From the NCBI RefSeq assembly GCF_025369935.1, contig NZ_CP104467.1, positions 3,851,001 to 3,915,000 of the forward strand: DNA of 64,000 bases. Direction: 5' to 3'. This DNA comes from Paenibacillus andongensis. Its GTDB lineage: Bacteria > Bacillota > Bacilli > Paenibacillales > NBRC-103111. This document shows positions 1 through 64,000 of the stretch, in pieces; positions within the stretch are counted from its first letter, which is position 1; each line of letters starts with the position of its first letter. The translations under genes were made by a program, and so were the position numbers. The notes beneath the pieces were generated by a model, which had not been told where the DNA came from, did not search any database, and saw only the letters and a program-made list of their open reading frames with translations.

Positions 1-346
1 CACTCGGCCAGTGCTGTAAATACAAATCGATATGACTTGTCTTTAAACGATCCAGACTTGCCTCAGCAGCGCTTAGAACACCTTTGTAAGAACAATTCCT
101 AGCAGAAACCTTCGTCACTAGGAAGACTTCTTTTCTTATGTCTTGTATTGCCTTACCTACAACTTTTTCTGCTCCGCCATTTGCATATTCTTCAGCAGTA
201 TCAATTAACTTTAGCCCATTTGCTATTCCGAAACGTAAGGCTTCAATTTCTTCTAACTCCCGATCTTTATCCTCACCAAATTTCCAGGTACCTTGGCCTA
301 TAACAGGAATACTTATCCCCGTTTTGCCCAGTTCACGAAATAGCAT
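1..346 (-). CDS. Aldo/keto reductase, N-terminal part (runs off window)
   Basis: The first 115 codons of an aldo/keto reductase, an NAD(P)H-dependent carbonyl reductase with a TIM-barrel fold. The start ATG at 346-344 follows a TAAGGAGG ribosome binding site. The family signature is visible: a GxGTW strand near residue 17, then D49 and Y54 (LIDTAEEY), K79 (LVTK) and a histidine in LQHW near residue 112, which together are the usual catalytic tetrad. The substrate cannot be told from this part. Divergence from the family looks ordinary. The C-terminal two thirds lie outside the window. Confidence 0.9.
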   Translation of the reverse strand, partial: MLFRELGKTGISIPVIGQGTWKFGEDKDRELEEIEALRFGIANGLKLIDTAEEYANGGAEKVVGKAIQDIRKEVFLVTKVSARNCSYKGVLSAAEASLDRLKTSHIDLYLQHWPS

Positions 347-369
347 AACAATCCTCCTTAGAACGTTAT

Positions 370-475
370 TATTCAGTTATAGTTTAACAATCTAATTAGC
401 TGAGAAGGCTGCCACTCTATGCTGTCGGCAGCCTTCTTAGATGTCTATTGAACTATAGTTCACCGTTAGCGTAAC
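370..475. repeat. Intergenic element copy 1 (degenerate L box, stem, R box)
   Basis: The stem AAGGCTGCC/GGCAGCCTT is followed by AACTATAGTTCACCGTTAG, the R box. The L box is decayed to CTAATTAGCTGAG. The R box ends 14 bases from the stop codon of the VOC gene. Confidence 0.8.
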
Positions 476-488
476 AGTTACCGATTTA

Positions 489-938
489 TTACTTGAGCTG
501 CTCGCTCAATCCGACGATGATGCCTTCGGGACCGCGGATGTAGGCGAGTCGATTCGTGTCCCCGTATTGTACCACTTCGCCGACCAGTTCGGCGCCATGG
601 GCAAGCAGGCGCGCGACCACGTCATCGATGTCATCGACAGCGAACATGATGCGGCGGATCCCGAGTTCGTTTATCGGAGCCCTCTCCGGCCCAGTTCTAA
701 TCGCATCCGGCGTGTGGAACTTGTCCAGCTCGATCCGTCCGTGTCCGTCCGGAGTGCGCATAAACACGAGGGTAGCACGGACGTTCTGAAGGCCAATGAG
801 ACGATCTACGGAGGAGCCCTCGACGCTCGTTTCGCCCTCCAACTCGAATCCGAGCTGGAGAAAGAAGGCTTTAACGGCTTCGAGGTCGTCAACGACGATA
901 AGGACGTTGTCCATTCGTAGTACTTTATTTTTTGTCAT
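489..938 (-). CDS. VOC family (glyoxalase/bleomycin-resistance fold) protein
   Basis: A 149-residue single-domain protein of the vicinal oxygen chelate superfamily, which includes glyoxalase I, extradiol dioxygenases and drug-binding proteins. Two beta-alpha-beta-beta-beta units are visible: residues 10-65 (VLIVVDDLEAVKAFF.QLGFE) and residues 90-147 (IRRIMFAVDDIDDVVARL.AHGAE ... YIRGPEGIIVGLSEQL). The last strand ends in the usual glutamate that often binds metal. The substrate is unknown. An AAGGAG site lies before the ATG. It forms a single-gene unit between two copies of the intergenic element. GC content is clearly higher than in the neighbouring small genes, which suggests a different origin. 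Confidence 0.88.
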   Translation of the reverse strand: MTKNKVLRMDNVLIVVDDLEAVKAFFLQLGFELEGETSVEGSSVDRLIGLQNVRATLVFMRTPDGHGRIELDKFHTPDAIRTGPERAPINELGIRRIMFAVDDIDDVVARLLAHGAELVGEVVQYGDTNRLAYIRGPEGIIVGLSEQLK

Positions 939-1046
939 AGTTTTATCTCCTTATGAATTAGAAGTCATCATCTCTATTTAAAGCTGTCCTCAATTAAGTT
1001 TATGTCTAAGCGTCTCTGTCATAAAGTATGCAGTTGTTGCAGGGTC

Positions 1047-1077
1047 TTATTCAGCTAACGTTCGACGTTAGTTCAAA
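1047..1077. repeat. Intergenic element, R half only
   Basis: TTCAGCTAACGTTCGACGTTAG matches the R half with substitutions. No stem or L box is recognisable on its left. Confidence 0.6.
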
Positions 1078-1130
1078 GCTAAAATCCTCGAATAGATTGG
1101 ATTAGTCCAGTACCAGCTTTTTTGTCGAGG

Positions 1131-1385
1131 TTATTTCTTCAAAAACTTTTTTCTTGAATAGAAAATCACCACGGTAATTATTGATGAAAATAGTGAAAGA
1201 ATCGGATTAGTAAACAGAAAAAAGAACATTCCATAGCCTTCTTTTGGCTCGGTGTATATGAATCCGTAAATTTTGCCAAATAAAATATAATAAATTACAA
1301 ACAGTACTGGTACCATGAGACAACCATTGATTATTGACTCATTTCTCTCTCTATTTGAGTCGATGTCATCACCATTCTCATTCAT
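1131..1385 (-). CDS. Small membrane protein, function unknown
   Basis: An 84-residue protein with an acidic/polar N-terminus (about residues 1-18) and two predicted membrane helices: about 22-42 (IINGCLMVPVLFVIYYILFG) and about 52-76, ending in a lysine-rich tail. Its start overlaps the end of the upstream gene by 8 bases, so the two are probably translated together. No family recognised. Both small genes lie between half copies of the intergenic element. Confidence 0.6.
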   Translation of the reverse strand: MNENGDDIDSNRERNESIINGCLMVPVLFVIYYILFGKIYGFIYTEPKEGYGMFFFLFTNPILSLFSSIITVVIFYSRKKFLKK

Positions 1386-1626
1386 AATTTTCTGCTCCCT
1401 TAAGGAATATGCTTCTTATTTCCACGTCCGATACCAGATAATCCTCATTGTGTTCAGGAACCCAAATAAAGAAGAAAGTCTTACCATCATCTTTCCAAAA
1501 CGTGTCTTCAACCTTTGCTTCTAATCCCTGAAAACTAATATCATCATCAAAGTAATCTATGATGTAGTATTCACCGACAATTAGTTCATAATTTTTCCCT
1601 TGGACAAGTATAGTAAACCGTTCCAT
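1378..1626 (-). CDS. Small acidic protein, function unknown
   Basis: An 82-residue soluble protein rich in acidic and aromatic residues. The middle reads YYIIDYFDDDISFQGLEAKVEDTFW, about residues 20-44, quoted here as landmarks only. The pattern of short beta-strands suggests a small barrel. An AAAGGGAG-like site lies upstream. It overlaps the next small membrane-protein gene by 8 bases, giving a two-gene unit. No family recognised. Confidence 0.6.
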   Translation of the reverse strand: MERFTILVQGKNYELIVGEYYIIDYFDDDISFQGLEAKVEDTFWKDDGKTFFFIWVPEHNEDYLVSDVEIRSIFLKGAENYE

Positions 1627-1642
1627 ATAAAACTCCCTTTAC

Positions 1643-1664
1643 ATTTGTTCTGCGTTAGCTTAAT
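1643..1664. repeat. Intergenic element, partial R box
   Basis: TTGTTCTGCGTTAGCTTAAT matches the outer end of the R box. It lies between the stop of the gene ending at 1683 and the start of the upstream small gene. Confidence 0.5.
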
Positions 1665-1682
1665 CCCTGTAACGCAAAACTC

Positions 1683-2051
1683 TTACAATTTCTCCAGAGA
1701 AATCACTTCGATTTCTTTACAAAATAACTCAATGTTTTCACTCTCATAATCACAAGCTTTATAGTTCAATTCACTCCAACCATCATCTCTAATATCAGTA
1801 ACCTGAAATAAACTTAACTGTAATATTAGACCTCCTGAACTAATCTCATAGCTTCCCAGTTCCTTAAATTGAGTCTTTATTAGATAAGTATCCAATCCTG
1901 TGTATTCAAAAGTAATTTCAATTACTGAAATGTCTTCATAGTATTTATTTTGTGTAATGAAGTACCGAAATTCATTTATTTTACTGCAATTCGACCAAAT
2001 AAAATTATTAATTTGCTCGGTAATTAAACTGAAGTTTAAAATCTTATTCAA
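1683..2051 (-). CDS. Hypothetical protein, 122 aa
   Basis: A soluble 122-residue protein with alternating hydrophobic/polar strands (IEITFEYTGLDTYLIKTQF, then a glycine-rich SYEISSGGLILQL). This suggests a small mostly-beta domain. An AGGTGTAATTC stretch precedes the ATG. I recognise no family. It shares an inter-repeat interval with the downstream gene ending at 2117. Confidence 0.6.
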   Translation of the reverse strand: MNKILNFSLITEQINNFIWSNCSKINEFRYFITQNKYYEDISVIEITFEYTGLDTYLIKTQFKELGSYEISSGGLILQLSLFQVTDIRDDGWSELNYKACDYESENIELFCKEIEVISLEKL

Positions 2052-2116
2052 GAATTACACCTCATATTCCCGTAATTTTAAACACTTGTTTTCCGTCCCT
2101 CGGTTATAAATTCACC

Positions 2117-2449
2117 TTACTTTAGTCGGTATAATTCCGAAAAAGTCGTATACCAATCAGCACGTTTGGATTTAATCAGTGCCAATGCTTCTTTCAAAGC
2201 AATCTCTGTCAGACTTGCTAACTGCTTATAGTCGACAATACTTTTTCTTATCCATATATCTGCTAAAGATTCTCCTGCACTGGCTCGTATCATGTTATCG
2301 AATGAGGCATCATTTGCTACTTCCATAAGAATCTGTATCACATCATCGTCATCAAATTTAGATAAATCCATAACGGCATCGTCAATTTCGTCATCTCTTG
2401 AAGCATCGTTATATATCACCGCTATCAATTTTTCTTTATCCGTCTTCAC
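2117..2449 (-). CDS. Hypothetical protein, paralogue of the gene at 7705-8043
   Basis: A 110-residue acidic helical protein, very close to the protein at 7705-8043. Both share the blocks MDLSKFDDDDVIQIL and RASAGESLADIWIR, a pattern reminiscent of HEAT-like or immunity-type helical repeats (inference). GTG at 2449 is chosen because AGAGGTGA lies 5 bases upstream. A longer reading frame to 2554 is rejected: its first codons run through the intergenic element and a TATAAT box. The function is unknown. Confidence 0.65.
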   Translation of the reverse strand: MKTDKEKLIAVIYNDASRDDEIDDAVMDLSKFDDDDVIQILMEVANDASFDNMIRASAGESLADIWIRKSIVDYKQLASLTEIALKEALALIKSKRADWYTTFSELYRLK

Positions 2450-2468
2450 CGCCGTCACCTCTGACAAA

Positions 2469-2474
2469 ATTATA
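2469..2474 (-). promoter_or_regulatory. Putative -10 box of the 2117-2449 gene
   Basis: On the minus strand TATAAT lies about 20 bases before the GTG start. The same box is kept at 8063-8068 before the paralogue. No clear -35 hexamer is visible. Confidence 0.45.
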
Positions 2475-2497
2475 CCGCATTTATAGTGAAGTTTTGC

Positions 2498-2578
2498 ACT
2501 AAACTGCCCGTTAGCACAAAAGGCTGCACGCAGCAGCCTTTTTAGTTTGTTCAACTATAGTTTTGCGTTAGTTGAATC
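2498..2578. repeat. Intergenic element, full copy
   Basis: L box CACTAAACTGCCCGTTAG, stem AAGGCTGC/GCAGCCTT, R box CAACTATAGTTTTGCGTTAG. It lies between the promoter of the 2117 gene and the stop at 2589. Confidence 0.85.
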
Positions 2579-2588
2579 CAAAATTATC

Positions 2589-3125
2589 TCATCTATTAAT
2601 GTGATATTCTTTCAAATCACAATTCCCTATATGAAAATGATAAAATTCATCGTTGGTCTGCTCATTAAAATAAGCATTAATTACCCTACAGACACCACCA
2701 TGGGTCACAATTAAGACATTTTGATTTAAATACTTTTCTTTAATTTCATCAAGAACATTAAAAATTCTTTGTGATAATTGTAAAATTGACTCCCCACCTG
2801 AAAGCTTATTCGAAAAATGCCTTTTAGCTTCTTTAAAATTTTGGTTGTCACGACTAGTTCCTTCAAATTCCCCATAGTTTTGCTCAACAAGTCTGTGGTC
2901 AATAACAATATCTTTATTAATGGCTCTTGAAAGTATTTCAGCTGTTTTAACTGCTCTTGACAATGGTGAAGTTAAAATGATGTCGATTTGCTTCTCATAT
3001 ACTATTTTAGAAAGTTCTTTTGCTTGTTCTTCACCTTTATCCGTTAACTGGACATCAGTTATTCCACAAACTCGATTTTCATAGTTCCATTCTGTCTGAC
3101 CATGTCTCACAACATATAGTTTCAA
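2589..3125 (-). CDS. Histidine phosphatase family protein
   Basis: A cytoplasmic phosphatase of the phosphoglycerate-mutase-like superfamily, 178 residues. The catalytic RHG motif is at residues 7-9 (YVVRHGQTEWN). The second catalytic histidine is in LIVTHGGVCR near residue 150, and the usual SPLSRAVKTAE segment is near 60. The TTG start at 3125 is preferred because GGAGATGAT sits 4-5 bases upstream. An ORF start at 3155 would place this site inside the gene. The fold is certain. The substrate (broad phosphatase or alpha-ribazole phosphatase-like) is not. It is a single-gene unit between repeats. Confidence 0.88.
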   Translation of the reverse strand: MKLYVVRHGQTEWNYENRVCGITDVQLTDKGEEQAKELSKIVYEKQIDIILTSPLSRAVKTAEILSRAINKDIVIDHRLVEQNYGEFEGTSRDNQNFKEAKRHFSNKLSGGESILQLSQRIFNVLDEIKEKYLNQNVLIVTHGGVCRVINAYFNEQTNDEFYHFHIGNCDLKEYHINR

Positions 3126-3186
3126 AAAATCATCTCCATAATTTTGAAATAACACATTACATTCATTCGACGGAGAGATTAGAATA

Positions 3187-3279
3187 ACCTGTCCTTAATA
3201 AAATGAACAAAGCAGGTCGCCATAGCACCTGCTTTGTTGTCTGTCTTTATTCAGCTAAAGTTTCCGAGGGAGTTCAATA
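3187..3279. repeat. Intergenic element, full copy with divergent boxes
   Basis: Stem AAAGCAGGT/ACCTGCTTT, different from the common GGCTGCC stem, then TTCAGCTAAAGTTTCCGAG. It ends 9 bases from the stop at 3288. Confidence 0.7.
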
Positions 3280-3287
3280 GTTGAATG

Positions 3288-4082
3288 CTACTTTATATAC
3301 TCTATTATGGATTTGAATGCCTGATACTCTTGGCAAAATTTAAGATAATCACCTTTTGAAAATATAGCGGAAACAGATAAACGAAAAATGATAGCTCGAA
3401 TAATCATCTCTTTATATAGTTCATTATCTGGTAGCAGATCTATCTCAGAAATATTGCTTCCTTGCCATGCTATACAATCACAAGCTAAAATGGCTTCTGC
3501 ATATTCTACTGGAGCAATTGTTGGAGAAAAATCAATTACTAAAGGACTCAAAACATGGTCAAAAAGAATATTTCCCGACAAATCACTATGAACAATCTGC
3601 ACTTTATATTGCTCTTTTAAGCGTACCCTACTTAGTAATTTATTAATAATTTCTTGTGTTTCTCTCGGTAATTCCCCTGGCAATTCATCTATTTGCCATG
3701 CTATACGATGACCCTTGGACCAAGGATTATCAGTATGAGGGAAGTTCCGAAAATCAATGGAAGATAGGTCACGGTGAAATAACTTCGATACCAGAAGTTT
3801 TTCTTCTATTCGCCCTTTTACATCCTTACCTACCTCATACTGAGTGCAAGCCCATCCTCTATTTACAAAAGTACCGTATTTACTTCTAATAGGCTTTGAT
3901 ACTCTATAACCTTGAGGGATTATATTGTAAATAATACTCAGTAACCATTCAGAATGATGTATGTCATCCACAGGTTTTAATACAGCATTACTGACTCTTA
4001 CTGATGTATTCTGTCCGCCACTCAATGGCACAATATCCCCACTAAGATTAAATGAATATAGTATTTCTTTGGAAAGCACCAT
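3288..4082 (-). CDS. Aminoglycoside-phosphotransferase-like kinase fold protein
   Basis: A 264-residue protein of the APH/choline-kinase-like superfamily. The catalytic loop VHSDLSGNILF (near residues 163-173) carries the Asp and Asn expected in HxDxxxxN, and VIDFSP near 182-187 is the metal-binding DFG-equivalent. The N-terminal SGGQNTSVRV resembles the nucleotide-binding loop. No lysine-bearing strand typical of resistance enzymes can be assigned confidently. The substrate is therefore open: a small alcohol, an antibiotic or an inactive kinase. GAAGGGTGA lies before the ATG. Single-gene unit. Confidence 0.75.
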   Translation of the reverse strand: MVLSKEILYSFNLSGDIVPLSGGQNTSVRVSNAVLKPVDDIHHSEWLLSIIYNIIPQGYRVSKPIRSKYGTFVNRGWACTQYEVGKDVKGRIEEKLLVSKLFHRDLSSIDFRNFPHTDNPWSKGHRIAWQIDELPGELPRETQEIINKLLSRVRLKEQYKVQIVHSDLSGNILFDHVLSPLVIDFSPTIAPVEYAEAILACDCIAWQGSNISEIDLLPDNELYKEMIIRAIIFRLSVSAIFSKGDYLKFCQEYQAFKSIIEYIK

Positions 4083-4145
4083 TTCTTCACCCTTCTAGCA
4101 TAATACTTCTAAATATTCGTTTTATATTTCAATGTATCACTTGAA

Positions 4146-4262
4146 GAATCCTGCCCGTTAGCGGAACGAGGCGCGATATCAAATACGGCCGGCCGTTTTC
4201 CCCTGCACGATAATTCGTCACTGGCTCTCTGATATTCAACTTCATAGCAGTCCCCGTTGCAA
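4146..4262. repeat. Intergenic element, L box plus eroded remainder
   Basis: AATCCTGCCCGTTAGCGGAA is a good L box. About 80 bases on, ATATTCAACTTCATAGCAGT and CCCCGTTGC are a weak R half. No clear stem. The rest of 4083-4363 holds nothing else I recognise. Confidence 0.55.
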
Positions 4263-4363
4263 AACCAGCAGACTTATTTTGTGTATCTATCATACCTTTT
4301 ACGAAAGTCTTCTCTTAAATTTCACTTTACCCACGAACCTAAGCAAGTAGAATGCCCTTAGTC

Positions 4364-5623
4364 TTACATCATATATATATTCAAAAAGGCGTTAAGGAAC
4401 TTTCCTTGAGGATCACACTGAAGGAGAAGTTGCCGAAAGTCAGGCAGTTTCTCGTAGAGAGACTGCAATTGAGTGGGTTGCATGGTAAACAGCTTCCCCC
4501 AATGTGGACGAGCCTGGAAAGGCGCAAGTTGCTTTTCGATAATCGGCAACACTTGTTTGACTGCCTCCCAGTTCGGTTTCCATGTAAAATGAATAGCAAC
4601 CGACTCCTGTTTGTAACAAGGGCTCATCCACAAATTGTCTTCTGCAATGGTGCGAACCTCGGAAACATAAAGGAGTGGCGAGATATGCTCCCGTATGCGA
4701 TCAAGCGCACACAATGCATGATAGGCATCTTGTCGCGGCACGAAATACTCGCTTTGTAGCTCCTCTCCAGCACTTGGGGTGAAATCCATACGAAAGTGCG
4801 GCAACCGTTCATGCCATGGTCCTGGGATGCCCATCTGTTCACTGCAATTTTCCGCTGTATGTCCTGGTACTGGATGCCGATGTGAGGATGCTATTCTCGC
4901 GCCAAAAAACTCAGGTTCTGGCTGATCAGAGGATTGTTCTGTCATTTTCCGCTTTAGCCAGACTTGATTGAAATTCGCATTCTTCCAATCGGTGAATAGG
5001 CTGACACTATAAGCACTTGAGAAAACATTGTCAAAGTGCTCTTTAAGTTGCACCAGAGACAGATTGTCGTATACATACTGACTCATTTGAAATGTGGGGA
5101 TCACATCCAGTGTAATTTTAGTAACTACGCCCAATCCTCCAAGTCCAACGACCGCACCTTCGATGCCTCCGACTTTTTGTTCGCGGGAGAACACGACCAA
5201 GTCCCCATTAGCTTGGACGATCTCCATAGAATCAACCACTGTAGCAAGATTGCCATTCCAATCACCAGATCCATGCGTTGCCGTAGCACAAGCACCAGCA
5301 ACGGTAATGTGCGGTAGCGAAGCCAAATTGTGAAGCGCATAGCCATTGACATGAAGATATTGGCAAAGCTCTCCGTACCGGATTCCACCTTCAACCGTTA
5401 CTTTATTGTTCGCATGGTCTAATGCTATCACTTGGTTAAGATTCTGAAGCGAGATAAGGCTTTCGGTAGAATCGGCGATGCTATTAAACGAGTGCCTCGT
5501 ACCAAGCACCTTTATTTGCTTACTGTGAGCCACTAATTGTTGTACTTGTTCCACGTTTGCAGGAACATGAAGTTCAGAGGCGCTATACCTGTAGTTTCCA
5601 GCCCAGTTACGATTATTTTCCAC
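4364..5623 (-). CDS. FAD-dependent alditol/xylitol oxidase family protein
   Basis: A 419-residue flavoprotein of the VAO/p-cresol methylhydroxylase fold, closest in appearance to bacterial alditol oxidase (AldO/XyoA), which oxidises polyols such as xylitol or sorbitol at C1 with release of H2O2. H44 in GTRHSFN is the expected covalent FAD attachment residue. The FAD-binding block with ATHGSG lies near residues 113-118, and a C-terminal arabinono-lactone-oxidase domain ends with HWGKLF. Length matches the family (about 418). The GTG start has GGAGTG 7 bases upstream. There is no signal peptide, so it is cytoplasmic. No sugar or polyol transporter is adjacent. Confidence 0.87.
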   Translation of the reverse strand: MENNRNWAGNYRYSASELHVPANVEQVQQLVAHSKQIKVLGTRHSFNSIADSTESLISLQNLNQVIALDHANNKVTVEGGIRYGELCQYLHVNGYALHNLASLPHITVAGACATATHGSGDWNGNLATVVDSMEIVQANGDLVVFSREQKVGGIEGAVVGLGGLGVVTKITLDVIPTFQMSQYVYDNLSLVQLKEHFDNVFSSAYSVSLFTDWKNANFNQVWLKRKMTEQSSDQPEPEFFGARIASSHRHPVPGHTAENCSEQMGIPGPWHERLPHFRMDFTPSAGEELQSEYFVPRQDAYHALCALDRIREHISPLLYVSEVRTIAEDNLWMSPCYKQESVAIHFTWKPNWEAVKQVLPIIEKQLAPFQARPHWGKLFTMQPTQLQSLYEKLPDFRQLLLQCDPQGKFLNAFLNIYMM

Positions 5624-5703
5624 ATCTTCACACTCCTTTGTAAGTATCTGTATTAATTAAAAATTTCGATACAGGACTAATGATATCCTTGTTTTTCTAT
5701 AGC

Positions 5704-5781
5704 CTTATCCTGCCCTTTCGTAAATAAAGAGCTGCTCCGCAGCAGCCCTCAGTGTTTAACTATAGTTTCCGTTTGCGCAAT
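5704..5781. repeat. Intergenic element, full copy (degenerate)
   Basis: L box TTATCCTGCCCTTTCG, stem GAGCTGCT/AGCAGCCCTC region, R box TTAACTATAGTTTCCGTTTG. Confidence 0.7.
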
Positions 5782-5835
5782 ATAGTACAACAGGTGCCCG
5801 ATGAGAAACACATGCGTAGTGCATGGAGTAACAAG

Positions 5836-6684
5836 TTATTTTTTCTTAACCGGAATCCAAATCTCCCCAGACACATACCCTGCAGTTCCAAAATACATTT
5901 CAAAGCTTGGGCCTTCAACCTGTTCGTATTCCGATGTCGGAAACCATTCGGAATAAATCCTTCCCCATAACTTTATTAAATCACATTGCGGTTCCGGGAA
6001 AATCGCCCACGTTAGTGCCGGGACAGAAAGCTTTGTAAATCTCTCCGGAATTTCAAGTCCTTTTGGTAAGAAATAGCTCACCATGTATTTAAAAGATGTT
6101 CCAGTATGATCATATAAGGCAGCGTGCAAGATGGTGTTACTAAAGCGTCCCAGTAATCCATTCATCCCTTCAACACTTCCATCTACATCACATTGTTGAC
6201 GGAACTGAGCAACTTCAGCATATACTTTTTGGGGATCGGAATTGACCAGACCATATGCTCCAAACATCTCAAAAGGCCCTTTTGGTTCGATGCGGTAATT
6301 CATTTCGACATCTCCTTTTATTGAAATATGAAAGGACATTCGAGGATAGGCTTTTAGAGTAACACCTTTATCGCGCGCAGATATTGGCATTATCCCATGA
6401 AGATTCTTAAACGCCCGTGCAAACGCTTCTGGCGAATCATATCCATATTTCAAAGCTACATCAATAACCTTTGCATCTGTTGTCTGTAGTTCAAATGCTG
6501 CCAATGTCAACCGTCTACGTCGAATGTACTCAGATAACGATACCCCAGTAATAAAAGGAAACATTCGTTGAAAATGATAAGTAGAGCAACAGGCTCTCTG
6601 CGCTATTTCATCATATGAGATATTGTCCGCTAGGTTTGTTTCGATATATTCCATGGCGCTTTTCATCCTATCCAACCAATCCAT
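5836..6684 (-). CDS. AraC-family regulator with GyrI-like effector domain
   Basis: A 282-residue transcription factor. Residues about 5-105 form two helix-turn-helix units (YDEIAQRACCSTYHFQRMF and VIDVALKYGYDSPEAFARAF). Residues about 125-280 look like the GyrI/Bacterial_effector_binding domain that senses small hydrophobic or cationic ligands. ATG at 6684 is preferred over 6750 because GGGAGG lies 6 bases before it. Regulators of this type often control neighbouring detoxification genes, but none adjoins. Single-gene unit flanked by repeats. Confidence 0.88.
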   Translation of the reverse strand: MDWLDRMKSAMEYIETNLADNISYDEIAQRACCSTYHFQRMFPFITGVSLSEYIRRRRLTLAAFELQTTDAKVIDVALKYGYDSPEAFARAFKNLHGIMPISARDKGVTLKAYPRMSFHISIKGDVEMNYRIEPKGPFEMFGAYGLVNSDPQKVYAEVAQFRQQCDVDGSVEGMNGLLGRFSNTILHAALYDHTGTSFKYMVSYFLPKGLEIPERFTKLSVPALTWAIFPEPQCDLIKLWGRIYSEWFPTSEYEQVEGPSFEMYFGTAGYVSGEIWIPVKKK

Positions 6685-6809
6685 CGTTTTTCCTCCCTTC
6701 AAGATAAATTTTATTGCAGATAAAAAGTGAATACCGTGCATTTTCTGCACGAAAATGTCAGGATATCGATGATAACTATAATTCTCCTCTTATTGCTAAT
6801 AACATTTTA

Positions 6810-6904
6810 GCTATACTGTCCCCATAGCGTGGAAACGGCAGCCGATCGTCATGTGTTGGCTGCCGCGGTGTCTATATTAAGCTATCGTATCCGTTAGTTG
6901 AATA
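6810..6904. repeat. Intergenic element, full copy
   Basis: L box GCTATACTGTCCCCATAG, stem CGGCAGCCGA/TTGGCTGCCG, R box AAGCTATCGTATCCGTTAG. Confidence 0.8.
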
Positions 6905-6949
6905 ACTAAATTTCTTGTTTCCTGGGAAATGATGGTTCACATGTCAACA

Positions 6950-7468
6950 TTACTTTTTCAATATACCTATATATTCTTTCCAAGGCCCAATGTCCGCCCT
7001 GTATCTATCGGCCATTACCCGTACGATTTGAGCAATGTGCGCTAAATCATGAACAACCCAGGTAGAAAGTAATTCTCTTAACTTCACCACACCTAATCTA
7101 GGGTGTAAACCTGTCAATTCAAGATTCAATTCAGTTTCAATAAGAACCTTAAGTTTGGTTAAATTTTGTGTTCTAAGCGTTTTAAATTCAAGTAACTTTT
7201 GTTCAATCGATGACATTTCATTTAAATGAGAGTAGCGATCAAATGAGGGAAATGGTTTACTTTCACCTTCCTGAAGAATATATTCTAACCTTGGTATCCA
7301 AGTATCTTCCTCTAACTCAATGAGGTGTTCAATTACTTCAGAGACATTCCAGGTTCCTTCGCCTTCATTGCATTTCAACCATGTATCAGATATACCAGAT
7401 AAAAAAAACTCCAATGCTTGTGGTGTACGTTCCAGAACCTCAATAGCTTCTTTCATATTAAAATTCAT
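6950..7468 (-). CDS. DinB-family protein
   Basis: A 172-residue four-helix-bundle protein of the DinB/YfiT superfamily, cytoplasmic. The three expected metal-binding histidines can be placed: H in VIEHLIELE (near 50) and two in [12 protein letters not shown] (near 141-145). The family includes thiol-dependent transferases (bacillithiol S-transferase BstA-like), so a detoxification role is possible but unproven. ATG at 7468 follows AAAGGAGTAG. The upstream extension to 7546 has no such site. Single-gene unit. Confidence 0.85.
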
Positions 7469-7601
7469 ATAACTACTCCTTTCTATAATTAATCCCGATG
7501 TTTCGAAATTCGACCGTATGTTTTCGAACCTCACAAAATATACCAAAAGATATTGAACTATTCGCGAACGAATCGATATATACCTTTAAAGCTAATGAAC
7601 A

Positions 7602-7690
7602 AACCTGCTCGTTACTTCAATAAAAAAGGAACAGCTACCGGCTGAGGCAATCTGCTCCATTATTTGAACTATCGTTCTGCGTTAGCGGAA
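7602..7690. repeat. Intergenic element, full copy
   Basis: L box ACCTGCTCGTTACTTCAAT, imperfect stem around GGAACAGCTACCGG, R box GAACTATCGTTCTGCGTTAG ending 15 bases from the stop at 7705. Confidence 0.82.
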
Positions 7691-7704
7691 TCTCGGTTCT
7701 TAAT

Positions 7705-8043
7705 TTACTTTACTTTCATCGGGAAAAGTTCCGAAAAAGTCGTATACCAATCAGTTCGTTTGGATTTAATCAGTCCCAGTGCTTCTTTCAAAGCAGTCTC
7801 TGTCAGACTTCCTAACTGCGAATAGTCGACGATACTTCTTCTTATCCAAATATCTGCTAAAGATTCTCCTGCACTGGCTCTTATCATGTCATCGAATGAA
7901 GCGTCATTTGCTACTTTCATAAGAATTTGTATCACATCATCGTCATCAAATTTGGATAAATCCATAACAGCATCGTCAATTTCGTCGTCTCTTGAAGTAT
8001 CGTCATAAATAACCGATATCAATTTTTCTTTATCCGTCTTCAC
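7705..8043 (-). CDS. Hypothetical protein, paralogue of the gene at 2117-2449
   Basis: A 112-residue acidic helical protein nearly identical in its central 90 residues to the protein at 2117-2449. The GTG start at 8043, the AGAGGTGA site and the upstream TATAAT are all conserved between copies. Sequence similarity continues up to the L box of the intergenic element, so the whole unit appears to have been duplicated. A TTG start at 8061 is possible but would leave no room for a ribosome binding site after the promoter. Function unknown. Confidence 0.68.
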   Translation of the reverse strand: MKTDKEKLISVIYDDTSRDDEIDDAVMDLSKFDDDDVIQILMKVANDASFDDMIRASAGESLADIWIRRSIVDYSQLGSLTETALKEALGLIKSKRTDWYTTFSELFPMKVK

Positions 8044-8062
8044 CGCCGTCACCTCTGACAAA

Positions 8063-8068
8063 ATTATA
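8063..8068 (-). promoter_or_regulatory. Putative -10 box of the 7705-8043 gene
   Basis: TATAAT on the minus strand, at the same distance from the start codon as in the paralogue at 2469-2474. Confidence 0.45.
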
Positions 8069-8091
8069 CCGCATTTAAAGTAAGGTTGTTT

Positions 8092-8117
8092 GCACTAAGC
8101 TGCCCGTTATTTCAATA
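8092..8117. repeat. Intergenic element, L half only
   Basis: CACTAAGCTGCCCGTTATTT. No stem or R box follows before the stop at 8169. Confidence 0.65.
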
Positions 8118-8168
8118 AGAAAAAGTTTCATACGAGACAGCACATCCGTTTCATTTTACCGAGAATCA

Positions 8169-8507
8169 TCACTCTGGGACTTCAATATATTCCGATACTC
8201 TAGCTTTTAGTATTTCAATTAGTTCTTCATCCATATAACCATAATCATCAGGTATATCTAGGTTCCAGATCGCCTTTTCATTAAGTGTTGATCCAAATTT
8301 ATCTTTGAGTCGGCTCAAATGCTTTTTTTCCATTACAAATATGAGATCTGCCCAACCAATGTGTCCGCTTGTTACCTTAATCCTAGCACCATCCTCTGTC
8401 CCAGCAGACCTCACATCATAACCATTATATTTATGAAATATTTTTTCGGCCGTTGGGCTTCGCCATTTGTTTCTGCTGCATATAAACAGAACTTTTATGT
8501 TTATCAT
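8169..8507 (-). CDS. Low-molecular-weight protein tyrosine phosphatase-like protein
   Basis: A 112-residue phosphatase-fold protein. The P-loop CSRNKWRSP near residues 9-17 has the CX5R catalytic signature (Cys nucleophile, Arg), and LDIPDDY near residue 89 supplies the general-acid aspartate region. It is somewhat shorter than typical enzymes (about 140-160). Similar short proteins are annotated as LMW-PTP-like. ATG at 8507 gives MINIKVLFIC, the usual family start, but its ribosome binding site (AAGGGG) is very close. A GTG at 8525 is the alternative. Single-gene unit. Confidence 0.8.
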   Translation of the reverse strand: MINIKVLFICSRNKWRSPTAEKIFHKYNGYDVRSAGTEDGARIKVTSGHIGWADLIFVMEKKHLSRLKDKFGSTLNEKAIWNLDIPDDYGYMDEELIEILKARVSEYIEVPE

Positions 8508-8565
8508 CCCCTTATCAAATCCCACTGAAAATTAAACTGTAGGTTGGCATCAGCGTTTGCGTTAA

Positions 8566-8640
8566 TATACTCCGTTAGTTGAGCAAATAATCAAAAATAA
8601 TTTGGATGACAAACCCCCACTCGTTAGAATAGGGGTTTGT
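8566..8640. repeat. Intergenic element, box plus stem
   Basis: ATATACTCCGTTAGTTGAGC followed by the stem ACAAACCCC/GGGGTTTGT (8608-8640), a likely terminator. The far box is missing because the gene ending at 8644 starts right after the stem. Confidence 0.65.
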
Positions 8641-8643
8641 TAT

Positions 8644-9540
8644 TTAGGACTGATATTGCATGATCTCTTTTATTTCTTCACGAGTGCGTTCGTCATACTC
8701 CCAAGTACAAAGTTGAAGCACTTTTGAAATCATTTCTTGTGACATTGGTTCATTATTTGTGTTGTCTTCTCCGAATTCTTTTTTTATTGCTTGGAATGTT
8801 TGTTCGTTAAAAGTAACATTTACATCGTATATCCTAATTAAGGCATCAAGAATGGTTTCTTCTTGAAATGGTTTTACTACAAAGTCTCTCGCTCCTTGTC
8901 CAAGAATCTCTAAAATTACAGGCAAGAAGCCTCTAGCGGATAAAGCTAATATTTTTGCGTCTTTGTCGATCTCCTTTATTTTTTTTGTTGCAGTTATGCC
9001 GTCCATTATAGGCATATTAATATCCATGATAACAATGTCTGGTTGTTCATCAGCAAACTTGTCAACAGCTTGTTGACCGTTCTCCGCCGTAACAACGAAA
9101 TAACCATGCTTTTCTAAGATTTCACCTAGAATTTGTCGCATAAAAACTACATCATCAACAACCAAAATCTTCTTCGCACTCATTCCCTTTTCATCCCTTT
9201 CTATCTCATTTTTTCTTCGATTAACAGAAGCGATTGTCTTCTCTAGAGCGTTTTTTTCAATCTCAAGTTGTTGACCCCTTGCATTTAAGGCTAGTTTTAA
9301 CCTTTGTCTATCCAAATACGCTCCATTATGTAGTAGTTCCCTGATGGCATCTAAACTGAAACCATATTGCTTAAGTTCAATTATTAATAATAGTTGGCTA
9401 ACTTGCTCTTTTGAATAGTACCTGTAACGGTTACTCTCTTCAACGTGTACGGGCTTTAGTAAGCTAATTTCATCATAATACCTTAGTGCATCAACTGATG
9501 TTTTAACGATTTTCGATATTTCGCCAATTGTATACACCAA
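8644..9540 (-). CDS. MerR-type DNA-binding domain fused to a response-regulator receiver
   Basis: A 298-residue protein. Residues 1-70 are a MerR winged helix (YTIGEISKIVKTSVDALRYY, then RYRYYSKEQV). Residues about 75-115 form the MerR-like linker coiled coil. Residues about 122-240 are a CheY-like receiver with the acidic pair in VVDD, the phospho-acceptor Asp in IVIMDINMP, and Lys in FVVKPF. A 55-residue tail follows. This suggests a one-polypeptide, phosphorylation-controlled MerR switch. No kinase is adjacent. The start is TTG, or the following GTG, behind GGAGGGG. Confidence 0.85.
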   Translation of the reverse strand: MVYTIGEISKIVKTSVDALRYYDEISLLKPVHVEESNRYRYYSKEQVSQLLLIIELKQYGFSLDAIRELLHNGAYLDRQRLKLALNARGQQLEIEKNALEKTIASVNRRKNEIERDEKGMSAKKILVVDDVVFMRQILGEILEKHGYFVVTAENGQQAVDKFADEQPDIVIMDINMPIMDGITATKKIKEIDKDAKILALSARGFLPVILEILGQGARDFVVKPFQEETILDALIRIYDVNVTFNEQTFQAIKKEFGEDNTNNEPMSQEMISKVLQLCTWEYDERTREEIKEIMQYQS

Positions 9541-9693
9541 ACCCCTCCTTTCCGATATGTACCTCTGACAATGACTATGATAAACCCTCGGGTAACTCCA
9601 AGGTCAAGCAATGTTTCATATTTTTTATGATTTAGAAGGTTTCATTTCGTATCAAATTTTCCGAATGGCGACTTTAATAAATGGTACCATCCT

Positions 9694-9780
9694 ATGCTAA
9701 ACTGCCCGTTAGCGTAGTGAAGGGCTACCACGACGGCTGCCCTTTTGATATTGAAGTATAGTTCTCCCGTTAGCTCAATG
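9694..9780. repeat. Intergenic element, full copy
   Basis: L box ATGCTAAACTGCCCGTTAG, stem AAGGGCTACC/GGCTGCCCTT, R box GAAGTATAGTTCTCCCGTTAG. Confidence 0.85.
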
Positions 9781-9873
9781 ACCTAACTCTCCTTTATGAT
9801 TGGTTACCTTGATGGTCATAAGGGTGAAAATTGAGAAAGTGACTGTTCGTGGCTGCATTGGGACAGTAGCCCC

Positions 9874-9908
9874 AGCCCCCTTACGCTGATAGTCAAGCGG
9901 AAGGGGCT
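9874..9908. terminator. Stem-loop after the HxlR gene
   Basis: AGCCCCCTTACGC pairs with GCGGAAGGGGCT. It lies 25 bases beyond the HxlR stop codon. Between 9541 and 9932 only this and one repeat copy are seen. Confidence 0.6.
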
Positions 9909-9932
9909 TTCCCTTTTGGCGGGAATCCGAGG

Positions 9933-10280
9933 TCAATCGTCCGAAGAATGAGGATGCCGGCTTGCTCGTTCATTGTAAAGCTCTCCCCATTCTTTCATCA
10001 GCAAAATAATTGGGTTCAAGGTTTTACCAAATTCGGTTAGCGAGTATTCTACCTTTGGCGGCACCTGATCGTACGTTTTGCGCTCTATGATCCCTTCACG
10101 TTCGAGTTCCCGCAATTGCAAGGTAAGAATATGATGCGTGACCTGAGGGTAAATTCTGCGAAGCTCGCCGAACCGCTTCGTTCCGCTCATTAAGTGATAA
10201 AGAATCACCCCTTTCCACTTTCCACCAATAACATCAAACGTCGTTTCGACTGGACACTTTTTTTCTGGAGCATTTGCCAT
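9933..10280 (-). CDS. HxlR-family transcriptional regulator
   Basis: A 115-residue winged-helix regulator. The family hallmark Cys-Pro near the N-terminus (KKCPVETT) and the motif IGGKWKGVILYHLMSGTKRFGEL are present, followed by the wing around VPPKVEYSLTEFG. ATG at 10280 is preferred over 10298 because AGAGGGA lies 6-9 bases upstream. It is divergent from a short-chain dehydrogenase with about 130 bases between starts. By the usual logic of such pairs it probably represses that gene in response to aldehydes, quinones or redox stress (inference). Confidence 0.88.
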   Translation of the reverse strand: MANAPEKKCPVETTFDVIGGKWKGVILYHLMSGTKRFGELRRIYPQVTHHILTLQLRELEREGIIERKTYDQVPPKVEYSLTEFGKTLNPIILLMKEWGELYNERASRHPHSSDD

Positions 10281-10408
10281 CTCGTTATCCCTCTGCATAG
10301 TATTATTTTTGTTACTTGGTATTATTAATTTGCGTACTTTAAGTATATTACTAACTTAAATATAATGAAATAGCCGACGGCATCCAATATGTGAAGGGAA
10401 TGATTGCA

Positions 10409-11197
10409 ATGGGGATAGCGGAAGACATGAAGAGATTTGAGGGCCAGACAGCGATTGTCACTGGAGGCGGCACCGGAATGGGCCGTGCTGCAGCGCTAAG
10501 GCTCGGCAGGGAAGGCGCCAATGTCGTCATAGCGGGTCGACGAACAAAAGAGCTTCAAGAAGTTTATGAAGAAATTGTCTCTCAGGGAGGTAGGGCCCTC
10601 GCTGTTCAAACTGACGTTGCCGATCCTCGTCAGGTCGAAGCGCTTGTAAACAAGACGCTGGATGTGTTTGGAAGTCTGGATATGGCTTGGAACAACGCCG
10701 GCATTCTTGGTGCTTTCTCACCTGTACACAAACTATCCTTTGAAGATTTCGATACTCTGATGTCGGTCAATCTGCGTGGTGTGTTCGCCTGTCTAAAATA
10801 CGAGATCGCTGCAATGCTCGACCGTGGAATCCGTGGCTCGATCGTTAACACTTCTTCGTGGACAGCGCATGGGGCAATGCCGGGTACTTCAGGCTACGCA
10901 GCATCCAAGGGAGCACTCGATGCAATGATGAGAACCGTGGCGTTGGAGGTTGGTCCTAGCAACATTCGAGTTAACAATGTCAGTCCTGGAATGATTGCAA
11001 CCCCGATGTCGCAGGAGGTTCTAAGCGACGAGACTACGGCGCGTCCCTTCGTCAAGCAAACTCCCTTACAGCGGGTGGGCCAATCCGAAGACGTGGCGGA
11101 TGTCGTGGTCTGGCTTCTCTCTGACGACGCTCGTTTTGTTACTGGTCAGAGCATATTCGTAGATGGCGGTTACACTATCGGCGGATTACGTCCGTGA
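10409..11197 (+). CDS. Short-chain dehydrogenase/reductase
   Basis: A classical SDR oxidoreductase of 262 residues, cytoplasmic, NAD(P)-dependent. TGGGTGMG near residue 20 is the dinucleotide-binding motif, NNAG lies near 95, the catalytic Ser is in TSSWT near 147, and YAASK near 161 holds the Tyr and Lys. It is the only ordinary gene on the plus strand in the first 18 kb. The start is uncertain: ATG at 10409 has GAAGGGA upstream, while a GTG at 10391 and an ATG at 10400 are in frame. It is higher in GC than its neighbours. The partner regulator is divergent. The substrate cannot be assigned. Confidence 0.9.
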   Translation: MGIAEDMKRFEGQTAIVTGGGTGMGRAAALRLGREGANVVIAGRRTKELQEVYEEIVSQGGRALAVQTDVADPRQVEALVNKTLDVFGSLDMAWNNAGILGAFSPVHKLSFEDFDTLMSVNLRGVFACLKYEIAAMLDRGIRGSIVNTSSWTAHGAMPGTSGYAASKGALDAMMRTVALEVGPSNIRVNNVSPGMIATPMSQEVLSDETTARPFVKQTPLQRVGQSEDVADVVVWLLSDDARFVTGQSIFVDGGYTIGGLRP

Positions 11198-11220
11198 CTG
11201 AACGAAGCGATATATTGAAG

Positions 11221-11261
11221 CCAAACGGCAGCCGAATGATTAATTCCCGGCTGCCGTTTGG
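11221..11261 (+). terminator. Terminator of the SDR gene
   Basis: A 14-base perfect stem, CCAAACGGCAGCCG with CGGCTGCCGTTTGG, 24 bases after the stop. Its stem resembles that of the intergenic element, but the flanking boxes are absent. Confidence 0.8.
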
Positions 11262-11434
11262 TCGTTCATAGATCAATATACACCGTGGCTGTTGTACAAG
11301 TAGTCGATGGACTGTGTGTTTTCTTACAAACAGCACTAACTAAATTGTGATGCCCGTTGAATCAACTTCTAGTCTCTAACGTCTAAACCTTCTTGTTCTC
11401 TAACACCTAAACTACAATTGAGAACAACTGAAGA

Positions 11435-11454
11435 AAACTGCCCTTTAGCGTAAC
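11435..11454. repeat. Intergenic element, L half only
   Basis: AAACTGCCCTTTAGCGTAAC. The rest of the element is not recognisable before the stop at 11495. Confidence 0.55.
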
Positions 11455-11494
11455 GAGACTGCTGATTCATATTAGCATCCACATTTTCAGGTTA

Positions 11495-12205
11495 TTAACC
11501 AAAGAAGGAATAGTACACTAGACCAGCAACTATAACATAGTACAGATCTTCGATCCAAATGGAAGTAGGCCGATGCGATACGTTAATATTCATATCACGG
11601 TCCCATGTAATCTGTCGCAGTTTATGCTTCAATGTTCGATAGGCAGACGCATACGTAATTAAGTAGATTGCTGGAACCCCAGCGGCCTCACCACGCCACC
11701 AGACAAGAAAACTCCTCTTGCAAGCTTGACTAAAAGAAAGTCTAGTGCCATCTGGATTTCTTACTCTTACCCCAAATACAAATTTGCCTGGTGTTGTTCC
11801 CACAAACGACAGAAACAGAGATTCGAAAGGTATCCAGACCAGCAAAAGAATCATTGTCAATACGTACCCCCCTGTCCCTGATATTAAAAATGGCTCGTAC
11901 ACGATCCAATCTATAACTGGAGAAACAAAAGGGACGGAAGGATTATCCAATAATGATTGAAATAAAGAGACAAATAATAAAGAATCCAAATATCTAGCCC
12001 ATAATCGGAGCCATGGTCTAACCTTCGCTTTTTCTTCATTCCATTCAAATTGCGTATATATTTCGGCTACTAACCATTCCCCAAGCTTGTGTTTCCTTAC
12101 AAGCGTACGTTTGTTAATGTGCCCTGCCCTTATTAGTTCCGACATTTCCTCCGTAGTAAAAGGACCGTAGATATCCTTTTCATTTTTATAGAACCATTCA
12201 ATCAA
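11495..12205 (-). CDS. GYF_2-RDD family membrane protein
   Basis: A 236-residue protein. Residues 1-55 match the GYF_2 type (WFYKNEKDIYGPFTTEEM, then W44), a small peptide-binding domain. Residues about 62-236 are an RDD domain with the conserved Arg and Asp in WARYLDSLL, the GTTPGKFVFGVRVRN loop, and four to five membrane helices. RDD proteins have been linked to ion or osmolyte exchange in some bacteria, but here the function is unknown. The TTG start lies 11 bases after a GAGG site. Single-gene unit. Confidence 0.82.
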   Translation of the reverse strand: MIEWFYKNEKDIYGPFTTEEMSELIRAGHINKRTLVRKHKLGEWLVAEIYTQFEWNEEKAKVRPWLRLWARYLDSLLFVSLFQSLLDNPSVPFVSPVIDWIVYEPFLISGTGGYVLTMILLLVWIPFESLFLSFVGTTPGKFVFGVRVRNPDGTRLSFSQACKRSFLVWWRGEAAGVPAIYLITYASAYRTLKHKLRQITWDRDMNINVSHRPTSIWIEDLYYVIVAGLVYYSFFG

Positions 12206-12321
12206 TTAGATGGGCCTCGTTTCTCTACCGTGAATATTTTGCACTGCTCATATAGTGAAACACTATTTTTCTTGCATAACCACAGGTAAATATATACTTT
12301 TCAAAAGGTATATCTTATTGA

Positions 12322-12414
12322 AGTATACTGCCAGTTAACGTAATGAAGCTGCCGATCGTGCCGGCAGCTTCGTCCATTGATGTTTTATTCAACTATAGTA
12401 TCCGTTAGCTCAAT
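12322..12414. repeat. Intergenic element, full copy
   Basis: L box AAGTATACTGCCAGTTAACG, stem GAAGCTGCCG/CGGCAGCTTC, R box CAACTATAGTATCCGTTAG. Confidence 0.88.
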
Positions 12415-12454
12415 ATTAAAAGTGCATCTAACCAAGTAAACCACGGTACCACGA

Positions 12455-13312
12455 TTATATGCCCATACAGTAAGCCAGCCTTTTGGCTTCTAGAGGCAAA
12501 CCGAGCAAAATAAGTTGATCGCAGATCGCCCGGATAACTTTGTCATCATCCACTCCTTGGACCTGACAGTCACGGATAAAGCCAAATAACCCTGCTTGCT
12601 GCGCGCTAGCAATATAGGCCTTTAAATGTTCGACATTCCGGCCCGGGATTTCCTTCATATGCCATGGGTGAGGAGCCGGTCTATTCAGGCCATCAACTGA
12701 TATGCCCCGTGCCGTGACCCCCAATCCATCAGATGTGGGCAAGATCAGTTCGTTCCAGCGTGCTCGCCGTACCTCTTGTATGTAGGCATATCCGTCAGGG
12801 AGGGGCTGAAAGCCGAAGCACTGCATAGCGAAGTCACGCACCTCGATCTTCTGCCGTCGCCACTTCTTCCTGTCGAAATACTCGTTCTCTTCCTCGTCGT
12901 CCTCATCCTCCTGGTCTCTCAAATAGGACAGGTATTGTTCCTCGGATTCAAAATTGTTCAGCAAAAGCCCTTCATGATCAGAAAAATGAAGTAAGAAAAA
13001 ATCTCTTATATTGTTGGCGACTATTTTCGTGCAATTACCAAAATCCATAGGGTCAACGCGAATGATCGGCGCCAAACTTAAATCAGTCACAGAACCGAAA
13101 TCTGTCAGGAGGGAAAAATGAATGCCATCCATGCCTGTACGCGCGAACATAATCGCATCAGCTGGAGAACTTCTGTACCCGCCGTTGTCACACGGATCGA
13201 ATTGCAGAAAATAGCCTGTCGGCGTCTCCAAGTAAGGAAATTTCTGCTTGATCTCCTTCTCCCATGCCATGATCTCATCCAACAATGGCGGTATTTCGTA
13301 GGAATGTACCAT
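12455..13312 (-). CDS. Hypothetical protein, possibly SUKH/SMI1-KNR4-like
   Basis: A 285-residue soluble protein. The stretch around residues 50-90 (DAIMFARTGMDGIHFSLLTDFG, quoted as landmark blocks DAIMFARTG and GIHFSLLTDFG) recalls bacterial SMI1/KNR4-type proteins, many of which are toxin immunity proteins. The resemblance is from memory and weak. A very acidic segment follows near residues 130-143 (EDEDDEEENE), then a second domain. No toxin gene is adjacent. An AAGGAGAAG site precedes the ATG. Single-gene unit. Confidence 0.65.
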   Translation of the reverse strand: MVHSYEIPPLLDEIMAWEKEIKQKFPYLETPTGYFLQFDPCDNGGYRSSPADAIMFARTGMDGIHFSLLTDFGSVTDLSLAPIIRVDPMDFGNCTKIVANNIRDFFLLHFSDHEGLLLNNFESEEQYLSYLRDQEDEDDEEENEYFDRKKWRRQKIEVRDFAMQCFGFQPLPDGYAYIQEVRRARWNELILPTSDGLGVTARGISVDGLNRPAPHPWHMKEIPGRNVEHLKAYIASAQQAGLFGFIRDCQVQGVDDDKVIRAICDQLILLGLPLEAKRLAYCMGI

Positions 13313-13431
13313 AATGCTCTCTTCTCCTTCAACCAGTCTATTCTGTTAATTATATTTAATGTAAATTTCGACCCCTCAACGAGGCCCTGCCATCAGGATC
13401 AATGCCTCATGACGTCTGGACACCTACCAAA

Positions 13432-13509
13432 GTAACCTCCCGTTACTTTAATACACAAAAGAAGAGGCCGCGAATCAAGCCCCTCAACTATAGTTCTCTG
13501 TTAGCATAA
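13432..13509. repeat. Intergenic element, full copy with a different stem
   Basis: L box TAACCTCCCGTTACTTTAAT, weak stem AAGAGGCC/GCCCCTC, R box CAACTATAGTTCTCTGTTAG. Confidence 0.78.
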
Positions 13510-13527
13510 TTCCGACTCCTCAGGGTA

Positions 13528-13794
13528 TTAAACCTTCCTTCTCAATACCTTTCCAGTATAAAAAACAATTATTCCAAGTAGCATCAATCCCAGGATTTCT
13601 ATCGTTCTCCACATCGGGCTTGATATATATCCAAATGTGACATTATGTTGTAGATAATCAACTGACTCATATGTCTCGACAATATTTGGAACATAGTTCA
13701 TTGTAAGATACATCCCTTGAATAATCTGAAAAGCATAAAAAACAAATACAAAAATTAGTCCTACAACGAGAGCTCGAAAAAATGGTTTTTTCAT
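13528..13794 (-). CDS. Small two-helix membrane protein
   Basis: An 88-residue protein with membrane helices at about 9-30 and 64-83, separated by an outward-facing loop rich in Tyr and Val. The C-terminus KVLRRKV is basic. A GAGGAGGTAAC site lies just before the ATG, so expression is likely. No family recognised. Confidence 0.65.
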   Translation of the reverse strand: MKKPFFRALVVGLIFVFVFYAFQIIQGMYLTMNYVPNIVETYESVDYLQHNVTFGYISSPMWRTIEILGLMLLGIIVFYTGKVLRRKV

Positions 13795-13862
13795 AGTTAC
13801 CTCCTCGTTTTCAATATCCTTATTTTACCATATTATATCAGTGATATAACAATTACGCACGC

Positions 13863-13944
13863 ATTACTGCCCCGTTTGCGTAGGGAAGTGCCGCCATTAG
13901 ACCGCTCCTCGGGTATTTAACTATCGTTCTCCGCTAGCTCAATT
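13863..13944. repeat. Intergenic element, full copy
   Basis: L box TTACTGCCCCGTTTGCG, weak stem with GTGCCGCC, R box TTAACTATCGTTCTCCGCTAG. The R box runs into the stop codon of the next gene. Confidence 0.75.
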
Positions 13945-14128
13945 ACCTTTTGGTAATTGGTTTGCTAGGTAAACTTTTTAAAATATCAAATATATCCATC
14001 ACAGTTTCCTTAATGACTTCATCCCCACCAGTTCCATTTATTGCAGTATCGAGCCTTGCGTATATGATCAGCAGCAGGCTTCTTGCTTCAGACTCGTCTA
14101 ATTGGCTAAGTCTCTTTAACCTTCTCAA
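13943..14128 (-). CDS. Small hypothetical protein, possibly frameshifted at its start
   Basis: A 61-residue helical protein (QLDESEARSLLLIIYARLDTA). The only start in frame is a TTG with a poor site. A strong GAGGAGGTG sits about 25 bases upstream and would start a second frame (TTG, then LEIEKVKE) that stops after ten codons. The two frames would join by a one-base shift, so the true gene may begin at the strong site and be broken or mis-sequenced. Confidence 0.45.
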   Translation of the reverse strand: MRRLKRLSQLDESEARSLLLIIYARLDTAINGTGGDEVIKETVMDIFDILKSLPSKPITKR

Positions 14129-14167
14129 TTTCTAACAATACAAGCACCTCCTCTGAACGTCTATCAC

Positions 14168-14196
14168 TATTCAGCTATCGTTTCCGTTAGCTTAAT
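14168..14196. repeat. Intergenic element, R half only
   Basis: TTCAGCTATCGTTTCCGTTAG, with no recognisable stem to its left. Confidence 0.65.
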
Positions 14197-14301
14197 GACA
14201 CATTGTCAGTCTAAGGCTATATTGGGCTGCAACTTTCTTTTTGCTTTCTAATACTTTTTTATTCTAGACTTTATTTTCTTCGAACAGCTGCGTCATTTAC
14301 T

Positions 14302-15477
14302 CTATTTTGCTCCCCTAGCTACTAACAGATCATAAATTTGTTTTGCTTCGGATATACCCATGAAATCTTTAAATCCTTCCAAAAGTGACTTGCCTTCTGG
14401 ACCTGTAACATTAATAGATGCATTCGCATCAAGCAGATACTGAACGGATTTGACAGTTTCCTCCGTATAATTTCTAAATAATGGGTAAACTGCCGAGTAT
14501 AAAACACTACCTCCGTTATCAGTTCTTGCATTTGGATCTGCTCCAAGATCAAGAAACTTCTTTACAACATCAGGGTTATTCCTTCCTGCAATAATGATTA
14601 ATGCTGTAGAACCACCTTTTGCAGCTTTTTTAACATCAGCATTTTTTTTCAACAAGGGGTCTATCATAGTTGGGAAATAAGTACTTGCATACATGAGAGG
14701 TGTATAGCCTGTTACCTTATCGATCACATTAACATTTGCTTTTGTATTTAAAATATATGGATACAGATAGGAGCAAGCATTCTGATCATAGTTGTATAAA
14801 CGCTTCATAAATTCTATAAGAAGAAGATCAAGTTTCTCAGATGGCAATTGTGAAAGAGTAGACTGAATTTGTTTTTCATCCTGTTGTTTAGCAGAAGCAA
14901 TAAGATTATCAAGGTGCGACTTAACACCGTCACGTACTTCATTCACTCGGACTTTAACTGTTGTATACCCCGTGGAATTAAATCCAGAGAGAGTTGTTTT
15001 AAAAGATTGAATACCCGGATTAAAATCATCAGAGAGGTCGGTAGAACCCAGTAACTTACCATCTTTATCGTAAAATTCAATTGTTAAATTCACATAGCTT
15101 GTAGCTACTCGATCAACTTTTATATGTCCTTGTAATCCCTCTAAATTAATCGAAATGGTTTCAACAACTAAATCCCCGATGGAAATCGATTTGTCATTTG
15201 GATCTTGAAGATTGATTTGCCCATAGGCCAACGAAATTACTTGATTTTTTTGGTCGTAACCTACGATCGTACCAGTATTCTCTGCTATATAACGAATTGG
15301 GACATACGCGTGACCATCCACATTTAGAATCCGATATTCTTCACTCACTTCATGGGTGACACCATTAATATTAATTTTTGCAGGGAAGATCAATGCTTGT
15401 ATGGTATCTGATGCAATCGCCACGCTGGAAAAACTAGCAACTGCCCCCACAAGTAAGCCTGATATAAATTTTTTCAA
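14302..15477 (-). CDS. Secreted stalk-domain protein with ankyrin repeats
   Basis: A 391-residue exported protein. Residues 1-23 are a signal peptide (basic start, hydrophobic core, cleavage after VAIA). Residues about 24-75 match the copper amine oxidase N-terminal-like (stalk) domain, with HAYVPIRYIAENTG. A beta-rich middle follows. Residues about 240-390 hold ankyrin-type repeats (TGYTPLMYASTYF, STALIIIAGRNNPDVVKKFL.LGADPNA, SLLEGF). The combination suggests surface-displayed protein binding. TTG at 15477 is chosen because AGGAGGAAG precedes it; a GTG at 15486 is too close to that site. Confidence 0.8.
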   Translation of the reverse strand: MKKFISGLLVGAVASFSSVAIASDTIQALIFPAKININGVTHEVSEEYRILNVDGHAYVPIRYIAENTGTIVGYDQKNQVISLAYGQINLQDPNDKSISIGDLVVETISINLEGLQGHIKVDRVATSYVNLTIEFYDKDGKLLGSTDLSDDFNPGIQSFKTTLSGFNSTGYTTVKVRVNEVRDGVKSHLDNLIASAKQQDEKQIQSTLSQLPSEKLDLLLIEFMKRLYNYDQNACSYLYPYILNTKANVNVIDKVTGYTPLMYASTYFPTMIDPLLKKNADVKKAAKGGSTALIIIAGRNNPDVVKKFLDLGADPNARTDNGGSVLYSAVYPLFRNYTEETVKSVQYLLDANASINVTGPEGKSLLEGFKDFMGISEAKQIYDLLVARGAK

Positions 15478-15546
15478 ATGGATCACTTCCTCCTATAAAA
15501 AAATTCTAAGAATTAGTTCAGTTAATACGTTTTGCCTTAATTATTC

Positions 15547-15830
15547 CTATTCGTAAATAGCTCCGCTAGTAGAACCATCAGGAAATGGATAATGGGTATA
15601 AATTAGTCTGTCTTGTATACCAGAGTTCAATTTTATTTACTTTTCCGTCATCTGACCAATGTACAAGAAGCTGGGTACTTTTTGACATTGTTCTAAGCCC
15701 ATTAATATCGATATTTAGTCCACAATATAGATAACCAAACCAGGCAACGGTGAAATATCATATCTCCATATAAAAAAACCCGAATTAGAAGCTAGTTCTC
15801 TTTATCCTTCCTTAGAATTCTTAAGTAATC
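15547..15830 (-). pseudogene. Decayed stalk-protein C-terminus, relative of 53047-53679
   Basis: Reading three frames recovers WRYDISPLPG, then LLVHWSDDGKVNKIELWYT, then DGSTSGAIYE and a stop. These match, in order, WRYDISPIQG, IFIHWSNEGKVERIALWYT and DGSTTDAIYE of the intact protein at 53047-53679. Several frameshifts and the missing N-terminal half show it is dead. An intact ECF-type promoter remains upstream (15893-15920). Confidence 0.78.
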
Positions 15831-15892
15831 TAACCAAGCAAGCTGTCTTAAGTAAAATACCTTTTGGAAACACCTTAATTTCATTTTAAAAG

Positions 15893-15920
15893 TTAGACGT
15901 TTTCATTTCCATAAAGTTCC
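15893..15920 (-). promoter_or_regulatory. ECF-sigma-type promoter, perfect match
   Basis: On the minus strand, GGAAC, 16 bases, CGTCTAA. It now points at the decayed stalk-protein remnant. Confidence 0.65.
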
Positions 15921-15973
15921 TTTTATGGTGATGAAAATTCAAGTTCAACAAAAGATTTTCGATTTTTAATTCC

Positions 15974-16057
15974 ACAATGCTGCCCGATAGTTGAGCAGGC
16001 TGCCGATGATGCCGGCAGCCTGCTCGTCATGCTACTATCGTTTTCTGTTAGCGTAAT
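15974..16057. repeat. Intergenic element, full copy
   Basis: L box AATGCTGCCCGATAGTTG, strong stem GAGCAGGCTGCCG/CGGCAGCCTGCTC, R box CTACTATCGTTTTCTGTTAG, ending 11 bases from the stop at 16068. Confidence 0.88.
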
Positions 16058-16067
16058 CTTTGTCAGA

Positions 16068-16550
16068 TTAGGGAAAGTTCAGGTCATTACTTAATCTGAT
16101 CAGCTTATCATTGTATAGTTTTAACTTGGTTTCAAAACTGCTTCTATTTTGTTCAAAATCCCGTGTCCATTTATACATCATCTTTAACATCAAAAAATCT
16201 AGTTTATAATGACACTTTTCAATTCCGAGTTTTTGCTTAAGGAATCGAGTTAGAATTCTTATTCTACGCTTCCACAATGGAGTATCAAGAAATATGATTG
16301 TATCTGCCATTTGATATAAACATTGATAGGATTCTCTATCAGTTCCTTCAAATATCCACGTTCCGTTTTTATCAATTTCCATTAATACATCAATTTGCTC
16401 TTCTGCTGTACGCTTATACCGCCCCGTTGACGTTTGATGATGAACAATGGAATCGAGTTCATACCAAGGTACATTAATTTTCTTTGATAAGCGTTTTGCC
16501 AATGTCGTCTTACCACTAGTTACAATTCCAATAATGAGGATTTTTTTCAT
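16068..16550 (-). CDS. P-loop kinase-like (adenylate-kinase/topology-modulation type) protein
   Basis: A 160-residue P-loop NTPase. Walker A is GIVTSGKTT near residues 8-16, and IIFLDTP near 87-93 is the Walker B strand followed by the family proline. The lid-like segment LKQKLGIEKCHYKLDF follows. Proteins of this type are annotated as topology modulation or FlaR-like and resemble small nucleotide/nucleoside kinases. The true substrate is unknown. A paralogue of the same layout is at 37985-38509. Single-gene unit. Confidence 0.8.
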   Translation of the reverse strand: MKKILIIGIVTSGKTTLAKRLSKKINVPWYELDSIVHHQTSTGRYKRTAEEQIDVLMEIDKNGTWIFEGTDRESYQCLYQMADTIIFLDTPLWKRRIRILTRFLKQKLGIEKCHYKLDFLMLKMMYKWTRDFEQNRSSFETKLKLYNDKLIRLSNDLNFP

Positions 16551-16631
16551 TCCTATTTTGGCTCCCTAATATCGGTGATACATATTTCTTCGTCATATAT
16601 GCAGGGATTCCTTTTAATGTAAGTTAAGCCA

Positions 16632-16735
16632 TAGATAACTGCCTGTTAGTTCAACGCCCAGTAGGACATATGTATAAAATCGCTTATTTTGTGAAGGTGC
16701 AATGGAAAAGGAGCTGCCGTGGCAGCTCCTTTTCC
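16632..16735. repeat. Intergenic element, L box plus distant perfect stem
   Basis: L box GATAACTGCCTGTTAGTTC. About 50 bases on, a perfect 15-base stem, GGAAAAGGAGCTGCC with its complement (16704-16735), serves as terminator. The R box is absent. No gene lies in 16551-16854. Confidence 0.7.
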
Positions 16736-16854
16736 TGACGTCTCATTTTTTCTTTTGCCGTCGAATATTATTACCACTCCAACCGCTCCTGAGACAAGCA
16801 TAGATATCAATTAAAAACGCAATTATGCAAAATGCTCTATTATCTTAAATATTA

Positions 16855-17634
16855 CTATTGAACACTCTTAGCGAAATGACCGTTAGTATAGTCATACTCA
16901 TTAAAGAGCCCTACGCTGCCATAAGGAATGATAAGTTTATTCTTATCCAACTCCACCTTTTGTTGAATCATTTCGGAAAGCTCGAGTTTTAATGGATTGA
17001 TTTTCGATACGTCGGAAACCGACGTATATGAGAATACCCACACATGGCCGGTCACCAGTCCATTGCCTGCGGTAAGTACGATCTCTGGGTTACCATCCCC
17101 ATCGAAATCATGAAGCGTTGCGTGGATACTAAAACCATCGTTTAAATCGCCATAAGGTTTAAATATGTCGGCACTGCTGCCTTTATCCAATTCCAATGGC
17201 CAGCCAAACTTATCTTCATTAAAGATTACATTCATTTTTGTACCATTTGGATGATCACGCCCAATAACAACGGTTGCGCTTCTGTCTTTAAACTGTACTG
17301 ATAAGTTTGCGTCTTCCTCCCCGTCTTTCCAAGCCACCGAGGCGTCACCATTATCCGCTGGTACAAATCCAGGATCGTTGATGCTTGCAGTACTCGATGC
17401 CTGGTCCCATCCAACTTTTTTTCCTAATAGATCGGCCACATCACGTAAAGGGATATAGGTTGTACCGTTGTATAGAATATTGTCACTTGCTACTTTTTTA
17501 CCGTTCACCGTTAGATTGACGTTGTTGAATAAAACTTCAATTGTACTTTTGTAGCCAGCAGCTAGAGCCGAGCCGCCAACTAAGAGTGAGGTTAAAACAA
17601 ATCCGATTACCATTCCTTTGAGTTCTTTACGCAC
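16855..17634 (-). CDS. Secreted stalk-domain protein
   Basis: A 259-residue exported protein. Residues 1-25 are a signal peptide (MRKELKGMVIGF, cleaved after ALAA). Residues about 30-80 are the copper amine oxidase N-terminal-like domain (TVNGKKV...YIPLRDVADLLGKKVGWDQ). The remainder is beta-rich with an FG-GAP-like calcium loop, HDFDGDGNPEIV, near residue 180. GTG start behind GGAGG. Such proteins are usually cell-wall or matrix associated. The ligand is unknown. Confidence 0.82.
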   Translation of the reverse strand: MRKELKGMVIGFVLTSLLVGGSALAAGYKSTIEVLFNNVNLTVNGKKVASDNILYNGTTYIPLRDVADLLGKKVGWDQASSTASINDPGFVPADNGDASVAWKDGEEDANLSVQFKDRSATVVIGRDHPNGTKMNVIFNEDKFGWPLELDKGSSADIFKPYGDLNDGFSIHATLHDFDGDGNPEIVLTAGNGLVTGHVWVFSYTSVSDVSKINPLKLELSEMIQQKVELDKNKLIIPYGSVGLFNEYDYTNGHFAKSVQ

Positions 17635-17710
17635 GTGACTTCCTCCATTTGTCTATTTGAAATGTATATGTCTTGCTATATATCGGATTTAAATGCAATA
17701 AATTGAATGA

Positions 17711-17738
17711 TTGAACTCTTGTTCTCCGTTAGAGTAAG
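17711..17738. repeat. Intergenic element, R half only
   Basis: GAACTCTTGTTCTCCGTTAG. It overlaps the last codons and stop of the gene ending at 17729. Confidence 0.65.
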
Positions 17739-18235
17739 GGACGTTTATTTTTGAACCTCAATTTAACTCTCCATTTTATTAAGATTGCTATTGAGAAAAC
17801 AAAAACAATTATCAGTAATGATTTATTTTTCCACACGGGTTCTGTTAATTGGTTGAGAGCGTGAATATCTTTGCTTGCCTCAGTAATCAGTTTATTGCCG
17901 CTACAAATACTGGTGGATTCCTTACCTTTAAGATTTTCTGTATAAACTAGATACTTATTTCCTACTTCAAATTCTGTCCCACACATACCATTGAACCCAC
18001 TATACACATATCCATCTGTGAGATTGCCCTTCCAAACCTTATCCGCACTAAAAATGTTCCCGCCATCTTTATCTTTGCTTATTAACGAACCTGTGAATAC
18101 GACACTAGATAGTTCAAATCTTTTTTCGATGCCTGGATCGCCGCAACTACATGCATACGCCGTATTAGGGCGTAGTACACTCAAACTGAATATAATACAA
18201 ATAAATAAAATACCAGCTAAGTTTTTTTTATTCAA
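17729..18235 (-). CDS. Secreted NTR/TIMP-like protein with C-terminal membrane anchor
   Basis: A 168-residue protein. Signal peptide residues 1-28 end at AYA, immediately followed by CSCG. This CxC start is typical of bacterial tissue-inhibitor-of-metalloproteinase (NTR-fold) proteins. SSVVFTGSLISK and MCGTEFEVGNKYLVYTEN follow the usual pattern, with further cysteines near 83 and 110 able to pair. A membrane helix lies at about 140-157 with a basic tail. It is probably displayed outside the membrane. The TTG start follows GAGGTG. An ECF-type promoter lies upstream. Confidence 0.8.
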   Translation of the reverse strand: MNKKNLAGILFICIIFSLSVLRPNTAYACSCGDPGIEKRFELSSVVFTGSLISKDKDGGNIFSADKVWKGNLTDGYVYSGFNGMCGTEFEVGNKYLVYTENLKGKESTSICSGNKLITEASKDIHALNQLTEPVWKNKSLLIIVFVFSIAILIKWRVKLRFKNKRPLL

Positions 18236-18270
18236 ACTATCACCTCACTCCAGTTTGTGCAGTCGAAAAT

Positions 18271-18298
18271 ATAGACGCAATTTGGAAATTATTGTTGC
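18271..18298 (-). promoter_or_regulatory. ECF-sigma-type promoter of the NTR-like gene
   Basis: Minus strand: GCAAC, 16 bases, CGTCTAT, about 35 bases before the TTG start. Confidence 0.55.
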
Positions 18299-18383
18299 AC
18301 TATCCTGCCCGTTCGCAACAAGACTGCCGTTCAATTTCGCGGCAGCCTGTGTTGTTTGTAATTGAGCTATAGTTCACCGTTAG
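18299..18383. repeat. Intergenic element, full copy, R box interrupted by IS110 copy 1
   Basis: L box CACTATCCTGCCCGTTCG, stem GACTGCCG/CGGCAGCC, R box GAGCTATAGTTCACCGTTAG cut after CCGTTAG. The missing CGTAA resumes at 20141. Confidence 0.85.
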
Positions 18384-18497
18384 ATTCCTGTAGATGGATA
18401 AATTTCAGCTTTGTAAAAAAAGGAGCGCCTCTGTACGATGGAAGTACGCTACGGGTCAAAAGCCCTTTAATTCCATCATCCAGGAGGACGCTCTACT

Positions 18498-19763
18498 ATG
18501 AAGTTTAAATCACAAGATAAGCAAAATCAACTCATTGAAAACATTACCTTTAATCATATTGTTGTTGGTGTAGACATTGCTCAGGAGGCCCATGTTGCCA
18601 GAGCGGTTAACTTTCGAGGTGTCGCTCTCGGTAATCCTTTAGTGTTTAGTAATGACGAGGATGGATTCAAGTCCCTCGACCGTTGGATTCGCGACTTGTT
18701 AGCTTCATTTAAATTATCTCAAGTTATCGTTGGTATGGAACCCACTGGCCATTACTGGCTAAGCCTTGCCGGGTGGCTCAAAAACAAAGCCATTGAAGCC
18801 GTACTTGTTAATCCTCACCTAGTTAAAAAGAATAAAGAAAACCGCGACAATACACGCTATAAAAGCGACAAAAAAGATGCTTTAGTTATTGCCGACATGG
18901 TGAAAAACGGCTACTACTCCCCTGTCCGCTTCCATTCTTCCGAATACGCGGAGCTGCGAGTGCTTATGGCTAACCGAGAAACGGTCGTTAAACGACTCGT
19001 AAGTGCCGTTAACCAGATCCACCGCTGGGTCGACATTGTCTTCCCTGAACTGAGACAAGTCTTTAAAATCTTAACTTGCAAGGGTGCATTGTTAACCCTT
19101 CGGCTTTTTCCGCTCCCGGCTGAGCTATGTAAACTAAGTCCTGACGATGTAATTAAAGGATGGCAGAAATCAATGAAGCGGCATTCTGGTGTGCGTAGAG
19201 CTCATCTACTCATCGATCTTGCCAAGAAAACTATTGGATCTAAGCAGGCAACACATGCTTACAAACTCCATCTAGAGCAGCTCCTTGAGGAGCATGACTT
19301 AGCCACTAAACAACTGCAGAGGATAGAAAAAGAAGCCAAAGACGTTGTTGAACGTATCCCCTATTCAGGAAAAATGCTTGCCATTACTGGAATAAGTCCA
19401 ATTGCTCTAGCTGGTGTTTTAGGAGAGTCTGGGGATCTTAGAGGTTATGCGCACGGGAACGCTCTACTCCGTCACGCAGGACTTAATATAACCGAAGCAA
19501 GCTCTGGGAAATGGAAGGGACAACTGAAGCTCAGCAAACGAGGTCGTCCACGTCTGCGTCACTTTCTTTATTTAATTACGATGTGCATGGTCATGAGTAA
19601 CCAAGAATTTAAAGCCATACACCACTACAATGTTCAGGTGAAAAAGCTTAAAAAGATGAAGTCTATCATGAAGCTATGTGGAAAGCTAGCTCGACTCTTA
19701 GTAGGAATGGCTCGTAGTGATGAAGCTTACAACCGCGATAAAATCTTTGTATTAGCAGCTTAA
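18498..19763 (+). CDS. IS110-family transposase (DEDD type)
   Basis: A 421-residue recombinase. The RuvC-like N-terminal domain carries the DEDD residues D26 (VVGVDIAQ), E81 (VGMEPTGHYW) and D124/D127 (SDKKDA). The C-terminal Transposase_20 domain contains ISPIALAGVLGESGDL and the serine-bearing TEASSGKWKG near residue 330. A CCAGGAGG site precedes the ATG. In IS110 elements the enzyme works with a bridge RNA to join donor and target. Residue 121 is Tyr here and Ser in the other copy. Confidence 0.95.
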   Translation: MKFKSQDKQNQLIENITFNHIVVGVDIAQEAHVARAVNFRGVALGNPLVFSNDEDGFKSLDRWIRDLLASFKLSQVIVGMEPTGHYWLSLAGWLKNKAIEAVLVNPHLVKKNKENRDNTRYKSDKKDALVIADMVKNGYYSPVRFHSSEYAELRVLMANRETVVKRLVSAVNQIHRWVDIVFPELRQVFKILTCKGALLTLRLFPLPAELCKLSPDDVIKGWQKSMKRHSGVRRAHLLIDLAKKTIGSKQATHAYKLHLEQLLEEHDLATKQLQRIEKEAKDVVERIPYSGKMLAITGISPIALAGVLGESGDLRGYAHGNALLRHAGLNITEASSGKWKGQLKLSKRGRPRLRHFLYLITMCMVMSNQEFKAIHHYNVQVKKLKKMKSIMKLCGKLARLLVGMARSDEAYNRDKIFVLAA

Positions 19764-20138
19764 AATAAACCTTATCTCACGCAAGTTGGCGTATTCGCAG
19801 GAGACAAAGAAAGCACGGAGTATCGGGATACATTACGCAAAAAGGCTCTGACCTGTTCCGTTAGAAAGACCGACCTCCACCCCTTAGATAGATGTAACGA
19901 AGGAATGATAGGGCGCTTGACCCGTTGAGACATGGGAGTGAAAATCGCTAAGGGCATCGTGGAGAATACGTGCAGCATTTGGAATGAATTGGGTGATTCA
20001 ACTCCACCTCTGTTCCCGCATGCCTTTTTAACGACACATCCTAATATGTCTCGCTATCTTTCATTCATCATTGATATCTAAAGGATGAAATCCTGCGAAT
20101 AGACGAGCTTGCGTGAGGAAATCAAATCATACCGAGGG
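19764..20138 (+). ncRNA. Candidate bridge/guide RNA region of IS110 copy 1
   Basis: The right non-coding end contains TTACGC (19833-19838), complementary to the right half of the target (GCGTAA), and TTCCGTTAG (19856-19864), identical to its left half. They are 17-19 bases apart, as expected of a target-binding loop. AGGAAT (19901-19906) complements the IS left end ATTCCT and may belong to the donor loop; this match is weaker. RNA boundaries cannot be fixed by eye. Confidence 0.5.
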
Positions 20139-20167
20139 AGCGTAACGAAGGTATTGATTGCCAGAGT

Positions 20168-20542
20168 CTATCCACCGAATGAAATTCTATATCCATCTGG
20201 ATCTTTAATCGTAAACTCACTAAAAAAGTCATTTAAATCAGGTCCTTTAACAATCTCTATTCCTTTTGTTTTAAACTCCTCAAGAATTCGTCTTACATCT
20301 GTATAACAAAAAGCGTCAAAATATAATCCACCCTCAACCGAGGAAAAGGGCTTAACATCACTTTTATTCTTCGCAGGATGTAAAATGAAAGTAACCGTGT
20401 CTCTACTCATATGGACATGTTGTATATCAGGTCCACCAATTAGTTCATACTTGAATCCAAGTTTCTTATAATATTCGATTGAATCTTCTAAATTACTGAC
20501 AAGTAATACCATGGTGGGTCCTTTTAATTTCATTTCTTCCAT
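20168..20542 (-). CDS. VOC family protein
   Basis: A 124-residue VOC-fold protein. Two halves are visible: TMVLLVSNLEDSIEYYKKLGF (blocks quoted as landmarks) at about 10-32, and FDAFCYTDVRRILEEFKTKGIE near 74-95, followed by FTIKDPDGYRISF. It lacks the clear terminal glutamate of glyoxalase, so it may bind rather than turn over a ligand. GGAGG lies 7 bases before the ATG. It starts the interval after IS110 copy 1. Confidence 0.85.
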   Translation of the reverse strand: MEEMKLKGPTMVLLVSNLEDSIEYYKKLGFKYELIGGPDIQHVHMSRDTVTFILHPAKNKSDVKPFSSVEGGLYFDAFCYTDVRRILEEFKTKGIEIVKGPDLNDFFSEFTIKDPDGYRISFGG

Positions 20543-20638
20543 AGCAATACCTCCAATTGTTTTTACATAAATCGTAAAGATATATTCGACGAATAACTAA
20601 AATTACCTTTTTATGTAATTTGAATGATGTGATTAATT

Positions 20639-20740
20639 CCGCTATACTGCCCGTTAGTTGAGAAAAGGCAACCGATTCACTACGGTCGGTTGCCTTTTCT
20701 TGTTGTTAATGAACTATCTATTTTCTCCGTTAGTTGAATA
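20639..20740. repeat. Intergenic element, full copy
   Basis: L box GCTATACTGCCCGTTAGTTG, long stem AAAAGGCAACCG/CGGTTGCCTTTT, R box GAACTATCTATTTTCTCCG then TTAG. Confidence 0.85.
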
Positions 20741-20765
20741 GTCTCTAAGTGAAGTATCCATTAAA

Positions 20766-21263
20766 TTAGTTCAAATTCTTATTATATTGTTCTAATAAAT
20801 CTTTAATCAATACTCCATCAATACTTAACCCATTAATATTACAATTCTTAAGTTCCACGTTTGTAAGATTACATGAATCAAATATAGCTGTACTCAAATC
20901 ACTGTTTTTAAAGATTACTGGCTCCACGTTTACCCAATTGTCAGTTCCAGGCTCTTCGAGTAAATGACTTTTCTCCGCTGATGGACGAACAATTTTCTCA
21001 AATATAGTTCCTCCCATTTGAATCATATCAATAGTTACATTCGAAAAATAGATATGATTCCATTTAGAATTCACAAAATTCGAATGGGCAATTGAAGTAT
21101 CCCTCAAATCATTATATTTAAAAGTCGCCCCTTTAAAACAAACCTTATTTATCTCTTCGTTTCTTAAATCCTGCAATTCCAGTCCATTATTTGAATCCAA
21201 TACTTTCTTTTCTGTAAGTGGCACTGCAAACATCCTTTCATTATGAATTTTTAGAATCGTCAT
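20766..21263 (-). CDS. Pentapeptide-repeat protein
   Basis: A 165-residue protein with a degenerate pentapeptide (A/C/S/T/V)(D/N)(L/F)XX pattern. Visible runs are ATFKYNDLRDTSIAHSNF near 45-62 and DLSTAIFDSCNLTNVELKNCNI near 120-141, interrupted by a polar insert. These repeats make a right-handed quadrilateral beta-helix. Some such proteins mimic DNA and protect gyrase, but nothing here shows that role. No good ribosome binding site is visible at the ATG. Single-gene unit. Confidence 0.75.
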   Translation of the reverse strand: MTILKIHNERMFAVPLTEKKVLDSNNGLELQDLRNEEINKVCFKGATFKYNDLRDTSIAHSNFVNSKWNHIYFSNVTIDMIQMGGTIFEKIVRPSAEKSHLLEEPGTDNWVNVEPVIFKNSDLSTAIFDSCNLTNVELKNCNINGLSIDGVLIKDLLEQYNKNLN

Positions 21264-21423
21264 GATTGAATAGGATTTAATATTCGCATTAAATCTCCGT
21301 TTTCCTTTTTATGTAAATAACTTATTTTGTACTTTTCCAATTATAATTCCCCATTTATCCTCATAGCTCTGGGCTGCTACTAATAGGTTATCAAAAGAAT
21401 ATGAATACAGCTACGACCACGCA

Positions 21424-21446
21424 AATCTGCCCGTTAGCTTAATCAG
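21424..21446. repeat. Intergenic element, L half only
   Basis: CAAATCTGCCCGTTAGCTTAAT. Confidence 0.6.
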
Positions 21447-21562
21447 TTTGAAAATACTCCTCCCTGCCTTCCGTCGGGAATGAGATAAAGATCTTGTTGT
21501 ACCCAAAATATCACTCCTAACGAAATGTTAATATTTAACTATATCACTGTCACTTTTTCCAC

Positions 21563-21664
21563 AATGCCATCCCATTATCCACCCAATAGCTTAATGAGGC
21601 TACCACTCGTTTTCACAGCGGTAGCCTCAATTTGTAGTTTGTATAAGTAACTCGTTTGCGTAAT
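21563..21664. repeat. Intergenic element, degenerate full copy
   Basis: Weak L box ending AATAGCTTAAT, good stem GAGGCTACC/GGTAGCCTC (21596-21628), R box AGTAACTCGTTTGCGTAAT. Confidence 0.6.
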
Positions 21665-21686
21665 AAAATGTGCGATCTCGTTAATA

Positions 21687-21826
21687 TCATTCCACCTTAA
21701 AAACTATATAAGTCCCCGTCTCATTAGTCTTAAAAGGTTTGCTAAATTCCTTGAACACTAATTCAGCAGCGCTCGTAATAAAGTCTCTAATCCTGTCCGT
21801 GGATCTGCCAAGTTTCAAAATCCTAC
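21687..21826 (-). pseudogene. Short coding remnant, unidentified
   Basis: About 45 codons read openly to a stop (ILKLGRSTDRIRDFIT, then AAELVFKEFSKPF, then TYIVFKVE). They have no start or ribosome binding site and are probably the tail of a lost gene. The remainder of 21264-22047 holds repeat halves only. Confidence 0.2.
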
Positions 21827-22047
21827 TATGTAGGTTGTTTTTTTGTCACAAGACTACAATACAGGGGAATTTCCGCATTTTTTACTGTGACGTAATTTCC
21901 TAATTTCTCAAGCTTCTTTTTTTCATTTCTGAAAAATAAATTTATAAAAGGCAACCGCTTAAAAGTTCGGCTGACTAACACCGGTACCTAACGCAATATA
22001 TCATGTTATATATTCTTTTGGGTAGAGGTGAAGTTCCTAGATTAAAT

Positions 22048-23610
22048 TCATTTTGGATAAGGAAACAGGTCTATGATTTTTATGCTTTGACCCTTTTCGT
22101 TAGTAAACACCACATGTTCTCGTCTAAATTCTCGAGGAGTTTCCAAGCCGCATGCTGCTGCCAAAGAAAATAAGCCTTCCCTCAACTGAAGAATATAGTT
22201 CATCACCCGCCATTGTTTCTCTTCAGGAGCTAGCGCCTTTTGGTATTTAAAATCCGTAGTCGTAATGCCAGTCGGGCACTTGCCAGTATGGCACTGCATA
22301 GCCATAATACAGCCATTAGCCATCATAAAACCGCGTGCAGAGTTCACACAATCCGCCCCTAATGCCAACGCGATTGCTACTTTATCAGGAGTAACGAGCT
22401 TTCCGGAAGCGAATATTTTAAAACGATTGCGCACGCCGAATCTTCTAGCCGTATCATCTAAAATCAGCAGTGCTGTAAAGAGTGGCAGCCCCATACCGTC
22501 CGCCATCGCTTTGAAGGTTGCTCCAGAACCTCCCTCAGAACCGTCAACAGTAATGAAATCAGGATACATATCCAAGTCCACCATTGCCTGAAAAAAAGGT
22601 TCGATTCGCTTTGGATCGCCTACAACAATTTTAACACCTACCGGCTTGCCTCCTTCTCTTTGTAACCTATCTATGAAGCGTAATGCATCTTCGGGATTAG
22701 TTAGGAACTCGAACCGGTTTGGTGAGTTAACGGTTTTCCCCACGGGTACTAAACGAGCTCTTGCAACTCTCTCCGTAACCTTAGAGCCCTCCAAATGCCC
22801 CCCGCGAATTTTAGCTCCTTGATGAAATTTTAGCTCGAATGCCTTGATATTAGGGGTGTTAGCTTTTTGTTTATATGCATCTATAGAGAAGAGACCCGTA
22901 CTATCGCGGAAACCGAACATGCCGGGGCCGATCTGGGAAATAACATCAACGCCGGTAGCCAGATGCACATCCGCTACACCACCTTCTCCAGTATTGATCC
23001 ATGAACCGCCTGCCATGAATGCTCCGCTTCCAGTAGACAGTATATAATTCTCCCCTACAGCTCCGTACGAAGTGGCCGAGGCGCCGAACATACCTTTTAG
23101 CTTCCATGGATACAAGCGGTTTTGTCCGACAACGATTGTATCGTTATCATGTAGTAGCCAAGGCTTAATTTGTTCATCCACGATCTTCTCTTTCCTTGTG
23201 AAAAGCCCTTCGTCAGTAATAACATATTTCCTTCCAGGTAAGAGCACTTCATTATCAACTCTTAGCTCACTGGTTAATTTGGGGAACATGGCGTTCGACA
23301 AATAGAATCCTGGCTTCTCATAGTCTCTTCTTCCTCCAAAGGAAATAAGATCAGTTCGATATTTCGCGGCATAAACGAGTCCGACATAATCAGCACGCGA
23401 GAAAGGTTTCCCTTCTGTATCATTGTCAAACCAGTATTGACGAAATTCAGGCCCCAACTTTTCTAGTAAATATCTTATCCAGCCGAGAAACGGATGCGAA
23501 CGAATGATGGAATGCTTTGGGTTCTTAGATAATGCATACATGTAACCGAAAAAAATGATTGGAGGTAACACTAGAATAACCAGCAAAATAATAAGTAGGA
23601 TATTAAACAT
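22048..23610 (-). CDS. FMN-binding glutamate synthase-like membrane-anchored protein (YerD type)
   Basis: A 520-residue protein. One N-terminal membrane helix (about 3-25) is followed by a glutamate-synthase large-subunit FMN domain (TIM barrel) covering about 80-510. Visible signatures are GGSWINTGEGGVADVH, GSEGGSGATF near the FMN phosphate site, and CHTGKCPTGI near 445, which resembles the 3Fe-4S cysteine region. It lacks the glutaminase domain, so it is not a full GOGAT. B. subtilis YerD has this layout and no settled role. ATG at 23610 sits behind GAAGGGG, with spacing slightly long. Monocistronic. Confidence 0.85.
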   Translation of the reverse strand: MFNILLIILLVILVLPPIIFFGYMYALSKNPKHSIIRSHPFLGWIRYLLEKLGPEFRQYWFDNDTEGKPFSRADYVGLVYAAKYRTDLISFGGRRDYEKPGFYLSNAMFPKLTSELRVDNEVLLPGRKYVITDEGLFTRKEKIVDEQIKPWLLHDNDTIVVGQNRLYPWKLKGMFGASATSYGAVGENYILSTGSGAFMAGGSWINTGEGGVADVHLATGVDVISQIGPGMFGFRDSTGLFSIDAYKQKANTPNIKAFELKFHQGAKIRGGHLEGSKVTERVARARLVPVGKTVNSPNRFEFLTNPEDALRFIDRLQREGGKPVGVKIVVGDPKRIEPFFQAMVDLDMYPDFITVDGSEGGSGATFKAMADGMGLPLFTALLILDDTARRFGVRNRFKIFASGKLVTPDKVAIALALGADCVNSARGFMMANGCIMAMQCHTGKCPTGITTTDFKYQKALAPEEKQWRVMNYILQLREGLFSLAAACGLETPREFRREHVVFTNEKGQSIKIIDLFPYPK

Positions 23611-23723
23611 ACATGATTTAACCCCTTCCAAATTGTAAATCGAATCCTATTTATATTTCCTCAATTCCCCAATAAGCATTCAATTGTAAACGTGATCTTA
23701 GATTTACCTTGGATTAAAAATAA

Positions 23724-23773
23724 AACAGCGGCGAACTAAGAAATGAGAAATAAATTCTTAGTTCAACGCTGTT
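23724..23773. terminator. Terminator after the amidase gene
   Basis: AACAGCGGCGAACTAAGAA pairs with TTCTTAGTTCAACGCTGTT with one mismatched pair, followed by a T-rich stretch on both strands. Confidence 0.7.
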
Positions 23774-23869
23774 GCCTTTACGCGTACTTCATTCGGACAA
23801 TGTTTCGATATCTTTGAATCGAATTTATTATTTATCATTGATTCTGGAATAGAGAATAATCACCCAAAG

Positions 23870-24577
23870 TTAAGCAACTGAAATTTGTTTATTTAATACA
23901 GCAATAATGCCATCGGTAACCGCATTTGCTACATTTGTTTGAAACGCTTGAGATTGGATACGCTGTTCATCTTCTTTATTTGAAATATAACCCAGTTCAA
24001 GTAATAAGGATGGACTTGCATTCTCTCGCAATACATGGAAGTCTCCCTTTTCTACCCCACGGTCCTTCGTATCCATATTCAGCTTGAATAACTGCTTGTG
24101 CAAAATATTTGCTAGTTCGTGATCTTCCCATTTGTTGTAGTAAGTTGTTATGCCTGCTACATCATCGCTTGTAAACGAATCAAAGTGAATACTAATAAAT
24201 AGGTCAGCTGAATCATTTTTCGCAATATCAACACGCTCATCTAAAGTTAGGAATTCATCTTTATCACGTGTCAAAACGACGTTTACTCCCGTTTTCGCTA
24301 CTAACTCTCGCTCAATATTAAGGGCTGTTTGAAGCGTAATATCTTTCTCATAAGTGCCGGTCTGACCCGTTGCACCCACATCTTTTCCACCATGCCCAGC
24401 ATCAATGACAATTGTTTTCCCTTCTAAAATGCGGCTTTCTTTATTGATAGATTCGCTTTTTATAGAATTCATAGTTTCATTCTTAGATAGGCTATTCGCC
24501 TGTATTTTAAATACAAATGTAGCAGAAACAAATAATAGGATAGCGGATAAGGCAAGGATCATACTTTTTTTCATCAT
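23870..24577 (-). CDS. N-acetylmuramoyl-L-alanine amidase (Amidase_3)
   Basis: A 235-residue exported peptidoglycan amidase that cleaves the lactyl-peptide bond. It has a signal peptide or anchor at residues 7-27 and a catalytic domain from about 50. The zinc ligands are visible: H in DAGHGG, E in TYEKDITLQ, H in SIHFDS. The catalytic Glu is in LLLELGYISN. There is no cell-wall binding domain, as in CwlD-like enzymes. GAGAGGAG precedes the ATG. It lies downstream of the kinase gene with its own 11-bp direct-repeat operator, so it is a likely target of that two-component system. Confidence 0.9.
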   Translation of the reverse strand: MMKKSMILALSAILLFVSATFVFKIQANSLSKNETMNSIKSESINKESRILEGKTIVIDAGHGGKDVGATGQTGTYEKDITLQTALNIERELVAKTGVNVVLTRDKDEFLTLDERVDIAKNDSADLFISIHFDSFTSDDVAGITTYYNKWEDHELANILHKQLFKLNMDTKDRGVEKGDFHVLRENASPSLLLELGYISNKEDEQRIQSQAFQTNVANAVTDGIIAVLNKQISVA

Positions 24578-24673
24578 TGGATCTCCTCTCTAAGCAAACT
24601 CTATCTGGCTGAAATGATCATTTCATAGAGTTATTTTAATAGAGGCAGATGAAGATAAAGCGGAGCCGAAATA

Positions 24674-24695
24674 AAGATGAGGTGAAGATTACACG
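24674..24695 (-). promoter_or_regulatory. Direct-repeat operator upstream of the amidase gene
   Basis: Two AAGAT units 11 bases apart (plus-strand reading AAGATGAGGTGAAGATTA). The first 15 bases are identical to the site at 28043. Confidence 0.55.
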
Positions 24696-24701
24696 AAAAA
24701 A

Positions 24702-24745
24702 AACCACTTTTCCATACGTTAAAAAGCATGTCATGAAAAGTGGTT
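24702..24745 (-). terminator. Terminator of the two-component operon
   Basis: AACCACTTTTC pairs with GAAAAGTGGTT, followed by a T-run on the minus strand. It separates the kinase gene from the amidase. Confidence 0.75.
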
Positions 24746-24754
24746 ATTAACTGT

Positions 24755-26584
24755 TTAAACTTGTTTCTTTAACCAGAAGAAAAACAAAACCCCGTCTTCT
24801 GTGTTCGCCGCGCCGTATGGCATACGATGTAACTCCAAAATATTTTTCGATATAGCAAGCCCTAAACCTGTGCCGCCTTGTGAGCGGTGGCGTGCCGTAT
24901 CTCCTCGATAAAAGCGGTCCCATATTTTATCTAGCTGATCTGCTGGAATGTGAGCCCCCTTGTTTTCAATACATACCTTAACCTCATCTAGTTCTTCCTT
25001 TATCGAAATGAAAATCTGCTCTTTCTCTGGCGTATAGCGAATCGCATTGGTTAGAAAATTTGTAAGGACTTGCTCGATCCGATGTTGATTCGCCAGGACT
25101 GCAACGGTTGCAAGCTCGGTATGCACATGAAGTTGTTTCGAGCTGAACTCCACGGATAGTTTTTCACAAATATCCTCAATAAGCTTATCGATATTAAACG
25201 TTTCCATCTTCATTGTATAGGTGCCTGATTCAAACTTAGCCAACTCAAGCATATCCTCAATCAACAGATTCATCTTATCCACTTCTTTATCCATGGCATT
25301 GAAATAATAATCTTTTTTATGTGTAGCAACGCCATCCTTCAGAATCGAAATGCAACTTTTCACAATGCTGAGAGGCGTCTTTAGCTCGTGGGATACCCCT
25401 GAAATAAATTCTCTTCGCGTATTTTCCAATTGCTTTTCTTTCTCAATGTCCATCTGCAACTGCTCGATATAGGCGTGCAAAGATTGGGAAAGAGAATTAA
25501 TACTTTGAGACAAGTCGCCGATTTCATCATTCGATCGAATGGCAATCGTTTCCGAAAAATCTAAACTTGCCATCCGCTTAGTCGTCCTATTGATTTGCAG
25601 CAAGGGGTTCGCGATCTTTCTAGAATAATACCAAGCAGCAAGAACAATAAGAAGCATAACTAGCCCAATCAAGTACACATAATAATCTTGAAGCATCTGC
25701 ACCGCTTCATCAACGGGTTGTAGCGAAGCCATGGAGAAAATATAACGTATTGTTCCCTCTTGATCTTTGAACGGGTCGATGAACACTTTGTACTTCACGT
25801 CATTTTGCGTAAAATCAAGGATTTGCAAGGAAGCATAGCTGATTTTCGTATCATTGAATATTAAATTCGTTTGAAAATCCTTCAATCTGTCCATAAACAA
25901 GCTATTGGTGTAAATAAAACTTGAGGATTCATTCCCTGTTGGGAATTGTACTTTGGTAATCGAACCGTTGAGTAAAATCTCAGGGAGTACGGGTTTCTCT
26001 GACTTATTATATTTAATATCAATTTGAAGATCGTATATCTTTTTGGAAATTTTCTCATTTTCCCACATTATATTTCCTTTTTCAACCAATTGCATACGAT
26101 ATGGAATTAACGCCAGATCCTCTTTATACGCTGCAATAGCAACACGTGCTTTCGAGGTCAGAAGGGATTTCGCTTGACTTGGGGTGCTTGTTAAAATCTC
26201 ATTGATGTTCACCATATGATAAAGCGGAAAGGTCATCGTTTTTCCAGAGAATTCCGCGTTAGATTTAGATTTAGCTGTATCCATCTTGACTTCCACATAG
26301 AAATCATTCACATTATTTAAGTTTCCAAAGCTATCTAATGTCGTAATCCATGCATTATTTTGCCTATAAAAATCCTGTTCCAACTTCTGAATGGAAAGTA
26401 CATCCCCGCTACTTTTTAAATAATTTTCTTTAAAGGTTTGGATATTCGTCTGAATGTCATTTACTTTTCTGTTTGCGTAGTATTGCTTGAAAAATATCGT
26501 TTGTCCTAGATAAATCGTGGTTAATAGGAATAGGCATAACAGGGTGGTCAGCAAAAATAGTTTAAATACAATACTCGCTCTCAT
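24755..26584 (-). CDS. Sensor histidine kinase
   Basis: A 609-residue membrane kinase. TM1 is at about 7-28, a large extracellular sensor region follows to about 290, TM2 is at about 293-313 (VYLIGLVMLLIVLAAWYY), then HAMP. HisKA carries the phospho-acceptor in VSHELKTPL near 400. The ATP-binding domain has the N-box NAIRYTPEK and G-box GGTGLGLAIS. It overlaps the upstream regulator gene by 4 bases (ATGA), so the two are coupled. The neighbouring amidase and shared operator suggest cell-wall sensing (inference). Confidence 0.93.
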   Translation of the reverse strand: MRASIVFKLFLLTTLLCLFLLTTIYLGQTIFFKQYYANRKVNDIQTNIQTFKENYLKSSGDVLSIQKLEQDFYRQNNAWITTLDSFGNLNNVNDFYVEVKMDTAKSKSNAEFSGKTMTFPLYHMVNINEILTSTPSQAKSLLTSKARVAIAAYKEDLALIPYRMQLVEKGNIMWENEKISKKIYDLQIDIKYNKSEKPVLPEILLNGSITKVQFPTGNESSSFIYTNSLFMDRLKDFQTNLIFNDTKISYASLQILDFTQNDVKYKVFIDPFKDQEGTIRYIFSMASLQPVDEAVQMLQDYYVYLIGLVMLLIVLAAWYYSRKIANPLLQINRTTKRMASLDFSETIAIRSNDEIGDLSQSINSLSQSLHAYIEQLQMDIEKEKQLENTRREFISGVSHELKTPLSIVKSCISILKDGVATHKKDYYFNAMDKEVDKMNLLIEDMLELAKFESGTYTMKMETFNIDKLIEDICEKLSVEFSSKQLHVHTELATVAVLANQHRIEQVLTNFLTNAIRYTPEKEQIFISIKEELDEVKVCIENKGAHIPADQLDKIWDRFYRGDTARHRSQGGTGLGLAISKNILELHRMPYGAANTEDGVLFFFWLKKQV

Positions 26585-27285
26585 GCGTTACCCTCGAACT
26601 TATAGCCTGTCCTCACAATCGTCGTAATCAGCTTCGATTTATCTCCCAGCTTACTTCTTAGGTTACGGATATGAGTATTCAATGTACGATCATCTCCCTC
26701 GTATTCATAGCCCCAAATTTTCGAAATGAGCTGATCTCTCGAAATGACGATGCCTTTATTTTGCATGAGATAGGCTAAGATTTGGAATTCTGTATATGTC
26801 AGGTGGACTTGTTCCCCTTCTACAGTCAACGTTTGTGAAGATAGATTCATCTGAATCCCATTTATAGATAAGGTATCGCTGCTAGCGTGAGACATGGGGG
26901 ATTCCGTTTGTCGTTCTTCCCTATTCCTGCTATCGATCAGTCGTTTAGCCCTGGCTAATAAAACAGCTGGACTGTAGGGTTTTGTTACATAATCATCTGC
27001 CCCTAGCTCAAATCCTAATAATGTGTCATCTTCATCCACTCTTGCAGTCAACATAATGATCGGGACATTCGAAGATTTTCTTATTCTTCTGCAAACAGAC
27101 CAACCATCAAGCTCTGGCAACATGATATCCAGCATAATTAAATGAACGTCATGTGCTTGAAATAATAATAAAGCCTCTTTCCCATCGGCCGCTTCTAATA
27201 CGAGATAGCCTTCATTCATGAGATAATCTTTAATAATTTCACGCAAAATATCTTCATCTTCTACAATTAAAATTGTTTTTTGCAT
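26581..27285 (-). CDS. OmpR/PhoB-family response regulator
   Basis: A 234-residue regulator. The receiver (about 1-118) has the acidic pair VEDED, the phospho-acceptor Asp in LIMLDIMLPELDG near 53, and the conserved Lys in DYVTKPYSP. The C-terminal winged helix (about 140-234) contains LTYTEFQILAYLMQNKG and DRTLNTHIRNLRSKLG. It precedes the kinase gene with a 4-base overlap. Its own promoter region carries the 11-bp direct repeat found before two neighbouring genes, which suggests autoregulation. Confidence 0.94.
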   Translation of the reverse strand: MQKTILIVEDEDILREIIKDYLMNEGYLVLEAADGKEALLLFQAHDVHLIMLDIMLPELDGWSVCRRIRKSSNVPIIMLTARVDEDDTLLGFELGADDYVTKPYSPAVLLARAKRLIDSRNREERQTESPMSHASSDTLSINGIQMNLSSQTLTVEGEQVHLTYTEFQILAYLMQNKGIVISRDQLISKIWGYEYEGDDRTLNTHIRNLRSKLGDKSKLITTIVRTGYKFEGNA

Positions 27286-27349
27286 ATGATTGCTCCTACG
27301 TTGCTTTTCAATACCATTCTTACCTACTTAGTTGTAACATAGCCAAATA

Positions 27350-27371
27350 AAGATTATGTAAAGATAATTAA
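27350..27371 (-). promoter_or_regulatory. Direct-repeat operator upstream of the response-regulator gene
   Basis: AAGATTATGTA followed directly by AAGATAATTAA (plus-strand reading): two units, 11-base period, overlapping a possible -35 region. Confidence 0.5.
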
Positions 27372-27409
27372 AAAGGAACAGCTGCCTCCGTCGGCATAAC
27401 TGTTCCTTT
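27371..27409 (-). terminator. Terminator of the secreted-protein gene
   Basis: AAAAGGAACAG pairs with CTGTTCCTTT, 30 bases beyond the stop at 27440. Confidence 0.7.
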
Positions 27410-27439
27410 CTTTGTTGAACTAACACGTGGTCGGTTGAT

Positions 27440-27979
27440 TTATTTACTCCATGCGGTTTCAGTTTTATGCTCGATGACTTGTACCACTTTTCTTTGAACA
27501 TCTTTCTCCATTGAACTATTGCTTTTAGGAACTTCGCCTTTATTTTCGGCTTGAATTTGTGCGTCAACCTGTGTTTTTGCAATAGCATCAATCAGTTGTT
27601 GTTTTGAAACATTTCTAGACTCAGCAATCTCAACGACAGACTTCCCTGTTGCTAATTCTTGTTTTAATTCTTGTGCGCTCATTTTTAATAACGAAATTAA
27701 TTTTTCATCGTTTAGAAAAAAATCTGCCGTATAATCAGGCTTACCATCTTTGGAAAATAAACCTTCTACTTTAATTGTTGCTGGTGTTGGTTCACCTTTT
27801 AATACGGATTCAATTTCTTGAGGAGTGGGTACTTTGTCCGTTGTTTGTACGGGTACTACCTCATTTACTTGTTTTGGGCTTGCATTGGTTGCATTTGACG
27901 CATATGCACTAGCAGCTCCCACCAACAGTACTGCAGAAATACCAAGTACAGTGAATAACTTTTTTTTATTCTTTACCAT
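27440..27979 (-). CDS. Secreted protein of unknown function, likely two-component target
   Basis: A 179-residue exported protein. The signal peptide (residues 1-28) is cleaved around AYA-SNA. A Pro/Thr/Val-rich spacer follows to about 75. Then comes a helical segment (LLKMSAQELKQELATGKS and VVEIAESRNVSKQQL, about 98-130) of a kind found repeatedly in small exported proteins of Gram-positives, sometimes with calcium or peptide binding. The end is lysine-rich. Three AAGAT units lie upstream, the richest operator of the cluster. Exact role unknown. Confidence 0.7.
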   Translation of the reverse strand: MVKNKKKLFTVLGISAVLLVGAASAYASNATNASPKQVNEVVPVQTTDKVPTPQEIESVLKGEPTPATIKVEGLFSKDGKPDYTADFFLNDEKLISLLKMSAQELKQELATGKSVVEIAESRNVSKQQLIDAIAKTQVDAQIQAENKGEVPKSNSSMEKDVQRKVVQVIEHKTETAWSK

Positions 27980-28042
27980 GTTAGTAACCTCTTTTCATTG
28001 TTTTATTTGCTCTTACAGGTATTAATATAATGCGTACATGTC

Positions 28043-28075
28043 AAGATGAGGTGAAGATTATATAAAGATGAAATT
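28043..28075 (-). promoter_or_regulatory. Triple direct-repeat operator upstream of the secreted-protein gene
   Basis: Three successive 11-base units, AAGATGAGGTG, AAGATTATATA and AAGATGAAATT (plus-strand reading), about 65 bases before the start codon. Confidence 0.6.
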
Positions 28076-28100
28076 GAGATTTTATTCGTTTTAATATGCA

Positions 28101-28167
28101 AAAAGCCCGCAGGGTTTGTTGGCAGAAAATAAAGTTAGACTGGTTGACTTTATTCCACGCGGCTTTT
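28101..28167. terminator. Nested stem-loop
   Basis: Outer arms AAAAGCCCGC/GCGGCTTTT enclose inner arms AATAAAGT/ACTTTATT. It has the shape of a terminator but follows no gene directly. Confidence 0.5.
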
Positions 28168-28217
28168 CGAATTGCCATATCGTCAGTCTCCATAAATTTG
28201 AGCCTGGAAATTGAACA

Positions 28218-28303
28218 GCGACAGCCTAAGGACGAGAAAATAATGTCCTAGACTGTCGCTGTTTTATTGAACTAACGTTCACCTTCCCTCGGTTTAGCTT
28301 AAT
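28218..28303. repeat. Intergenic element, stem and R box
   Basis: Stem GCGACAG...GGAC/GTCC...CTGTCGC, then GAACTAACGTTCACCTTCCC and a degenerate TTTAGCTTAAT. Confidence 0.6.
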
Positions 28304-28388
28304 CAAGCAAGTCAATCTAAAACTTTATTTTCTGAGAGCCATATTACCCTTATTGATTCAAAATATTAGGAAAAGGGTAAACATACGA

Positions 28389-28570
28389 TAAGTGGGAAGT
28401 GGTATTAAAAACCAGCGAAAAACAGAATTCAATTTTAGTTTTCGAAAGGTTGTTGATTCACCATGAAAACACTAAGAAGGATAAAAAGATCGAGATTTCT
28501 GCTTCGATACTTTTTGAGTAAGACTTAGCATTAGAAGTGCATTTTTGAAATAAACCGCTTCCCACTATAA
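28389..28570. other. About 180-bp segment bounded by inverted repeats
   Basis: TAAGTGGGAAGTGGT at the left is repeated inverted as ACCGCTTCCCACTATA at the right, 12 of 13 core bases complementary. The interior has no credible reading frame. It could be a miniature transposable element or an RNA. No target duplication was confirmed. Apart from this, the terminators and two repeat copies, 27980-28741 shows nothing. Confidence 0.35.
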
Positions 28571-28602
28571 GAGGACTCTGCGATATAATTCGCGGGGTCC
28601 TC
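28571..28602 (+). terminator. Stem-loop with T-run
   Basis: GAGGAC...GTCCTC followed by GCTTTT, directly abutting the right inverted repeat of the 28389-28570 segment. Confidence 0.5.
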
Positions 28603-28642
28603 GCTTTTATGATGTTATCAATCAATTTCTCCTTTGTTATTA

Positions 28643-28738
28643 AGCTACCCTGCCAGCTAGATTAATAAAATGAGCAGGCCACCGCAGTGCCTGCTCATCT
28701 AATGTGTGTTATTCAACTATCGTATCCGTTAGTTCAAT
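28643..28738. repeat. Intergenic element, full copy
   Basis: L box GCTACCCTGCCAGCTAG, stem TGAGCAGG/CCTGCTCA, R box CAACTATCGTATCCGTTAG, ending 4 bases from the stop at 28742. Confidence 0.85.
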
Positions 28739-28741
28739 CCT

Positions 28742-29155
28742 CTATTCTATGATATTTAGTGCTTTTTGTATTTTTTCTCCGTATTTCGTTTCGGTCAACT
28801 TAGGGGTTCGACTTGTTGAGTTAACATTGCTGTAATAAAGAACTAAATAATTACCTGACTGATAAACGATTGGTGCGTGGGAACTGAGAAGCTGTATTTT
28901 CTCTTCGAAATGTTTATTTCCAAGGTCTCGTTTTTCTTTCGAGCCAAAATCATAAACCCTTATGAATTCGTTGTTAACCAGTTCATAGCTAATAGGTTGA
29001 ATGCCATCAAGATGAGTTTCGACAGTTGATTCTATTTGACTAATGTTATGTTCGATGGACTTCACGGCTTCATTTACGGAAGTATACTTTTGTTGAGATG
29101 AACATGCACTCAGCAAAAACATGCTTAAAACCGCAACGAAAATAAATTTTCTCAT
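28742..29155 (-). CDS. Lipoprotein of unknown function
   Basis: A 137-residue lipoprotein. The lipobox LLSAC places the acylated cysteine at residue 18. The mature part is mixed alpha/beta (SVNEAVKSIEHNISQIEST, then a strand pair ending APIVYQSGNYLVLYYSN). No family recognised. A perfect ECF-type promoter lies about 40 bases upstream of the start, which fits a cell-envelope stress gene. Confidence 0.75.
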   Translation of the reverse strand: MRKFIFVAVLSMFLLSACSSQQKYTSVNEAVKSIEHNISQIESTVETHLDGIQPISYELVNNEFIRVYDFGSKEKRDLGNKHFEEKIQLLSSHAPIVYQSGNYLVLYYSNVNSTSRTPKLTETKYGEKIQKALNIIE

Positions 29156-29196
29156 GAAATTACCCCTTTTCTTATTAACTAATTAACTACTAAACA

Positions 29197-29224
29197 TTAG
29201 ACGTTCAGCATTCACAAAAGTTCC
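29197..29224 (-). promoter_or_regulatory. ECF-sigma-type promoter of the lipoprotein gene
   Basis: GGAAC, 16 bases, CGTCTAA on the minus strand. The surrounding 70 bases resemble those at 39090-39170. Confidence 0.68.
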
Positions 29225-29257
29225 AACATTTTACATAATTTCCATCTTGGTTATTCC

Positions 29258-29282
29258 ACTCTACTGCCCGTCCCTCTTAATC
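29258..29282. repeat. Intergenic element, L half only
   Basis: CACTCTACTGCCCGTCCCTC. The remainder is lost. The region 29283-29710 contains one terminator and no supported gene. Confidence 0.55.
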
Positions 29283-29419
29283 CGCAGGACTGAACATTAG
29301 TGGTCTGTGGGAATGAGATGAGGTTCTTTTCGCCCACGAAAAAATAAGATTAAATTGTTCTACCCTTATTTTTTAAGGCGGCAGCCGTCCTTTTTAAGTT
29401 GTCGTCGGAATAAACAGCA

Positions 29420-29457
29420 AAAAAACCTCTGATACAACACCCTGCCAGAGGTTTTTT
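29420..29457. terminator. Bidirectional-looking terminator
   Basis: AAAAAACCTCT pairs perfectly with AGAGGTTTTTT around a 16-base loop. Confidence 0.7.
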
Positions 29458-29710
29458 AAATAGATTATGGAACCGCAACCTATTGCCACCGTATCCTTAA
29501 AAAATGGCGCATTTATTACTCCCTCATAAATCCTTTCTTTCAAAGGAAAACGTCGGCTTTGATTTGTTATTTTCAAAACCGCCGATTGGTCTTGCCGCTA
29601 AAATTGCCGCAACAAGCTATCTGCAAAAAATGCGTTTTTTTTATTTACCACAGGGCAGGTTGTTTTTACATTTTGCTCTATTGCATTGTCATTCAATGTA
29701 AAGTAAGTAT

Positions 29711-30946
29711 TTACATATTTACATGCGTTCTCTTATATAAAACTGGTATTGCCGCTACTATAAGGATTATACCCATAAAAGCGGGTGCGGCATGACCAAG
29801 TGATACATAGATTTGACCTCCGATGATAGGCCCAATCATTCTTGCTAAAGCCTGAATAGATTGGCTACCTCCTTGAATCCTTCCTTGTTCACTAGAATCG
29901 ACAGACTTGGAGAGCATCCCATTGAATGAAGGCCCAAAGATCGAATCACCAAAACCAAATATAAACATTCCAGCGATAAAAAGAGGATAAAATGAGAACA
30001 AAGCAGATAGCGCAATAAGACTGTAGCCTATAATCTCCGAAACCATTCCAAGAATTGCTATCTGTTTATCACTAAGTTTTATCAAAAGCTTTGGCATTAT
30101 GAAACCCTGTGAAATGATGTCTTGGAAGCCCATAATTGAAAACATAAGTCCGATTATTGCAGGCTTCCAACTGAAAGTATCCATTGTAAATTGTGAAAAA
30201 ACTGCCTGTAAAGATCCGTTGGGAATCCAAAGTAAGAACGCTGAGACAAGTAGCCTTTTTAAGTTTTTCATGGAAAGTACGTTTGCAAGCTGTGTAAATG
30301 GATTCAGCCTTACAAAGGTAATCTCTTTCAGTCTATTATTCTTGTCAAGACTCTCAGGCATATATAAGATTCCATAAACAACATTCAAAAAAGTTATTAT
30401 TGCTCCAAAATACATGGGTGCAGAATAACCAAACTTGGCAATTAATCCGCCTAGAGCTGGGCCAATGACGGTGCCTACACCTACAACCGCACTCACCCAT
30501 CCAAAGTATTTGGTTCTCTGTTCTGGAGGAATAATGTCTGCAAAATATGCGAAGATAGTGCTTATGCTCCCGCCTGTTATACCTTCTATTATGCGCCCAG
30601 CAAATAGGACCCATAGAGCTCCTCCTATGCCAAAAACGAAGTACCCGATTGCGGAACCCAAAAGGCATACTAAGAGCAATGGACGACGGCCATATTTGTC
30701 GCTCAAAGCTCCAAGTACGGGGGCAGCAAAAAACACGCAGACTGCATAAACAGAGGTCAGCAGCGTAACAACTATAGCTTGTTCTCCCGGAATGCTTGTA
30801 AAAGGCTGCACTAAGAATGGGACGACAGGTGATATGATACTGAAGCCTATACCGCAAAGAAACACGGAGATAAAACCGAATATTAAAGCGTGTTTATCTA
30901 CGGCTTGTTCTGTGTTCTGTTCATTGTATGATCTAAATATGGACAT
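29711..30946 (-). CDS. MFS drug-efflux transporter, Tet/TCR-like
   Basis: A 411-residue major facilitator with twelve predicted helices. Motif A is present in the helix 2-3 loop as GALSDKYGRRP, and motif C-like glycines lie in GVGTVIGPALGGLI in helix 5, as in proton/drug antiporters. It resembles tetracycline-type exporters, but the substrate is not determinable. GAGGTGAG precedes the ATG. A MarR-type regulator lies immediately upstream in the same direction and probably represses it. Confidence 0.87.
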   Translation of the reverse strand: MSIFRSYNEQNTEQAVDKHALIFGFISVFLCGIGFSIISPVVPFLVQPFTSIPGEQAIVVTLLTSVYAVCVFFAAPVLGALSDKYGRRPLLLVCLLGSAIGYFVFGIGGALWVLFAGRIIEGITGGSISTIFAYFADIIPPEQRTKYFGWVSAVVGVGTVIGPALGGLIAKFGYSAPMYFGAIITFLNVVYGILYMPESLDKNNRLKEITFVRLNPFTQLANVLSMKNLKRLLVSAFLLWIPNGSLQAVFSQFTMDTFSWKPAIIGLMFSIMGFQDIISQGFIMPKLLIKLSDKQIAILGMVSEIIGYSLIALSALFSFYPLFIAGMFIFGFGDSIFGPSFNGMLSKSVDSSEQGRIQGGSQSIQALARMIGPIIGGQIYVSLGHAAPAFMGIILIVAAIPVLYKRTHVNM

Positions 30947-31044
30947 TTAATTCTCACCTCAAAAGCTATAATTTTGATTCCTTGGAAACAAATTTATCGT
31001 ACCGAATTTTTGTTTCCTTGTCAACAAATTAATAGCAATAAAAA

Positions 31045-31074
31045 TGCAGCCCGTTCTCACTAGAACCCGGCTGC
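31045..31074 (-). terminator. Stem-loop between MarR and MFS genes
   Basis: GCAGCC...GGCTGC with ATTTTTATTG following on the minus strand. It would end a MarR-only transcript. Confidence 0.55.
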
Positions 31075-31101
31075 CTGTGGTTTCATTTTCATTATTTAAA
31101 T

Positions 31102-31575
31102 TTATTCCGACTTCATATCTATACCCAGTTTCTTTATTTCTGTATCCAAGTGCCTACTATACTTTTCCATGAAGCTAAGCATACTGTCAAATTGCTCCTC
31201 AGTTACCTGCTCAAATACGGCTTTATCCCGCTCTTGAAACTCTTTGTGCAGATCCTCATGGATTTTATAAATTACTTTCCCTTGCTCAGTAAGCCTAAAA
31301 TAGATTTCTTTCTTGTTATCCGACTTCTGGTAGCTTTCGATAAGGCCTTTTTTTATGAGCTTCTTAGTTATTTTACTTATGGCACCGCGAGTCATATAAA
31401 AGGACTCCGCAAGATTTGTCACGTTGGAATCTACATTTCTTTCAATGTATTCAATGCAATGTACTTCCGAAGACTTATAACCCTTAAGACTGTCTTCCAT
31501 CTTATCCTTATTAAGCCAAACCATCTTGTTATATAAGTCCCTGAAACCCATTATGACCTGTTCTTCTTTGTTCAT
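31102..31575 (-). CDS. MarR-family transcriptional regulator
   Basis: A 157-residue winged-helix dimer-forming regulator. Helix-turn-helix NVTNLAESFYMTRGAISKIT lies at about 58-77, the wing LIESYQKSDNKKEIYFRLT follows, and N- and C-terminal helices form the dimer interface. ATG at 31575 is chosen because GGGAGG lies 7 bases before it. An in-frame codon at 31608 lacks a site. It probably controls the MFS exporter downstream. Confidence 0.9.
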   Translation of the reverse strand: MNKEEQVIMGFRDLYNKMVWLNKDKMEDSLKGYKSSEVHCIEYIERNVDSNVTNLAESFYMTRGAISKITKKLIKKGLIESYQKSDNKKEIYFRLTEQGKVIYKIHEDLHKEFQERDKAVFEQVTEEQFDSMLSFMEKYSRHLDTEIKKLGIDMKSE

Positions 31576-31705
31576 GGCCTGTCCTCCCACCCGTTGGTGC
31601 ATTAACAATATTAAAAAAATTATTTTTAAAATGGAATTGACCTTGTTCCTCGGTATATTCTGTTCGTATCTTTCCCTTCTTTATTTTATCATCTTTTATT
31701 GATGA

Positions 31706-31788
31706 ATTCTGCCGTTACTTCAACAGGCTACCGTATTAATAACGGTAGCCTGCTTTCTGTTTTTTATGGAACTATCGTACTCCGTTAG
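31706..31788. repeat. Intergenic element, full copy, R box interrupted by IS110 copy 2
   Basis: L box AATTCTGCCGTTACTTCAAC, stem AGGCTACCGT/ACGGTAGCCT, R box GAACTATCGTACTCCGTTAG cut at the same base as at 18383. Confidence 0.87.
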
Positions 31789-31902
31789 ATTCCTGTAGAT
31801 GGATAAATTTCAGCTTTGTAAAAAAAGGAGCACCTCTGTACGATGGAAGTACGCTACGGGTCAAAAGCCCTTTAATTCCATCATCCAGGAGGACGCTCTA
31901 CT

Positions 31903-33168
31903 ATGAAGTTTAAATCACAAGATAAGCAAAATCAACTCATTGAAAACATTACCTTTAATCATATTGTTGTTGGTGTAGACATTGCTCAGGAGGCCCATGT
32001 TGCCAGAGCGGTTAACTTTCGAGGTGTCGCTCTCGGTAATCCTTTAGTGTTTAGTAATGACGAGGATGGATTCAAGTCCCTCGACCGTTGGATTCGCGAC
32101 TTGTTAGCTTCATTTAAATTATCTCAAGTTATCGTTGGTATGGAACCCACTGGCCATTACTGGCTAAGCCTTGCCGGGTGGCTCAAAAACAAAGCCATTG
32201 AAGCCGTACTTGTTAATCCTCACCTAGTTAAAAAGAATAAAGAAAACCGCGACAATACACGCTCTAAAAGCGACAAAAAAGATGCTTTAGTTATTGCCGA
32301 CATGGTGAAAAACGGCTACTACTCCCCTGTCCGCTTCCATTCTTCCGAATACGCGGAGCTGCGAGTGCTTATGGCTAACCGAGAAACGGTCGTTAAACGA
32401 CTCGTAAGTGCCGTTAACCAGATCCACCGCTGGGTCGACATTGTCTTCCCTGAACTGAGACAAGTCTTTAAAATCTTAACTTGCAAGGGTGCATTGTTAA
32501 CCCTTCGGCTTTTTCCGCTCCCGGCTGAGCTATGTAAACTAAGTCCTGACGATGTAATTAAAGGATGGCAGAAATCAATGAAGCGGCATTCTGGTGTGCG
32601 TAGAGCTCATCTACTCATCGATCTTGCCAAGAAAACTATTGGATCTAAGCAGGCAACACATGCTTACAAACTCCATCTAGAGCAGCTCCTTGAGGAGCAT
32701 GACTTAGCCACTAAACAACTGCAGAGGATAGAAAAAGAAGCCAAAGACGTTGTTGAACGTATCCCCTATTCAGGAAAAATGCTTGCCATTACTGGAATAA
32801 GTCCAATTGCTCTAGCTGGTGTTTTAGGAGAGTCTGGGGATCTTAGAGGTTATGCGCACGGGAACGCTCTACTCCGTCACGCAGGACTTAATATAACCGA
32901 AGCAAGCTCTGGGAAATGGAAGGGACAACTGAAGCTCAGCAAACGAGGTCGTCCACGTCTGCGTCACTTTCTTTATTTAATTACGATGTGCATGGTCATG
33001 AGTAACCAAGAATTTAAAGCCATACACCACTACAATGTTCAGGTGAAAAAGCTTAAAAAGATGAAGTCTATCATGAAGCTATGTGGAAAGCTAGCTCGAC
33101 TCTTAGTAGGAATGGCTCGTAGTGATGAAGCTTACAACCGCGATAAAATCTTTGTATTAGCAGCTTAA
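31903..33168 (+). CDS. IS110-family transposase (DEDD type), copy 2
   Basis: A 421-residue recombinase identical to the protein at 18498-19763 except Ser121 for Tyr, three residues before catalytic D124. All DEDD residues and the C-terminal serine region are intact, so both copies look active. Confidence 0.95.
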   Translation: MKFKSQDKQNQLIENITFNHIVVGVDIAQEAHVARAVNFRGVALGNPLVFSNDEDGFKSLDRWIRDLLASFKLSQVIVGMEPTGHYWLSLAGWLKNKAIEAVLVNPHLVKKNKENRDNTRSKSDKKDALVIADMVKNGYYSPVRFHSSEYAELRVLMANRETVVKRLVSAVNQIHRWVDIVFPELRQVFKILTCKGALLTLRLFPLPAELCKLSPDDVIKGWQKSMKRHSGVRRAHLLIDLAKKTIGSKQATHAYKLHLEQLLEEHDLATKQLQRIEKEAKDVVERIPYSGKMLAITGISPIALAGVLGESGDLRGYAHGNALLRHAGLNITEASSGKWKGQLKLSKRGRPRLRHFLYLITMCMVMSNQEFKAIHHYNVQVKKLKKMKSIMKLCGKLARLLVGMARSDEAYNRDKIFVLAA

Positions 33169-33543
33169 AATAAACCTTATCTCACGCAAGTTGGCGTATT
33201 CGCAGGAGACAAAGAAAGCACGGAGTATCGGGATACATTACGCAAAAAGGCTCTGACCTGTTCCGTTAGAAAGACCGACCTCCACCCCTTAGATAGATGT
33301 AACGAAGGAATGATAGGGCGCTTGACCCGTTGAGACATGGGAGTGAAAATCGCTAAGGGCATCGTGGAGAATACGTGCAGCATTTGGAATGAATTGGGTG
33401 ATTCAACTCCACCTCTGTTCCCGCATGCCTTTTTAACGACACATCCTAATATGTCTCGCTATCTTTCATTCATCATTGATATCTAAAGGATGAAATCCTG
33501 CGAATAGACGAGCTTGCGTGAGGAAATCAAATCATACCGAGGG
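33169..33543 (+). ncRNA. Candidate bridge/guide RNA region of IS110 copy 2
   Basis: Same layout as in copy 1: TTACGC at 33238-33243 and TTCCGTTAG at 33261-33269, matching the two halves of the target in this interval. Confidence 0.5.
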
Positions 33544-33639
33544 AGCGTAATGACCTCACCTGACTTGACTTGTCATCTATGGTACGGTTCACCGTAATGT
33601 ATTTAAACACAAAGTACAATTTGAACGTAAGACATCAGT

Positions 33640-34143
33640 TTATAAAGATAGGACCACTACTAACAATGGAGTGGTGTATAGAACTACACTTTTATTTACT
33701 TTTACGAAACCAACGAAACATAAAAAAACCAAACCTAGAATAACAAAAAACGTAAGTAGAAATTTTAAATACCACATTGTTAAAGAAGTTTCATCACTTT
33801 TAAATTCCCCATGATTTAACGCTTTGTTATATTCTCCACCTCTTTGAACAGCAATCGCTTCTTTCGTACTAATCCCTTTTATCTCAAATAATTTTGTTCC
33901 AACAGGAATAGTATTAGAATCTCCGTTTTTTTTCGGCATTGGATTAACGTTGCGTTTTACTTCGCCGATTTGTTGCCCAATTCTATCCATGGGAATTATT
34001 TCTTTCAAAGTGTCATATATGTTGTCGTTCCACAACACTCTATCAGAAGGATAACTTGTTGCTTCAGTAGTCGTTGTAATTCCAAGCACACAGATAGTTA
34101 AAAAAATAAAATATACCCAAATTCGCAGATTAGCCACCACCAT
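33640..34143 (-). CDS. Membrane protein of unknown function
   Basis: A 167-residue protein. The N-terminal hydrophobic segment (about 8-28) is a signal peptide or anchor, an extracytoplasmic domain covers 30-118 (IGQQIGEVKRNV and IPVGTKLFEIKGISTKEAI), and one or two membrane helices follow at about 122-165. The GTKLFEIKG pattern occurs in small exported proteins of Bacillaceae, with no known role. Start uncertain among clustered ATG/GTG codons. It follows IS110 copy 2. Confidence 0.6.
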   Translation of the reverse strand: MVVANLRIWVYFIFLTICVLGITTTTEATSYPSDRVLWNDNIYDTLKEIIPMDRIGQQIGEVKRNVNPMPKKNGDSNTIPVGTKLFEIKGISTKEAIAVQRGGEYNKALNHGEFKSDETSLTMWYLKFLLTFFVILGLVFLCFVGFVKVNKSVVLYTTPLLVVVLSL

Positions 34144-34264
34144 ACATTAGATTATGAAATCGTTTTGCATCGTTGTTGTTTCCTAATAAACGCCTTCTTC
34201 AATATTGTGCTCTCGTTCTCTTGTTAGTGCAATAATGTATTTAATCATTAAACAGATGCTTCTG

Positions 34265-34489
34265 TTATTGCCTTCTTATTTTAAGAAGTGAAAAAATTGA
34301 TAAGGCAAGCCCAATAATCAAGAACCATATCCATCCCTCGTAAGAAATCATTAGAGCTAGTTCCCATGTGTTTGATGGTCCTGAATTGGGTCCATCGCTG
34401 TATGGATAAGCAAAGACAGATGGTAATGCTCCAATAAGAATCAGAGCCGTTCCGATTATAAAAAAGAAAAAGTATGAAACTCTTCTCAT
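34265..34489 (-). CDS. Small two-helix membrane protein
   Basis: About 74 residues with helices at 7-27 and 45-68 and a basic end. ATG at 34489 has AGGGGATGG upstream; an ATG at 34495 is the alternative. An ECF-type promoter lies about 40 bases before it. It is bounded on the upstream side by group II intron copy 1. No family recognised. Confidence 0.6.
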   Translation of the reverse strand: MRRVSYFFFFIIGTALILIGALPSVFAYPYSDGPNSGPSNTWELALMISYEGWIWFLIIGLALSIFSLLKIRRQ

Positions 34490-34529
34490 AGCCATCCCCT
34501 ATTACTCTCCCAACATTTAATCCTAGAAA

Positions 34530-34559
34530 TAAGACGAAGGGAACAAGTGAAAAGTTTCC
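34530..34559 (-). promoter_or_regulatory. ECF-sigma-type promoter of the small membrane-protein gene
   Basis: GGAAAC, 17 bases, CGTCTTA on the minus strand. Confidence 0.5.
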
Positions 34560-34596
34560 ATTTTATAACTTTCTTACACGCATGCTATGTCACTAA

Positions 34597-36549
34597 GTAG
34601 AGTAAAGGGCTGGAGATCCCAGCCCCTCCTCATCAAACCGTACATGCAGTTTTCCCGCATACGGCTTTCCGACGTTCTTCATCCAGGGCAGTACGGTTTT
34701 ACCCAAGTGCATAATGTTTTCAGTCCTGTACGTTGAAGCAGAATATGCATTTCTGACCAATTCCGCTTGCGCTTCCTATGTTTGTTATTCCAGAACAGTC
34801 TCAATCTCCTCAGGATGTACCAGTCCACTTTCGCAAGGAAACGGTTTGCCATACTTCGATCTACATCCAGATGAGCGTAGAAGTTACGCCACCCTTGGAT
34901 CATAGGATTCAGTAGCCCAACCATTTGCTTTAACGGCCAGTTTAACCGTCCTCGGGATGCCGTTTCTTCGTTCAAACGAGTACGCATCTTCTTCATCGCT
35001 TTCTTCGATGGAAAGCTTCGAAGTCTATACATAACCCCCTTTTTATGGAGATGCGGCATCTTCCTATGGTGAAAGCCAAGAAAGTCAAACCCATCCTGAT
35101 TCTTCCATAGACATACTAACTTTGATTTGGATGTGTTCATGGTCAACTCTAGTTTTCCGAAGATAGCCTTGAGTACATGAATAGCTTCGAGTGCCTGCGG
35201 TTTGTACCGGCATAGAATGACAAGATCGTCTGCATACCTTACTAGCTTGCCCAGATGAGAGAATTGTTTCTCCCATATCGTATCGAGGTAGTTGAGATAA
35301 ATGTTGGCGAGAAGAGGAGATATTACACCGCCTTGTGGGCTACCGATCTCCGTTTTGTGCCATACGCCATCCTTCATAACGCCTGCTTCAAGCCACTGTC
35401 TAATTAACTTTAGAATGCGCCTGTCGCAGATGCGTTCTTCGACCAGTTTCATCAGCTTGCTGTGGGAGATATTATCGAAGTAGCCTGTTATATCTACGTC
35501 GACCACCCAGTTGATGACGCCCCAATTGATGCTTTCCCGGATGCTCTTTATAGCGTGGTGAGCCGACCGTTTGGGGCGAAATCCGTAAGAGCAATCTTTA
35601 AAATCTGATTCGAATATACCTTCGATCACCAGTTTGGTTGCCATCTGAACAGTCCGGTCACGGACTGTTGGAATACCCAAGGGACGTGCCTTTCCGTCCG
35701 GCTTCGGAATCTCTTTCCGTTTGACCGGAGAAGGTCGGTATTCCCCATTCATTAGCTGTTGCCTGATCTCTTCGATGAAGGATTCTTCGCCAATCTCTCG
35801 GACGATGAATTCGATTGATTGTCCATCGATGCCGGCACTTCCACGATTGGTTTTCACTCTTCTCCATGCTTCTTGCAGGATATCTTTCCGGAATACTTTG
35901 TCGTACAGCGCATGAAACTTACGCTTTGGGTTCTCCTTAGCCGCAAGATAGAGGGTATTTTGGAGTTGTCGAGCGTTTTCATTGGTGGCGTTAGCCGTGT
36001 ATTCGGCATTCACTTGCTCTTACCTCCTTGATATCCCGTAAACGAAGTGGGGTATTGCCTTTCGGCGCCCTTCCCTCCCCGGGGTTATGTTGTCCGCCGG
36101 ATCATTGGTAGTATGGCCCCCTCCGACTCCCTTCCCGCAGCTCGCCATTTCACCTTTGGGGCTTATAGGTTTGCTTGTTACGAAAAAAAAAAAACTTCGT
36201 GCGGGGGAGGGTCTCCCTAGTTCCAAACACAACTGTCTCTGCATGCCGATCCCTTTACACCGGAGGGTTCTTTTGCGCTGCATTCCAAGATCTTTGCGCG
36301 TTCCATGGCCTTCGCCGGGGCAGTCGTGGCTCGGCTCCCTCTTATCCCTCCCGGGTTCAGTTTCACGATGCGGTAGGATTCATTTTCATTACGGCCTGCA
36401 GATTTGCTTCATCGCGCGAGGCGCGACTTTTCACAGGGCTTCAGCCGCCGGATTTCGCCGACGTCTGCCTGCTAGCTACGGGGCGGCTTGGACCTTACCC
36501 CGACTGAACTTGCATCAGTAAGTTGTGCCTAGCTTGGCTAGGCGCGCAC
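34597..36549 (-). mobile_element. Group II intron, copy 1
   Basis: About 1953 bases on the minus strand. The 5' end is GTGCGCGCC (36549 downward). Domain V is the 33-base stem at 34635-34667 with AGCCGTATGCGG and GTACGGTT, and domain VI follows with a bulged A before CTCTAC at the 3' end. The two copies and the uninterrupted repeat fix the junctions. Joining the flanks gives CACTAA|TGCCCGTTAC, an ordinary L box. It lies downstream of a terminator stem on its own strand, as group IIC introns do. Confidence 0.9.
34679..36013 (-). CDS. ltrA: Group II intron reverse transcriptase/maturase
   Basis: A 444-residue intron-encoded protein. The reverse transcriptase domain covers about 75-330, with GSPQGGVISPLLANI at 225-239 and the catalytic YADD at 260-263. 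The maturase (X) domain follows, with LKQMVGLLNPMIQGWRNFY near 385. No HNH endonuclease domain follows, in line with terminator-targeting bacterial class C introns. It splices the intron RNA and copies it into new sites. Identical in copy 2. Confidence 0.95.
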   Translation of the reverse strand: MNAEYTANATNENARQLQNTLYLAAKENPKRKFHALYDKVFRKDILQEAWRRVKTNRGSAGIDGQSIEFIVREIGEESFIEEIRQQLMNGEYRPSPVKRKEIPKPDGKARPLGIPTVRDRTVQMATKLVIEGIFESDFKDCSYGFRPKRSAHHAIKSIRESINWGVINWVVDVDITGYFDNISHSKLMKLVEERICDRRILKLIRQWLEAGVMKDGVWHKTEIGSPQGGVISPLLANIYLNYLDTIWEKQFSHLGKLVRYADDLVILCRYKPQALEAIHVLKAIFGKLELTMNTSKSKLVCLWKNQDGFDFLGFHHRKMPHLHKKGVMYRLRSFPSKKAMKKMRTRLNEETASRGRLNWPLKQMVGLLNPMIQGWRNFYAHLDVDRSMANRFLAKVDWYILRRLRLFWNNKHRKRKRNWSEMHILLQRTGLKTLCTWVKPYCPG

Positions 36550-36635
36550 TGCCCGTTACTTCAACGGACAACGGCAGCCGATCGTGTATCGGCTGCCGTC
36601 ATGTCGTGCTGAACTATAGTTCCCTGATGCTTAAC
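36550..36635. repeat. Intergenic element, L box interrupted by group II intron copy 1
   Basis: TGCCCGTTACTTCAAC begins directly at the intron junction. Stem ACGGCAGCCGAT/ATCGGCTGCCGT, R box GAACTATAGTTCCCTGATG (degenerate). Confidence 0.85.
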
Positions 36636-36646
36636 AGCAACCACGA

Positions 36647-37681
36647 TTAAATGCTGTTAGGAGTGCTCCCCACATCTTTCAACACTTTCTCAAGGATGAG
36701 TCTGGTATCATGCTTGAGATTGTCATTCAAATACTCTTGGATGTAAGGGACAACTGGAGATCCGAGCGTAACTAACTGCTCATATGCTTCATAGTCAGTT
36801 TTCCAAAAGCTGCGCATGCTGCCCTCACCGAATTCTCCCCGTTCGATCACTAATATCCAATGTTGGACTTGATCGTTGATAGGCCTCTGTTGTACCGCCG
36901 TTACAGCTGCATTAAATGCCAAATCCTTCTCCCTTAATTCGGGCCTAGCTTTATACAGCTGATCTTCACTCACACATCTCCGTATCAGCTGGCTGTCCGT
37001 CAAATAGTCACCGCCGACGCCATCAGCCGCAGATACGTATGCGATGAAGTCATCGGTCCGATTCAATCGATTGAGATCGTCCTGTAGGCGACGGATAACA
37101 TCGATTGCAATCAGGAAGAGCTGAGAGTCGACGATTTTCTTTTCAAAAATAATACATTGTTCAATTCGTAGTGATCTAGGCTCTTCTACACTGATGCTGT
37201 AGAAGATACTCAACCACTTCTGTAGACGTTGCGGCATTTCTTCGAACATAAAGGGGTAGTCGCCTTCGGCGTATTTGAATTCAGTGTAGAGCTGTTCACG
37301 GGTTCGGTTATAATGGTCATAGCCTTTCTCGAGATATCGTTTTTGGTAATCGATATAGGCTTCATCTACAGTTTGGTTTAGGGCTGCCAGATTATTGATG
37401 TAAATCACATAGCTACCGTGATAGGAATCTGTGAAAATTGAAAACGTGTAAACATCCTTGTTGTGACCTTCTGCGATGTAATCATCCAAAGCAGATTTGC
37501 AGAAATCATATAGCGCATCCTCCATGTCTTTGGAGCTGATAAAGATGCCGTCATGAGGTCCATAAGTACCGACCTCAAGTATTTCCTTATCAGGGGTGCA
37601 GAGAAGATAGATCCCGTCACCTTCTAAAGCCCGTCTCCCACTGATTAATTTGCCAATATGTACATCATACGAACTACTCAT
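36647..37681 (-). CDS. Hypothetical protein, possible DUF4303-like N-terminal half
   Basis: A 344-residue soluble protein. The first 150 residues (start MSSSYDVHIGK; KSALDDYIAEGHNKDVYTFS; FKYAEGDYPFMFEEMP) have the helix-strand pattern of DUF4303-type proteins. The second half is helical and unassigned. Such proteins often sit with toxin/immunity genes, but none is adjacent. The start is uncertain: ATG at 37681 has AGAGGG 12 bases upstream, and codons at 37693 and 37726 are in frame. Single-gene unit. Confidence 0.6.
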   Translation of the reverse strand: MSSSYDVHIGKLISGRRALEGDGIYLLCTPDKEILEVGTYGPHDGIFISSKDMEDALYDFCKSALDDYIAEGHNKDVYTFSIFTDSYHGSYVIYINNLAALNQTVDEAYIDYQKRYLEKGYDHYNRTREQLYTEFKYAEGDYPFMFEEMPQRLQKWLSIFYSISVEEPRSLRIEQCIIFEKKIVDSQLFLIAIDVIRRLQDDLNRLNRTDDFIAYVSAADGVGGDYLTDSQLIRRCVSEDQLYKARPELREKDLAFNAAVTAVQQRPINDQVQHWILVIERGEFGEGSMRSFWKTDYEAYEQLVTLGSPVVPYIQEYLNDNLKHDTRLILEKVLKDVGSTPNSI

Positions 37682-37847
37682 CTCAGAACACATCCCTCTT
37701 GGTTGATCGTCCTCTAATAAATACAACTTGATTTACTAATCTCCTACTGGAAATAAGGAAATCGACAACATCAAGACCACATTTGGGGACGCAAACCGAC
37801 AGCTTCTAGTGTCTGTGCGACTGTTCCATTGCGGGCTGCAAGATCGC

Positions 37848-37938
37848 AGTATACTGTCCTTTACTTCAATAAAACAGGAAGTAGCTGCCGCTTGCGGCAA
37901 TCTACTCCCTGTTGTTATCGTGTCCCGTTAGAGCTCAA
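37848..37938. repeat. Intergenic element, full copy
   Basis: L box AGTATACTGTCCTTTACTTC, stem AGTAGCTGCCG/CGGCAATCTACT, R box CTGTTGTTATCGTGTCCCG then TTAG. Confidence 0.78.
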
Positions 37939-37984
37939 CGGTGCATAGTAATGAAAACCAATTTAATGCTTACATGTTCTCTAC

Positions 37985-38509
37985 TTACTTAAAGTATTGG
38001 TCAATCATTCTGTTGTCCTTTAAAATCAATGACTTAATGTTTTCCTGAGTGAGCATATTCAAGATCATCGGTTTACTTTGTTTTTCGAATCCAGCATTCC
38101 ATTTGAACATCTTCATGAAAATATTAAATGTTGGATTGTAGTTCGCTTTTTCAATCCCTAGTTTTTGCAAGATAAATCTACTTGTAATCCTAATTATTCT
38201 TAGCGCATACGGGGTGTCCAAGAAAATAATTAAGTCAGCATTCTGAAAGCTTTTGAAAACCCAATCATGGCTATGAGCACCTTCTACAATCCATCGGTCC
38301 GAACGAATTATATTTTCTAAGTACTGATCTCTTTCTACGTCAGATCTTCTAATATCTTCGGATCCATGCCTTATCCAAACCACGTTATCTAATTCATAGT
38401 AAGGAACACTGTACTTACGGGATAAATTTCTTGCAAGTGTGGTTTTACCGCTACCCACTGAGCCAATAATATGTATTTTATTCGGAATGTTTTTGTTCAG
38501 ACGGATCAC
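37985..38509 (-). CDS. P-loop kinase-like protein, paralogue of 16068-16550
   Basis: A 174-residue P-loop NTPase. Walker A is GSVGSGKTT near 16-24, IIFLDTP lies near 98-104, and FILQKLGIEKANYNPTF corresponds to the same segment in the paralogue. Identity is moderate, so the two are distinct homologues and not a recent copy. GTG start. The substrate is unknown. It forms a single-gene unit between full repeats, as its paralogue does. Confidence 0.8.
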   Translation of the reverse strand: MIRLNKNIPNKIHIIGSVGSGKTTLARNLSRKYSVPYYELDNVVWIRHGSEDIRRSDVERDQYLENIIRSDRWIVEGAHSHDWVFKSFQNADLIIFLDTPYALRIIRITSRFILQKLGIEKANYNPTFNIFMKMFKWNAGFEKQSKPMILNMLTQENIKSLILKDNRMIDQYFK

Positions 38510-38570
38510 CGCTTTTTGTAAAAGTTGTTAATCCTTATTTCCTTAAACTGCTTAAATATCCTTCCAGTAT

Positions 38571-38646
38571 TGACTAACCTGTCTGTTAGATTAGAAAGGC
38601 GGCCGATCTGTCTTTATTGATTGAACTATCGTACCCGTTAGCTCAA
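38571..38646. repeat. Intergenic element, full copy with eroded stem
   Basis: L box GACTAACCTGTCTGTTAG, one stem arm GGCGGCCGAT without a clear partner, R box GAACTATCGTACCCGTTAG. Confidence 0.75.
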
Positions 38647-38687
38647 TGAGATGCTGCCGTACAACAGCATTTTTTATTATTAAACCG

Positions 38688-38948
38688 CTAGCGATTTATA
38701 GCCTTCTCCGCGAGATATACCTCATTCTTTTTGACGTAGATGTCGTATTGGCTGTTTTCATTTCTGCCTGAACCCACTGTACCCGTGTCATGACTTGTTA
38801 TTCGGCTGCGATAGGAAATGCCATGACTTTTTAATTTATTTACAGCATCATAATATTTCGATTGATTGAATGCAGTAAACACTAAACGCCTATGCTTGGA
38901 AAAAAGAAACATGATGATATTCATAATGAGTTGCTCGATATTCCCCAT
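38688..38948 (-). CDS. Small hypothetical protein, 86 aa
   Basis: An 86-residue protein: a helical N-terminus, then a ferredoxin-like pattern (AVNKLKSHGISYRSRITS, YDIYVKKNEVYLAEKAI) of a type common in Bacillaceae as small uncharacterised proteins. ATG at 38948 is chosen because AGGGGGGTGA lies about 9 bases upstream. That site overlaps the stop of a 33-residue reading frame (38965-39066), which suggests a two-gene operon under the ECF-type promoter. Confidence 0.65.
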   Translation of the reverse strand: MGNIEQLIMNIIMFLFSKHRRLVFTAFNQSKYYDAVNKLKSHGISYRSRITSHDTGTVGSGRNENSQYDIYVKKNEVYLAEKAINR

Positions 38949-38964
38949 TTTAATCATCACCCCC

Positions 38965-39066
38965 CTAACATTTTTCAGATACTTGCGGAACCGTTTGCCA
39001 ATATCGTTGGATGCCGTTTTGTTTACTTACTTTCAGGCTAGGTTTCGTTTCGTGATTATTTTGCAT
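38965..39066 (-). CDS. Candidate 33-residue peptide gene
   Basis: The ATG lies 4-5 bases after AGGAGGGTGG, one of the best ribosome binding sites in the window, and directly downstream of an ECF-type promoter. The peptide is polar and basic (starts MQNNHETKPSLKVSK, ends with a single cysteine). Its stop overlaps the ribosome binding site of the next gene. It may be a leader, a small protein or the start of a gene later shifted out of frame. Confidence 0.45.
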   Translation of the reverse strand: MQNNHETKPSLKVSKQNGIQRYWQTVPQVSEKC

Positions 39067-39098
39067 TGAACCACCCTCCTGTAAGTTACTAATATCAT

Positions 39099-39126
39099 TT
39101 AGACGTTCAACACTCATTAAAGTTCC
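39099..39126 (-). promoter_or_regulatory. ECF-sigma-type promoter
   Basis: GGAAC, 16 bases, CGTCTAA on the minus strand, about 35 bases before the 33-residue ORF. Confidence 0.68.
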
Positions 39127-39158
39127 ATCATTTTACAGAATTTCAGTCTTTTTCATTT

Positions 39159-39181
39159 CACTCTACTGCCCGTTAATCAAT
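39159..39181. repeat. Intergenic element, L half only
   Basis: CACTCTACTGCCCGTTAATC, running into the stop codon of the gene ending at 39173. Confidence 0.6.
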
Positions 39182-39791
39182 TGTCAACCAAGGTGCACTC
39201 CTCCAGATAGCTTTCCTGGCAACAAAAGTTGTTTTTTCATTAATATTAATGAACATTTCAGTAGGATAATCCTTATATATTTGAGACAAATTTTCAGGCA
39301 GAATCGTTGCATCAAATTCCCATTTGTCTTCATTTTCCCCACATATTAAAGCTTCCCAAGGTCTTCCGTCCGTAGCTTCGTTTGTGAAATATACTCCACT
39401 TTCTGTAAATTCCTTTGAGAACTTTTCCATCATTGCCCATATGAGCGATTTGTGTTCATCTTTTAGCTGTCCAATTCGATTTTCAATTTCTACTGTCAAG
39501 AATAGTAAACTAACTTCTAACCAAGTATCTTGGAGTTCTTTCCTTACCTCTGGGGTCCACCCCGTCACATATGGTCGAATACGAAGTTGGTCCCCATCAT
39601 TATGGAATAACTGTTCTTCTGCGTCACCACCAAGCCACGTAGTGTGTAATAGTTCCCATTCCTGCTCAGTTGTGAAGTATTTAGAGTCCAGTCCCAGAGA
39701 TTCTAACACTTCTGCAAATCGCTTTATAACGCACTTGAAATTTTTCCGGGTTACTCTTGATATAAGTTTGTATTTGAGAATATTCGGACAT
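39173..39791 (-). pseudogene. Hypothetical gene with a single frameshift in an A-tract
   Basis: The long frame (39173-39709) begins without a ribosome binding site. A strong AGAGGTG precedes an ATG at 39791 in another frame (MSEYSQIQTYIKSNPE). Removing one A from the AAAAA run near 39752 joins them as NPENFKCVIKRFAEVLESLG and gives a clean 205-residue protein. Gene, assembly error or decay cannot be separated here. The product is soluble, with a WLGGDAEEQLFHN motif. No family recognised. Confidence 0.7.
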
Positions 39792-39848
39792 TAAAACACC
39801 TCTTGTCTGGTTTCTAATACCCATAATTATAATGCTATTTCGTCATTA

Positions 39849-39930
39849 AGCTATCCTGCCCGTTACTTCAACAGGCTGCCGAGTAAGCCGGCAGCCTGTT
39901 GTTATTGTGCTATCGTTTGCGTTAGCGGAA
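39849..39930. repeat. Intergenic element, full copy
   Basis: L box GCTATCCTGCCCGTTACTTC, perfect 13-base stem CAACAGGCTGCCG/CGGCAGCCTGTTG, R box GTGCTATCGTTTGCGTTAG. Confidence 0.9.
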
Positions 39931-40009
39931 TGAACGACTGCCGCCCCTCTGACCTCTTCGGTGTTTAAGATTCATGTTAAATCATATCAACTTCATTAAT
40001 TTCATATCG

Positions 40010-40372
40010 TCAGCCATACCATAATTTTGACCCGAATTTTCGTAATAGTATGTATAGTAGCAGTACCATTCCGAAAACAATTACCGTGGAGAAGATAAAA
40101 TTCATCATTGAAAAATCCATGGTTATATCATTATCAAGAAAGTCTGTTTGCATTTCGAAACGATCTGGAAATCCACCCTCATATCCTGTAATTCCTGATT
40201 TTATAAGATCCTGCTTTATAAATGAGATAGGAAATCCAAATTGAGCATTTTTCATATCTTCGTAACTTTGTACTTTTGTTGGCACACCAAAAGCAGACAA
40301 TAAAACTATCCCGATACTCAATAGAATCAATACACAGGATACGAACAAGGAGATAAACAGTTTTTTAGTCAT
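40010..40372 (-). CDS. Two-helix membrane protein of unknown function
   Basis: A 120-residue protein with helices at about 4-27 and 92-112 and an extracytoplasmic loop between them. ATG at 40372 is chosen because GGTGG lies 5 bases upstream. The longer frame to 40450 reads through the R half of the intergenic element. No family recognised. Confidence 0.68.
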   Translation of the reverse strand: MTKKLFISLFVSCVLILLSIGIVLLSAFGVPTKVQSYEDMKNAQFGFPISFIKQDLIKSGITGYEGGFPDRFEMQTDFLDNDITMDFSMMNFIFSTVIVFGMVLLLYILLRKFGSKLWYG

Positions 40373-40444
40373 ACATTCCACCTTCGCATTTACTACATGC
40401 AACTTATGAGAAGCCCACTGGCAACTCCTGGTAGTAGTTCGACA

Positions 40445-40473
40445 TTGCACTAACGTTCGCCGTTAGTTTAATC
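40445..40473. repeat. Intergenic element, R half only
   Basis: GCACTAACGTTCGCCGTTAG, about 65 bases from the stop of the germination operon. Confidence 0.65.
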
Positions 40474-40537
40474 ATTTTTTTGATTTAACATATAGCGGTA
40501 CATGATAATTCCACTCGACTTCAGTGAGAACTCGGTT

Positions 40538-41728
40538 TTACTTAATCTCATCCGTATAGCTTTTCATCTTTAGTCCGGTTCTTCTTATATAGATGGAGAT
40601 GTCGGCCTTAAGCACTGCGCGCTTGAACTCTTCGTTCCAGTTTTGACGTACTTTTTTGAAAGCGGCCGTATCTTGTCTGTACATATCTTCACCGAATCCA
40701 AAAATATCAGATCCGTATTCGACCTGCACCTTCTTCATGGTACTCTCTATGGATGCTTTTAATTTAAGTTCAGCCAATTGTTCCAGTTTTTTGAATGTTT
40801 GAGGCTTGGATAAATCGGCTTTGCATGAAATCCCCTCAACGATGCCGTTGATGAATACTTTAACGGTTACGATAGGGGTGCCGGCACTGTAAAACGCCTT
40901 TATTTTTGTTCCTGAATCATAAACACTGACATCAAAATGCCCTTTGTCTTTACAAGGTACCGTCACTACAGTGTTTTTAATCATGTTCTGTGTCCATAAG
41001 TAGTTGCGCGTATCATCTAAATTGAGGAGTCCGACAAGTTTCTGTTTGTTAAACACGCCTAGTCCCGACAAGATCACATTATTACGAATGATAACGGATT
41101 TTAAATTCTCATCTTTCGAGCCTGTTTTCACATTCCCTTGGACGGTAACCGTTTCGATGACAGGGTCCCTTCCTTCAGATGTGAACGCTTCGATCATGTC
41201 TTTCATCTTGACTTGCGGAGCTCCTCCCCAATCATTATTAAAATTATCGCTTTGCCGAAACAATTTGGTCGAGGGTGAAATACCTCCCGGTATAAGAGTA
41301 GAGATGACTTCCAAAGCGGTGCCGCGAGTAACTAAGACCATGTTGAAATCGTCCCGCAGTTCCCAATCTCTTTCCAGAAAATCCAAAAAATCCAGATTGC
41401 CCTCGCGGGCCACTTCCTCGTTCAGTGCAAATACTCGAACATGCGAATAAATCAATTTTCGAGGAAGCCCTGCATTCATTTTGCGGCGTATTTCCTCTAC
41501 CGAATTCCCTTCCTGACTATAAACGATAGCTGGAATAGAACCTCCCCCTGATTTTTTGCCCATTTCCGTCGGATTAATAATTTGTACGGAAAGCTTCCAT
41601 TTCATGTTCTCGCCTTTATCCAATGCCATCCCAAATACTACAAATAAATTGTTCAATTCAACTGTGGCACATCCTGACAATAGGATTAGCAGTGCTATTC
41701 CCGATAATAGAGAACGTTTCGTATTCAT
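40538..41728 (-). CDS. Ger(x)C-family spore germination lipoprotein
   Basis: A 396-residue lipoprotein of the spore inner membrane. The lipobox LLSGC sets the acylated cysteine at residue 20. The mature protein has the GerAC/GerBC layout, including NLFVVFGMALDKG, RKLIYSHVRVFALNEEVA and a C-terminal domain ending LKADISIYIRRTG. It forms the receptor with the A and B subunits. Third gene of the operon, 13 bases downstream of the gerA-type gene. GAGGGG precedes the ATG. Confidence 0.92.
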   Translation of the reverse strand: MNTKRSLLSGIALLILLSGCATVELNNLFVVFGMALDKGENMKWKLSVQIINPTEMGKKSGGGSIPAIVYSQEGNSVEEIRRKMNAGLPRKLIYSHVRVFALNEEVAREGNLDFLDFLERDWELRDDFNMVLVTRGTALEVISTLIPGGISPSTKLFRQSDNFNNDWGGAPQVKMKDMIEAFTSEGRDPVIETVTVQGNVKTGSKDENLKSVIIRNNVILSGLGVFNKQKLVGLLNLDDTRNYLWTQNMIKNTVVTVPCKDKGHFDVSVYDSGTKIKAFYSAGTPIVTVKVFINGIVEGISCKADLSKPQTFKKLEQLAELKLKASIESTMKKVQVEYGSDIFGFGEDMYRQDTAAFKKVRQNWNEEFKRAVLKADISIYIRRTGLKMKSYTDEIK

Positions 41729-41741
41729 TGCTGGAGGCCCC

Positions 41742-43268
41742 TCAATCTTTTGTTTTTTTGTTCATTTTGTAAAGCGGCGATTTTGTTTTTAAGAAGAAGC
41801 TTCTTTGGAACATTTTCGGATAAGGCAGACGAATCCATACCCCGATAATATCCCGTCGAGAGGAAGGCGCTAATGGTGTTAAGTAAGGAATTCCCAGCGA
41901 ATTTAGCTTTACTAAATGAATCATGATGAGAATTAAACCGAACCCGATACCGTATAAACCCAATGCAGCACTTAATAGGATTAACATGAAACGAAGCAAA
42001 CGAAGAGTAAGTGCCATGGAGTATACCGGCACGACAAAACTGGCAATTCCTGTAAGTGAAACGATAATGACCATAACACTCGACACGATACCAGCTTCGA
42101 CTGCAGCCTGTCCGATTACCAAAGTACCAACAATGGACACCGCATTGCCGACAGCTCTCGGCATACGTATTCCAGCTTCCCTGAGAATTTCAAAGGTGGT
42201 TTCCATAAGCAGTACTTCGATGACGGTAGGGAAAGGAACCAATTCCCGTTGTGAAACAATCGTGATTAACAACAAGGACGGTATCAGCTCTTGATGATAG
42301 GTCGTGACTGCCAAATAAAACGCTGGCAATATCGTAACAAGAAAAAGCGAAATGAAACGAATCAAACGGATGAACATTGACATTAGGTATGATTGATAAT
42401 AATCTTCCTGGCTTCGGAAAAAATCGTTGAACACGGCTGGAGCTATAATCGCAAACGGGCTTCCATCCACGATGACAACTATCTTCCCTTGGATTAGGCT
42501 ACCGGCTGCAGTATCAGGTCTTTCTGTGTTAAGAAACATAGGGAAAGGCGAATACATATTGTCGCTTAGCGATTCTTCGAGAACAGACGAATCCATCAAC
42601 GCGCCAATTTGCAGCCGCTGTAGACGGAGGCGCAATTCCGCCACGATGTGCTCGTTTGCAATATTTTGCATGTAAGCCATGACAACCGAGGTATTCGTAT
42701 CTTTGCCTAGCTGTAGAAATTCGAATCGAAGAGCGGTATGTTTGATCCGGCGCCGGACAAGGGAAATATTTGTTTGCAAATTTTCCGTGAACGAATCTTT
42801 CGGACCACGGATGATGGTTTGCGTTGTAGGCTCTTCGATGCTTCGGGACTTGAGATTAACAATTGAAAGAGCAAGAGCTTTATCAATTTGATCGAAGAAT
42901 AATAAAGCATATCCGTCCAATAGGCATGATAAAGCTTTCTCAAGTTCGGTTACGATAAGATAAGAAAATCCCGGAAACAGCTGCATTCGGAAATGCTCCA
43001 AGTCATTGAAATCTTGGGATGCATGGGCAGGAGACAGTAACGGCTGTCTGATGGTGTCGATTTCTTGCGCGTTAGTCATACTATCGAGAAAGCATATTAA
43101 GGCGCTTTGCCTGTCCACAAGCGTCCGGTCGAAGCGAATGTCAAGGGTATTGCCGAACGCCGTTTTGAGATTATCCAGATTCGTTTCCAATATGGGCGAT
43201 AAGGGAGCATTGTTCATTCCTTCGGGAAGCAGCGAGTTTCTCGTCGTTGCTTGATCTGTATTATTCAT
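41742..43268 (-). CDS. GerA-family spore germination protein, A subunit
   Basis: A 508-residue protein with a soluble N-terminal half (about 1-285) and four to five membrane helices at 290-460. The signature QGKIVVIVDGSPFAIIAP near 248-265 and LREAGIRMPRAVGNAVSIVGTLVIGQAAV near 365-393 are diagnostic of GerA-type A subunits. Together with B and C it senses nutrients to start germination. AAGGTGGG precedes the ATG. Second gene of the operon. Confidence 0.95.
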   Translation of the reverse strand: MNNTDQATTRNSLLPEGMNNAPLSPILETNLDNLKTAFGNTLDIRFDRTLVDRQSALICFLDSMTNAQEIDTIRQPLLSPAHASQDFNDLEHFRMQLFPGFSYLIVTELEKALSCLLDGYALLFFDQIDKALALSIVNLKSRSIEEPTTQTIIRGPKDSFTENLQTNISLVRRRIKHTALRFEFLQLGKDTNTSVVMAYMQNIANEHIVAELRLRLQRLQIGALMDSSVLEESLSDNMYSPFPMFLNTERPDTAAGSLIQGKIVVIVDGSPFAIIAPAVFNDFFRSQEDYYQSYLMSMFIRLIRFISLFLVTILPAFYLAVTTYHQELIPSLLLITIVSQRELVPFPTVIEVLLMETTFEILREAGIRMPRAVGNAVSIVGTLVIGQAAVEAGIVSSVMVIIVSLTGIASFVVPVYSMALTLRLLRFMLILLSAALGLYGIGFGLILIMIHLVKLNSLGIPYLTPLAPSSRRDIIGVWIRLPYPKMFQRSFFLKTKSPLYKMNKKTKD

Positions 43269-43285
43269 CGGAAAGTCCCACCTTA

Positions 43286-44398
43286 CTATTTATTGCCTGC
43301 AGCTACCCGTTTTCTAGTTCTCCACATTACGATTCCGCATAATACGCATGGAAAAGCGATTTGAAACGGAATATGAAGGATATAGGGAACGAGTTTAATG
43401 CCTTCATAAACGTGTTCGGCAAAATTATGGGAAACTACAACAGACAAGACCGAAAGGATCAACCCAATTGGAATGACAAACAATTGATATCGTACGTTCG
43501 TCAAATGTTCCAATCCCTTTAGTCCGCCGTAAAAGAAGACGGACACTTTGATCACGATGCCCAGCATCACGATGAATGTCGCTAGCGCATCAATACGTTC
43601 AATAAAATATCCTATGGTTAAAATGCGTGCGGCGCTAAGCAATGGGAAATTTGCCCTTGATCTTGCATCTATGCCAATCGTGCCGATTTGGATAATACAA
43701 GAGAAAACTATAACAAAAGAACTAGCCAAGATAGCAAACACACCGACGCGCCGAGCTTTCGAGAACTGCGAGGCGAACGGAATGAACATTGTGAATGCGA
43801 TCAACTCACCAAACGGAAAAGTAATCACGCTCGGGAACGCAGCTTTAATAATCGGTCCGATACCTTCGCCCATAACGGGCAACAGTCTTTTAAACAAGAC
43901 GTCCCCGTCGGCAATTAAAAGAATGCCGATCAGAAATAAAAAACCCATCAAGAGCGGAGCAAATAACTCTCCGATCCGACCAATGATTTGAATCCCCGAG
44001 CTTGTAAGGTACATACAAAGGATATAAAAGAAAAGATGCAAGATCTCAACTGGCATCTGGGTCAAGAGTGTGGTTTTCATGATCTCGATTAAGTCACGAT
44101 CTACCCGTATGCAAATGTAGAAGAAATATATAACATAAAGGTAAATAAATACGGCCGCAATTGGCTTACCCATGGCAAATTCCATGATTTGAAAGAAATT
44201 CCGTTCTGGCAGCCGAAGCATAAACCCGAAGTAGATCAGCAGAAGAGCGACTCCCACAGCAGACGACAGTAAGATCGAAATCCATGCGTCCTGTTTAGCA
44301 TCGCTGCCGATGCCGAAAATGATGGCGCTGCCTGTTTCAAATGTAACCATCAGCAAAAATAGTTGCGATAGAGATATTTGCTCACGACTTGGATTCAT
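43286..44398 (-). CDS. GerB-family germination permease, B subunit
   Basis: A 370-residue integral membrane protein with about ten helices, of the APC-superfamily spore permease type. It starts REQISLSQLFLLMVTFETGSAI, a common GerB opening. It is the ligand-binding subunit of the receptor. First of the three core genes. Its start overlaps the end of a small upstream ORF by 17 bases. Confidence 0.93.
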   Translation of the reverse strand: MNPSREQISLSQLFLLMVTFETGSAIIFGIGSDAKQDAWISILLSSAVGVALLLIYFGFMLRLPERNFFQIMEFAMGKPIAAVFIYLYVIYFFYICIRVDRDLIEIMKTTLLTQMPVEILHLFFYILCMYLTSSGIQIIGRIGELFAPLLMGFLFLIGILLIADGDVLFKRLLPVMGEGIGPIIKAAFPSVITFPFGELIAFTMFIPFASQFSKARRVGVFAILASSFVIVFSCIIQIGTIGIDARSRANFPLLSAARILTIGYFIERIDALATFIVMLGIVIKVSVFFYGGLKGLEHLTNVRYQLFVIPIGLILSVLSVVVSHNFAEHVYEGIKLVPYILHIPFQIAFPCVLCGIVMWRTRKRVAAGNK

Positions 44399-44615
44399 TG
44401 CGGTTTACCGATCGAAATTTTTTGATGTCCATAAATAGACTTACGACCAATGCTATAACTAATTGCAGGAGCAGGATGGGCCTCCCGAAGCTCGTGTGAA
44501 TGCTTGCCAATTCCAGATAAGATTGAAGCAAAGATTTCTGGTAGATGGTTGCGTCGAAAAGAGCCAAAACCGTAATGAGGCTTAAAAATACAAATATTAA
44601 CGTCAAAGAAACCAA
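44382..44615 (-). CDS. Small two-helix membrane protein leading the germination operon
   Basis: 77 residues: helices at about 3-20 (SLTLIFVFLSLITVLALF) and 45-62, and a basic C-terminus. The TTG at 44615 is preferred because AAAAGGAG lies about 10 bases upstream; the frame opens to 44729. It overlaps the gerB-type gene and is likely co-translated. Small membrane ORFs accompany some germination operons, and an auxiliary role is inferred only. Confidence 0.6.
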   Translation of the reverse strand: MVSLTLIFVFLSLITVLALFDATIYQKSLLQSYLELASIHTSFGRPILLLQLVIALVVSLFMDIKKFRSVNRNESKS

Positions 44616-44861
44616 GTGGGAACGACTCCTTTTGGTACATTTTAGTTTATGATGTTCATTTTGGAAAATTTTTATTCGACAATCAGACTTGGTCTGTGAG
44701 AATTGAAACATAATGATCATTAAATCCACCTATTAGCGTTAAGAACCAAGTTGCTGAAGGATGAAGATGATTATTTTAAGATTACGATAATGCCCGCATT
44801 GTTCTCCAATGGCAAAATATGAATAAGTCCAGTTCTTATACTATGTGATAAGTCCACCTCA

Positions 44862-44883
44862 GTATCCTGCCCGTTAGCTGAAT
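44862..44883. repeat. Intergenic element, L half only
   Basis: AGTATCCTGCCCGTTAGCTG, upstream of the germination operon. Confidence 0.65.
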
Positions 44884-44910
44884 GCCCAAAAGTATATATT
44901 TGGGTCTTGT

Positions 44911-45047
44911 CGGCAATCGGACTATATTCTTGGCCTAGATCGGCAATCGGAACATATTCTTGACATCGAGAAATGACAAGAATATGTTCCGATAAAATAA
45001 AAAAGCCGCCATTTTGGCGGATATTAATCGGACTATATTCTTGTCAT
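44911..45047. repeat. Cluster of 17-30 bp direct and inverted repeats
   Basis: ATCGG(A/C)-type unit ATCGGAACATATTCTTG occurs three times in direct orientation (44916, 44946, 45027, two with ACT for AAC) and once inverted (44977-44993). The first two form a 30-base tandem. The inverted pair makes a perfect 17-base stem. A GCCGCC/GGCGG hairpin lies between. It looks like a transposon end or a multi-site operator. Confidence 0.7.
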
Positions 45048-45079
45048 TCGACACCCATGTCTAAGTTTTAATATATTGT

Positions 45080-45099
45080 TACACATTATATAATGTGTA
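45080..45099. promoter_or_regulatory. Perfect 20-bp palindrome
   Basis: TACACATTAT followed by its exact complement ATAATGTGTA. Typical of a repressor operator, but no regulator gene is adjacent. Confidence 0.4.
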
Positions 45100-45234
45100 T
45101 TTTTGATCATCAAATAATAAGTTCGTTCTAAAAGTCTCTCGTGTCACTCTCATAATAATATTATATACAGCTCTTTTTTTGTCAAAAATAATAAGATGCC
45201 TTTTGAATACCTTCCCTGTATGTCAGTAATAAAA

Positions 45235-45262
45235 AACCACTGATTCATTTTGATCAGTGGTT
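45235..45262. terminator. Stem-loop terminator
   Basis: AACCACTGAT pairs with ATCAGTGGTT, with A- and T-runs outside. Confidence 0.7.
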
Positions 45263-45282
45263 CTTAAACTTGAATTCATCGG

Positions 45283-45410
45283 TTAATCCAGGCTTTTTCC
45301 AATGTTTATTATAAGGGTAAACACTTCATCAATATCAACAACCCTGCCGAACTTGATCCGTATAACTCTCAAAACGTTCGTTGATCTATGAATGATCGCC
45401 GCACCCCGTT
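45283..45410 (-). pseudogene. Short coding remnant
   Basis: About 42 open codons ending at TAA 45283 (GAAIIHRSTNVLRVIRIKFG, then VVDIDEVFTLIINIGKSLD) and no start. It begins right at the stop of the DUF1700 gene. It may be the tail of a mobile-element gene related to the nearby repeat cluster. Apart from this, 44730-45413 holds only repeats, the palindrome and a terminator. Confidence 0.25.
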
Positions 45411-45413
45411 CTT

Positions 45414-45971
45414 TTAATAAAATGTTTTCTCTTTCTGACTAGTTGCGTGTATATATTTAATAGTAAGCTTCCATAAGACTTTCCCAAGCCAAAACATTAA
45501 CACACCAATCACAATAGAAATTGGCAAGAACTGCATTATGCTTGGTGTAAATGCTCCCATTTCGATTGTTATTCCGGCAATATCATATCCCATAAGATAC
45601 CCGACAAATTTAACAATTCCGCCTATCGGCGTAATAACTCCACCAATCATTAAAGCAATGGAAAGAGTACTGATGAAAGGCAAAAGTAACATACCGTTGA
45701 AGCCTGCAAAGTTGTTACAAAATGCAAATATTGCGCCGAATTTACGCCAACTAAATTTACTATTCTTTGAAATGGCTTCACCTAAGTATGCTTTCGCTAA
45801 TTCTTTTGGGTTTCCTAACCGTTCGATGATTTTCTCAGAAGATACACCATTATTTTGTAATTCAAGCATTAAACTTTTGATTTCTTTTAAAATGTCAATA
45901 CGCTCGGAATCGGACATAGATTTCAAATACTTTTCAATTTTTATAAAATAGTCATTTATAATTTTATCCAT
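45414..45971 (-). CDS. DUF1700/HAAS-type membrane protein
   Basis: A 185-residue protein. The N-terminal helical domain (about 1-65, IEKYLKSMSDSERIDILKEI; GNPKELAKAYLGE) is the HAAS/DUF1700 pattern. Four membrane helices follow to about 175. These genes normally lie directly after a PadR-type repressor and are translated from an overlap. That is the case here, except that the padR gene is broken. AAGGGGAG precedes the ATG. Confidence 0.85.
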   Translation of the reverse strand: MDKIINDYFIKIEKYLKSMSDSERIDILKEIKSLMLELQNNGVSSEKIIERLGNPKELAKAYLGEAISKNSKFSWRKFGAIFAFCNNFAGFNGMLLLPFISTLSIALMIGGVITPIGGIVKFVGYLMGYDIAGITIEMGAFTPSIMQFLPISIVIGVLMFWLGKVLWKLTIKYIHATSQKEKTFY

Positions 45972-46135
45972 AATTTAACTCCCCTTTAATTTCTGATATA
46001 GCTGTTAATAAATTATCCCATTCTAAGGACATCGCGCTTAAGTATTCGTTTCCTTTTTCTGTAAGGGTATAATATTTTCTCGGGGCAAGCCCTCTGTACT
46101 TTCCACTACTTCATGTAAATTCAGTACCAACAACC
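45964..46135 (-). pseudogene. padR-type regulator, C-terminal remnant
   Basis: Open frame RKYYTLTEKGNEYLSA then MSLEWDNLLTAI ends at a TAA that overlaps the DUF1700 start by 8 bases, the usual padR-DUF1700 arrangement. Upstream, VVESTEGLP is in a different frame. Before about 46135 the padR sequence is replaced by unrelated DNA, so the DNA-binding half is lost. Confidence 0.7.
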
Positions 46136-46345
46136 GCCGAACGCAAGCAGAAACAGCGGACAATGTACGCAATAGGGGCGCAAGACCCCTTGTATTGCGC
46201 GGGTTTTCCAGGCGCGTTTTGAGGGGAGCAAGGTTCAAAAAGTTGCCGCCATAATTCCATAAAAGCCCCAAATTTATTTTTAGAAGTAAGTTGGGGCTAT
46301 GACAAAATTTATCCGTTTATTCCATTTATTCCGTTTTACCTTTTT
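46135..46345. other. GC-rich segment replacing the padR 5' half
   Basis: The segment contains CGCAAT...ATTGCG around GGGGCGCAAGACCCC. Its composition differs from the neighbours, and no gene is supported. A 77-codon frame across it ends in out-of-frame padR sequence and is not credible. Probably debris of an insertion. Confidence 0.35.
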
Positions 46346-46347
46346 GC

Positions 46348-47517
46348 TTACTTGTTAAATTCAGCAAGTAAAATATTTTTAAAAGGATTAGGACTGTTAT
46401 CTCTACCCAAACTGTTCAAACTGACGACCAACGTATGATTGCCTCCAAGTGTACCTCCAGCAATCGTAGAAAACCCTAGAATGCCACCTGTGTGTCCCCA
46501 TATCGAGACACCATTTGAAAGCTTAATTTCAGAGATTCCAAGACCATATCCTTCGATTCCATGTATTCCTACAGGAACTGTAGTAAGCATTTGTTTTAGT
46601 TGCTCTTTCTTCAGTAATTTGCCACCGAGCAAGTAAGAGAAGAATTTATTTAAATCGTCAGCATCAGAAATCATATCTCCAGCTGAGCTACCTGCACTTG
46701 GATTATAATAAGTTACGTCTTTTATCTCACTTGCTTCGTCTGGCTGGGAATATCCCCGGGCATGCTTGGTGCCTGGAATAACGCTTGAATTACCAGGTAG
46801 GAATGTATCCAACAATTCCAGCGGTTCAATAATCCGATTTTCAATCTCTTCCGCGTAGCTGTTTCCGGTTACTTTTTCAATAAGAATACCCAGTATTACG
46901 TATCCTGTGTTTGAATAAGACCAGCCCTTTCCTGGGACAAAGTCTGGGGGCAGAGAAATCCCCAACTTCACTAATTCTTCAGCCGTATACGATTTTTTTG
47001 TATCCATAAAATTTACGTCTTTGGATCTTGAGTATTCAGCGATACCACTTGTATGGTTCAATATTTGCCGTATTGTAATCTGTTTACCATTATATCCGTT
47101 TTCTTGAATGAGACCAGGCAGCCATTTTTCGATGGAGTCGTCTAGATTCAAGAGGTTCTCTCCAGCTAATTGAAGTACAACTGTTGCGGTGAACGTCTTC
47201 GTCACACTGCCAATGCGAAAGCGATAATCTGTTTCCATTGGTTTCTTGGTGCTCAGATTCGCTACCCCAGTGGCATAACCCCACTTTTTTCCACCCTCAG
47301 AAGTTTTAGCAAGTATCCCCGGGAATCCAAGTTGCAATGTATCCTGCATAGCTTGCTTGACGGAATTATGATCTTGTTGAGTGCTTGTTTGTAAAGAACT
47401 AGATTCATTTTGAGTAGGCTCTGCTTTTACAATTGAGGTTGGCGATGTGTATAGCAAGGAACTTCCAGATATTAAAAGGGCCAGACTTGCAAATGTAATT
47501 TGACTACGTACTTTCAT
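46348..47517 (-). CDS. Serine hydrolase of the class C beta-lactamase/DD-peptidase family
   Basis: A 389-residue exported enzyme. The signal peptide (about 1-33) is cleaved near VKA. The serine-hydrolase motifs are complete: SVTK near 97-100 (SxxK nucleophile), YSN near 180-182 (YxN), and HTG near 345-347 in WGHTGGILGFS. It resembles D-alanyl-D-alanine carboxypeptidase/esterase-type members more than a resistance beta-lactamase. ATG at 47517 is chosen with AGAGGA 7 bases upstream. Monocistronic. Confidence 0.88.
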   Translation of the reverse strand: MKVRSQITFASLALLISGSSLLYTSPTSIVKAEPTQNESSSLQTSTQQDHNSVKQAMQDTLQLGFPGILAKTSEGGKKWGYATGVANLSTKKPMETDYRFRIGSVTKTFTATVVLQLAGENLLNLDDSIEKWLPGLIQENGYNGKQITIRQILNHTSGIAEYSRSKDVNFMDTKKSYTAEELVKLGISLPPDFVPGKGWSYSNTGYVILGILIEKVTGNSYAEEIENRIIEPLELLDTFLPGNSSVIPGTKHARGYSQPDEASEIKDVTYYNPSAGSSAGDMISDADDLNKFFSYLLGGKLLKKEQLKQMLTTVPVGIHGIEGYGLGISEIKLSNGVSIWGHTGGILGFSTIAGGTLGGNHTLVVSLNSLGRDNSPNPFKNILLAEFNK

Positions 47518-47740
47518 AAGGCATTCCTCTTCTCTATTCATATTATTTTGGCCAAGAGCGCTTTGATCAGATACATCATTGAAGTTATCTTTTCATCCAA
47601 AGCGTAGTAGTTTTTTCATTTCTATGTTCCCATACCGTTTTAGTTGACCGATTTAGAGGATTGGAGATTTTGTCCATTGCCCGTATATACATATTTTTGA
47701 GGCGGTAGCAATCCAAATCCTAGAGCGGGTAAATCAATCA

Positions 47741-47773
47741 GGGGTGACCGTTATTGCAAACCATCTTCTTCAT
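47741..47773 (-). other. Ten-codon ORF with strong ribosome binding site, probably a broken peptide gene
   Basis: GAGGAGG, 8-9 bases, ATG, then MKKMVCNNGHP and a stop. A second frame continues as PLIDLPALGFGLLPPQ and YVYTGNGQNLQSS, so a one- or two-base shift may have broken a small peptide gene of about 45 residues. Nothing else is seen in 47518-47893 but a terminator. Confidence 0.25.
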
Positions 47774-47869
47774 TTTTAATTCCTCCTCGTATTCCTTCTA
47801 GATGGACTTACTGAATTCATCATACAAGGAAGAACGCTGTTAGAATGAAAAGCGCCCTGAAACGCAAAA

Positions 47870-47904
47870 AACAATCCCTAAACAACAGGTTGTTTAAGAA
47901 TTGT
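47870..47904 (-). terminator. Terminator of the histidine-kinase operon
   Basis: AACAATCCCTAAACAAC pairs with GTTGTTTAAGAATTGTT (two mismatches), T-run following on the minus strand. It overlaps the last codons of the kinase. Confidence 0.65.
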
Positions 47905-49180
47905 TGGTATAAAATGGTATTAGCGCCATATTATTAAATACTTTATGTTTCGTTTCAATGGTCATATGACCACCGTACTTGTCGCAGATTCTAGCTATGT
48001 TCGTTAATCCAATACCATGAAATTCCGGGTTTGATTTTTGACTGTTTAAGTGGGCAAGTTCATTCTCCATATGATTCATGATGTGAATGAGAAGGGTAGA
48101 CTCGGTAGCATGTATTTTTATCAGAATGTACCTATCTTCTGCGATTTTTAACTTTTTAGAAGCCTCTATTGCGTTATCTAGCATATTTCCAATGACAACA
48201 CATAAGTCATAACGGTCAATATGGACTACTTGTGAACATAAGTTAATCTTTGTATCTATTCTTATGCCATTGGCTTGTCCAATATTAAGAATGTTTGTGA
48301 CAAGGGCATCAATAACCAGATTCCCCGTGTTAACCCGTTGATAGGCCCCCTCGACTTTATTTAATGTCGTCTTAATATGTTCCAGAGCAGTTGTTAACTC
48401 ATTTCGCTTAATACACTCTTCAATATACAAAAACTGCTGATTCGTATCATGAATGATTCTTTTAATGGATTTGAAGCTGTGAACGACTTTTTCGTAATTC
48501 GCATCCTGATAGTCCATCTGATGTTGCAACTGTGTATTCTCATGCATGAATTGAAATTTATCAATGACCGTATCAAAAATATAGAAAATCATAACGTTTA
48601 AAAATAGTAATACAATGACGGATATGAAAGAATAGGCGTCCTTATAAGTTAGAATATTCAATTGGTTTATACTTACTATAGGAATAACCGAAAAAAATAT
48701 GTAGTAACGATAATGCAAAGAGTAACTTCTACGTTTTGCAAGTAGACGTATGATCTGAATGATAGCAAACATGATCATGCAACTGAGTAAAATAGCTTTC
48801 GTGTAGGCTAATTGATCATGTTCATTTACAGGGTCAAAGCTAAACTCAACTGAATATAGGGTATAAAAAAAATAAAGGGATATAAAATTAACTAGAGATA
48901 TTAAAACACCGTAAAACATAGAAAAAATGATCTTGTCTTTAATTTCTACTTGATAAGATTGTGCAAAACTAAATATCATGAGCAAGGATAGAATCAATGA
49001 TAAAATAGGAGAGATGGGAATAACCAGATACAGGTAAGCAAGCAACCCAAACGTAATGAAATAAATGAACCGGTTATGTTTTTTAGCTGATTTATCAAAC
49101 ACCGAGTTGAAGAAAAAATTAATTTGAACGCCCATCACAAGTACAATGCTAAAGACAATAGGAAAATTATTTTGAATCAT
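47894..49180 (-). CDS. AgrC-like sensor histidine kinase (GHKL)
   Basis: A 428-residue kinase. Six membrane helices fill about 1-200, then a dimerisation helix with HDTNQQFLYIEECI near 245 (the histidine in IIHD is the candidate acceptor) and a GHKL ATPase domain with DNAIEASKKL and HGIGLTNI. This is the AgrC/ComD layout used for peptide pheromones. No agrB-type protease gene adjoins. It begins one base after the response-regulator stop, so the two genes are coupled. Confidence 0.88.
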   Translation of the reverse strand: MIQNNFPIVFSIVLVMGVQINFFFNSVFDKSAKKHNRFIYFITFGLLAYLYLVIPISPILSLILSLLMIFSFAQSYQVEIKDKIIFSMFYGVLISLVNFISLYFFYTLYSVEFSFDPVNEHDQLAYTKAILLSCMIMFAIIQIIRLLAKRRSYSLHYRYYIFFSVIPIVSINQLNILTYKDAYSFISVIVLLFLNVMIFYIFDTVIDKFQFMHENTQLQHQMDYQDANYEKVVHSFKSIKRIIHDTNQQFLYIEECIKRNELTTALEHIKTTLNKVEGAYQRVNTGNLVIDALVTNILNIGQANGIRIDTKINLCSQVVHIDRYDLCVVIGNMLDNAIEASKKLKIAEDRYILIKIHATESTLLIHIMNHMENELAHLNSQKSNPEFHGIGLTNIARICDKYGGHMTIETKHKVFNNMALIPFYTNNS

Positions 49181-49181
49181 A

Positions 49182-49922
49182 TCAATCGACCTTCGTAATC
49201 ATAAATTTGGTGTAAGTATCTTTAACCTCTTTAATTTTAGAACGACCTATGGGTAATTCCAACCCATTGGACATTAGAACAACTCCGCTAGCAAATTTCT
49301 TCACATGAAGCAGATTAATAATAATAGAACGATGGATTTGCAAGAAGTTACAGTCTTTCAAGGCCAAAGCATAATCTGAAATGATGCCTTTGCTTTCATA
49401 TGTTTGATTAGTGGTCGTAAAATGTAGTTTGCTTTTTATAGTTAAGCTTTTGGCAGCTTCAATACTAATGAGGTCATCATATTTTAAAACGATTTCTTCA
49501 TAGGTTGATTTGATAACCATAAACTTTTTATCAAGTGCTTGAAAGTATTGGCATATCTTGATCATTTTCTCCTCCAAGATCGAAGGAGCAATGGGTTTTA
49601 TCAAATACTGGAATGTCATGACATCAAAACTTTCAACCATATATTCAGGATAGCTTGTCAGAAAAATAATTTGTTCATCCAGGTTATTTAACCCTCTTAT
49701 TTTTCGGGCTGTTTGAATCCCGTTCATCCCCCCCATTTCAATATCCAAAATTAAAATATGGAATGGAGTTTCATGACGCTCATAATCGGATACCAATTGC
49801 TCTCCCGAGTCGAATAATTCAATTTCAAAATCTATATTTGTCTTTATCGACAAAGTAATTAGGATGCTTTTAACAAGCTCTCTTTGTTTTTCCTCATCAT
49901 CGCAAATAGCCACTCTATACAA
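49182..49922 (-). CDS. LytTR-family response regulator (AgrA-like)
   Basis: A 246-residue regulator. The receiver has CDDEEKQ, phospho-acceptor Asp in LILDIEMGGMNG near 61, and Lys in YLIKPI. The LytTR DNA-binding domain (about 140-240) has IVLKYDDLISIEAAKS and QIHRSIIINLLHVKK. TTG at 49922 is preferred because GAGAGGTG lies 8 bases upstream, giving MYRVAICDDE, the usual family opening. It heads the operon with the GHKL kinase. Confidence 0.9.
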   Translation of the reverse strand: MYRVAICDDEEKQRELVKSILITLSIKTNIDFEIELFDSGEQLVSDYERHETPFHILILDIEMGGMNGIQTARKIRGLNNLDEQIIFLTSYPEYMVESFDVMTFQYLIKPIAPSILEEKMIKICQYFQALDKKFMVIKSTYEEIVLKYDDLISIEAAKSLTIKSKLHFTTTNQTYESKGIISDYALALKDCNFLQIHRSIIINLLHVKKFASGVVLMSNGLELPIGRSKIKEVKDTYTKFMITKVD

Positions 49923-50076
49923 AAATGATACACCTCTCATTTCCAGTACCTTTATTCTAAAACTCTATATAAGCATGATACAACCTTTTGACCTTGTATA
50001 GATAGCTTTTGGATGAAATGCAGATTAAAATCCCTCAACACCAAATGAACGAGATTCTATTCCGGAGGTGTTTTGA

Positions 50077-50118
50077 ATGTCTTTTACTCCTCAAAAATCA
50101 AATATAAGGACTCACTAA
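50077..50118 (+). other. Thirteen-codon ORF with a near-perfect ribosome binding site
   Basis: GGAGGTG, 6 bases, ATG, MSFTPQKSNIRTH, stop. It lies divergently upstream of the LytTR regulator. It may be chance, a leader peptide or the stump of a lost gene. The rest of 49941-50339 holds one repeat copy. Confidence 0.25.
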
Positions 50119-50134
50119 TATTAACACATATTGG

Positions 50135-50227
50135 AACTATCCTGCCCGTTACTTCAATGGAAAAGGCAGCCGATCGTATACCAGCTGCCGTCATCTCGCG
50201 ATTGAACTATAGTGTATTCCGTTAGCC
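50135..50227. repeat. Intergenic element, full copy
   Basis: L box GAACTATCCTGCCCGTTAC, stem GGCAGCCGAT/CCAGCTGCC, R box GAACTATAGTGTATTCCG then TTAG. Confidence 0.85.
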
Positions 50228-50339
50228 ATCCATGTCCCTCACGGGACACCACCAGAATAATGAAAATTCGATTGGTGATCGGCTACTTTCAGGGTAGTTT
50301 AACAAAAGTCTGCCATGGATTGCCTGCCTCGCCTACTTC

Positions 50340-50904
50340 TTATTCCACGGTAATTGTCGTGTGCACTTCACCGTTATAATGGCTATCTATAACTTTCTCT
50401 GTTAGCGAAAAGTCGCTTCTGGCTGTGATTAGGTACGTTCCTGCTGGCAGTATCAATAAAATTTCTTCCAGAATCCTGCATCAGGGTCATTAGCGGAGTA
50501 GCTACCGCTTTTAAAAAAAGGATATTCGTGTGTTTCTCCTTGACTCAATTTCGTAGCGGTCACTTCTGCCGTATTCACGCTCTCCATCTTAATCTTTTTG
50601 CCATCTGTCACGGAAAACAGAATGTATGTATGACCGCCCCAGATAAAGATTGACTTGTTGTTTCCAATGTAAGTGAGCGATGCAGAGTAAACGATAGGTT
50701 CGCCTACTTTGAATTTCGTCTTCTCAATGTTCAGTTTCATCTCGAATTGGTCATCTTTGTGAATAAGCTTTGGCTCAGCCATAAACTTCTTAATGGCGGG
50801 GTCCAATGTTGATGGCTCCTGCGTCTTACCATTTTGGCACCACAGGCGGTAAATAGAAGGGTTACTATCAGAAACACAAGATTCACCTTTATGAATTGTT
50901 TCAT
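50340..50904 (-). pseudogene. BsuPI-type lipoprotein gene with two frameshifts
   Basis: Frame 1: GGAGGTG, ATG at 50904, signal peptide ending in lipobox LFTAC (Cys 21). Frame 2, from about 50840: NGKTQEPSTLDPA through FKVGEPIVYSASLTYIGN, typical of BsuPI/intracellular proteinase-inhibitor-like domains. Frame 3, from about 50455: ILLILPAGTYLITARSDFS to a stop at 50340. Together they make a complete lipoprotein of about 187 residues, so two single-base indels broke it. Confidence 0.72.
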
Positions 50905-50988
50905 AAACACTCACCTCCTAGGTGCTTAATAAGCATCATTGATTAGTAGACGTCAAAGGGGGCATGATTGTTCCAATAAATATTGGAA

Positions 50989-52939
50989 GTAGAGTAAAGG
51001 GCTGGAGATCCCAGCCCCTCCTCATCAAACCGTACATGCAGTTTTCCCGCATACGGCTTTCCGACGTTCTTCATCCAGGGCAGTACGGTTTTACCCAAGT
51101 GCATAATGTTTTCAGTCCTGTACGTTGAAGCAGAATATGCATTTCTGACCAATTCCGCTTGCGCTTCCTATGTTTGTTATTCCAGAACAGTCTCAATCTC
51201 CTCAGGATGTACCAGTCCACTTTCGCAAGGAAACGGTTTGCCATACTTCGATCTACATCCAGATGAGCGTAGAAGTTACGCCACCCTTGGATCATAGGAT
51301 TCAGTAGCCCAACCATTTGCTTTAACGGCCAGTTTAACCGTCCTCGGGATGCCGTTTCTTCGTTCAAACGAGTACGCATCTTCTTCATCGCTTTCTTCGA
51401 TGGAAAGCTTCGAAGTCTATACATAACCCCCTTTTTATGGAGATGCGGCATCTTCCTATGGTGAAAGCCAAGAAAGTCAAACCCATCCTGATTCTTCCAT
51501 AGACATACTAACTTTGATTTGGATGTGTTCATGGTCAACTCTAGTTTTCCGAAGATAGCCTTGAGTACATGAATAGCTTCGAGTGCCTGCGGTTTGTACC
51601 GGCATAGAATGACAAGATCGTCTGCATACCTTACTAGCTTGCCCAGATGAGAGAATTGTTTCTCCCATATCGTATCGAGGTAGTTGAGATAAATGTTGGC
51701 GAGAAGAGGAGATATTACACCGCCTTGTGGGCTACCGATCTCCGTTTTGTGCCATACGCCATCCTTCATAACGCCTGCTTCAAGCCACTGTCTAATTAAC
51801 TTTAGAATGCGCCTGTCGCAGATGCGTTCTTCGACCAGTTTCATCAGCTTGCTGTGGGAGATATTATCGAAGTAGCCTGTTATATCTACGTCGACCACCC
51901 AGTTGATGACGCCCCAATTGATGCTTTCCCGGATGCTCTTTATAGCGTGGTGAGCCGACCGTTTGGGGCGAAATCCGTAAGAGCAATCTTTAAAATCTGA
52001 TTCGAATATACCTTCGATCACCAGTTTGGTTGCCATCTGAACAGTCCGGTCACGGACTGTTGGAATACCCAAGGGACGTGCCTTTCCGTCCGGCTTCGGA
52101 ATCTCTTTCCGTTTGACCGGAGAAGGTCGGTATTCCCCATTCATTAGCTGTTGCCTGATCTCTTCGATGAAGGATTCTTCGCCAATCTCTCGGACGATGA
52201 ATTCGATTGATTGTCCATCGATGCCGGCACTTCCACGATTGGTTTTCACTCTTCTCCATGCTTCTTGCAGGATATCTTTCCGGAATACTTTGTCGTACAG
52301 CGCATGAAACTTACGCTTTGGGTTCTCCTTAGCCGCAAGATAGAGGGTATTTTGGAGTTGTCGAGCGTTTTCATTGGTGGCGTTAGCCGTGTATTCGGCA
52401 TTCACTTGCTCTTACCTCCTTGATATCCCGTAAACGAAGTGGGGTATTGCCTTTCGGCGCCCTTCCCTCCCCGGGGTTATGTTGTCCGCCGGATCATTGG
52501 TAGTATGGCCCCCTCCGACTCCCTTCCCGCAGCTCGCCATTTCACCTTTGGGGCTTATAGGTTTGCTTGTTACGAAAAAAAAAACTTCGTGCGGGGGAGG
52601 GTCTCCCTAGTTCCAAACACAACTGTCTCTGCATGCCGATCCCTTTACACCGGAGGGTTCTTTTGCGCTGCATTCCAAGATCTTTGCGCGTTCCATGGCC
52701 TTCGCCGGGGCAGTCGTGGCTCGGCTCCCTCTTATCCCTCCCGGGTTCAGTTTCACGATGCGGTAGGATTCATTTTCATTACGGCCTGCAGATTTGCTTC
52801 ATCGCGCGAGGCGCGACTTTTCACAGGGCTTCAGCCGCCGGATTTCGCCGACGTCTGCCTGCTAGCTACGGGGCGGCTTGGACCTTACCCCGACTGAACT
52901 TGCATCAGTAAGTTGTGCCTAGCTTGGCTAGGCGCGCAC
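50989..52939 (-). mobile_element. Group II intron, copy 2
   Basis: About 1951 bases, same ends as copy 1 (GTGCGCGCC to CTCTAC), domain V at 51027-51059. It differs by two fewer A residues in an A-run of the 5' non-coding part (10 versus 12); the ORF is identical. Flanks rejoin as ATTGGAA|TGTCCGTTAC. The stem GAGGGGCTT/AAGCTCCTC with TTTTT lies just upstream on the intron strand. Confidence 0.9.
51071..52405 (-). CDS. ltrA: Group II intron reverse transcriptase/maturase, copy 2
   Basis: A 444-residue protein identical to that at 34679-36013: reverse transcriptase with YADD at 260-263, maturase domain, no endonuclease domain. Its complete identity, with only an A-run difference in the intron, points to recent retromobility within this region. 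Confidence 0.95.
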   Translation of the reverse strand: MNAEYTANATNENARQLQNTLYLAAKENPKRKFHALYDKVFRKDILQEAWRRVKTNRGSAGIDGQSIEFIVREIGEESFIEEIRQQLMNGEYRPSPVKRKEIPKPDGKARPLGIPTVRDRTVQMATKLVIEGIFESDFKDCSYGFRPKRSAHHAIKSIRESINWGVINWVVDVDITGYFDNISHSKLMKLVEERICDRRILKLIRQWLEAGVMKDGVWHKTEIGSPQGGVISPLLANIYLNYLDTIWEKQFSHLGKLVRYADDLVILCRYKPQALEAIHVLKAIFGKLELTMNTSKSKLVCLWKNQDGFDFLGFHHRKMPHLHKKGVMYRLRSFPSKKAMKKMRTRLNEETASRGRLNWPLKQMVGLLNPMIQGWRNFYAHLDVDRSMANRFLAKVDWYILRRLRLFWNNKHRKRKRNWSEMHILLQRTGLKTLCTWVKPYCPG

Positions 52940-53013
52940 TGTCCGTTACTTGAATGAACAAAAAGAGGAGCTTGCGAAGAAAGCCCCTCAACTATCGTTT
53001 TCCGTTAGCGTAG
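52940..53013. repeat. Intergenic element, L box interrupted by group II intron copy 2
   Basis: TGTCCGTTACTTGAATG at the junction, stem AGAGGAGCTT/AAGCCCCTC, R box CAACTATCGTTTTCCGTTAG. Confidence 0.85.
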
Positions 53014-53046
53014 TGATACACCATCTTTAATGATGCTTTTCCAGCT

Positions 53047-53679
53047 TTATTCGTAAATAGCATCTGTGGTTGAACCGTCTTCGTATAAATAGTTCACGTG
53101 AATCCATTTATCTTTATCTTTATTTTTTGTGTACCACAATGCAATTCTTTCAACTTTGCCTTCATTAGACCAATGAATGAAAATCTGAGCTTTAATGTCT
53201 CCTTGTTCAAGACCCTTAACGTCAATTTTGTTTAAATCATCGTATTTATATCCTTGGATCGGCGATATATCATATCTCCAAACCGCTTGTTGTGAATCAT
53301 CATTCGTCCGTTCTACGCTTGGTTCGCCTAAAAGACCTTTTACATAATTTCTGTCCACTCCGTTAGTTATGCGGTATTGGACCAGCCAAACCTTTTTTGT
53401 TACTACGTCAACATTAGTTGGCTCATTCATAATCGAAATCACATTGTCTTTGTCTGCATACCTTATTCCAAGACCCAAGCTTTCTGCTACAAAACGTACA
53501 GGTACGTAAGCATGACCGTTATAGTTTAATACCGTATATTCACTGTCGATTTCTTTGTTTTGTCCATTCACTTCGAATTTCGCAGGAAACAAATACGCTT
53601 GAATTGTGTCTGAGGCATAAACAGCAGTTGTCGCGGTTAAACCAATTCCGCAAATTAGACCTAAAACAAACTTTTTCAA
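53047..53679 (-). CDS. Secreted stalk-domain protein
   Basis: A 210-residue exported protein. The signal peptide (1-22) is cleaved near VYA. The stalk domain at about 23-80 has the pattern HAYVPVRFVAESLGLGIRY. The C-terminal domain (100-210) contains the blocks WRYDISPIQG and HWSNEGKVERIALWY and is the intact relative of the remnant at 15547-15830. TTG start behind GGGAGTGA. An ECF-like promoter lies about 35 bases upstream. Probably a cell-surface protein. Confidence 0.8.
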   Translation of the reverse strand: MKKFVLGLICGIGLTATTAVYASDTIQAYLFPAKFEVNGQNKEIDSEYTVLNYNGHAYVPVRFVAESLGLGIRYADKDNVISIMNEPTNVDVVTKKVWLVQYRITNGVDRNYVKGLLGEPSVERTNDDSQQAVWRYDISPIQGYKYDDLNKIDVKGLEQGDIKAQIFIHWSNEGKVERIALWYTKNKDKDKWIHVNYLYEDGSTTDAIYE

Positions 53680-53711
53680 AATTCATCACTCCCAATGTTC
53701 ATTCTAACGAA

Positions 53712-53740
53712 TTAGACGAAGCAAATAAGTAATAAGTTAT
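53712..53740 (-). promoter_or_regulatory. ECF-sigma-like promoter of the stalk-domain gene
   Basis: ATAAC, 17 bases, CGTCTAA: the -10 is perfect, the -35 is weaker than in the other copies. Confidence 0.42.
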
Positions 53741-53787
53741 CATTGAAATTGGAATTTTTTACAAAACTTCTATTGGTACGATATTCC

Positions 53788-53870
53788 ACTAATCTGCCCG
53801 TTACTTCAACGAACAAAGCAGACTGCCGTGGCAGTCTGCTCAACTTAACTATCGTATCCGTTTGTTCAAT
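53788..53870. repeat. Intergenic element, last recognisable full copy
   Basis: L box CACTAATCTGCCCGTTAC, stem AGCAGACTGCC/GGCAGTCTGCT, R box TAACTATCGTATCCGTTTG. Confidence 0.85.
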
Positions 53871-53877
53871 AAGAAAA

Positions 53878-53900
53878 ACACCACAGATACTCTGTGGTGT
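53878..53900. terminator. Short perfect hairpin
   Basis: ACACCACAG pairs with CTGTGGTGT around a five-base loop. Otherwise 53871-54025 holds nothing recognised. Confidence 0.6.
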
Positions 53901-54025
53901 GGAATATACCCCAAAACCGTAATTTAAAGACTCATTTGATTCCTTGCACTTTCTCCCTATTACTGGGTGAATCTAACCGTTGCTTGGCTACTACATAGTG
54001 CTGTTACGAGAGGGCCAGCGGTACA

Positions 54026-54616
54026 CTAAAACGTAACTAATACATTTAAATCAAAAGTACCAGTTCCAGCTACTTGAACTGTGCCGTCACCTACCTTACG
54101 TGAACTTCCTACAATTCTTAGATTACCTGGATTATCTTTATCCGTAGGTGTTAATTTCCAATCATACACAATATCTCTATCCCTACCTGTACACAGCCCA
54201 GAGCACTCTAAATCAGCATCTGCAAAGTACACTCCTGGGGATCTCCTTTTAATTCCTGGAGCTCTTAGATGTGAATCAGAGCAACAAGAGTTAGGTTGAC
54301 CTCTTCGACGGCGTTTAAACACTATGAATCCGGTTACGCCGTTTGGCGTCTGGCTACTAGCAATGACAAAACCGTTTCTGAGTAGGCATCTTGCAGCCTG
54401 GAAAAGAGATTTTCCGATTACGAGAAGGCTTCCACAAGGGGCGGCGGATCCCACGATACTAACTTTCCGAATTCTACGTAATGACATAGGACGCAAGGGA
54501 TTCTTTGCCCAAAATAAAAATACGATATCGTTCGATAGGGGGATACTTCTCCCATTCGACTTCTTCTTACTCCCGCCGCATTTACCACAGCCACATCGTA
54601 AGGCGTCAAAATGCAT
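54026..54616 (-). CDS. Cysteine-rich hypothetical protein
   Basis: A 196-residue protein. The N-terminus has the cluster CGCGKCGG followed by KKKSNGRS. The middle is basic with RRRRGQPNSCCSD, and ECSGLCTGRDRD lies near 150. The C-terminus YDWKLTPTDKDNPGN, then a run of short strands ending FDLNVLVTF, looks like a beta-sandwich. The frame extends upstream to 54649, but those codons lie in a terminator hairpin, so ATG at 54616 is used. No good ribosome binding site is visible. No family recognised; a spore-coat or metal-binding role is only a guess. Confidence 0.5.
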   Translation of the reverse strand: MHFDALRCGCGKCGGSKKKSNGRSIPLSNDIVFLFWAKNPLRPMSLRRIRKVSIVGSAAPCGSLLVIGKSLFQAARCLLRNGFVIASSQTPNGVTGFIVFKRRRRGQPNSCCSDSHLRAPGIKRRSPGVYFADADLECSGLCTGRDRDIVYDWKLTPTDKDNPGNLRIVGSSRKVGDGTVQVAGTGTFDLNVLVTF

Positions 54617-54627
54617 AGGATAAGAAA

Positions 54628-54660
54628 AGGGCAGGTCGAATGCAATCATTCGTCTGCCCT
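54628..54660 (-). terminator. Terminator of the ABC/phosphatase operon
   Basis: AGGGCAG..CGAATG pairs with CATTCG..CTGCCCT, then TTTTCTT on the minus strand. It lies about 125 bases beyond the stop at 54784. Confidence 0.75.
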
Positions 54661-54783
54661 GTCTGAAGTTGAATTAATCAATAAATTGTTTGGTTTGACA
54701 GCATAATCAAACCAAATATCATGGATTTCTTTGATCAGTTTTAATTGTTGCACCAGAGCCAGATGTCCTACTGCAAGATAAGA

Positions 54784-55728
54784 TTATAGTTTATTATTCA
54801 AATTGCTTGTTTCATATACCAGCATAGACCCGTGATCGTCATCCGGTACAGCATAAAGACGCAGCTCTTGACCGGTGTTCTCCACGAACACCGGATTACG
54901 GGTAATTACGTGTCCTTGCGGAGAAAACTCAGTGATGGGTACTTCATGAATCGTATCCAACGTTTTCGTGTCTATCAGGGCTAATCCACCCAGCTCGTAC
55001 GGCTTGGAATTGCGGCCTGCAGGATTGACCAGCTCAGAGATACCGCTCAAAATCATTTTCCCTTCGCCTACATAATGACCATCTTGATAATCCACAAAGT
55101 GACTCGAGTTTTCTTTCACAAGCAGCTGCTGCCCATTTTGGTTCCATTCATAGAACTTGCGCGAACCCCAGCTGTTACCTATAAGCTTTCCATTTTGACC
55201 GTCACGGACCAATCCTCCGATATGATCATGGACTCGGAACGATTCTTCTGCTTTCATAGTCTTAGGATCTACTTTGTAAACAATAGATTGGCTGTTGGGT
55301 CGGTATTCGGCGACAGGTACCCAAATATTATTACCATCGAAATCAATACCGCCTGGGTGATAGATGTTCCCTTCACCCAAGGGCATATCATTCACAAGCT
55401 TCCCCTGTTTATCAAAAACAAACAGGTGACCGATTCCCTTTCCAGGAGTACGGTCATAACCGTGCTGGGGCTGGTCATATTTTACTGGCTTTTCGATAAG
55501 TTCAACCGAGGACAAATAGAAGAGGTCCCCGATTCGAACCATTCCTTGTGAGTGATAGTTGTTAAATTGTAGATCAATCTTATCTTTTTGCTCCCATTTC
55601 GTGTTGCGTGTAAGATTTCGGAACTGAGCGATGAGTTTATGGTTATCCATATGTGCTTGTCCTTCCACAGTTAGACTGGGTTTTATTGATTGTGCTTTTG
55701 TTTCTTGATAGTTCAAAATTTTCAACAA
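54784..55728 (-). CDS. Beta-propeller-like protein of unknown function (DUF6454-like)
   Basis: A 314-residue protein with no signal peptide. Repeated strand patterns (YHSQGMVRIGDLFYLSS, GHLFVFDKQGKLV, YHPGGIDFDGNNIWVPVAEY, GSMLVYETS) spaced about 45-50 residues suggest a five- or six-bladed propeller. I recall similar proteins as DUF6454; this is not verified. The TTG start follows AAGGGG. It is the last gene of the operon, 9 bases after the inositol-monophosphatase-family gene. It may bind or process a phosphorylated or lipid-derived compound. Confidence 0.6.
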   Translation of the reverse strand: MLKILNYQETKAQSIKPSLTVEGQAHMDNHKLIAQFRNLTRNTKWEQKDKIDLQFNNYHSQGMVRIGDLFYLSSVELIEKPVKYDQPQHGYDRTPGKGIGHLFVFDKQGKLVNDMPLGEGNIYHPGGIDFDGNNIWVPVAEYRPNSQSIVYKVDPKTMKAEESFRVHDHIGGLVRDGQNGKLIGNSWGSRKFYEWNQNGQQLLVKENSSHFVDYQDGHYVGEGKMILSGISELVNPAGRNSKPYELGGLALIDTKTLDTIHEVPITEFSPQGHVITRNPVFVENTGQELRLYAVPDDDHGSMLVYETSNLNNKL

Positions 55729-55737
55729 GGAAACCCC

Positions 55738-56553
55738 TTAAAGCTCTATCCCTGATAGAAATTCAGAATGAATCTTTCCGTTTGAAGCAACCAATGTGTC
55801 ATGATGCAGCTGATATGGATTACCGTGATTGTCGGTTACTTGACCTCCTGCTTCACGAACAATCAACACACCCGCCGCAGTATCCCAGGGATGTAGACCA
55901 CTATGCCAGAAGCCGGTCAACCTCCCCATGGCGACCCAGCACAAATCGAGACTGGCTGCCCCGTTCATCCGCAGATTGCGGCAGTTTCCCGTCAGCTTGT
56001 CCATCTGCTTCAAAAGATGAGAATTAGGTCCCCATTCCTCAGCCTGGAAGCCTGCGGCAAGCAAGGATTCGCCTAATCGTTTTTCTTTTCCCGCTTGGAT
56101 GGGCTCACCGTTGCGGAAAGCTCCAAAATGTTTTCTGGCATGTAATAATTCATCCGTCAACGGGTTATAAACGACACCGATGAAAGGCTCCTGATCCCGA
56201 ACAATGCCTATCGATACGGCAAAATGGGGAATTCCGTGGATAAAATTGGTAGTACCGTCGATCGGATCAATAATCCAGCCTAAGCCTGATCCCTTTTTCT
56301 GCAAGGCTTCATAGGAATTCACCGTACCGTTATCTTCTTCCGACAAAATCCAATGGTCACTGTAATCCTTTAAAATATGATTCCGCAATAATGATTCGCT
56401 GAGCATATCCACTTTGGTTACTAAATCGGAGCCGTTCTTTTTTTCCTGAATGTCTCCTAAATTGCCCATTCGCCCGCGAATGAGATCCCCCGCTTGTTTG
56501 GCATACGCTATGGCAGACTGTAGTAAGGTTTCTTCATTGGCTTGATTCATCAT
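55738..56553 (-). CDS. Inositol monophosphatase family protein
   Basis: A 271-residue Mg2+-dependent, Li+-sensitive-type phosphatase. Metal-binding motifs are complete: E in LSEEDNG near 73, DPIDGTTNF near 93-101, and WDTAAGVLIVREAGG near 221-235. Substrates in this family are inositol, histidinol or nucleotide-type phosphates. The context, downstream of an ABC importer and a glycerophosphodiesterase-like remnant, suggests work on an imported phosphate ester (inference). AGGATGA precedes the ATG. Confidence 0.9.
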   Translation of the reverse strand: MMNQANEETLLQSAIAYAKQAGDLIRGRMGNLGDIQEKKNGSDLVTKVDMLSESLLRNHILKDYSDHWILSEEDNGTVNSYEALQKKGSGLGWIIDPIDGTTNFIHGIPHFAVSIGIVRDQEPFIGVVYNPLTDELLHARKHFGAFRNGEPIQAGKEKRLGESLLAAGFQAEEWGPNSHLLKQMDKLTGNCRNLRMNGAASLDLCWVAMGRLTGFWHSGLHPWDTAAGVLIVREAGGQVTDNHGNPYQLHHDTLVASNGKIHSEFLSGIEL

Positions 56554-56676
56554 TCATTCATCCTTTACATATGCATCTTGGTTCAGGCTCTATCCGGAGA
56601 GGATTTCCATTTCGCTTGAAGCCGTTCGCGATCACCCTCTGAGAAGATCGAGGGAATCCATTTCTTTATAAGTTAC

Positions 56677-57357
56677 TTAGAGCTCGATAAACGCTGAAAC
56701 CGTTCGGGCCACTCCATTTTCGGATGGAAGTTGTACAGCAGTCATGAGTAAAAGAGCCGCGTTCACCCACTGCGGTTTAAACATAAGTGGTTTGCGCAAC
56801 AGATAGTGCAGTGGGTCCACAGAAACTACCGCTCGCTTAGCTCTTTGTAGGTCATTTGAGAAATATGGCACTTTCGACCGTCCGACATATTTCAAAAATC
56901 ATCATGGGCCAGTACCGGAATGCCGTCCTTCGTTACTCGCACGTCTTCTTCAACGATGTCCGCTCCGAGATTGAGCCCGATTTCAACGGACATCAAGGTG
57001 TTATCAATCGTTGCCAAATCCCTTTCCGCACTGAAAAATCTGCAGCTGCATGCAACCTGTATTCAGATCGCTGATCTTGGCGCGGTATACGATCACCAAT
57101 CTTGTATGAAGAAAGATCGGTGTTGATTTCCAACGTTACGAGCGGTCCGATCGTCACAGAAGCTTTGTCTGCTGTGATGGCGCGAACGGCTCGGGTTACC
57201 ATGCTCTCATCGTCATCGTCGATGTTAAAATAGGTGATCGACACCGGCTGATCGATAGTTTTCCTCTTGGCTGACTGAGGTGAAACTTATTGGAAATATG
57301 CATTTTCGAAGTAGCAGGCGTCACTTGCCCTTGTACATCAAGGATGATTCGGCTCAT
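56677..57357 (-). pseudogene. Decayed glycerophosphodiesterase-like gene
   Basis: It starts with ATG 57357 overlapping the permease stop (ATGA) and reads MSRIILDVQGQVTPATS. Frames then change repeatedly. Later blocks include VTYFNIDDDDES-type sequence, LHAAADFSV, and NTLMSVEIGLNLGADIVEED followed by VRVTKDGIPVLAHDD, the signature of GDPD enzymes after their lost catalytic HRG. A further frame, KRAVVSVDPLHYLLRKP, may belong to the same gene. No intact protein is possible. Confidence 0.65.
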
Positions 57358-58199
57358 GATAGTTTCGCGCTCTCTTCTTTAATCATGCTCCGGATATAAA
57401 AATACCCCATCACGGAGCATAGCAGGAACGTAAAGAAAGCAGTCGCTGCAGCCAGTTGTCTTTCCTGGAATACGTTGAAAATTTGCTCCATCGATACACC
57501 CAGCATTTGCGGTGCATTGGGTCCAAGAAGAAAGGGAGCAGTAAACGAACCGAGAACGCCCATAAATGCAAAGGTGACCGCAACGAGCGTGGTTTTAAAG
57601 GTAAGAGGCAGCACAAATCGGAAAAAGATTCGCAAGCCGCCGGCTCCAACGTCCTTCGCGCTTTCGATAACCGAGTTCGGGACTCCGGATAAGGCGGAAC
57701 CGAGCAGCATGGTCGTAAACGGAATATTAAACCACAATTGGGCGATAATGATCCCTTTCATATCGAAAATGATGCGCGGCAGCGGTCCCGCATGCGCCGT
57801 CTCCAAAATGCGGGCGATCCAACCATGGTTGCCCAGCAGCTGGATTAAACCGTACGTAGCGATAACGGACGGAATAAAGATGGGAATCATGTACGTTTTG
57901 CGAATCAAGCCAGCCAATGCTCCGGTATTGAATCTCATGTATACGGCCAGCGCATAGCTGATGATCAGCACGAGAATGACGGAAATGATCGTAACTTCCA
58001 GTGTGAAAATGATGTTTGACCGCATCAGCTTATTTGTAAATAAATATTGATAATTGGACAAATCGTAGCCGCCGGCCTTGTTAGTTAAGCTTTCTTTAAA
58101 CGAAATGACAATCGGAATGACAACGGTGACGAACAGCAATAAAAAAGAGGGGATTACCATAAGTAATCCCAATATCCCCATTTTCACCTGTTTGCTCAT
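57354..58199 (-). CDS. ABC transporter permease
   Basis: A 281-residue inner-membrane protein with six helices. The EAA-type cytoplasmic loop lies near 185-205 (ESAKDVGAGGLRIFFRFVLPL), which docks on the ATPase. It is of the type paired with family-1/6 binding proteins (iron, putrescine or phosphonate-like). It overlaps the binding-protein gene by 4 bases. Fourth transport gene of the operon. Confidence 0.92.
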   Translation of the reverse strand: MSKQVKMGILGLLMVIPSFLLLFVTVVIPIVISFKESLTNKAGGYDLSNYQYLFTNKLMRSNIIFTLEVTIISVILVLIISYALAVYMRFNTGALAGLIRKTYMIPIFIPSVIATYGLIQLLGNHGWIARILETAHAGPLPRIIFDMKGIIIAQLWFNIPFTTMLLGSALSGVPNSVIESAKDVGAGGLRIFFRFVLPLTFKTTLVAVTFAFMGVLGSFTAPFLLGPNAPQMLGVSMEQIFNVFQERQLAAATAFFTFLLCSVMGYFYIRSMIKEESAKLS

Positions 58200-59359
58200 T
58201 GGGCAGCAACTTCACTTTGCCAACGTTTATTTATCTCTTTGTCCAGTTCGCCGATATTGAAAGAGCGGAATCCTGCTGCAGCGCCTTTGAAAGCGTCTTG
58301 AACGTCTTGCGGCATACTCGAAAGCTGGATGCCCGGGAAGCCGTGCAAACTATCGACGACGACGGATTGCGCTTCCGGAGACATGACGTAGTTCAGGAAT
58401 TTATAGACAGCCTCTTTTTTCGTGGAAAGCTGAGGTACCATCAAATAAGCAGGTCCTCCGTTAAACCCTGGCGTAATTTGCGTCATTTTTGTCGATTTTG
58501 GCAGTTGGCCTTTAGCGGTTTGATCGAGAACCATATCGGACCATGCCGGAATCATGTCAACTTCTCCGCTAGTGAGCAAATCAAGCGTTCCTTGATTTTT
58601 CTTTGGATAAATGCCTTTGCCGTACACATATTTTCCGAGATCCTTCAGCATCGCAAAACCTTGATCCCATTGCTTCAGAATGCTTGGATCGGAACTGTGA
58701 ATCGCTTCAGTCGGCAATGATTTATAAATTGACGTCGTTACAAAAGAGTTGCCGGAACCGCCGGTGGACGGGTCGTTATAAGCGAATTTTTGCGGATTCG
58801 CTTTGATCCAAGCGTACAATTCGTCCAAGTTGGCCGGAGGTTTTTTTACTTTGTCGCTGTTATAAGCCAACACGACAGCGGATGAACGATATGGAACAGC
58901 CATATTGGAAATATCTTTCATCGTCGAAGGATCAACCTTGCCCAAGTTCGAAATTTTATCGGTGCTTACTGTCTCCCAAAGACCGTCTTTTTGGCCGCGC
59001 GTCACAGATGCCAAGGAGTCTTCAAGGATATCGATATCGCCTGAGCCTTTATTCGCTTGCTTGGCAGCAAGAATGCGGTCATATGTCGGTTGGGATCCCG
59101 TGCCGGATGCAGTGAATACTAAATTTACTTTTACATCAGGTACTTGTTTCTCGAATTTAGGAATGACTGCATTCCAGAAATCCTTAACGTTTTGCGAGCT
59201 TGTCACATAAAGCGAAATTTCTACAGGCTGTGCAGCAGGCTTGGAGCTGGAAGCGGGATTGGCAGTTGCAGGGGTCTCTTTCATGCCGCAGCCTGCTAAT
59301 ACAGTACCGGTGATGGTGAATAGAGTCGTAAGCATAATGGCGGTTTTCTTGCTAAACAT
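58196..59359 (-). CDS. ABC transporter substrate-binding lipoprotein
   Basis: A 387-residue extracellular binding protein. The lipobox VLAGC sets Cys24. The mature protein has the family-1 periplasmic fold, with FWNAVIPKFEKQVPDVKV near 65-82 and GEVDMIPAWSDMV near 262-274. It captures the ligand for the two permeases. The ligand is unknown; gene context hints at a phosphorylated polyol or glycerophosphodiester. GAGGAATTT precedes the ATG. Confidence 0.9.
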   Translation of the reverse strand: MFSKKTAIMLTTLFTITGTVLAGCGMKETPATANPASSSKPAAQPVEISLYVTSSQNVKDFWNAVIPKFEKQVPDVKVNLVFTASGTGSQPTYDRILAAKQANKGSGDIDILEDSLASVTRGQKDGLWETVSTDKISNLGKVDPSTMKDISNMAVPYRSSAVVLAYNSDKVKKPPANLDELYAWIKANPQKFAYNDPSTGGSGNSFVTTSIYKSLPTEAIHSSDPSILKQWDQGFAMLKDLGKYVYGKGIYPKKNQGTLDLLTSGEVDMIPAWSDMVLDQTAKGQLPKSTKMTQITPGFNGGPAYLMVPQLSTKKEAVYKFLNYVMSPEAQSVVVDSLHGFPGIQLSSMPQDVQDAFKGAAAGFRSFNIGELDKEINKRWQSEVAAQ

Positions 59360-59383
59360 GGATAAATTCCTCCTTAATAATAG

Positions 59384-60415
59384 TTAGGATTCCGGAAAAG
59401 CTATTACTTTTGCAAAGATTACATCAACTTCTTGGCCAGTATGAAGATCTTTGACGTTATGACGCGGTTGAAAGGCTCGAATAATTCCGTGATCCCGCAA
59501 ATGAATGGATACTTCAGCATAATGCCCCAGTACCATAATCTGCTTGATCGTTCCTGAAAGGCCTTGTCCTTCATTGCCATTTACGATTACATCTTCAGGG
59601 CGAACTGCCAGTTTCACATTTCCGGAAAGCTGTTTGTAATTCGGGAATGACTGTTGTCCAACGCTCACCCGATCACCTGCTACCACCCCCTTAACAAAAT
59701 TCATTTTACCGATAAATTGCGCGACGAAGAGCGTATTGGGCTCATCATAAATATGCTGCGGCGACGCAATTTGCTCGATGTGTCCATGGTTCATGACGAC
59801 GATGCGATCGGAGATCGACAGCGCTTCCTCCTGATCATGGGTGACAAACACCATGGTCAGGCCTGTATTGGCCTGGATTTCACGCAATTCTTCTCTCATC
59901 TCGTGCCGAAGTTTGGCGTCGAGTGCTGAGAAGGGCTCATCCAGCAGCAGAACGGCCGGTTTCAACAGCAGCGATCTGGCAACTGCGATCCGCTGCTGTT
60001 GACCGCCGGAAAGCTGAGACGGATATTTATGCTCCGACCCAGGCAATCGGACGAGCTTCAGCACTTCGGATATCGCTTGATCGATTTCGGCCTTCTTCAT
60101 TTTTCGTATTTTTAAGCCGAACGCCAAATTTTCGTAAACGGTCATATGCGGCCAAAGATTATAGCCCTGGAATACCATTGAAGTCGGGCGTTTTTCCGGG
60201 GGAGCCTGCAGAACGCCTTTGCCTTCAATGAGAATGTCGCCTGAATCCGGGGCTAGAAACCCGCCTATGCTGCGAAGCACCGTCGTTTTGCCGCAGCCGG
60301 ACGGACCAAGCAGCGTGATCAGCTCGCCTTTCAGAACATCGAGCGAGATGTCGGATACGCCTTCTCCGGTTTTATAGCGTTTTGTCAGTTTTTGTACTGA
60401 AAGTTGAATATCCAT
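59384..60415 (-). CDS. ABC transporter ATP-binding protein
   Basis: A 343-residue ATPase. Walker A GPSGCGKTT is at 37-45, signature LSGGQQQR near 133-140, and Walker B LLLDEPFSALD follows. The C-terminal regulatory TOBE/OB region is at about 240-340. It energises import through the two permeases. ATG at 60415 is chosen because AAAAGGTGG lies 5 bases upstream; a GTG at 60424 is the alternative. Confidence 0.95.
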   Translation of the reverse strand: MDIQLSVQKLTKRYKTGEGVSDISLDVLKGELITLLGPSGCGKTTVLRSIGGFLAPDSGDILIEGKGVLQAPPEKRPTSMVFQGYNLWPHMTVYENLAFGLKIRKMKKAEIDQAISEVLKLVRLPGSEHKYPSQLSGGQQQRIAVARSLLLKPAVLLLDEPFSALDAKLRHEMREELREIQANTGLTMVFVTHDQEEALSISDRIVVMNHGHIEQIASPQHIYDEPNTLFVAQFIGKMNFVKGVVAGDRVSVGQQSFPNYKQLSGNVKLAVRPEDVIVNGNEGQGLSGTIKQIMVLGHYAEVSIHLRDHGIIRAFQPRHNVKDLHTGQEVDVIFAKVIAFPES

Positions 60416-60449
60416 ATTAACCACCTTTTTTATCTGATCCGTTGTGCTG

Positions 60450-61274
60450 TCATTTGATTTGAAATCCGCTGGACATAATATCCGCGCTGACGAATCGCTG
60501 CGCGACGAGCAGCAGAATGATCGTTGGCGCCGTTAAAATGATAGAGAATACGGCTCCGGCATATGCAGGATAGTCGGCGATGATCGAATACATGACGATC
60601 GGCATCGTTTTATAATGAGGGATGCCGACCAGGAATGTGCCTTGCGCCTCATCGAGCGAATTCAAAAACGTAAAGATCGAAGCGACAATAATGCCCGGCA
60701 TTGCCATTGGAAGCGTGATGCTGCGAAATACTCGAAATGGGCTCGCTCCCACATCTCTAGCTGACTCTTCTTGGGCAGCATGAACGTTACGGAACGCGGC
60801 CGTCGGAATCCAGGTCATGAACATGAGCACGTTAATCATATGAATCAATACGACGCCTACCAAAGTGTTCATTAAACCAAGTTTGTAGAACAGAACCGCA
60901 ATCGACACATACAGCCCCATTTTCGGAAATGCGTGCGTGAGCAGAAAGGAAAACAGGAAGAAGCGGCTGAGCGGGAAACGGATTCGGGCGAACGCGTAGG
61001 CGGCCGGAATACAGAGTACAATAGACAATGCAGTCACGATTGAAGCAATAAGAAACGACAAGCTAATCGATTTAGCGATATCCTCCTGCTGGAATACAAA
61101 CGTCCACCATTTCAAAGACCATTGGTGCGGAAGTACATCTGGATAGTTCCATGTGCCGGTGAAGGCCAAAATGGCCAAATTCAGCAGAGGTCCTAAGAAG
61201 AAGATAATAAATACTACAAGAACGATAAATTCAATGATTTTACGAGGACCTAGCCCTTTTAAATACCAACGCAT
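60450..61274 (-). CDS. ABC transporter permease
   Basis: A 274-residue inner-membrane protein with six helices. The EAA loop is near 173-192 (EESARDVGASPFRVFRSITL). It is the second membrane subunit. ATG at 61274 is chosen because GAGAGGAGTG lies about 8 bases upstream. A longer frame to 61403 overlaps the regulator gene and is rejected. It lies 40 bases after the LacI-type gene, so it is probably co-transcribed with it. Confidence 0.92.
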   Translation of the reverse strand: MRWYLKGLGPRKIIEFIVLVVFIIFFLGPLLNLAILAFTGTWNYPDVLPHQWSLKWWTFVFQQEDIAKSISLSFLIASIVTALSIVLCIPAAYAFARIRFPLSRFFLFSFLLTHAFPKMGLYVSIAVLFYKLGLMNTLVGVVLIHMINVLMFMTWIPTAAFRNVHAAQEESARDVGASPFRVFRSITLPMAMPGIIVASIFTFLNSLDEAQGTFLVGIPHYKTMPIVMYSIIADYPAYAGAVFSIILTAPTIILLLVAQRFVSADIMSSGFQIK

Positions 61275-61314
61275 ACGGAATTCACTCCTCTCAGATGAAA
61301 TGATTTTTTTATGA

Positions 61315-62334
61315 TTAATTCTCCAATATTTTTGTTTTTGTAGAATTTCTGATTTTAAGCTCAGGAGAAAACATCTGCATTCTGGTCTGTCTGGTATTTC
61401 CATGTATCCATTCGTCCAGCATCAATACCGCCTCATGGCCCATTCTTGTTTTGGCGCTGTGCACGGTAGTTAAAGATGGATTGGACATCGCCGCATAATC
61501 AATATCGTCAAACCCGACGACGGCAATGTCTTTGGGGACCTGCAGCCCTTTTTCGTAAATGGCCTTTATTGCTCCCAGTGCAATCATGTCGTTTGTTGCA
61601 AAAATAGCTTGGAAATCATGGGAACGCTCCCACATAAATTGGAAGGCTTTGTAACCTTCTTCAAATTGCGAAGAATCAGCGTAGTAAATTTGATTTTCAT
61701 CTAATTCAATACCGTTTTGCTTATATGTGTTCCGAAACCCTTGTAACCTTAAAAAGTGACTGCGGTGCTCCTGAGGCCCGGCAATGATGGCAATTCTAGT
61801 CAATCCGAGAGACAGCATGTGTTCGGCTGCCAGCTCTCCGCCCCGCCCATCGTCATTGACGAGATGAATCACGTCACTGTCATCGGCTGTCCCGTTAACC
61901 ATGACGAACGGAATTTGCGAGCTCTTGAAATAATCGACTAATTCCTGATTAAGCCGGCTTATCAGTATAAGTCCGTCAACCCGTTTCTCTAACAAAAAAT
62001 CCGCTGACTTGCTGGTTATTTCTTTATCCGTCATGACAAATATTGAATACCCTAATTCCGATGCCTTTTCAAGAATAGCATCTAATATTTTTCCATAAAA
62101 TGGATGGGAAGCAATCGGATGATGCTGTCTGTAAATAATAACGCCGATATTTTTGGTGTGACGAGAAACCATTGCACGGGCTACAGCATTAGGTCTATAC
62201 TGCAGTTTCTCAATAGCAGCAAGTACTTTTTCACGGGCCGCTGGACTTACATAGCCTGAATTGGAAATCACGCGCGAAACCGTTGACTTCGATACCCCCG
62301 AAATATTTGCAATGTCTATGATTGTGTAATTCAA
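61315..62334 (-). CDS. LacI-family transcriptional regulator
   Basis: A 339-residue regulator. The helix-turn-helix and hinge are at 1-60 (IIDIANISGVSKSTVSRVIS; RPNAVARAM). The periplasmic-binding-like ligand domain is at 62-335. It heads the ABC importer operon. A palindrome (62350-62373) sits between its promoter region and its TTG start, so it very likely represses itself and the operon until the substrate binds. AGAGGAGAT precedes the start. Confidence 0.93.
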   Translation of the reverse strand: MNYTIIDIANISGVSKSTVSRVISNSGYVSPAAREKVLAAIEKLQYRPNAVARAMVSRHTKNIGVIIYRQHHPIASHPFYGKILDAILEKASELGYSIFVMTDKEITSKSADFLLEKRVDGLILISRLNQELVDYFKSSQIPFVMVNGTADDSDVIHLVNDDGRGGELAAEHMLSLGLTRIAIIAGPQEHRSHFLRLQGFRNTYKQNGIELDENQIYYADSSQFEEGYKAFQFMWERSHDFQAIFATNDMIALGAIKAIYEKGLQVPKDIAVVGFDDIDYAAMSNPSLTTVHSAKTRMGHEAVLMLDEWIHGNTRQTRMQMFSPELKIRNSTKTKILEN

Positions 62335-62349
62335 TAAATAAATCTCCTC

Positions 62350-62373
62350 TTCCCATGTGGGAAGGTTCCCACA
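62350..62373. promoter_or_regulatory. Operator of the LacI-type regulator
   Basis: Two interlocked inverted repeats, TTCCCA-TG-TGGGAA and TGTGGGAA-GG-TTCCCACA, sharing the middle arm. They lie 16-39 bases before the start codon, where binding would block transcription. Confidence 0.75.
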
Positions 62374-62564
62374 CCGACTATTTTATTTCAAATTGGCTTA
62401 TAACGTTATTCTAGCAATGAATTATTTGATGAAAATTAACTGTGTGTGGAGGTATTGTAAATTATTCTAAGTAAATAGAGAGGCCTGCTCGTTTTATTAC
62501 ATATAAAAACGGCATTAGAAACCTCCTCAATTGGTGTAGAAGATTTAAACATTTTCTACTAAAA

Positions 62565-63371
62565 CTGCGCGAGCCAAGCAAATCAGCTGAATCCACATCC
62601 TATCTGTGGTTATATCGCAGCGGACGCAGTGTAGCTCCGGCTGTCGTATATGATTACCAAACAACCCGAGGCGGCGAGCATCCGCGAAACTATTTGGCCG
62701 GATTCAAGGGCTATCTGCATGTCGATGGATACCCAGGCTATAACAAAGTGACCGATGTGACACTTGTCGCCTGCTGGGAGCATGCACGGCGTAAATACGA
62801 CGAGTCACTGAAGGCAGCACCACCAGAGGCAAAGAGCAGTCTGGATGCGGTAGCGAAGCAAGGCTTGAAGTTTTGTAACGAGCTCTTTGCTATTGAACGG
62901 GATCTGAGGGAAGCAACGCCGGAGGAACGCTATGCAGCACGGCAGAAACGAAGTCTTCCTCTGATCGAAGCGTACCATACATGGCTGAAGCACCAGCGGT
63001 CCCGAACGTTACCTAATAGTTTGGCTGGACAAGCGATCACCTACAGCTTAAATCAATGGGAGAAACTGACGGCATTCCTTGCAGACGGACGACTCGAGAT
63101 CGACAACAACCGCAGCGAGAGGTCAATCAAACCTTTTGTAATCGGGCGAAAAAACTGGCTCATTGCTAACACCCCGAGAAGCGCAAAGGCCAGCGCAAGC
63201 ATCTACAGCGTTGTCGAAACGGCTAAGGAAAATGGACTCAAGCCATATGACTACTTGAAGTTTCTCTTTGAACAGCTGCCTCAGCTAACAGGTCAGCTCG
63301 ATCTGCAGGCGCTGGAGCCGTTTATGCCATGGTCAGCCTCACTGCCAGCACATTGCCGTTTGAAATCTTAA
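62565..63371 (+). pseudogene. IS66-family transposase, 5'-truncated
   Basis: Open frame of about 268 codons without start. LREPSKSAESTSYLWLYRSG and YDYQTTRGGEHPRNYL lead into the DDE domain with GYLHVDGYPGYN, HARRKYDE and the E-containing EIDNNRSERSIKP near the end, then the IS66 C-terminal SYLK-type tail. The N-terminal half (leucine zipper, zinc finger) is missing and no TnpA/TnpB genes adjoin, so it is a dead fragment. Confidence 0.88.
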
Positions 63372-63485
63372 ACAGTAGATATTTCTTCTCTCCCATCCCT
63401 AGATGGGGGCTGTTTGAGTTTCACTTGTTAGGAGTTCCAAACTAGGTGAATTGCTAGTCAAATTGTCGTTTATCCTAAAATTGGG

Positions 63486-63540
63486 TCCGCGGAAGAAGTT
63501 TGATAAGGCATTTAAGGAGCAGATTGTATTACGAATATGA
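63486..63540 (+). pseudogene. Fragment of an IS3-type transposase orfA
   Basis: RKKFDKAFKEQIVLRI, the start of a transposase helix-turn-helix, then a stop. Sequence after one frameshift (YEPGKTINSAME) may continue it. Only about 50-100 bases remain. Confidence 0.4.
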
Positions 63541-63584
63541 GCCGGGGAAGACCATAAACTCTGCAATGGAAATTCTAATGCGGC

Positions 63585-64000
63585 CTAATCTACCACCGGA
63601 GCTGATGCAACCTCAATAATGACTTTCCCCAAGGCATGACCACCACTGAGATACTGCACAGCTTCAGCGGTTTCATGAAGCAGATAATGCCTGTCAATAA
63701 CAGGCTGAACTTTGCCATTCGCAACAAGCTTGATGATAAATTCCAAATCCTTTGTATTTGGCTTTGCCGCCAGAGAGCGCATCTTTTTGCTGCCAATTGA
63801 CAGCAATGCTCCAAACAGCAAGGATTTGATAACCTGTGATAAACTACCGCCGACGATGACACAAACACCCTTAGGCGCTAATAGACGCTTATATGCAAAT
63901 AAAGAACGGCTCCCATTTATTGCTAGAATGAGATCATACTGCTTGCCGCATTTGGTAAAGTCATTTTCCTTATAGTTTATGACATCGTCTGCCCCGAGAG
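63585..64000 (-). CDS. Medium-chain (zinc-type) dehydrogenase/reductase, C-terminal part
   Basis: The last 138 codons of an NAD(P)-dependent MDR protein (quinone oxidoreductase or alcohol dehydrogenase type). GADDVINYKENDF, LILAINGS and GVCVIVGGS belong to the Rossmann half. ETAEAVQYLSGGHALGKVIIEV is the characteristic C-terminal motif. The N-terminal catalytic domain lies beyond the window, so zinc ligands cannot be checked. Substrate unknown. Confidence 0.87.
   Translation of the reverse strand, partial: LGADDVINYKENDFTKCGKQYDLILAINGSRSLFAYKRLLAPKGVCVIVGGSLSQVIKSLLFGALLSIGSKKMRSLAAKPNTKDLEFIIKLVANGKVQPVIDRHYLLHETAEAVQYLSGGHALGKVIIEVASAPVVD

Follow-up and report, generated by a model that had tools for sequence, protein, structure and literature searches.

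A predicted bridge RNA of an IS110/IS1111-family insertion sequence with guides matching sites of a putative integron-like cassette array in Paenibacillus andongensis

Integrons carry attC sites with the core GTTRRRY and are hosts to group II introns, and members of the IS1111 superfamily (the IS1111-attC group) reportedly occur in cassette sites in a single orientation. According to the sections of PMC11187229 used here, IS1111 elements encode transposases of 330–350 a.a, have 11–13 bp inverted repeats with extensions of 7 (or 6) bp on the left and 3 bp on the right, and place their RNA downstream of tnp, with the complement of the top strand preceding the copy of the left target half. In the same sections, the transposases of the IS110 subgroup measure 395–455 a.a, some IS110-type elements have a downstream non-coding region (two deep-branching ones with inverted repeats), and two IS1111 elements, ISKpn4 and ISPst6, hit the attC sites of integron cassettes. 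As for the hosts of such sites, the part of the IntegronFinder 2.0 report used here finds the Firmicutes to have one complete integron, plus a small number of attC clusters (PMC9024848).

The window (the whole 64,000-nt stretch of DNA analysed here) contains two copies of an IS110/IS1111-family insertion sequence (IS; Table 1), which are 99% identical (1795 of 1808 aligned bases, a bit of flank included). The alignment of the two copies gives junctions reading CCGTT-AG/ATTCCTGTAG on the left and ACCGAGGG-AG/CGTAA on the right, with one AG per junction. The genome (7.64 Mb) holds four near-identical copies in total, three on the + strand at 3.87–3.94 Mb and one on the − strand at 1.32 Mb, besides four weaker matches that are mostly broken. 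The transposase displayed PF01548 (DEDD_Tnp_IS110) and PF02371 (Transposase_20) domains and scored above the cut-off of the NCBIfam model NF033542 (IS110 RNA-guided transposase), and a PDB search with E up to 0.01 returned the IS621 transposase as the sole match (E = 3.3e-7). Its length is conserved at 421–424 a.a in 11 full-length relatives of the element family.

Table 1. Positions of the IS, its predicted bridge RNA and guides, its target, and related features (window coordinates unless a locus is named).
Feature	Position	Strand	Basis or remark
IS copy 1, IS110/IS1111 family	18384..20140	+	two-copy alignment, one AG core counted in
IS copy 2	31789-33545		two-copy alignment
DEDD transposase/recombinase tnp, 421 a.a	18498..19763	+	domain and family models
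Left element end (donor) ATTCCT	18384..18389	+	two-copy alignment
Right element end (donor) ACCGAGGGAG with core AG	20131..20140	+	two-copy alignment
Subterminal inverted repeat, 12 bp, left copy, ~44 bp inside left end	18428..18439	+	10/12 match
Subterminal inverted repeat, right copy, 3 bp from right end	20126..20137	+	
Bridge RNA (seekRNA-type)	19776..20117	+	46-copy alignment, structure counts
Terminal helix of RNA, long	19776-19803 / 20091-20117	+	outermost 10 bp read directly from sequence
Target-binding loop	19823..19873	+	stem 19823-19826/19870-19873; inner hairpin 19843-19845/19852-19854
Right target guide (5′ guide) TTACGC, complement of GCGTAA	19833..19838	+	covaries with right flank
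Left target guide (3′ guide) TTCCGTTAG, equal to left half with AG core	19856..19864	+	covaries with left flank
Donor-binding loop	19883..19952	+	stems 19883-19887/19948-19952, 19891-19893/19944-19946
Donor-loop inner hairpin	19911-19913/19921-19923	+	
Right donor guide AGGAAT, complement of left end ATTCCT	19901..19906	+	direct reading
Left donor guide TTGAG-ACAT-GGGAG	19925..19938	+	direct reading
Left half of target CCGTTAG	18377..18383	+	two-copy alignment
Right half of target GCGTAA	20140..20145	+	two-copy alignment; also without IS in related genomes
Host site hit by IS copy 1, attC-like: left palindromic site, hairpin, right palindromic site	18300..18383	+	
Intact attC-like element near insertion	20642..20733	+	two CCGTTAG 76 bp apart, strong hairpin, fold z −4.3
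Xer-like recombinase	L108:17968-18807 (genome 3517968-3518807)	+	
Second Xer-like recombinase	L095:7393-8088	−	

The subterminal inverted repeat, of the CCTCGGTACGAT type, matched at no fewer than 10 of its 12 positions in 46 of 72 elements, compared to 21 of 1440 shuffles, and was weaker in the other 26. The left copy (10/12 at +46) was at one point regarded as a mere part of a leader hairpin, a candidate reading that was dropped once conservation across elements was seen. Near the left end of the element, we separately noted by eye a potential hairpin (GAGCGCCTC / GAGGACGCTC, nt. 18423–18493) that covers the ribosome-binding site of tnp and would silence read-through translation of this gene. 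A promoter scan of the circle junction gave no convincing candidate, with scores of 6–8 of 12 in the 12 elements printed.

Relatives were collected by a scan of genome contigs, from which we took the best 80 loci among the matches listed, hosted by Paenibacillus, Cohnella, Brevibacillus, Bacillus, and related genera; with the two window copies, these make up 82 element rows. Both guides were found by pattern in 77 rows. The remaining five (L015, L025, L034, L055, and L071) were dropped as their guide pattern was unmatched by the regular expression, although the alignment does show guides fitting their flanks in L025 and L055, and in L015 the RNA is lost from ~80 nt past the stop codon onward. 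Guide–flank counts use the 66 of these 77 rows in which both flanks are of sufficient length and contain no N, excluding L022, L024, L027, L038, L043, L050, L061, L066, L078, L078b, and L083 (end missing, short flank, or N). A separate set of 78 insertion-site rows includes L078b (flank all N) and both L071 and L071b, the second match in the contig of L071. For the RNA, 46 loci were prepared and 46 copies aligned (45 relatives and the window), omitting L065 as shorter; its closed RNA region measures 304 nt, compared to 329–342 nt in the other 45 of the 46 loci measured.

Downstream of tnp, this alignment revealed a conserved RNA of ~340 nt with eight helices. A long terminal helix encloses a target loop and a donor loop; the former is closed by one stem and the latter by more than one, and both contain an inner hairpin. 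Its 43 pairs are standard in 97.7% of 1976 cells over the 46 copies, with compensatory changes in 14 pairs, and sliding the partners by 1–3 columns reduced pairing to 27–45%. Changes on both sides of a pair were seen in 118 cells, compared to 42.6 in shuffles (0 of 500 shuffles as high), and affect three of the four pairs of the target-loop stem; further pair types were no more numerous than in shuffles (32 vs. 34.1). RNAalifold alone agreed on the main stems and prefers another hairpin in the donor loop. The inner hairpin of the donor loop shows no variation among the aligned copies. Both of its sides differ, by eye, in relatives from Priestia and Anoxybacillus (transposase identity of 36% and 32%), which retain CGAAGGAATG...GAGACATGGGAG downstream of tnp (also by eye). 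A search of the RNA region against Rfam gave no match at the gathering score nor at E up to 1. The initial annotation had proposed a candidate bridge RNA here, for which a conserved structured RNA was to be looked for; such an RNA is present.

The two target guides are found in the first loop, separated by 17 nt (fewer than 20 had been claimed), and direct reading confirmed the positions of TTACGC, TTCCGTTAG, and AGGAAT in Table 1, as well as the same guide pair in copy 2. For each element, we extracted the two guides (6 nt for the 5′ one) together with the left and right flanks, and compared the match of each guide to its own flank with that over 20,000 swaps of flanks. Across the 66 insertions from the best 80 loci and the window copies, own-flank matches averaged 5.39 of 6 positions for the right guide, compared to 4.25 with swapped flanks (sd 0.10; highest of 20,000 swaps 4.65), and 6.98 of 8 for the left guide, compared to 5.58 (highest 6.09). 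In six other registers, the right guide matched just 1.2–2.0 of 6; a 6-mer alone is weak evidence within 375 nt, and it is this register contrast over 66 insertions that argues against a chance placement. Since the swaps ignore kinship, the safer number comes from one element per guide pair (n = 25), which gave the same result, with a perfect right match in 17 elements, compared to an average of 2.6 and a maximum of 9 in the swaps.

The covariation can be seen in individual relatives, where the right guide and flank have changed together to TTGTGC/GCACAA (L059), TTGTCC/GGACAA (L074), TTTCGC/GCGAAA (L067), and TTATAC/GTATAA (L072); in L074, the left guide reads TTCCCGCAG and the flank likewise TTCCCGCAG. 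These four loci bear on two other explanations. The first, that the conserved region serves tnp only as a structured 3′ UTR or in a regulatory role, with guide matches reflecting similar host sites, would draw on the GTTAG common to most targets, which makes part of the match constant (hence the 4.25 of 6 for swapped flanks), yet flanks change where guides change, and we consider it very improbable. The second, that the transposase reads the DNA directly, or that end-site homology sets the target, with the RNA merely assembling the protein, appears even less credible: although neither the left half of the target nor the ends of the element vary much among the closest relatives, the transposases of the same four loci (62–72% identical to that of the window) have different guides and sites that match those guides. 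Guides and targets changing together, with few misfits, thus favour the RNA-guided reading put forward in the initial annotation.

The misfits are as follows. Right-guide matches among the 66 were 6/6 in 39, 5/6 in 16, 4/6 in nine, and 3/6 in two, and left-guide matches were 8/8 in 17, 7/8 in 38, 6/8 in eight, and lower in three, which places a right match of at most 4/6 in 11 insertions and a left match of at most 5/8 in three. The worst fits were L082 (3/6 right, 2/8 left), L014 (right 3/6), L063 (left 4/8), and L080 (4/6 right, 5/8 left); L083, outside the 66 because of Ns, has a left match of 2/8. Of the four copies in the genome that contains the window, two have their right guide matched at 6/6, one at 5/6, and one at 4/6. 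In hosts of the Bacillus group (upstream flanks of L056, L068, L070, L071, L076, and L085), the elements were noted in CTAACGGGGCAGGTTAG-like sites, which resemble the left palindromic site on the opposite strand, and their guides have changed to match.

The second loop is complementary to the element's own ends, with AGGAAT facing ATTCCT at the left end and the GGGAG of the left donor guide equal to the right end; the pairing of this left donor guide is probably interrupted. AGGAAT had been suggested to mark the donor loop, in line with its complementarity and its conservation, given that AAGGAAT is retained in nearly all rows printed and (by eye) in the relatives with 36%- and 32%-identical transposases. 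Donor guides and ends are nearly constant, which leaves complementarity and conservation, rather than covariation, as the support for the donor loop. In the proposed mechanism, the RNA would be transcribed and bind the DEDD transposase. Loop 1 would pair both target strands, TTACGC with the right top strand and TTCCGTTAG with the left bottom strand through AG, and loop 2 would pair with the ends of the element once joined, AGGAAT facing the left end and GGGAG the right one. The transposase would then exchange strands at the AG, leaving one AG per junction. The conserved structure, the guide–target covariation, the guide–end complementarity, the IS-free sites (below), and the exact boundaries are the basis on which we hold that the region very probably encodes a bridge RNA (seekRNA) of an IS110/IS1111-family IS, whose guides would target a site in an apparently integron-like cassette array.

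The target belongs to an oriented family of sites. CCGTTAG occurs 27 times on the + strand of the window (two being the guides themselves) and never on the − strand, compared to 4.4 in shuffles for both strands together. The sites are paired around a variable hairpin, each an imperfect palindrome (CTATCG-TTCTC-CGTTAG), with one or two weak cases among the 20 paired-site elements of the genome printed. An approximate 20-mer scan of the window gave 11 sites on the + strand and one on the − strand, fewer than the 27 exact CCGTTAG, and a scan of the genome with a 20-base pattern (up to three mismatches) gave 43 places, compared to six for the reversed-pattern control. These cluster by strand, with 20 of 20 on + at 3.834–3.978 Mb, 10 of 10 on − at 3.478–3.514 Mb, and four of four on − at 2.339–2.354 Mb. 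The sign of the GC skew switches between 3.81–3.83 and 3.83–3.85 Mb, so that the orientation of the arrays follows the replication arm, with single places such as +3199856, +3463531, and −5425577 as exceptions. The common direction of the sites in the array would explain why the three IS copies within it share their orientation. Such sites were present in all 30 genomes of the genus searched, the window's included (5–127 each with up to two mismatches; control 0–2), and most multi-site contigs listed (G001–G005) have their sites on one strand. The CTA palindrome partner accompanies 43 of the 78 insertion sites of the IS family (shuffled mean 6.1, highest 13). When 16 attC-like elements were folded as single sequences, the z-scores were mixed, ranging from −5.6 to +0.6, and the hairpin claim therefore rests on the strong-stem elements and the architecture, not on every copy.

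Several features of the array itself were noted in passing. The array covers window positions 1–54000 (3.834–3.978 Mb of the genome). Of the 66 ORFs of the window that do not overlap and reach 80 a.a, 59 are on the − strand; a cassette gene at 5836–6750 (−) matches Pfam Cass2 (‘integron-associated effector binding protein’); and a 300-nt direct repeat (2128–2427 and 7722–8021, 91% identity) is probably a cassette gene family. Two group II introns, 99.7% identical over the shared stretch (34595–36571 and 50987–52961, −), have an identical insertion point in an attC-like element, immediately past the hairpin, and are reminiscent of group IIC-attC introns.

To examine exchange between genomes, a 7.8-kb stretch (5700–13500) was searched in the 30 genomes, counting alignments of at least 300 nt and at least 80% identity. 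Among the loci compared, all 16 long matches from other genomes fell within one inter-site unit or ended in its flanking sites, and 18 of 32 match edges lay within 20 nt of a site, in stretches that make up 11% of the region, the remaining edges being internal to units. Five loci from three other genomes (G012, G026, and G027) have the right-hand flank of IS copy 1 with no IS beside it. The match covers the full 196 nt at 96–97% in two of them and only ~70 nt at 91–93% in three, and at each locus a different upstream hairpin is joined to this flank at the site. The IS-free site reads GTTAGCGTAACG at four of the five loci, and GTTGCGTAACG, without the AG, at L176. It could be argued that the target is no cassette recombination site but a REP- or terminator-like repeat of the ordinary, oriented kind, given that many elements have a G+C-rich hairpin, some with T runs, that only 18 of the 32 edges are close to a site, and that ISPa11 of the IS1111 family is reported in REP sequences in the sections used of PMC11187229. 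The confinement of every long match to one unit, the excess of edges near sites over their 11% share, and the five different hairpins make this explanation unlikely, and we instead read the target array as an integron-like system, a reading drawn from sequence comparison. The initial annotation had described the target as an intergenic element; its two halves are as given there, but it looks like a joint of a gene-cassette array and not a passive repeat.

A candidate enzyme for such an exchange is at hand, as two Xer-like tyrosine recombinases are encoded in the genome, one in or near each of its two largest arrays (Table 1). Relatives of the one at L108:17968-18807 occur in 21 of the 30 genomes (E up to 1e-30), some broken and that of G015 distant, and 12 of 20 loci examined have a CTAGCGTTC..CGTTAG site on the other strand, 66–85 bp before the recombinase start. 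For none of the nine NCBIfam models matched did this protein reach the cut-off (91 bits vs. 265 for the integron integrase model TIGR02249), and no IntI-class integrase was found at the arrays, the recombinase there being Xer-like. On balance, these comparisons lead us to favour an independent integron-like cassette system in Bacillales, in which an Xer-derived recombinase and an attI-like site would serve attC-like arrays, and in which a guide-RNA IS lineage and group II introns would live, the guides tracking the host site.

Such a system is apparently undescribed in Bacillales. In open-licence literature, which makes for weak evidence, we found no description of integrons or arrays of this kind in Paenibacillus, Bacillota, or Bacillales, nor (again weak evidence of novelty) of the element group or related bridge RNAs, and a text search with the site sequence listed matches that look unrelated by title. 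The presence of sites in 30 of 30 genomes of one Bacillales genus contrasts with the paucity reported for Firmicutes in the part used of PMC9024848, and, if the sites work as integrons do, they would constitute an overlooked gene-shuffling system of soil bacteria. The target may thus matter more than the element, a guide-RNA lineage specialised in cassette sites in parallel to IS1111 elements at attC (PMC11187229, sections used here). The 25 distinct guide pairs on one scaffold, with 66 insertions, are also a natural series of reprogrammed bridge RNAs, each pair with its own site, useful for deriving guide rules beyond the elements studied so far.

Like integron arrays, the arrays here have oriented two-palindrome repeats around a variable hairpin (two simple sites each), genes between them, units shared singly between genomes, and group II introns within sites. 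Unlike in integrons, the sites read GTTAG[CT] (GTTAGCT, GTTAGTT, and GTTAGCG) rather than GTTRRRY, an IntI-class integrase was not found at the arrays, and, on our reading of the exchange point, the genes would run opposite to the usual orientation. Whereas the IS1111-attC group hits integron attC, as far as the sections used describe it, the sites here belong to Bacillales arrays with an Xer-like recombinase.

The IS resembles the IS1111 seekRNA elements ISEc11, ISKpn4, ISPst6, and ISPa11 (Siddiquee 2024, PMC11187229, sections used here) in its PF01548 and PF02371 domains, downstream RNA, guide order with the top-strand complement first, subterminal inverted repeat in the 11–13 bp range, 3-bp right extension, and single orientation in the target. 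The IS1111 placement of the initial annotation holds in these respects (RNA position and guide order), but the element is a non-standard IS1111, with a transposase of 421–424 a.a rather than 330–350 a.a and a left repeat ~44 bp inside the end rather than 7 (or 6) bp. The closed RNA region, a predicted span of ~340 nt, compares to 70–100 nt for the mature seekRNA of IS1111 in the same sections. Of the features of IS110 sensu stricto, it has the transposase length (421 a.a, within 395–455 a.a) and lacks an upstream RNA with the left guide first. Like the IS621 bridge RNA (Durrant 2024, PMC11208160, in the part used), the RNA has two loops with two guides each for opposite strands, a core dinucleotide within the left guide, and a DEDD transposase in its element; unlike it, the RNA is on the other side of tnp, the guide order is reversed in both loops, and the core is AG instead of CT. 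In a tree of 24 proteins with IS4321 (IS1111), ISEc21, and IS116 (IS110), long branches meet with deep supports of 72–90 (L027 being represented by 62 a.a only). In its layout, the element thus follows IS1111 in guide order and RNA position, but its transposase is as long as those of IS110 and its inverted repeat is shifted. The IS110-type exceptions with a downstream region or inverted repeats (PMC11187229), likened here by their description in the sections used and not by sequence, offer precedents for this mixed layout, which suggests that the IS110 and IS1111 groups are not cleanly separated.
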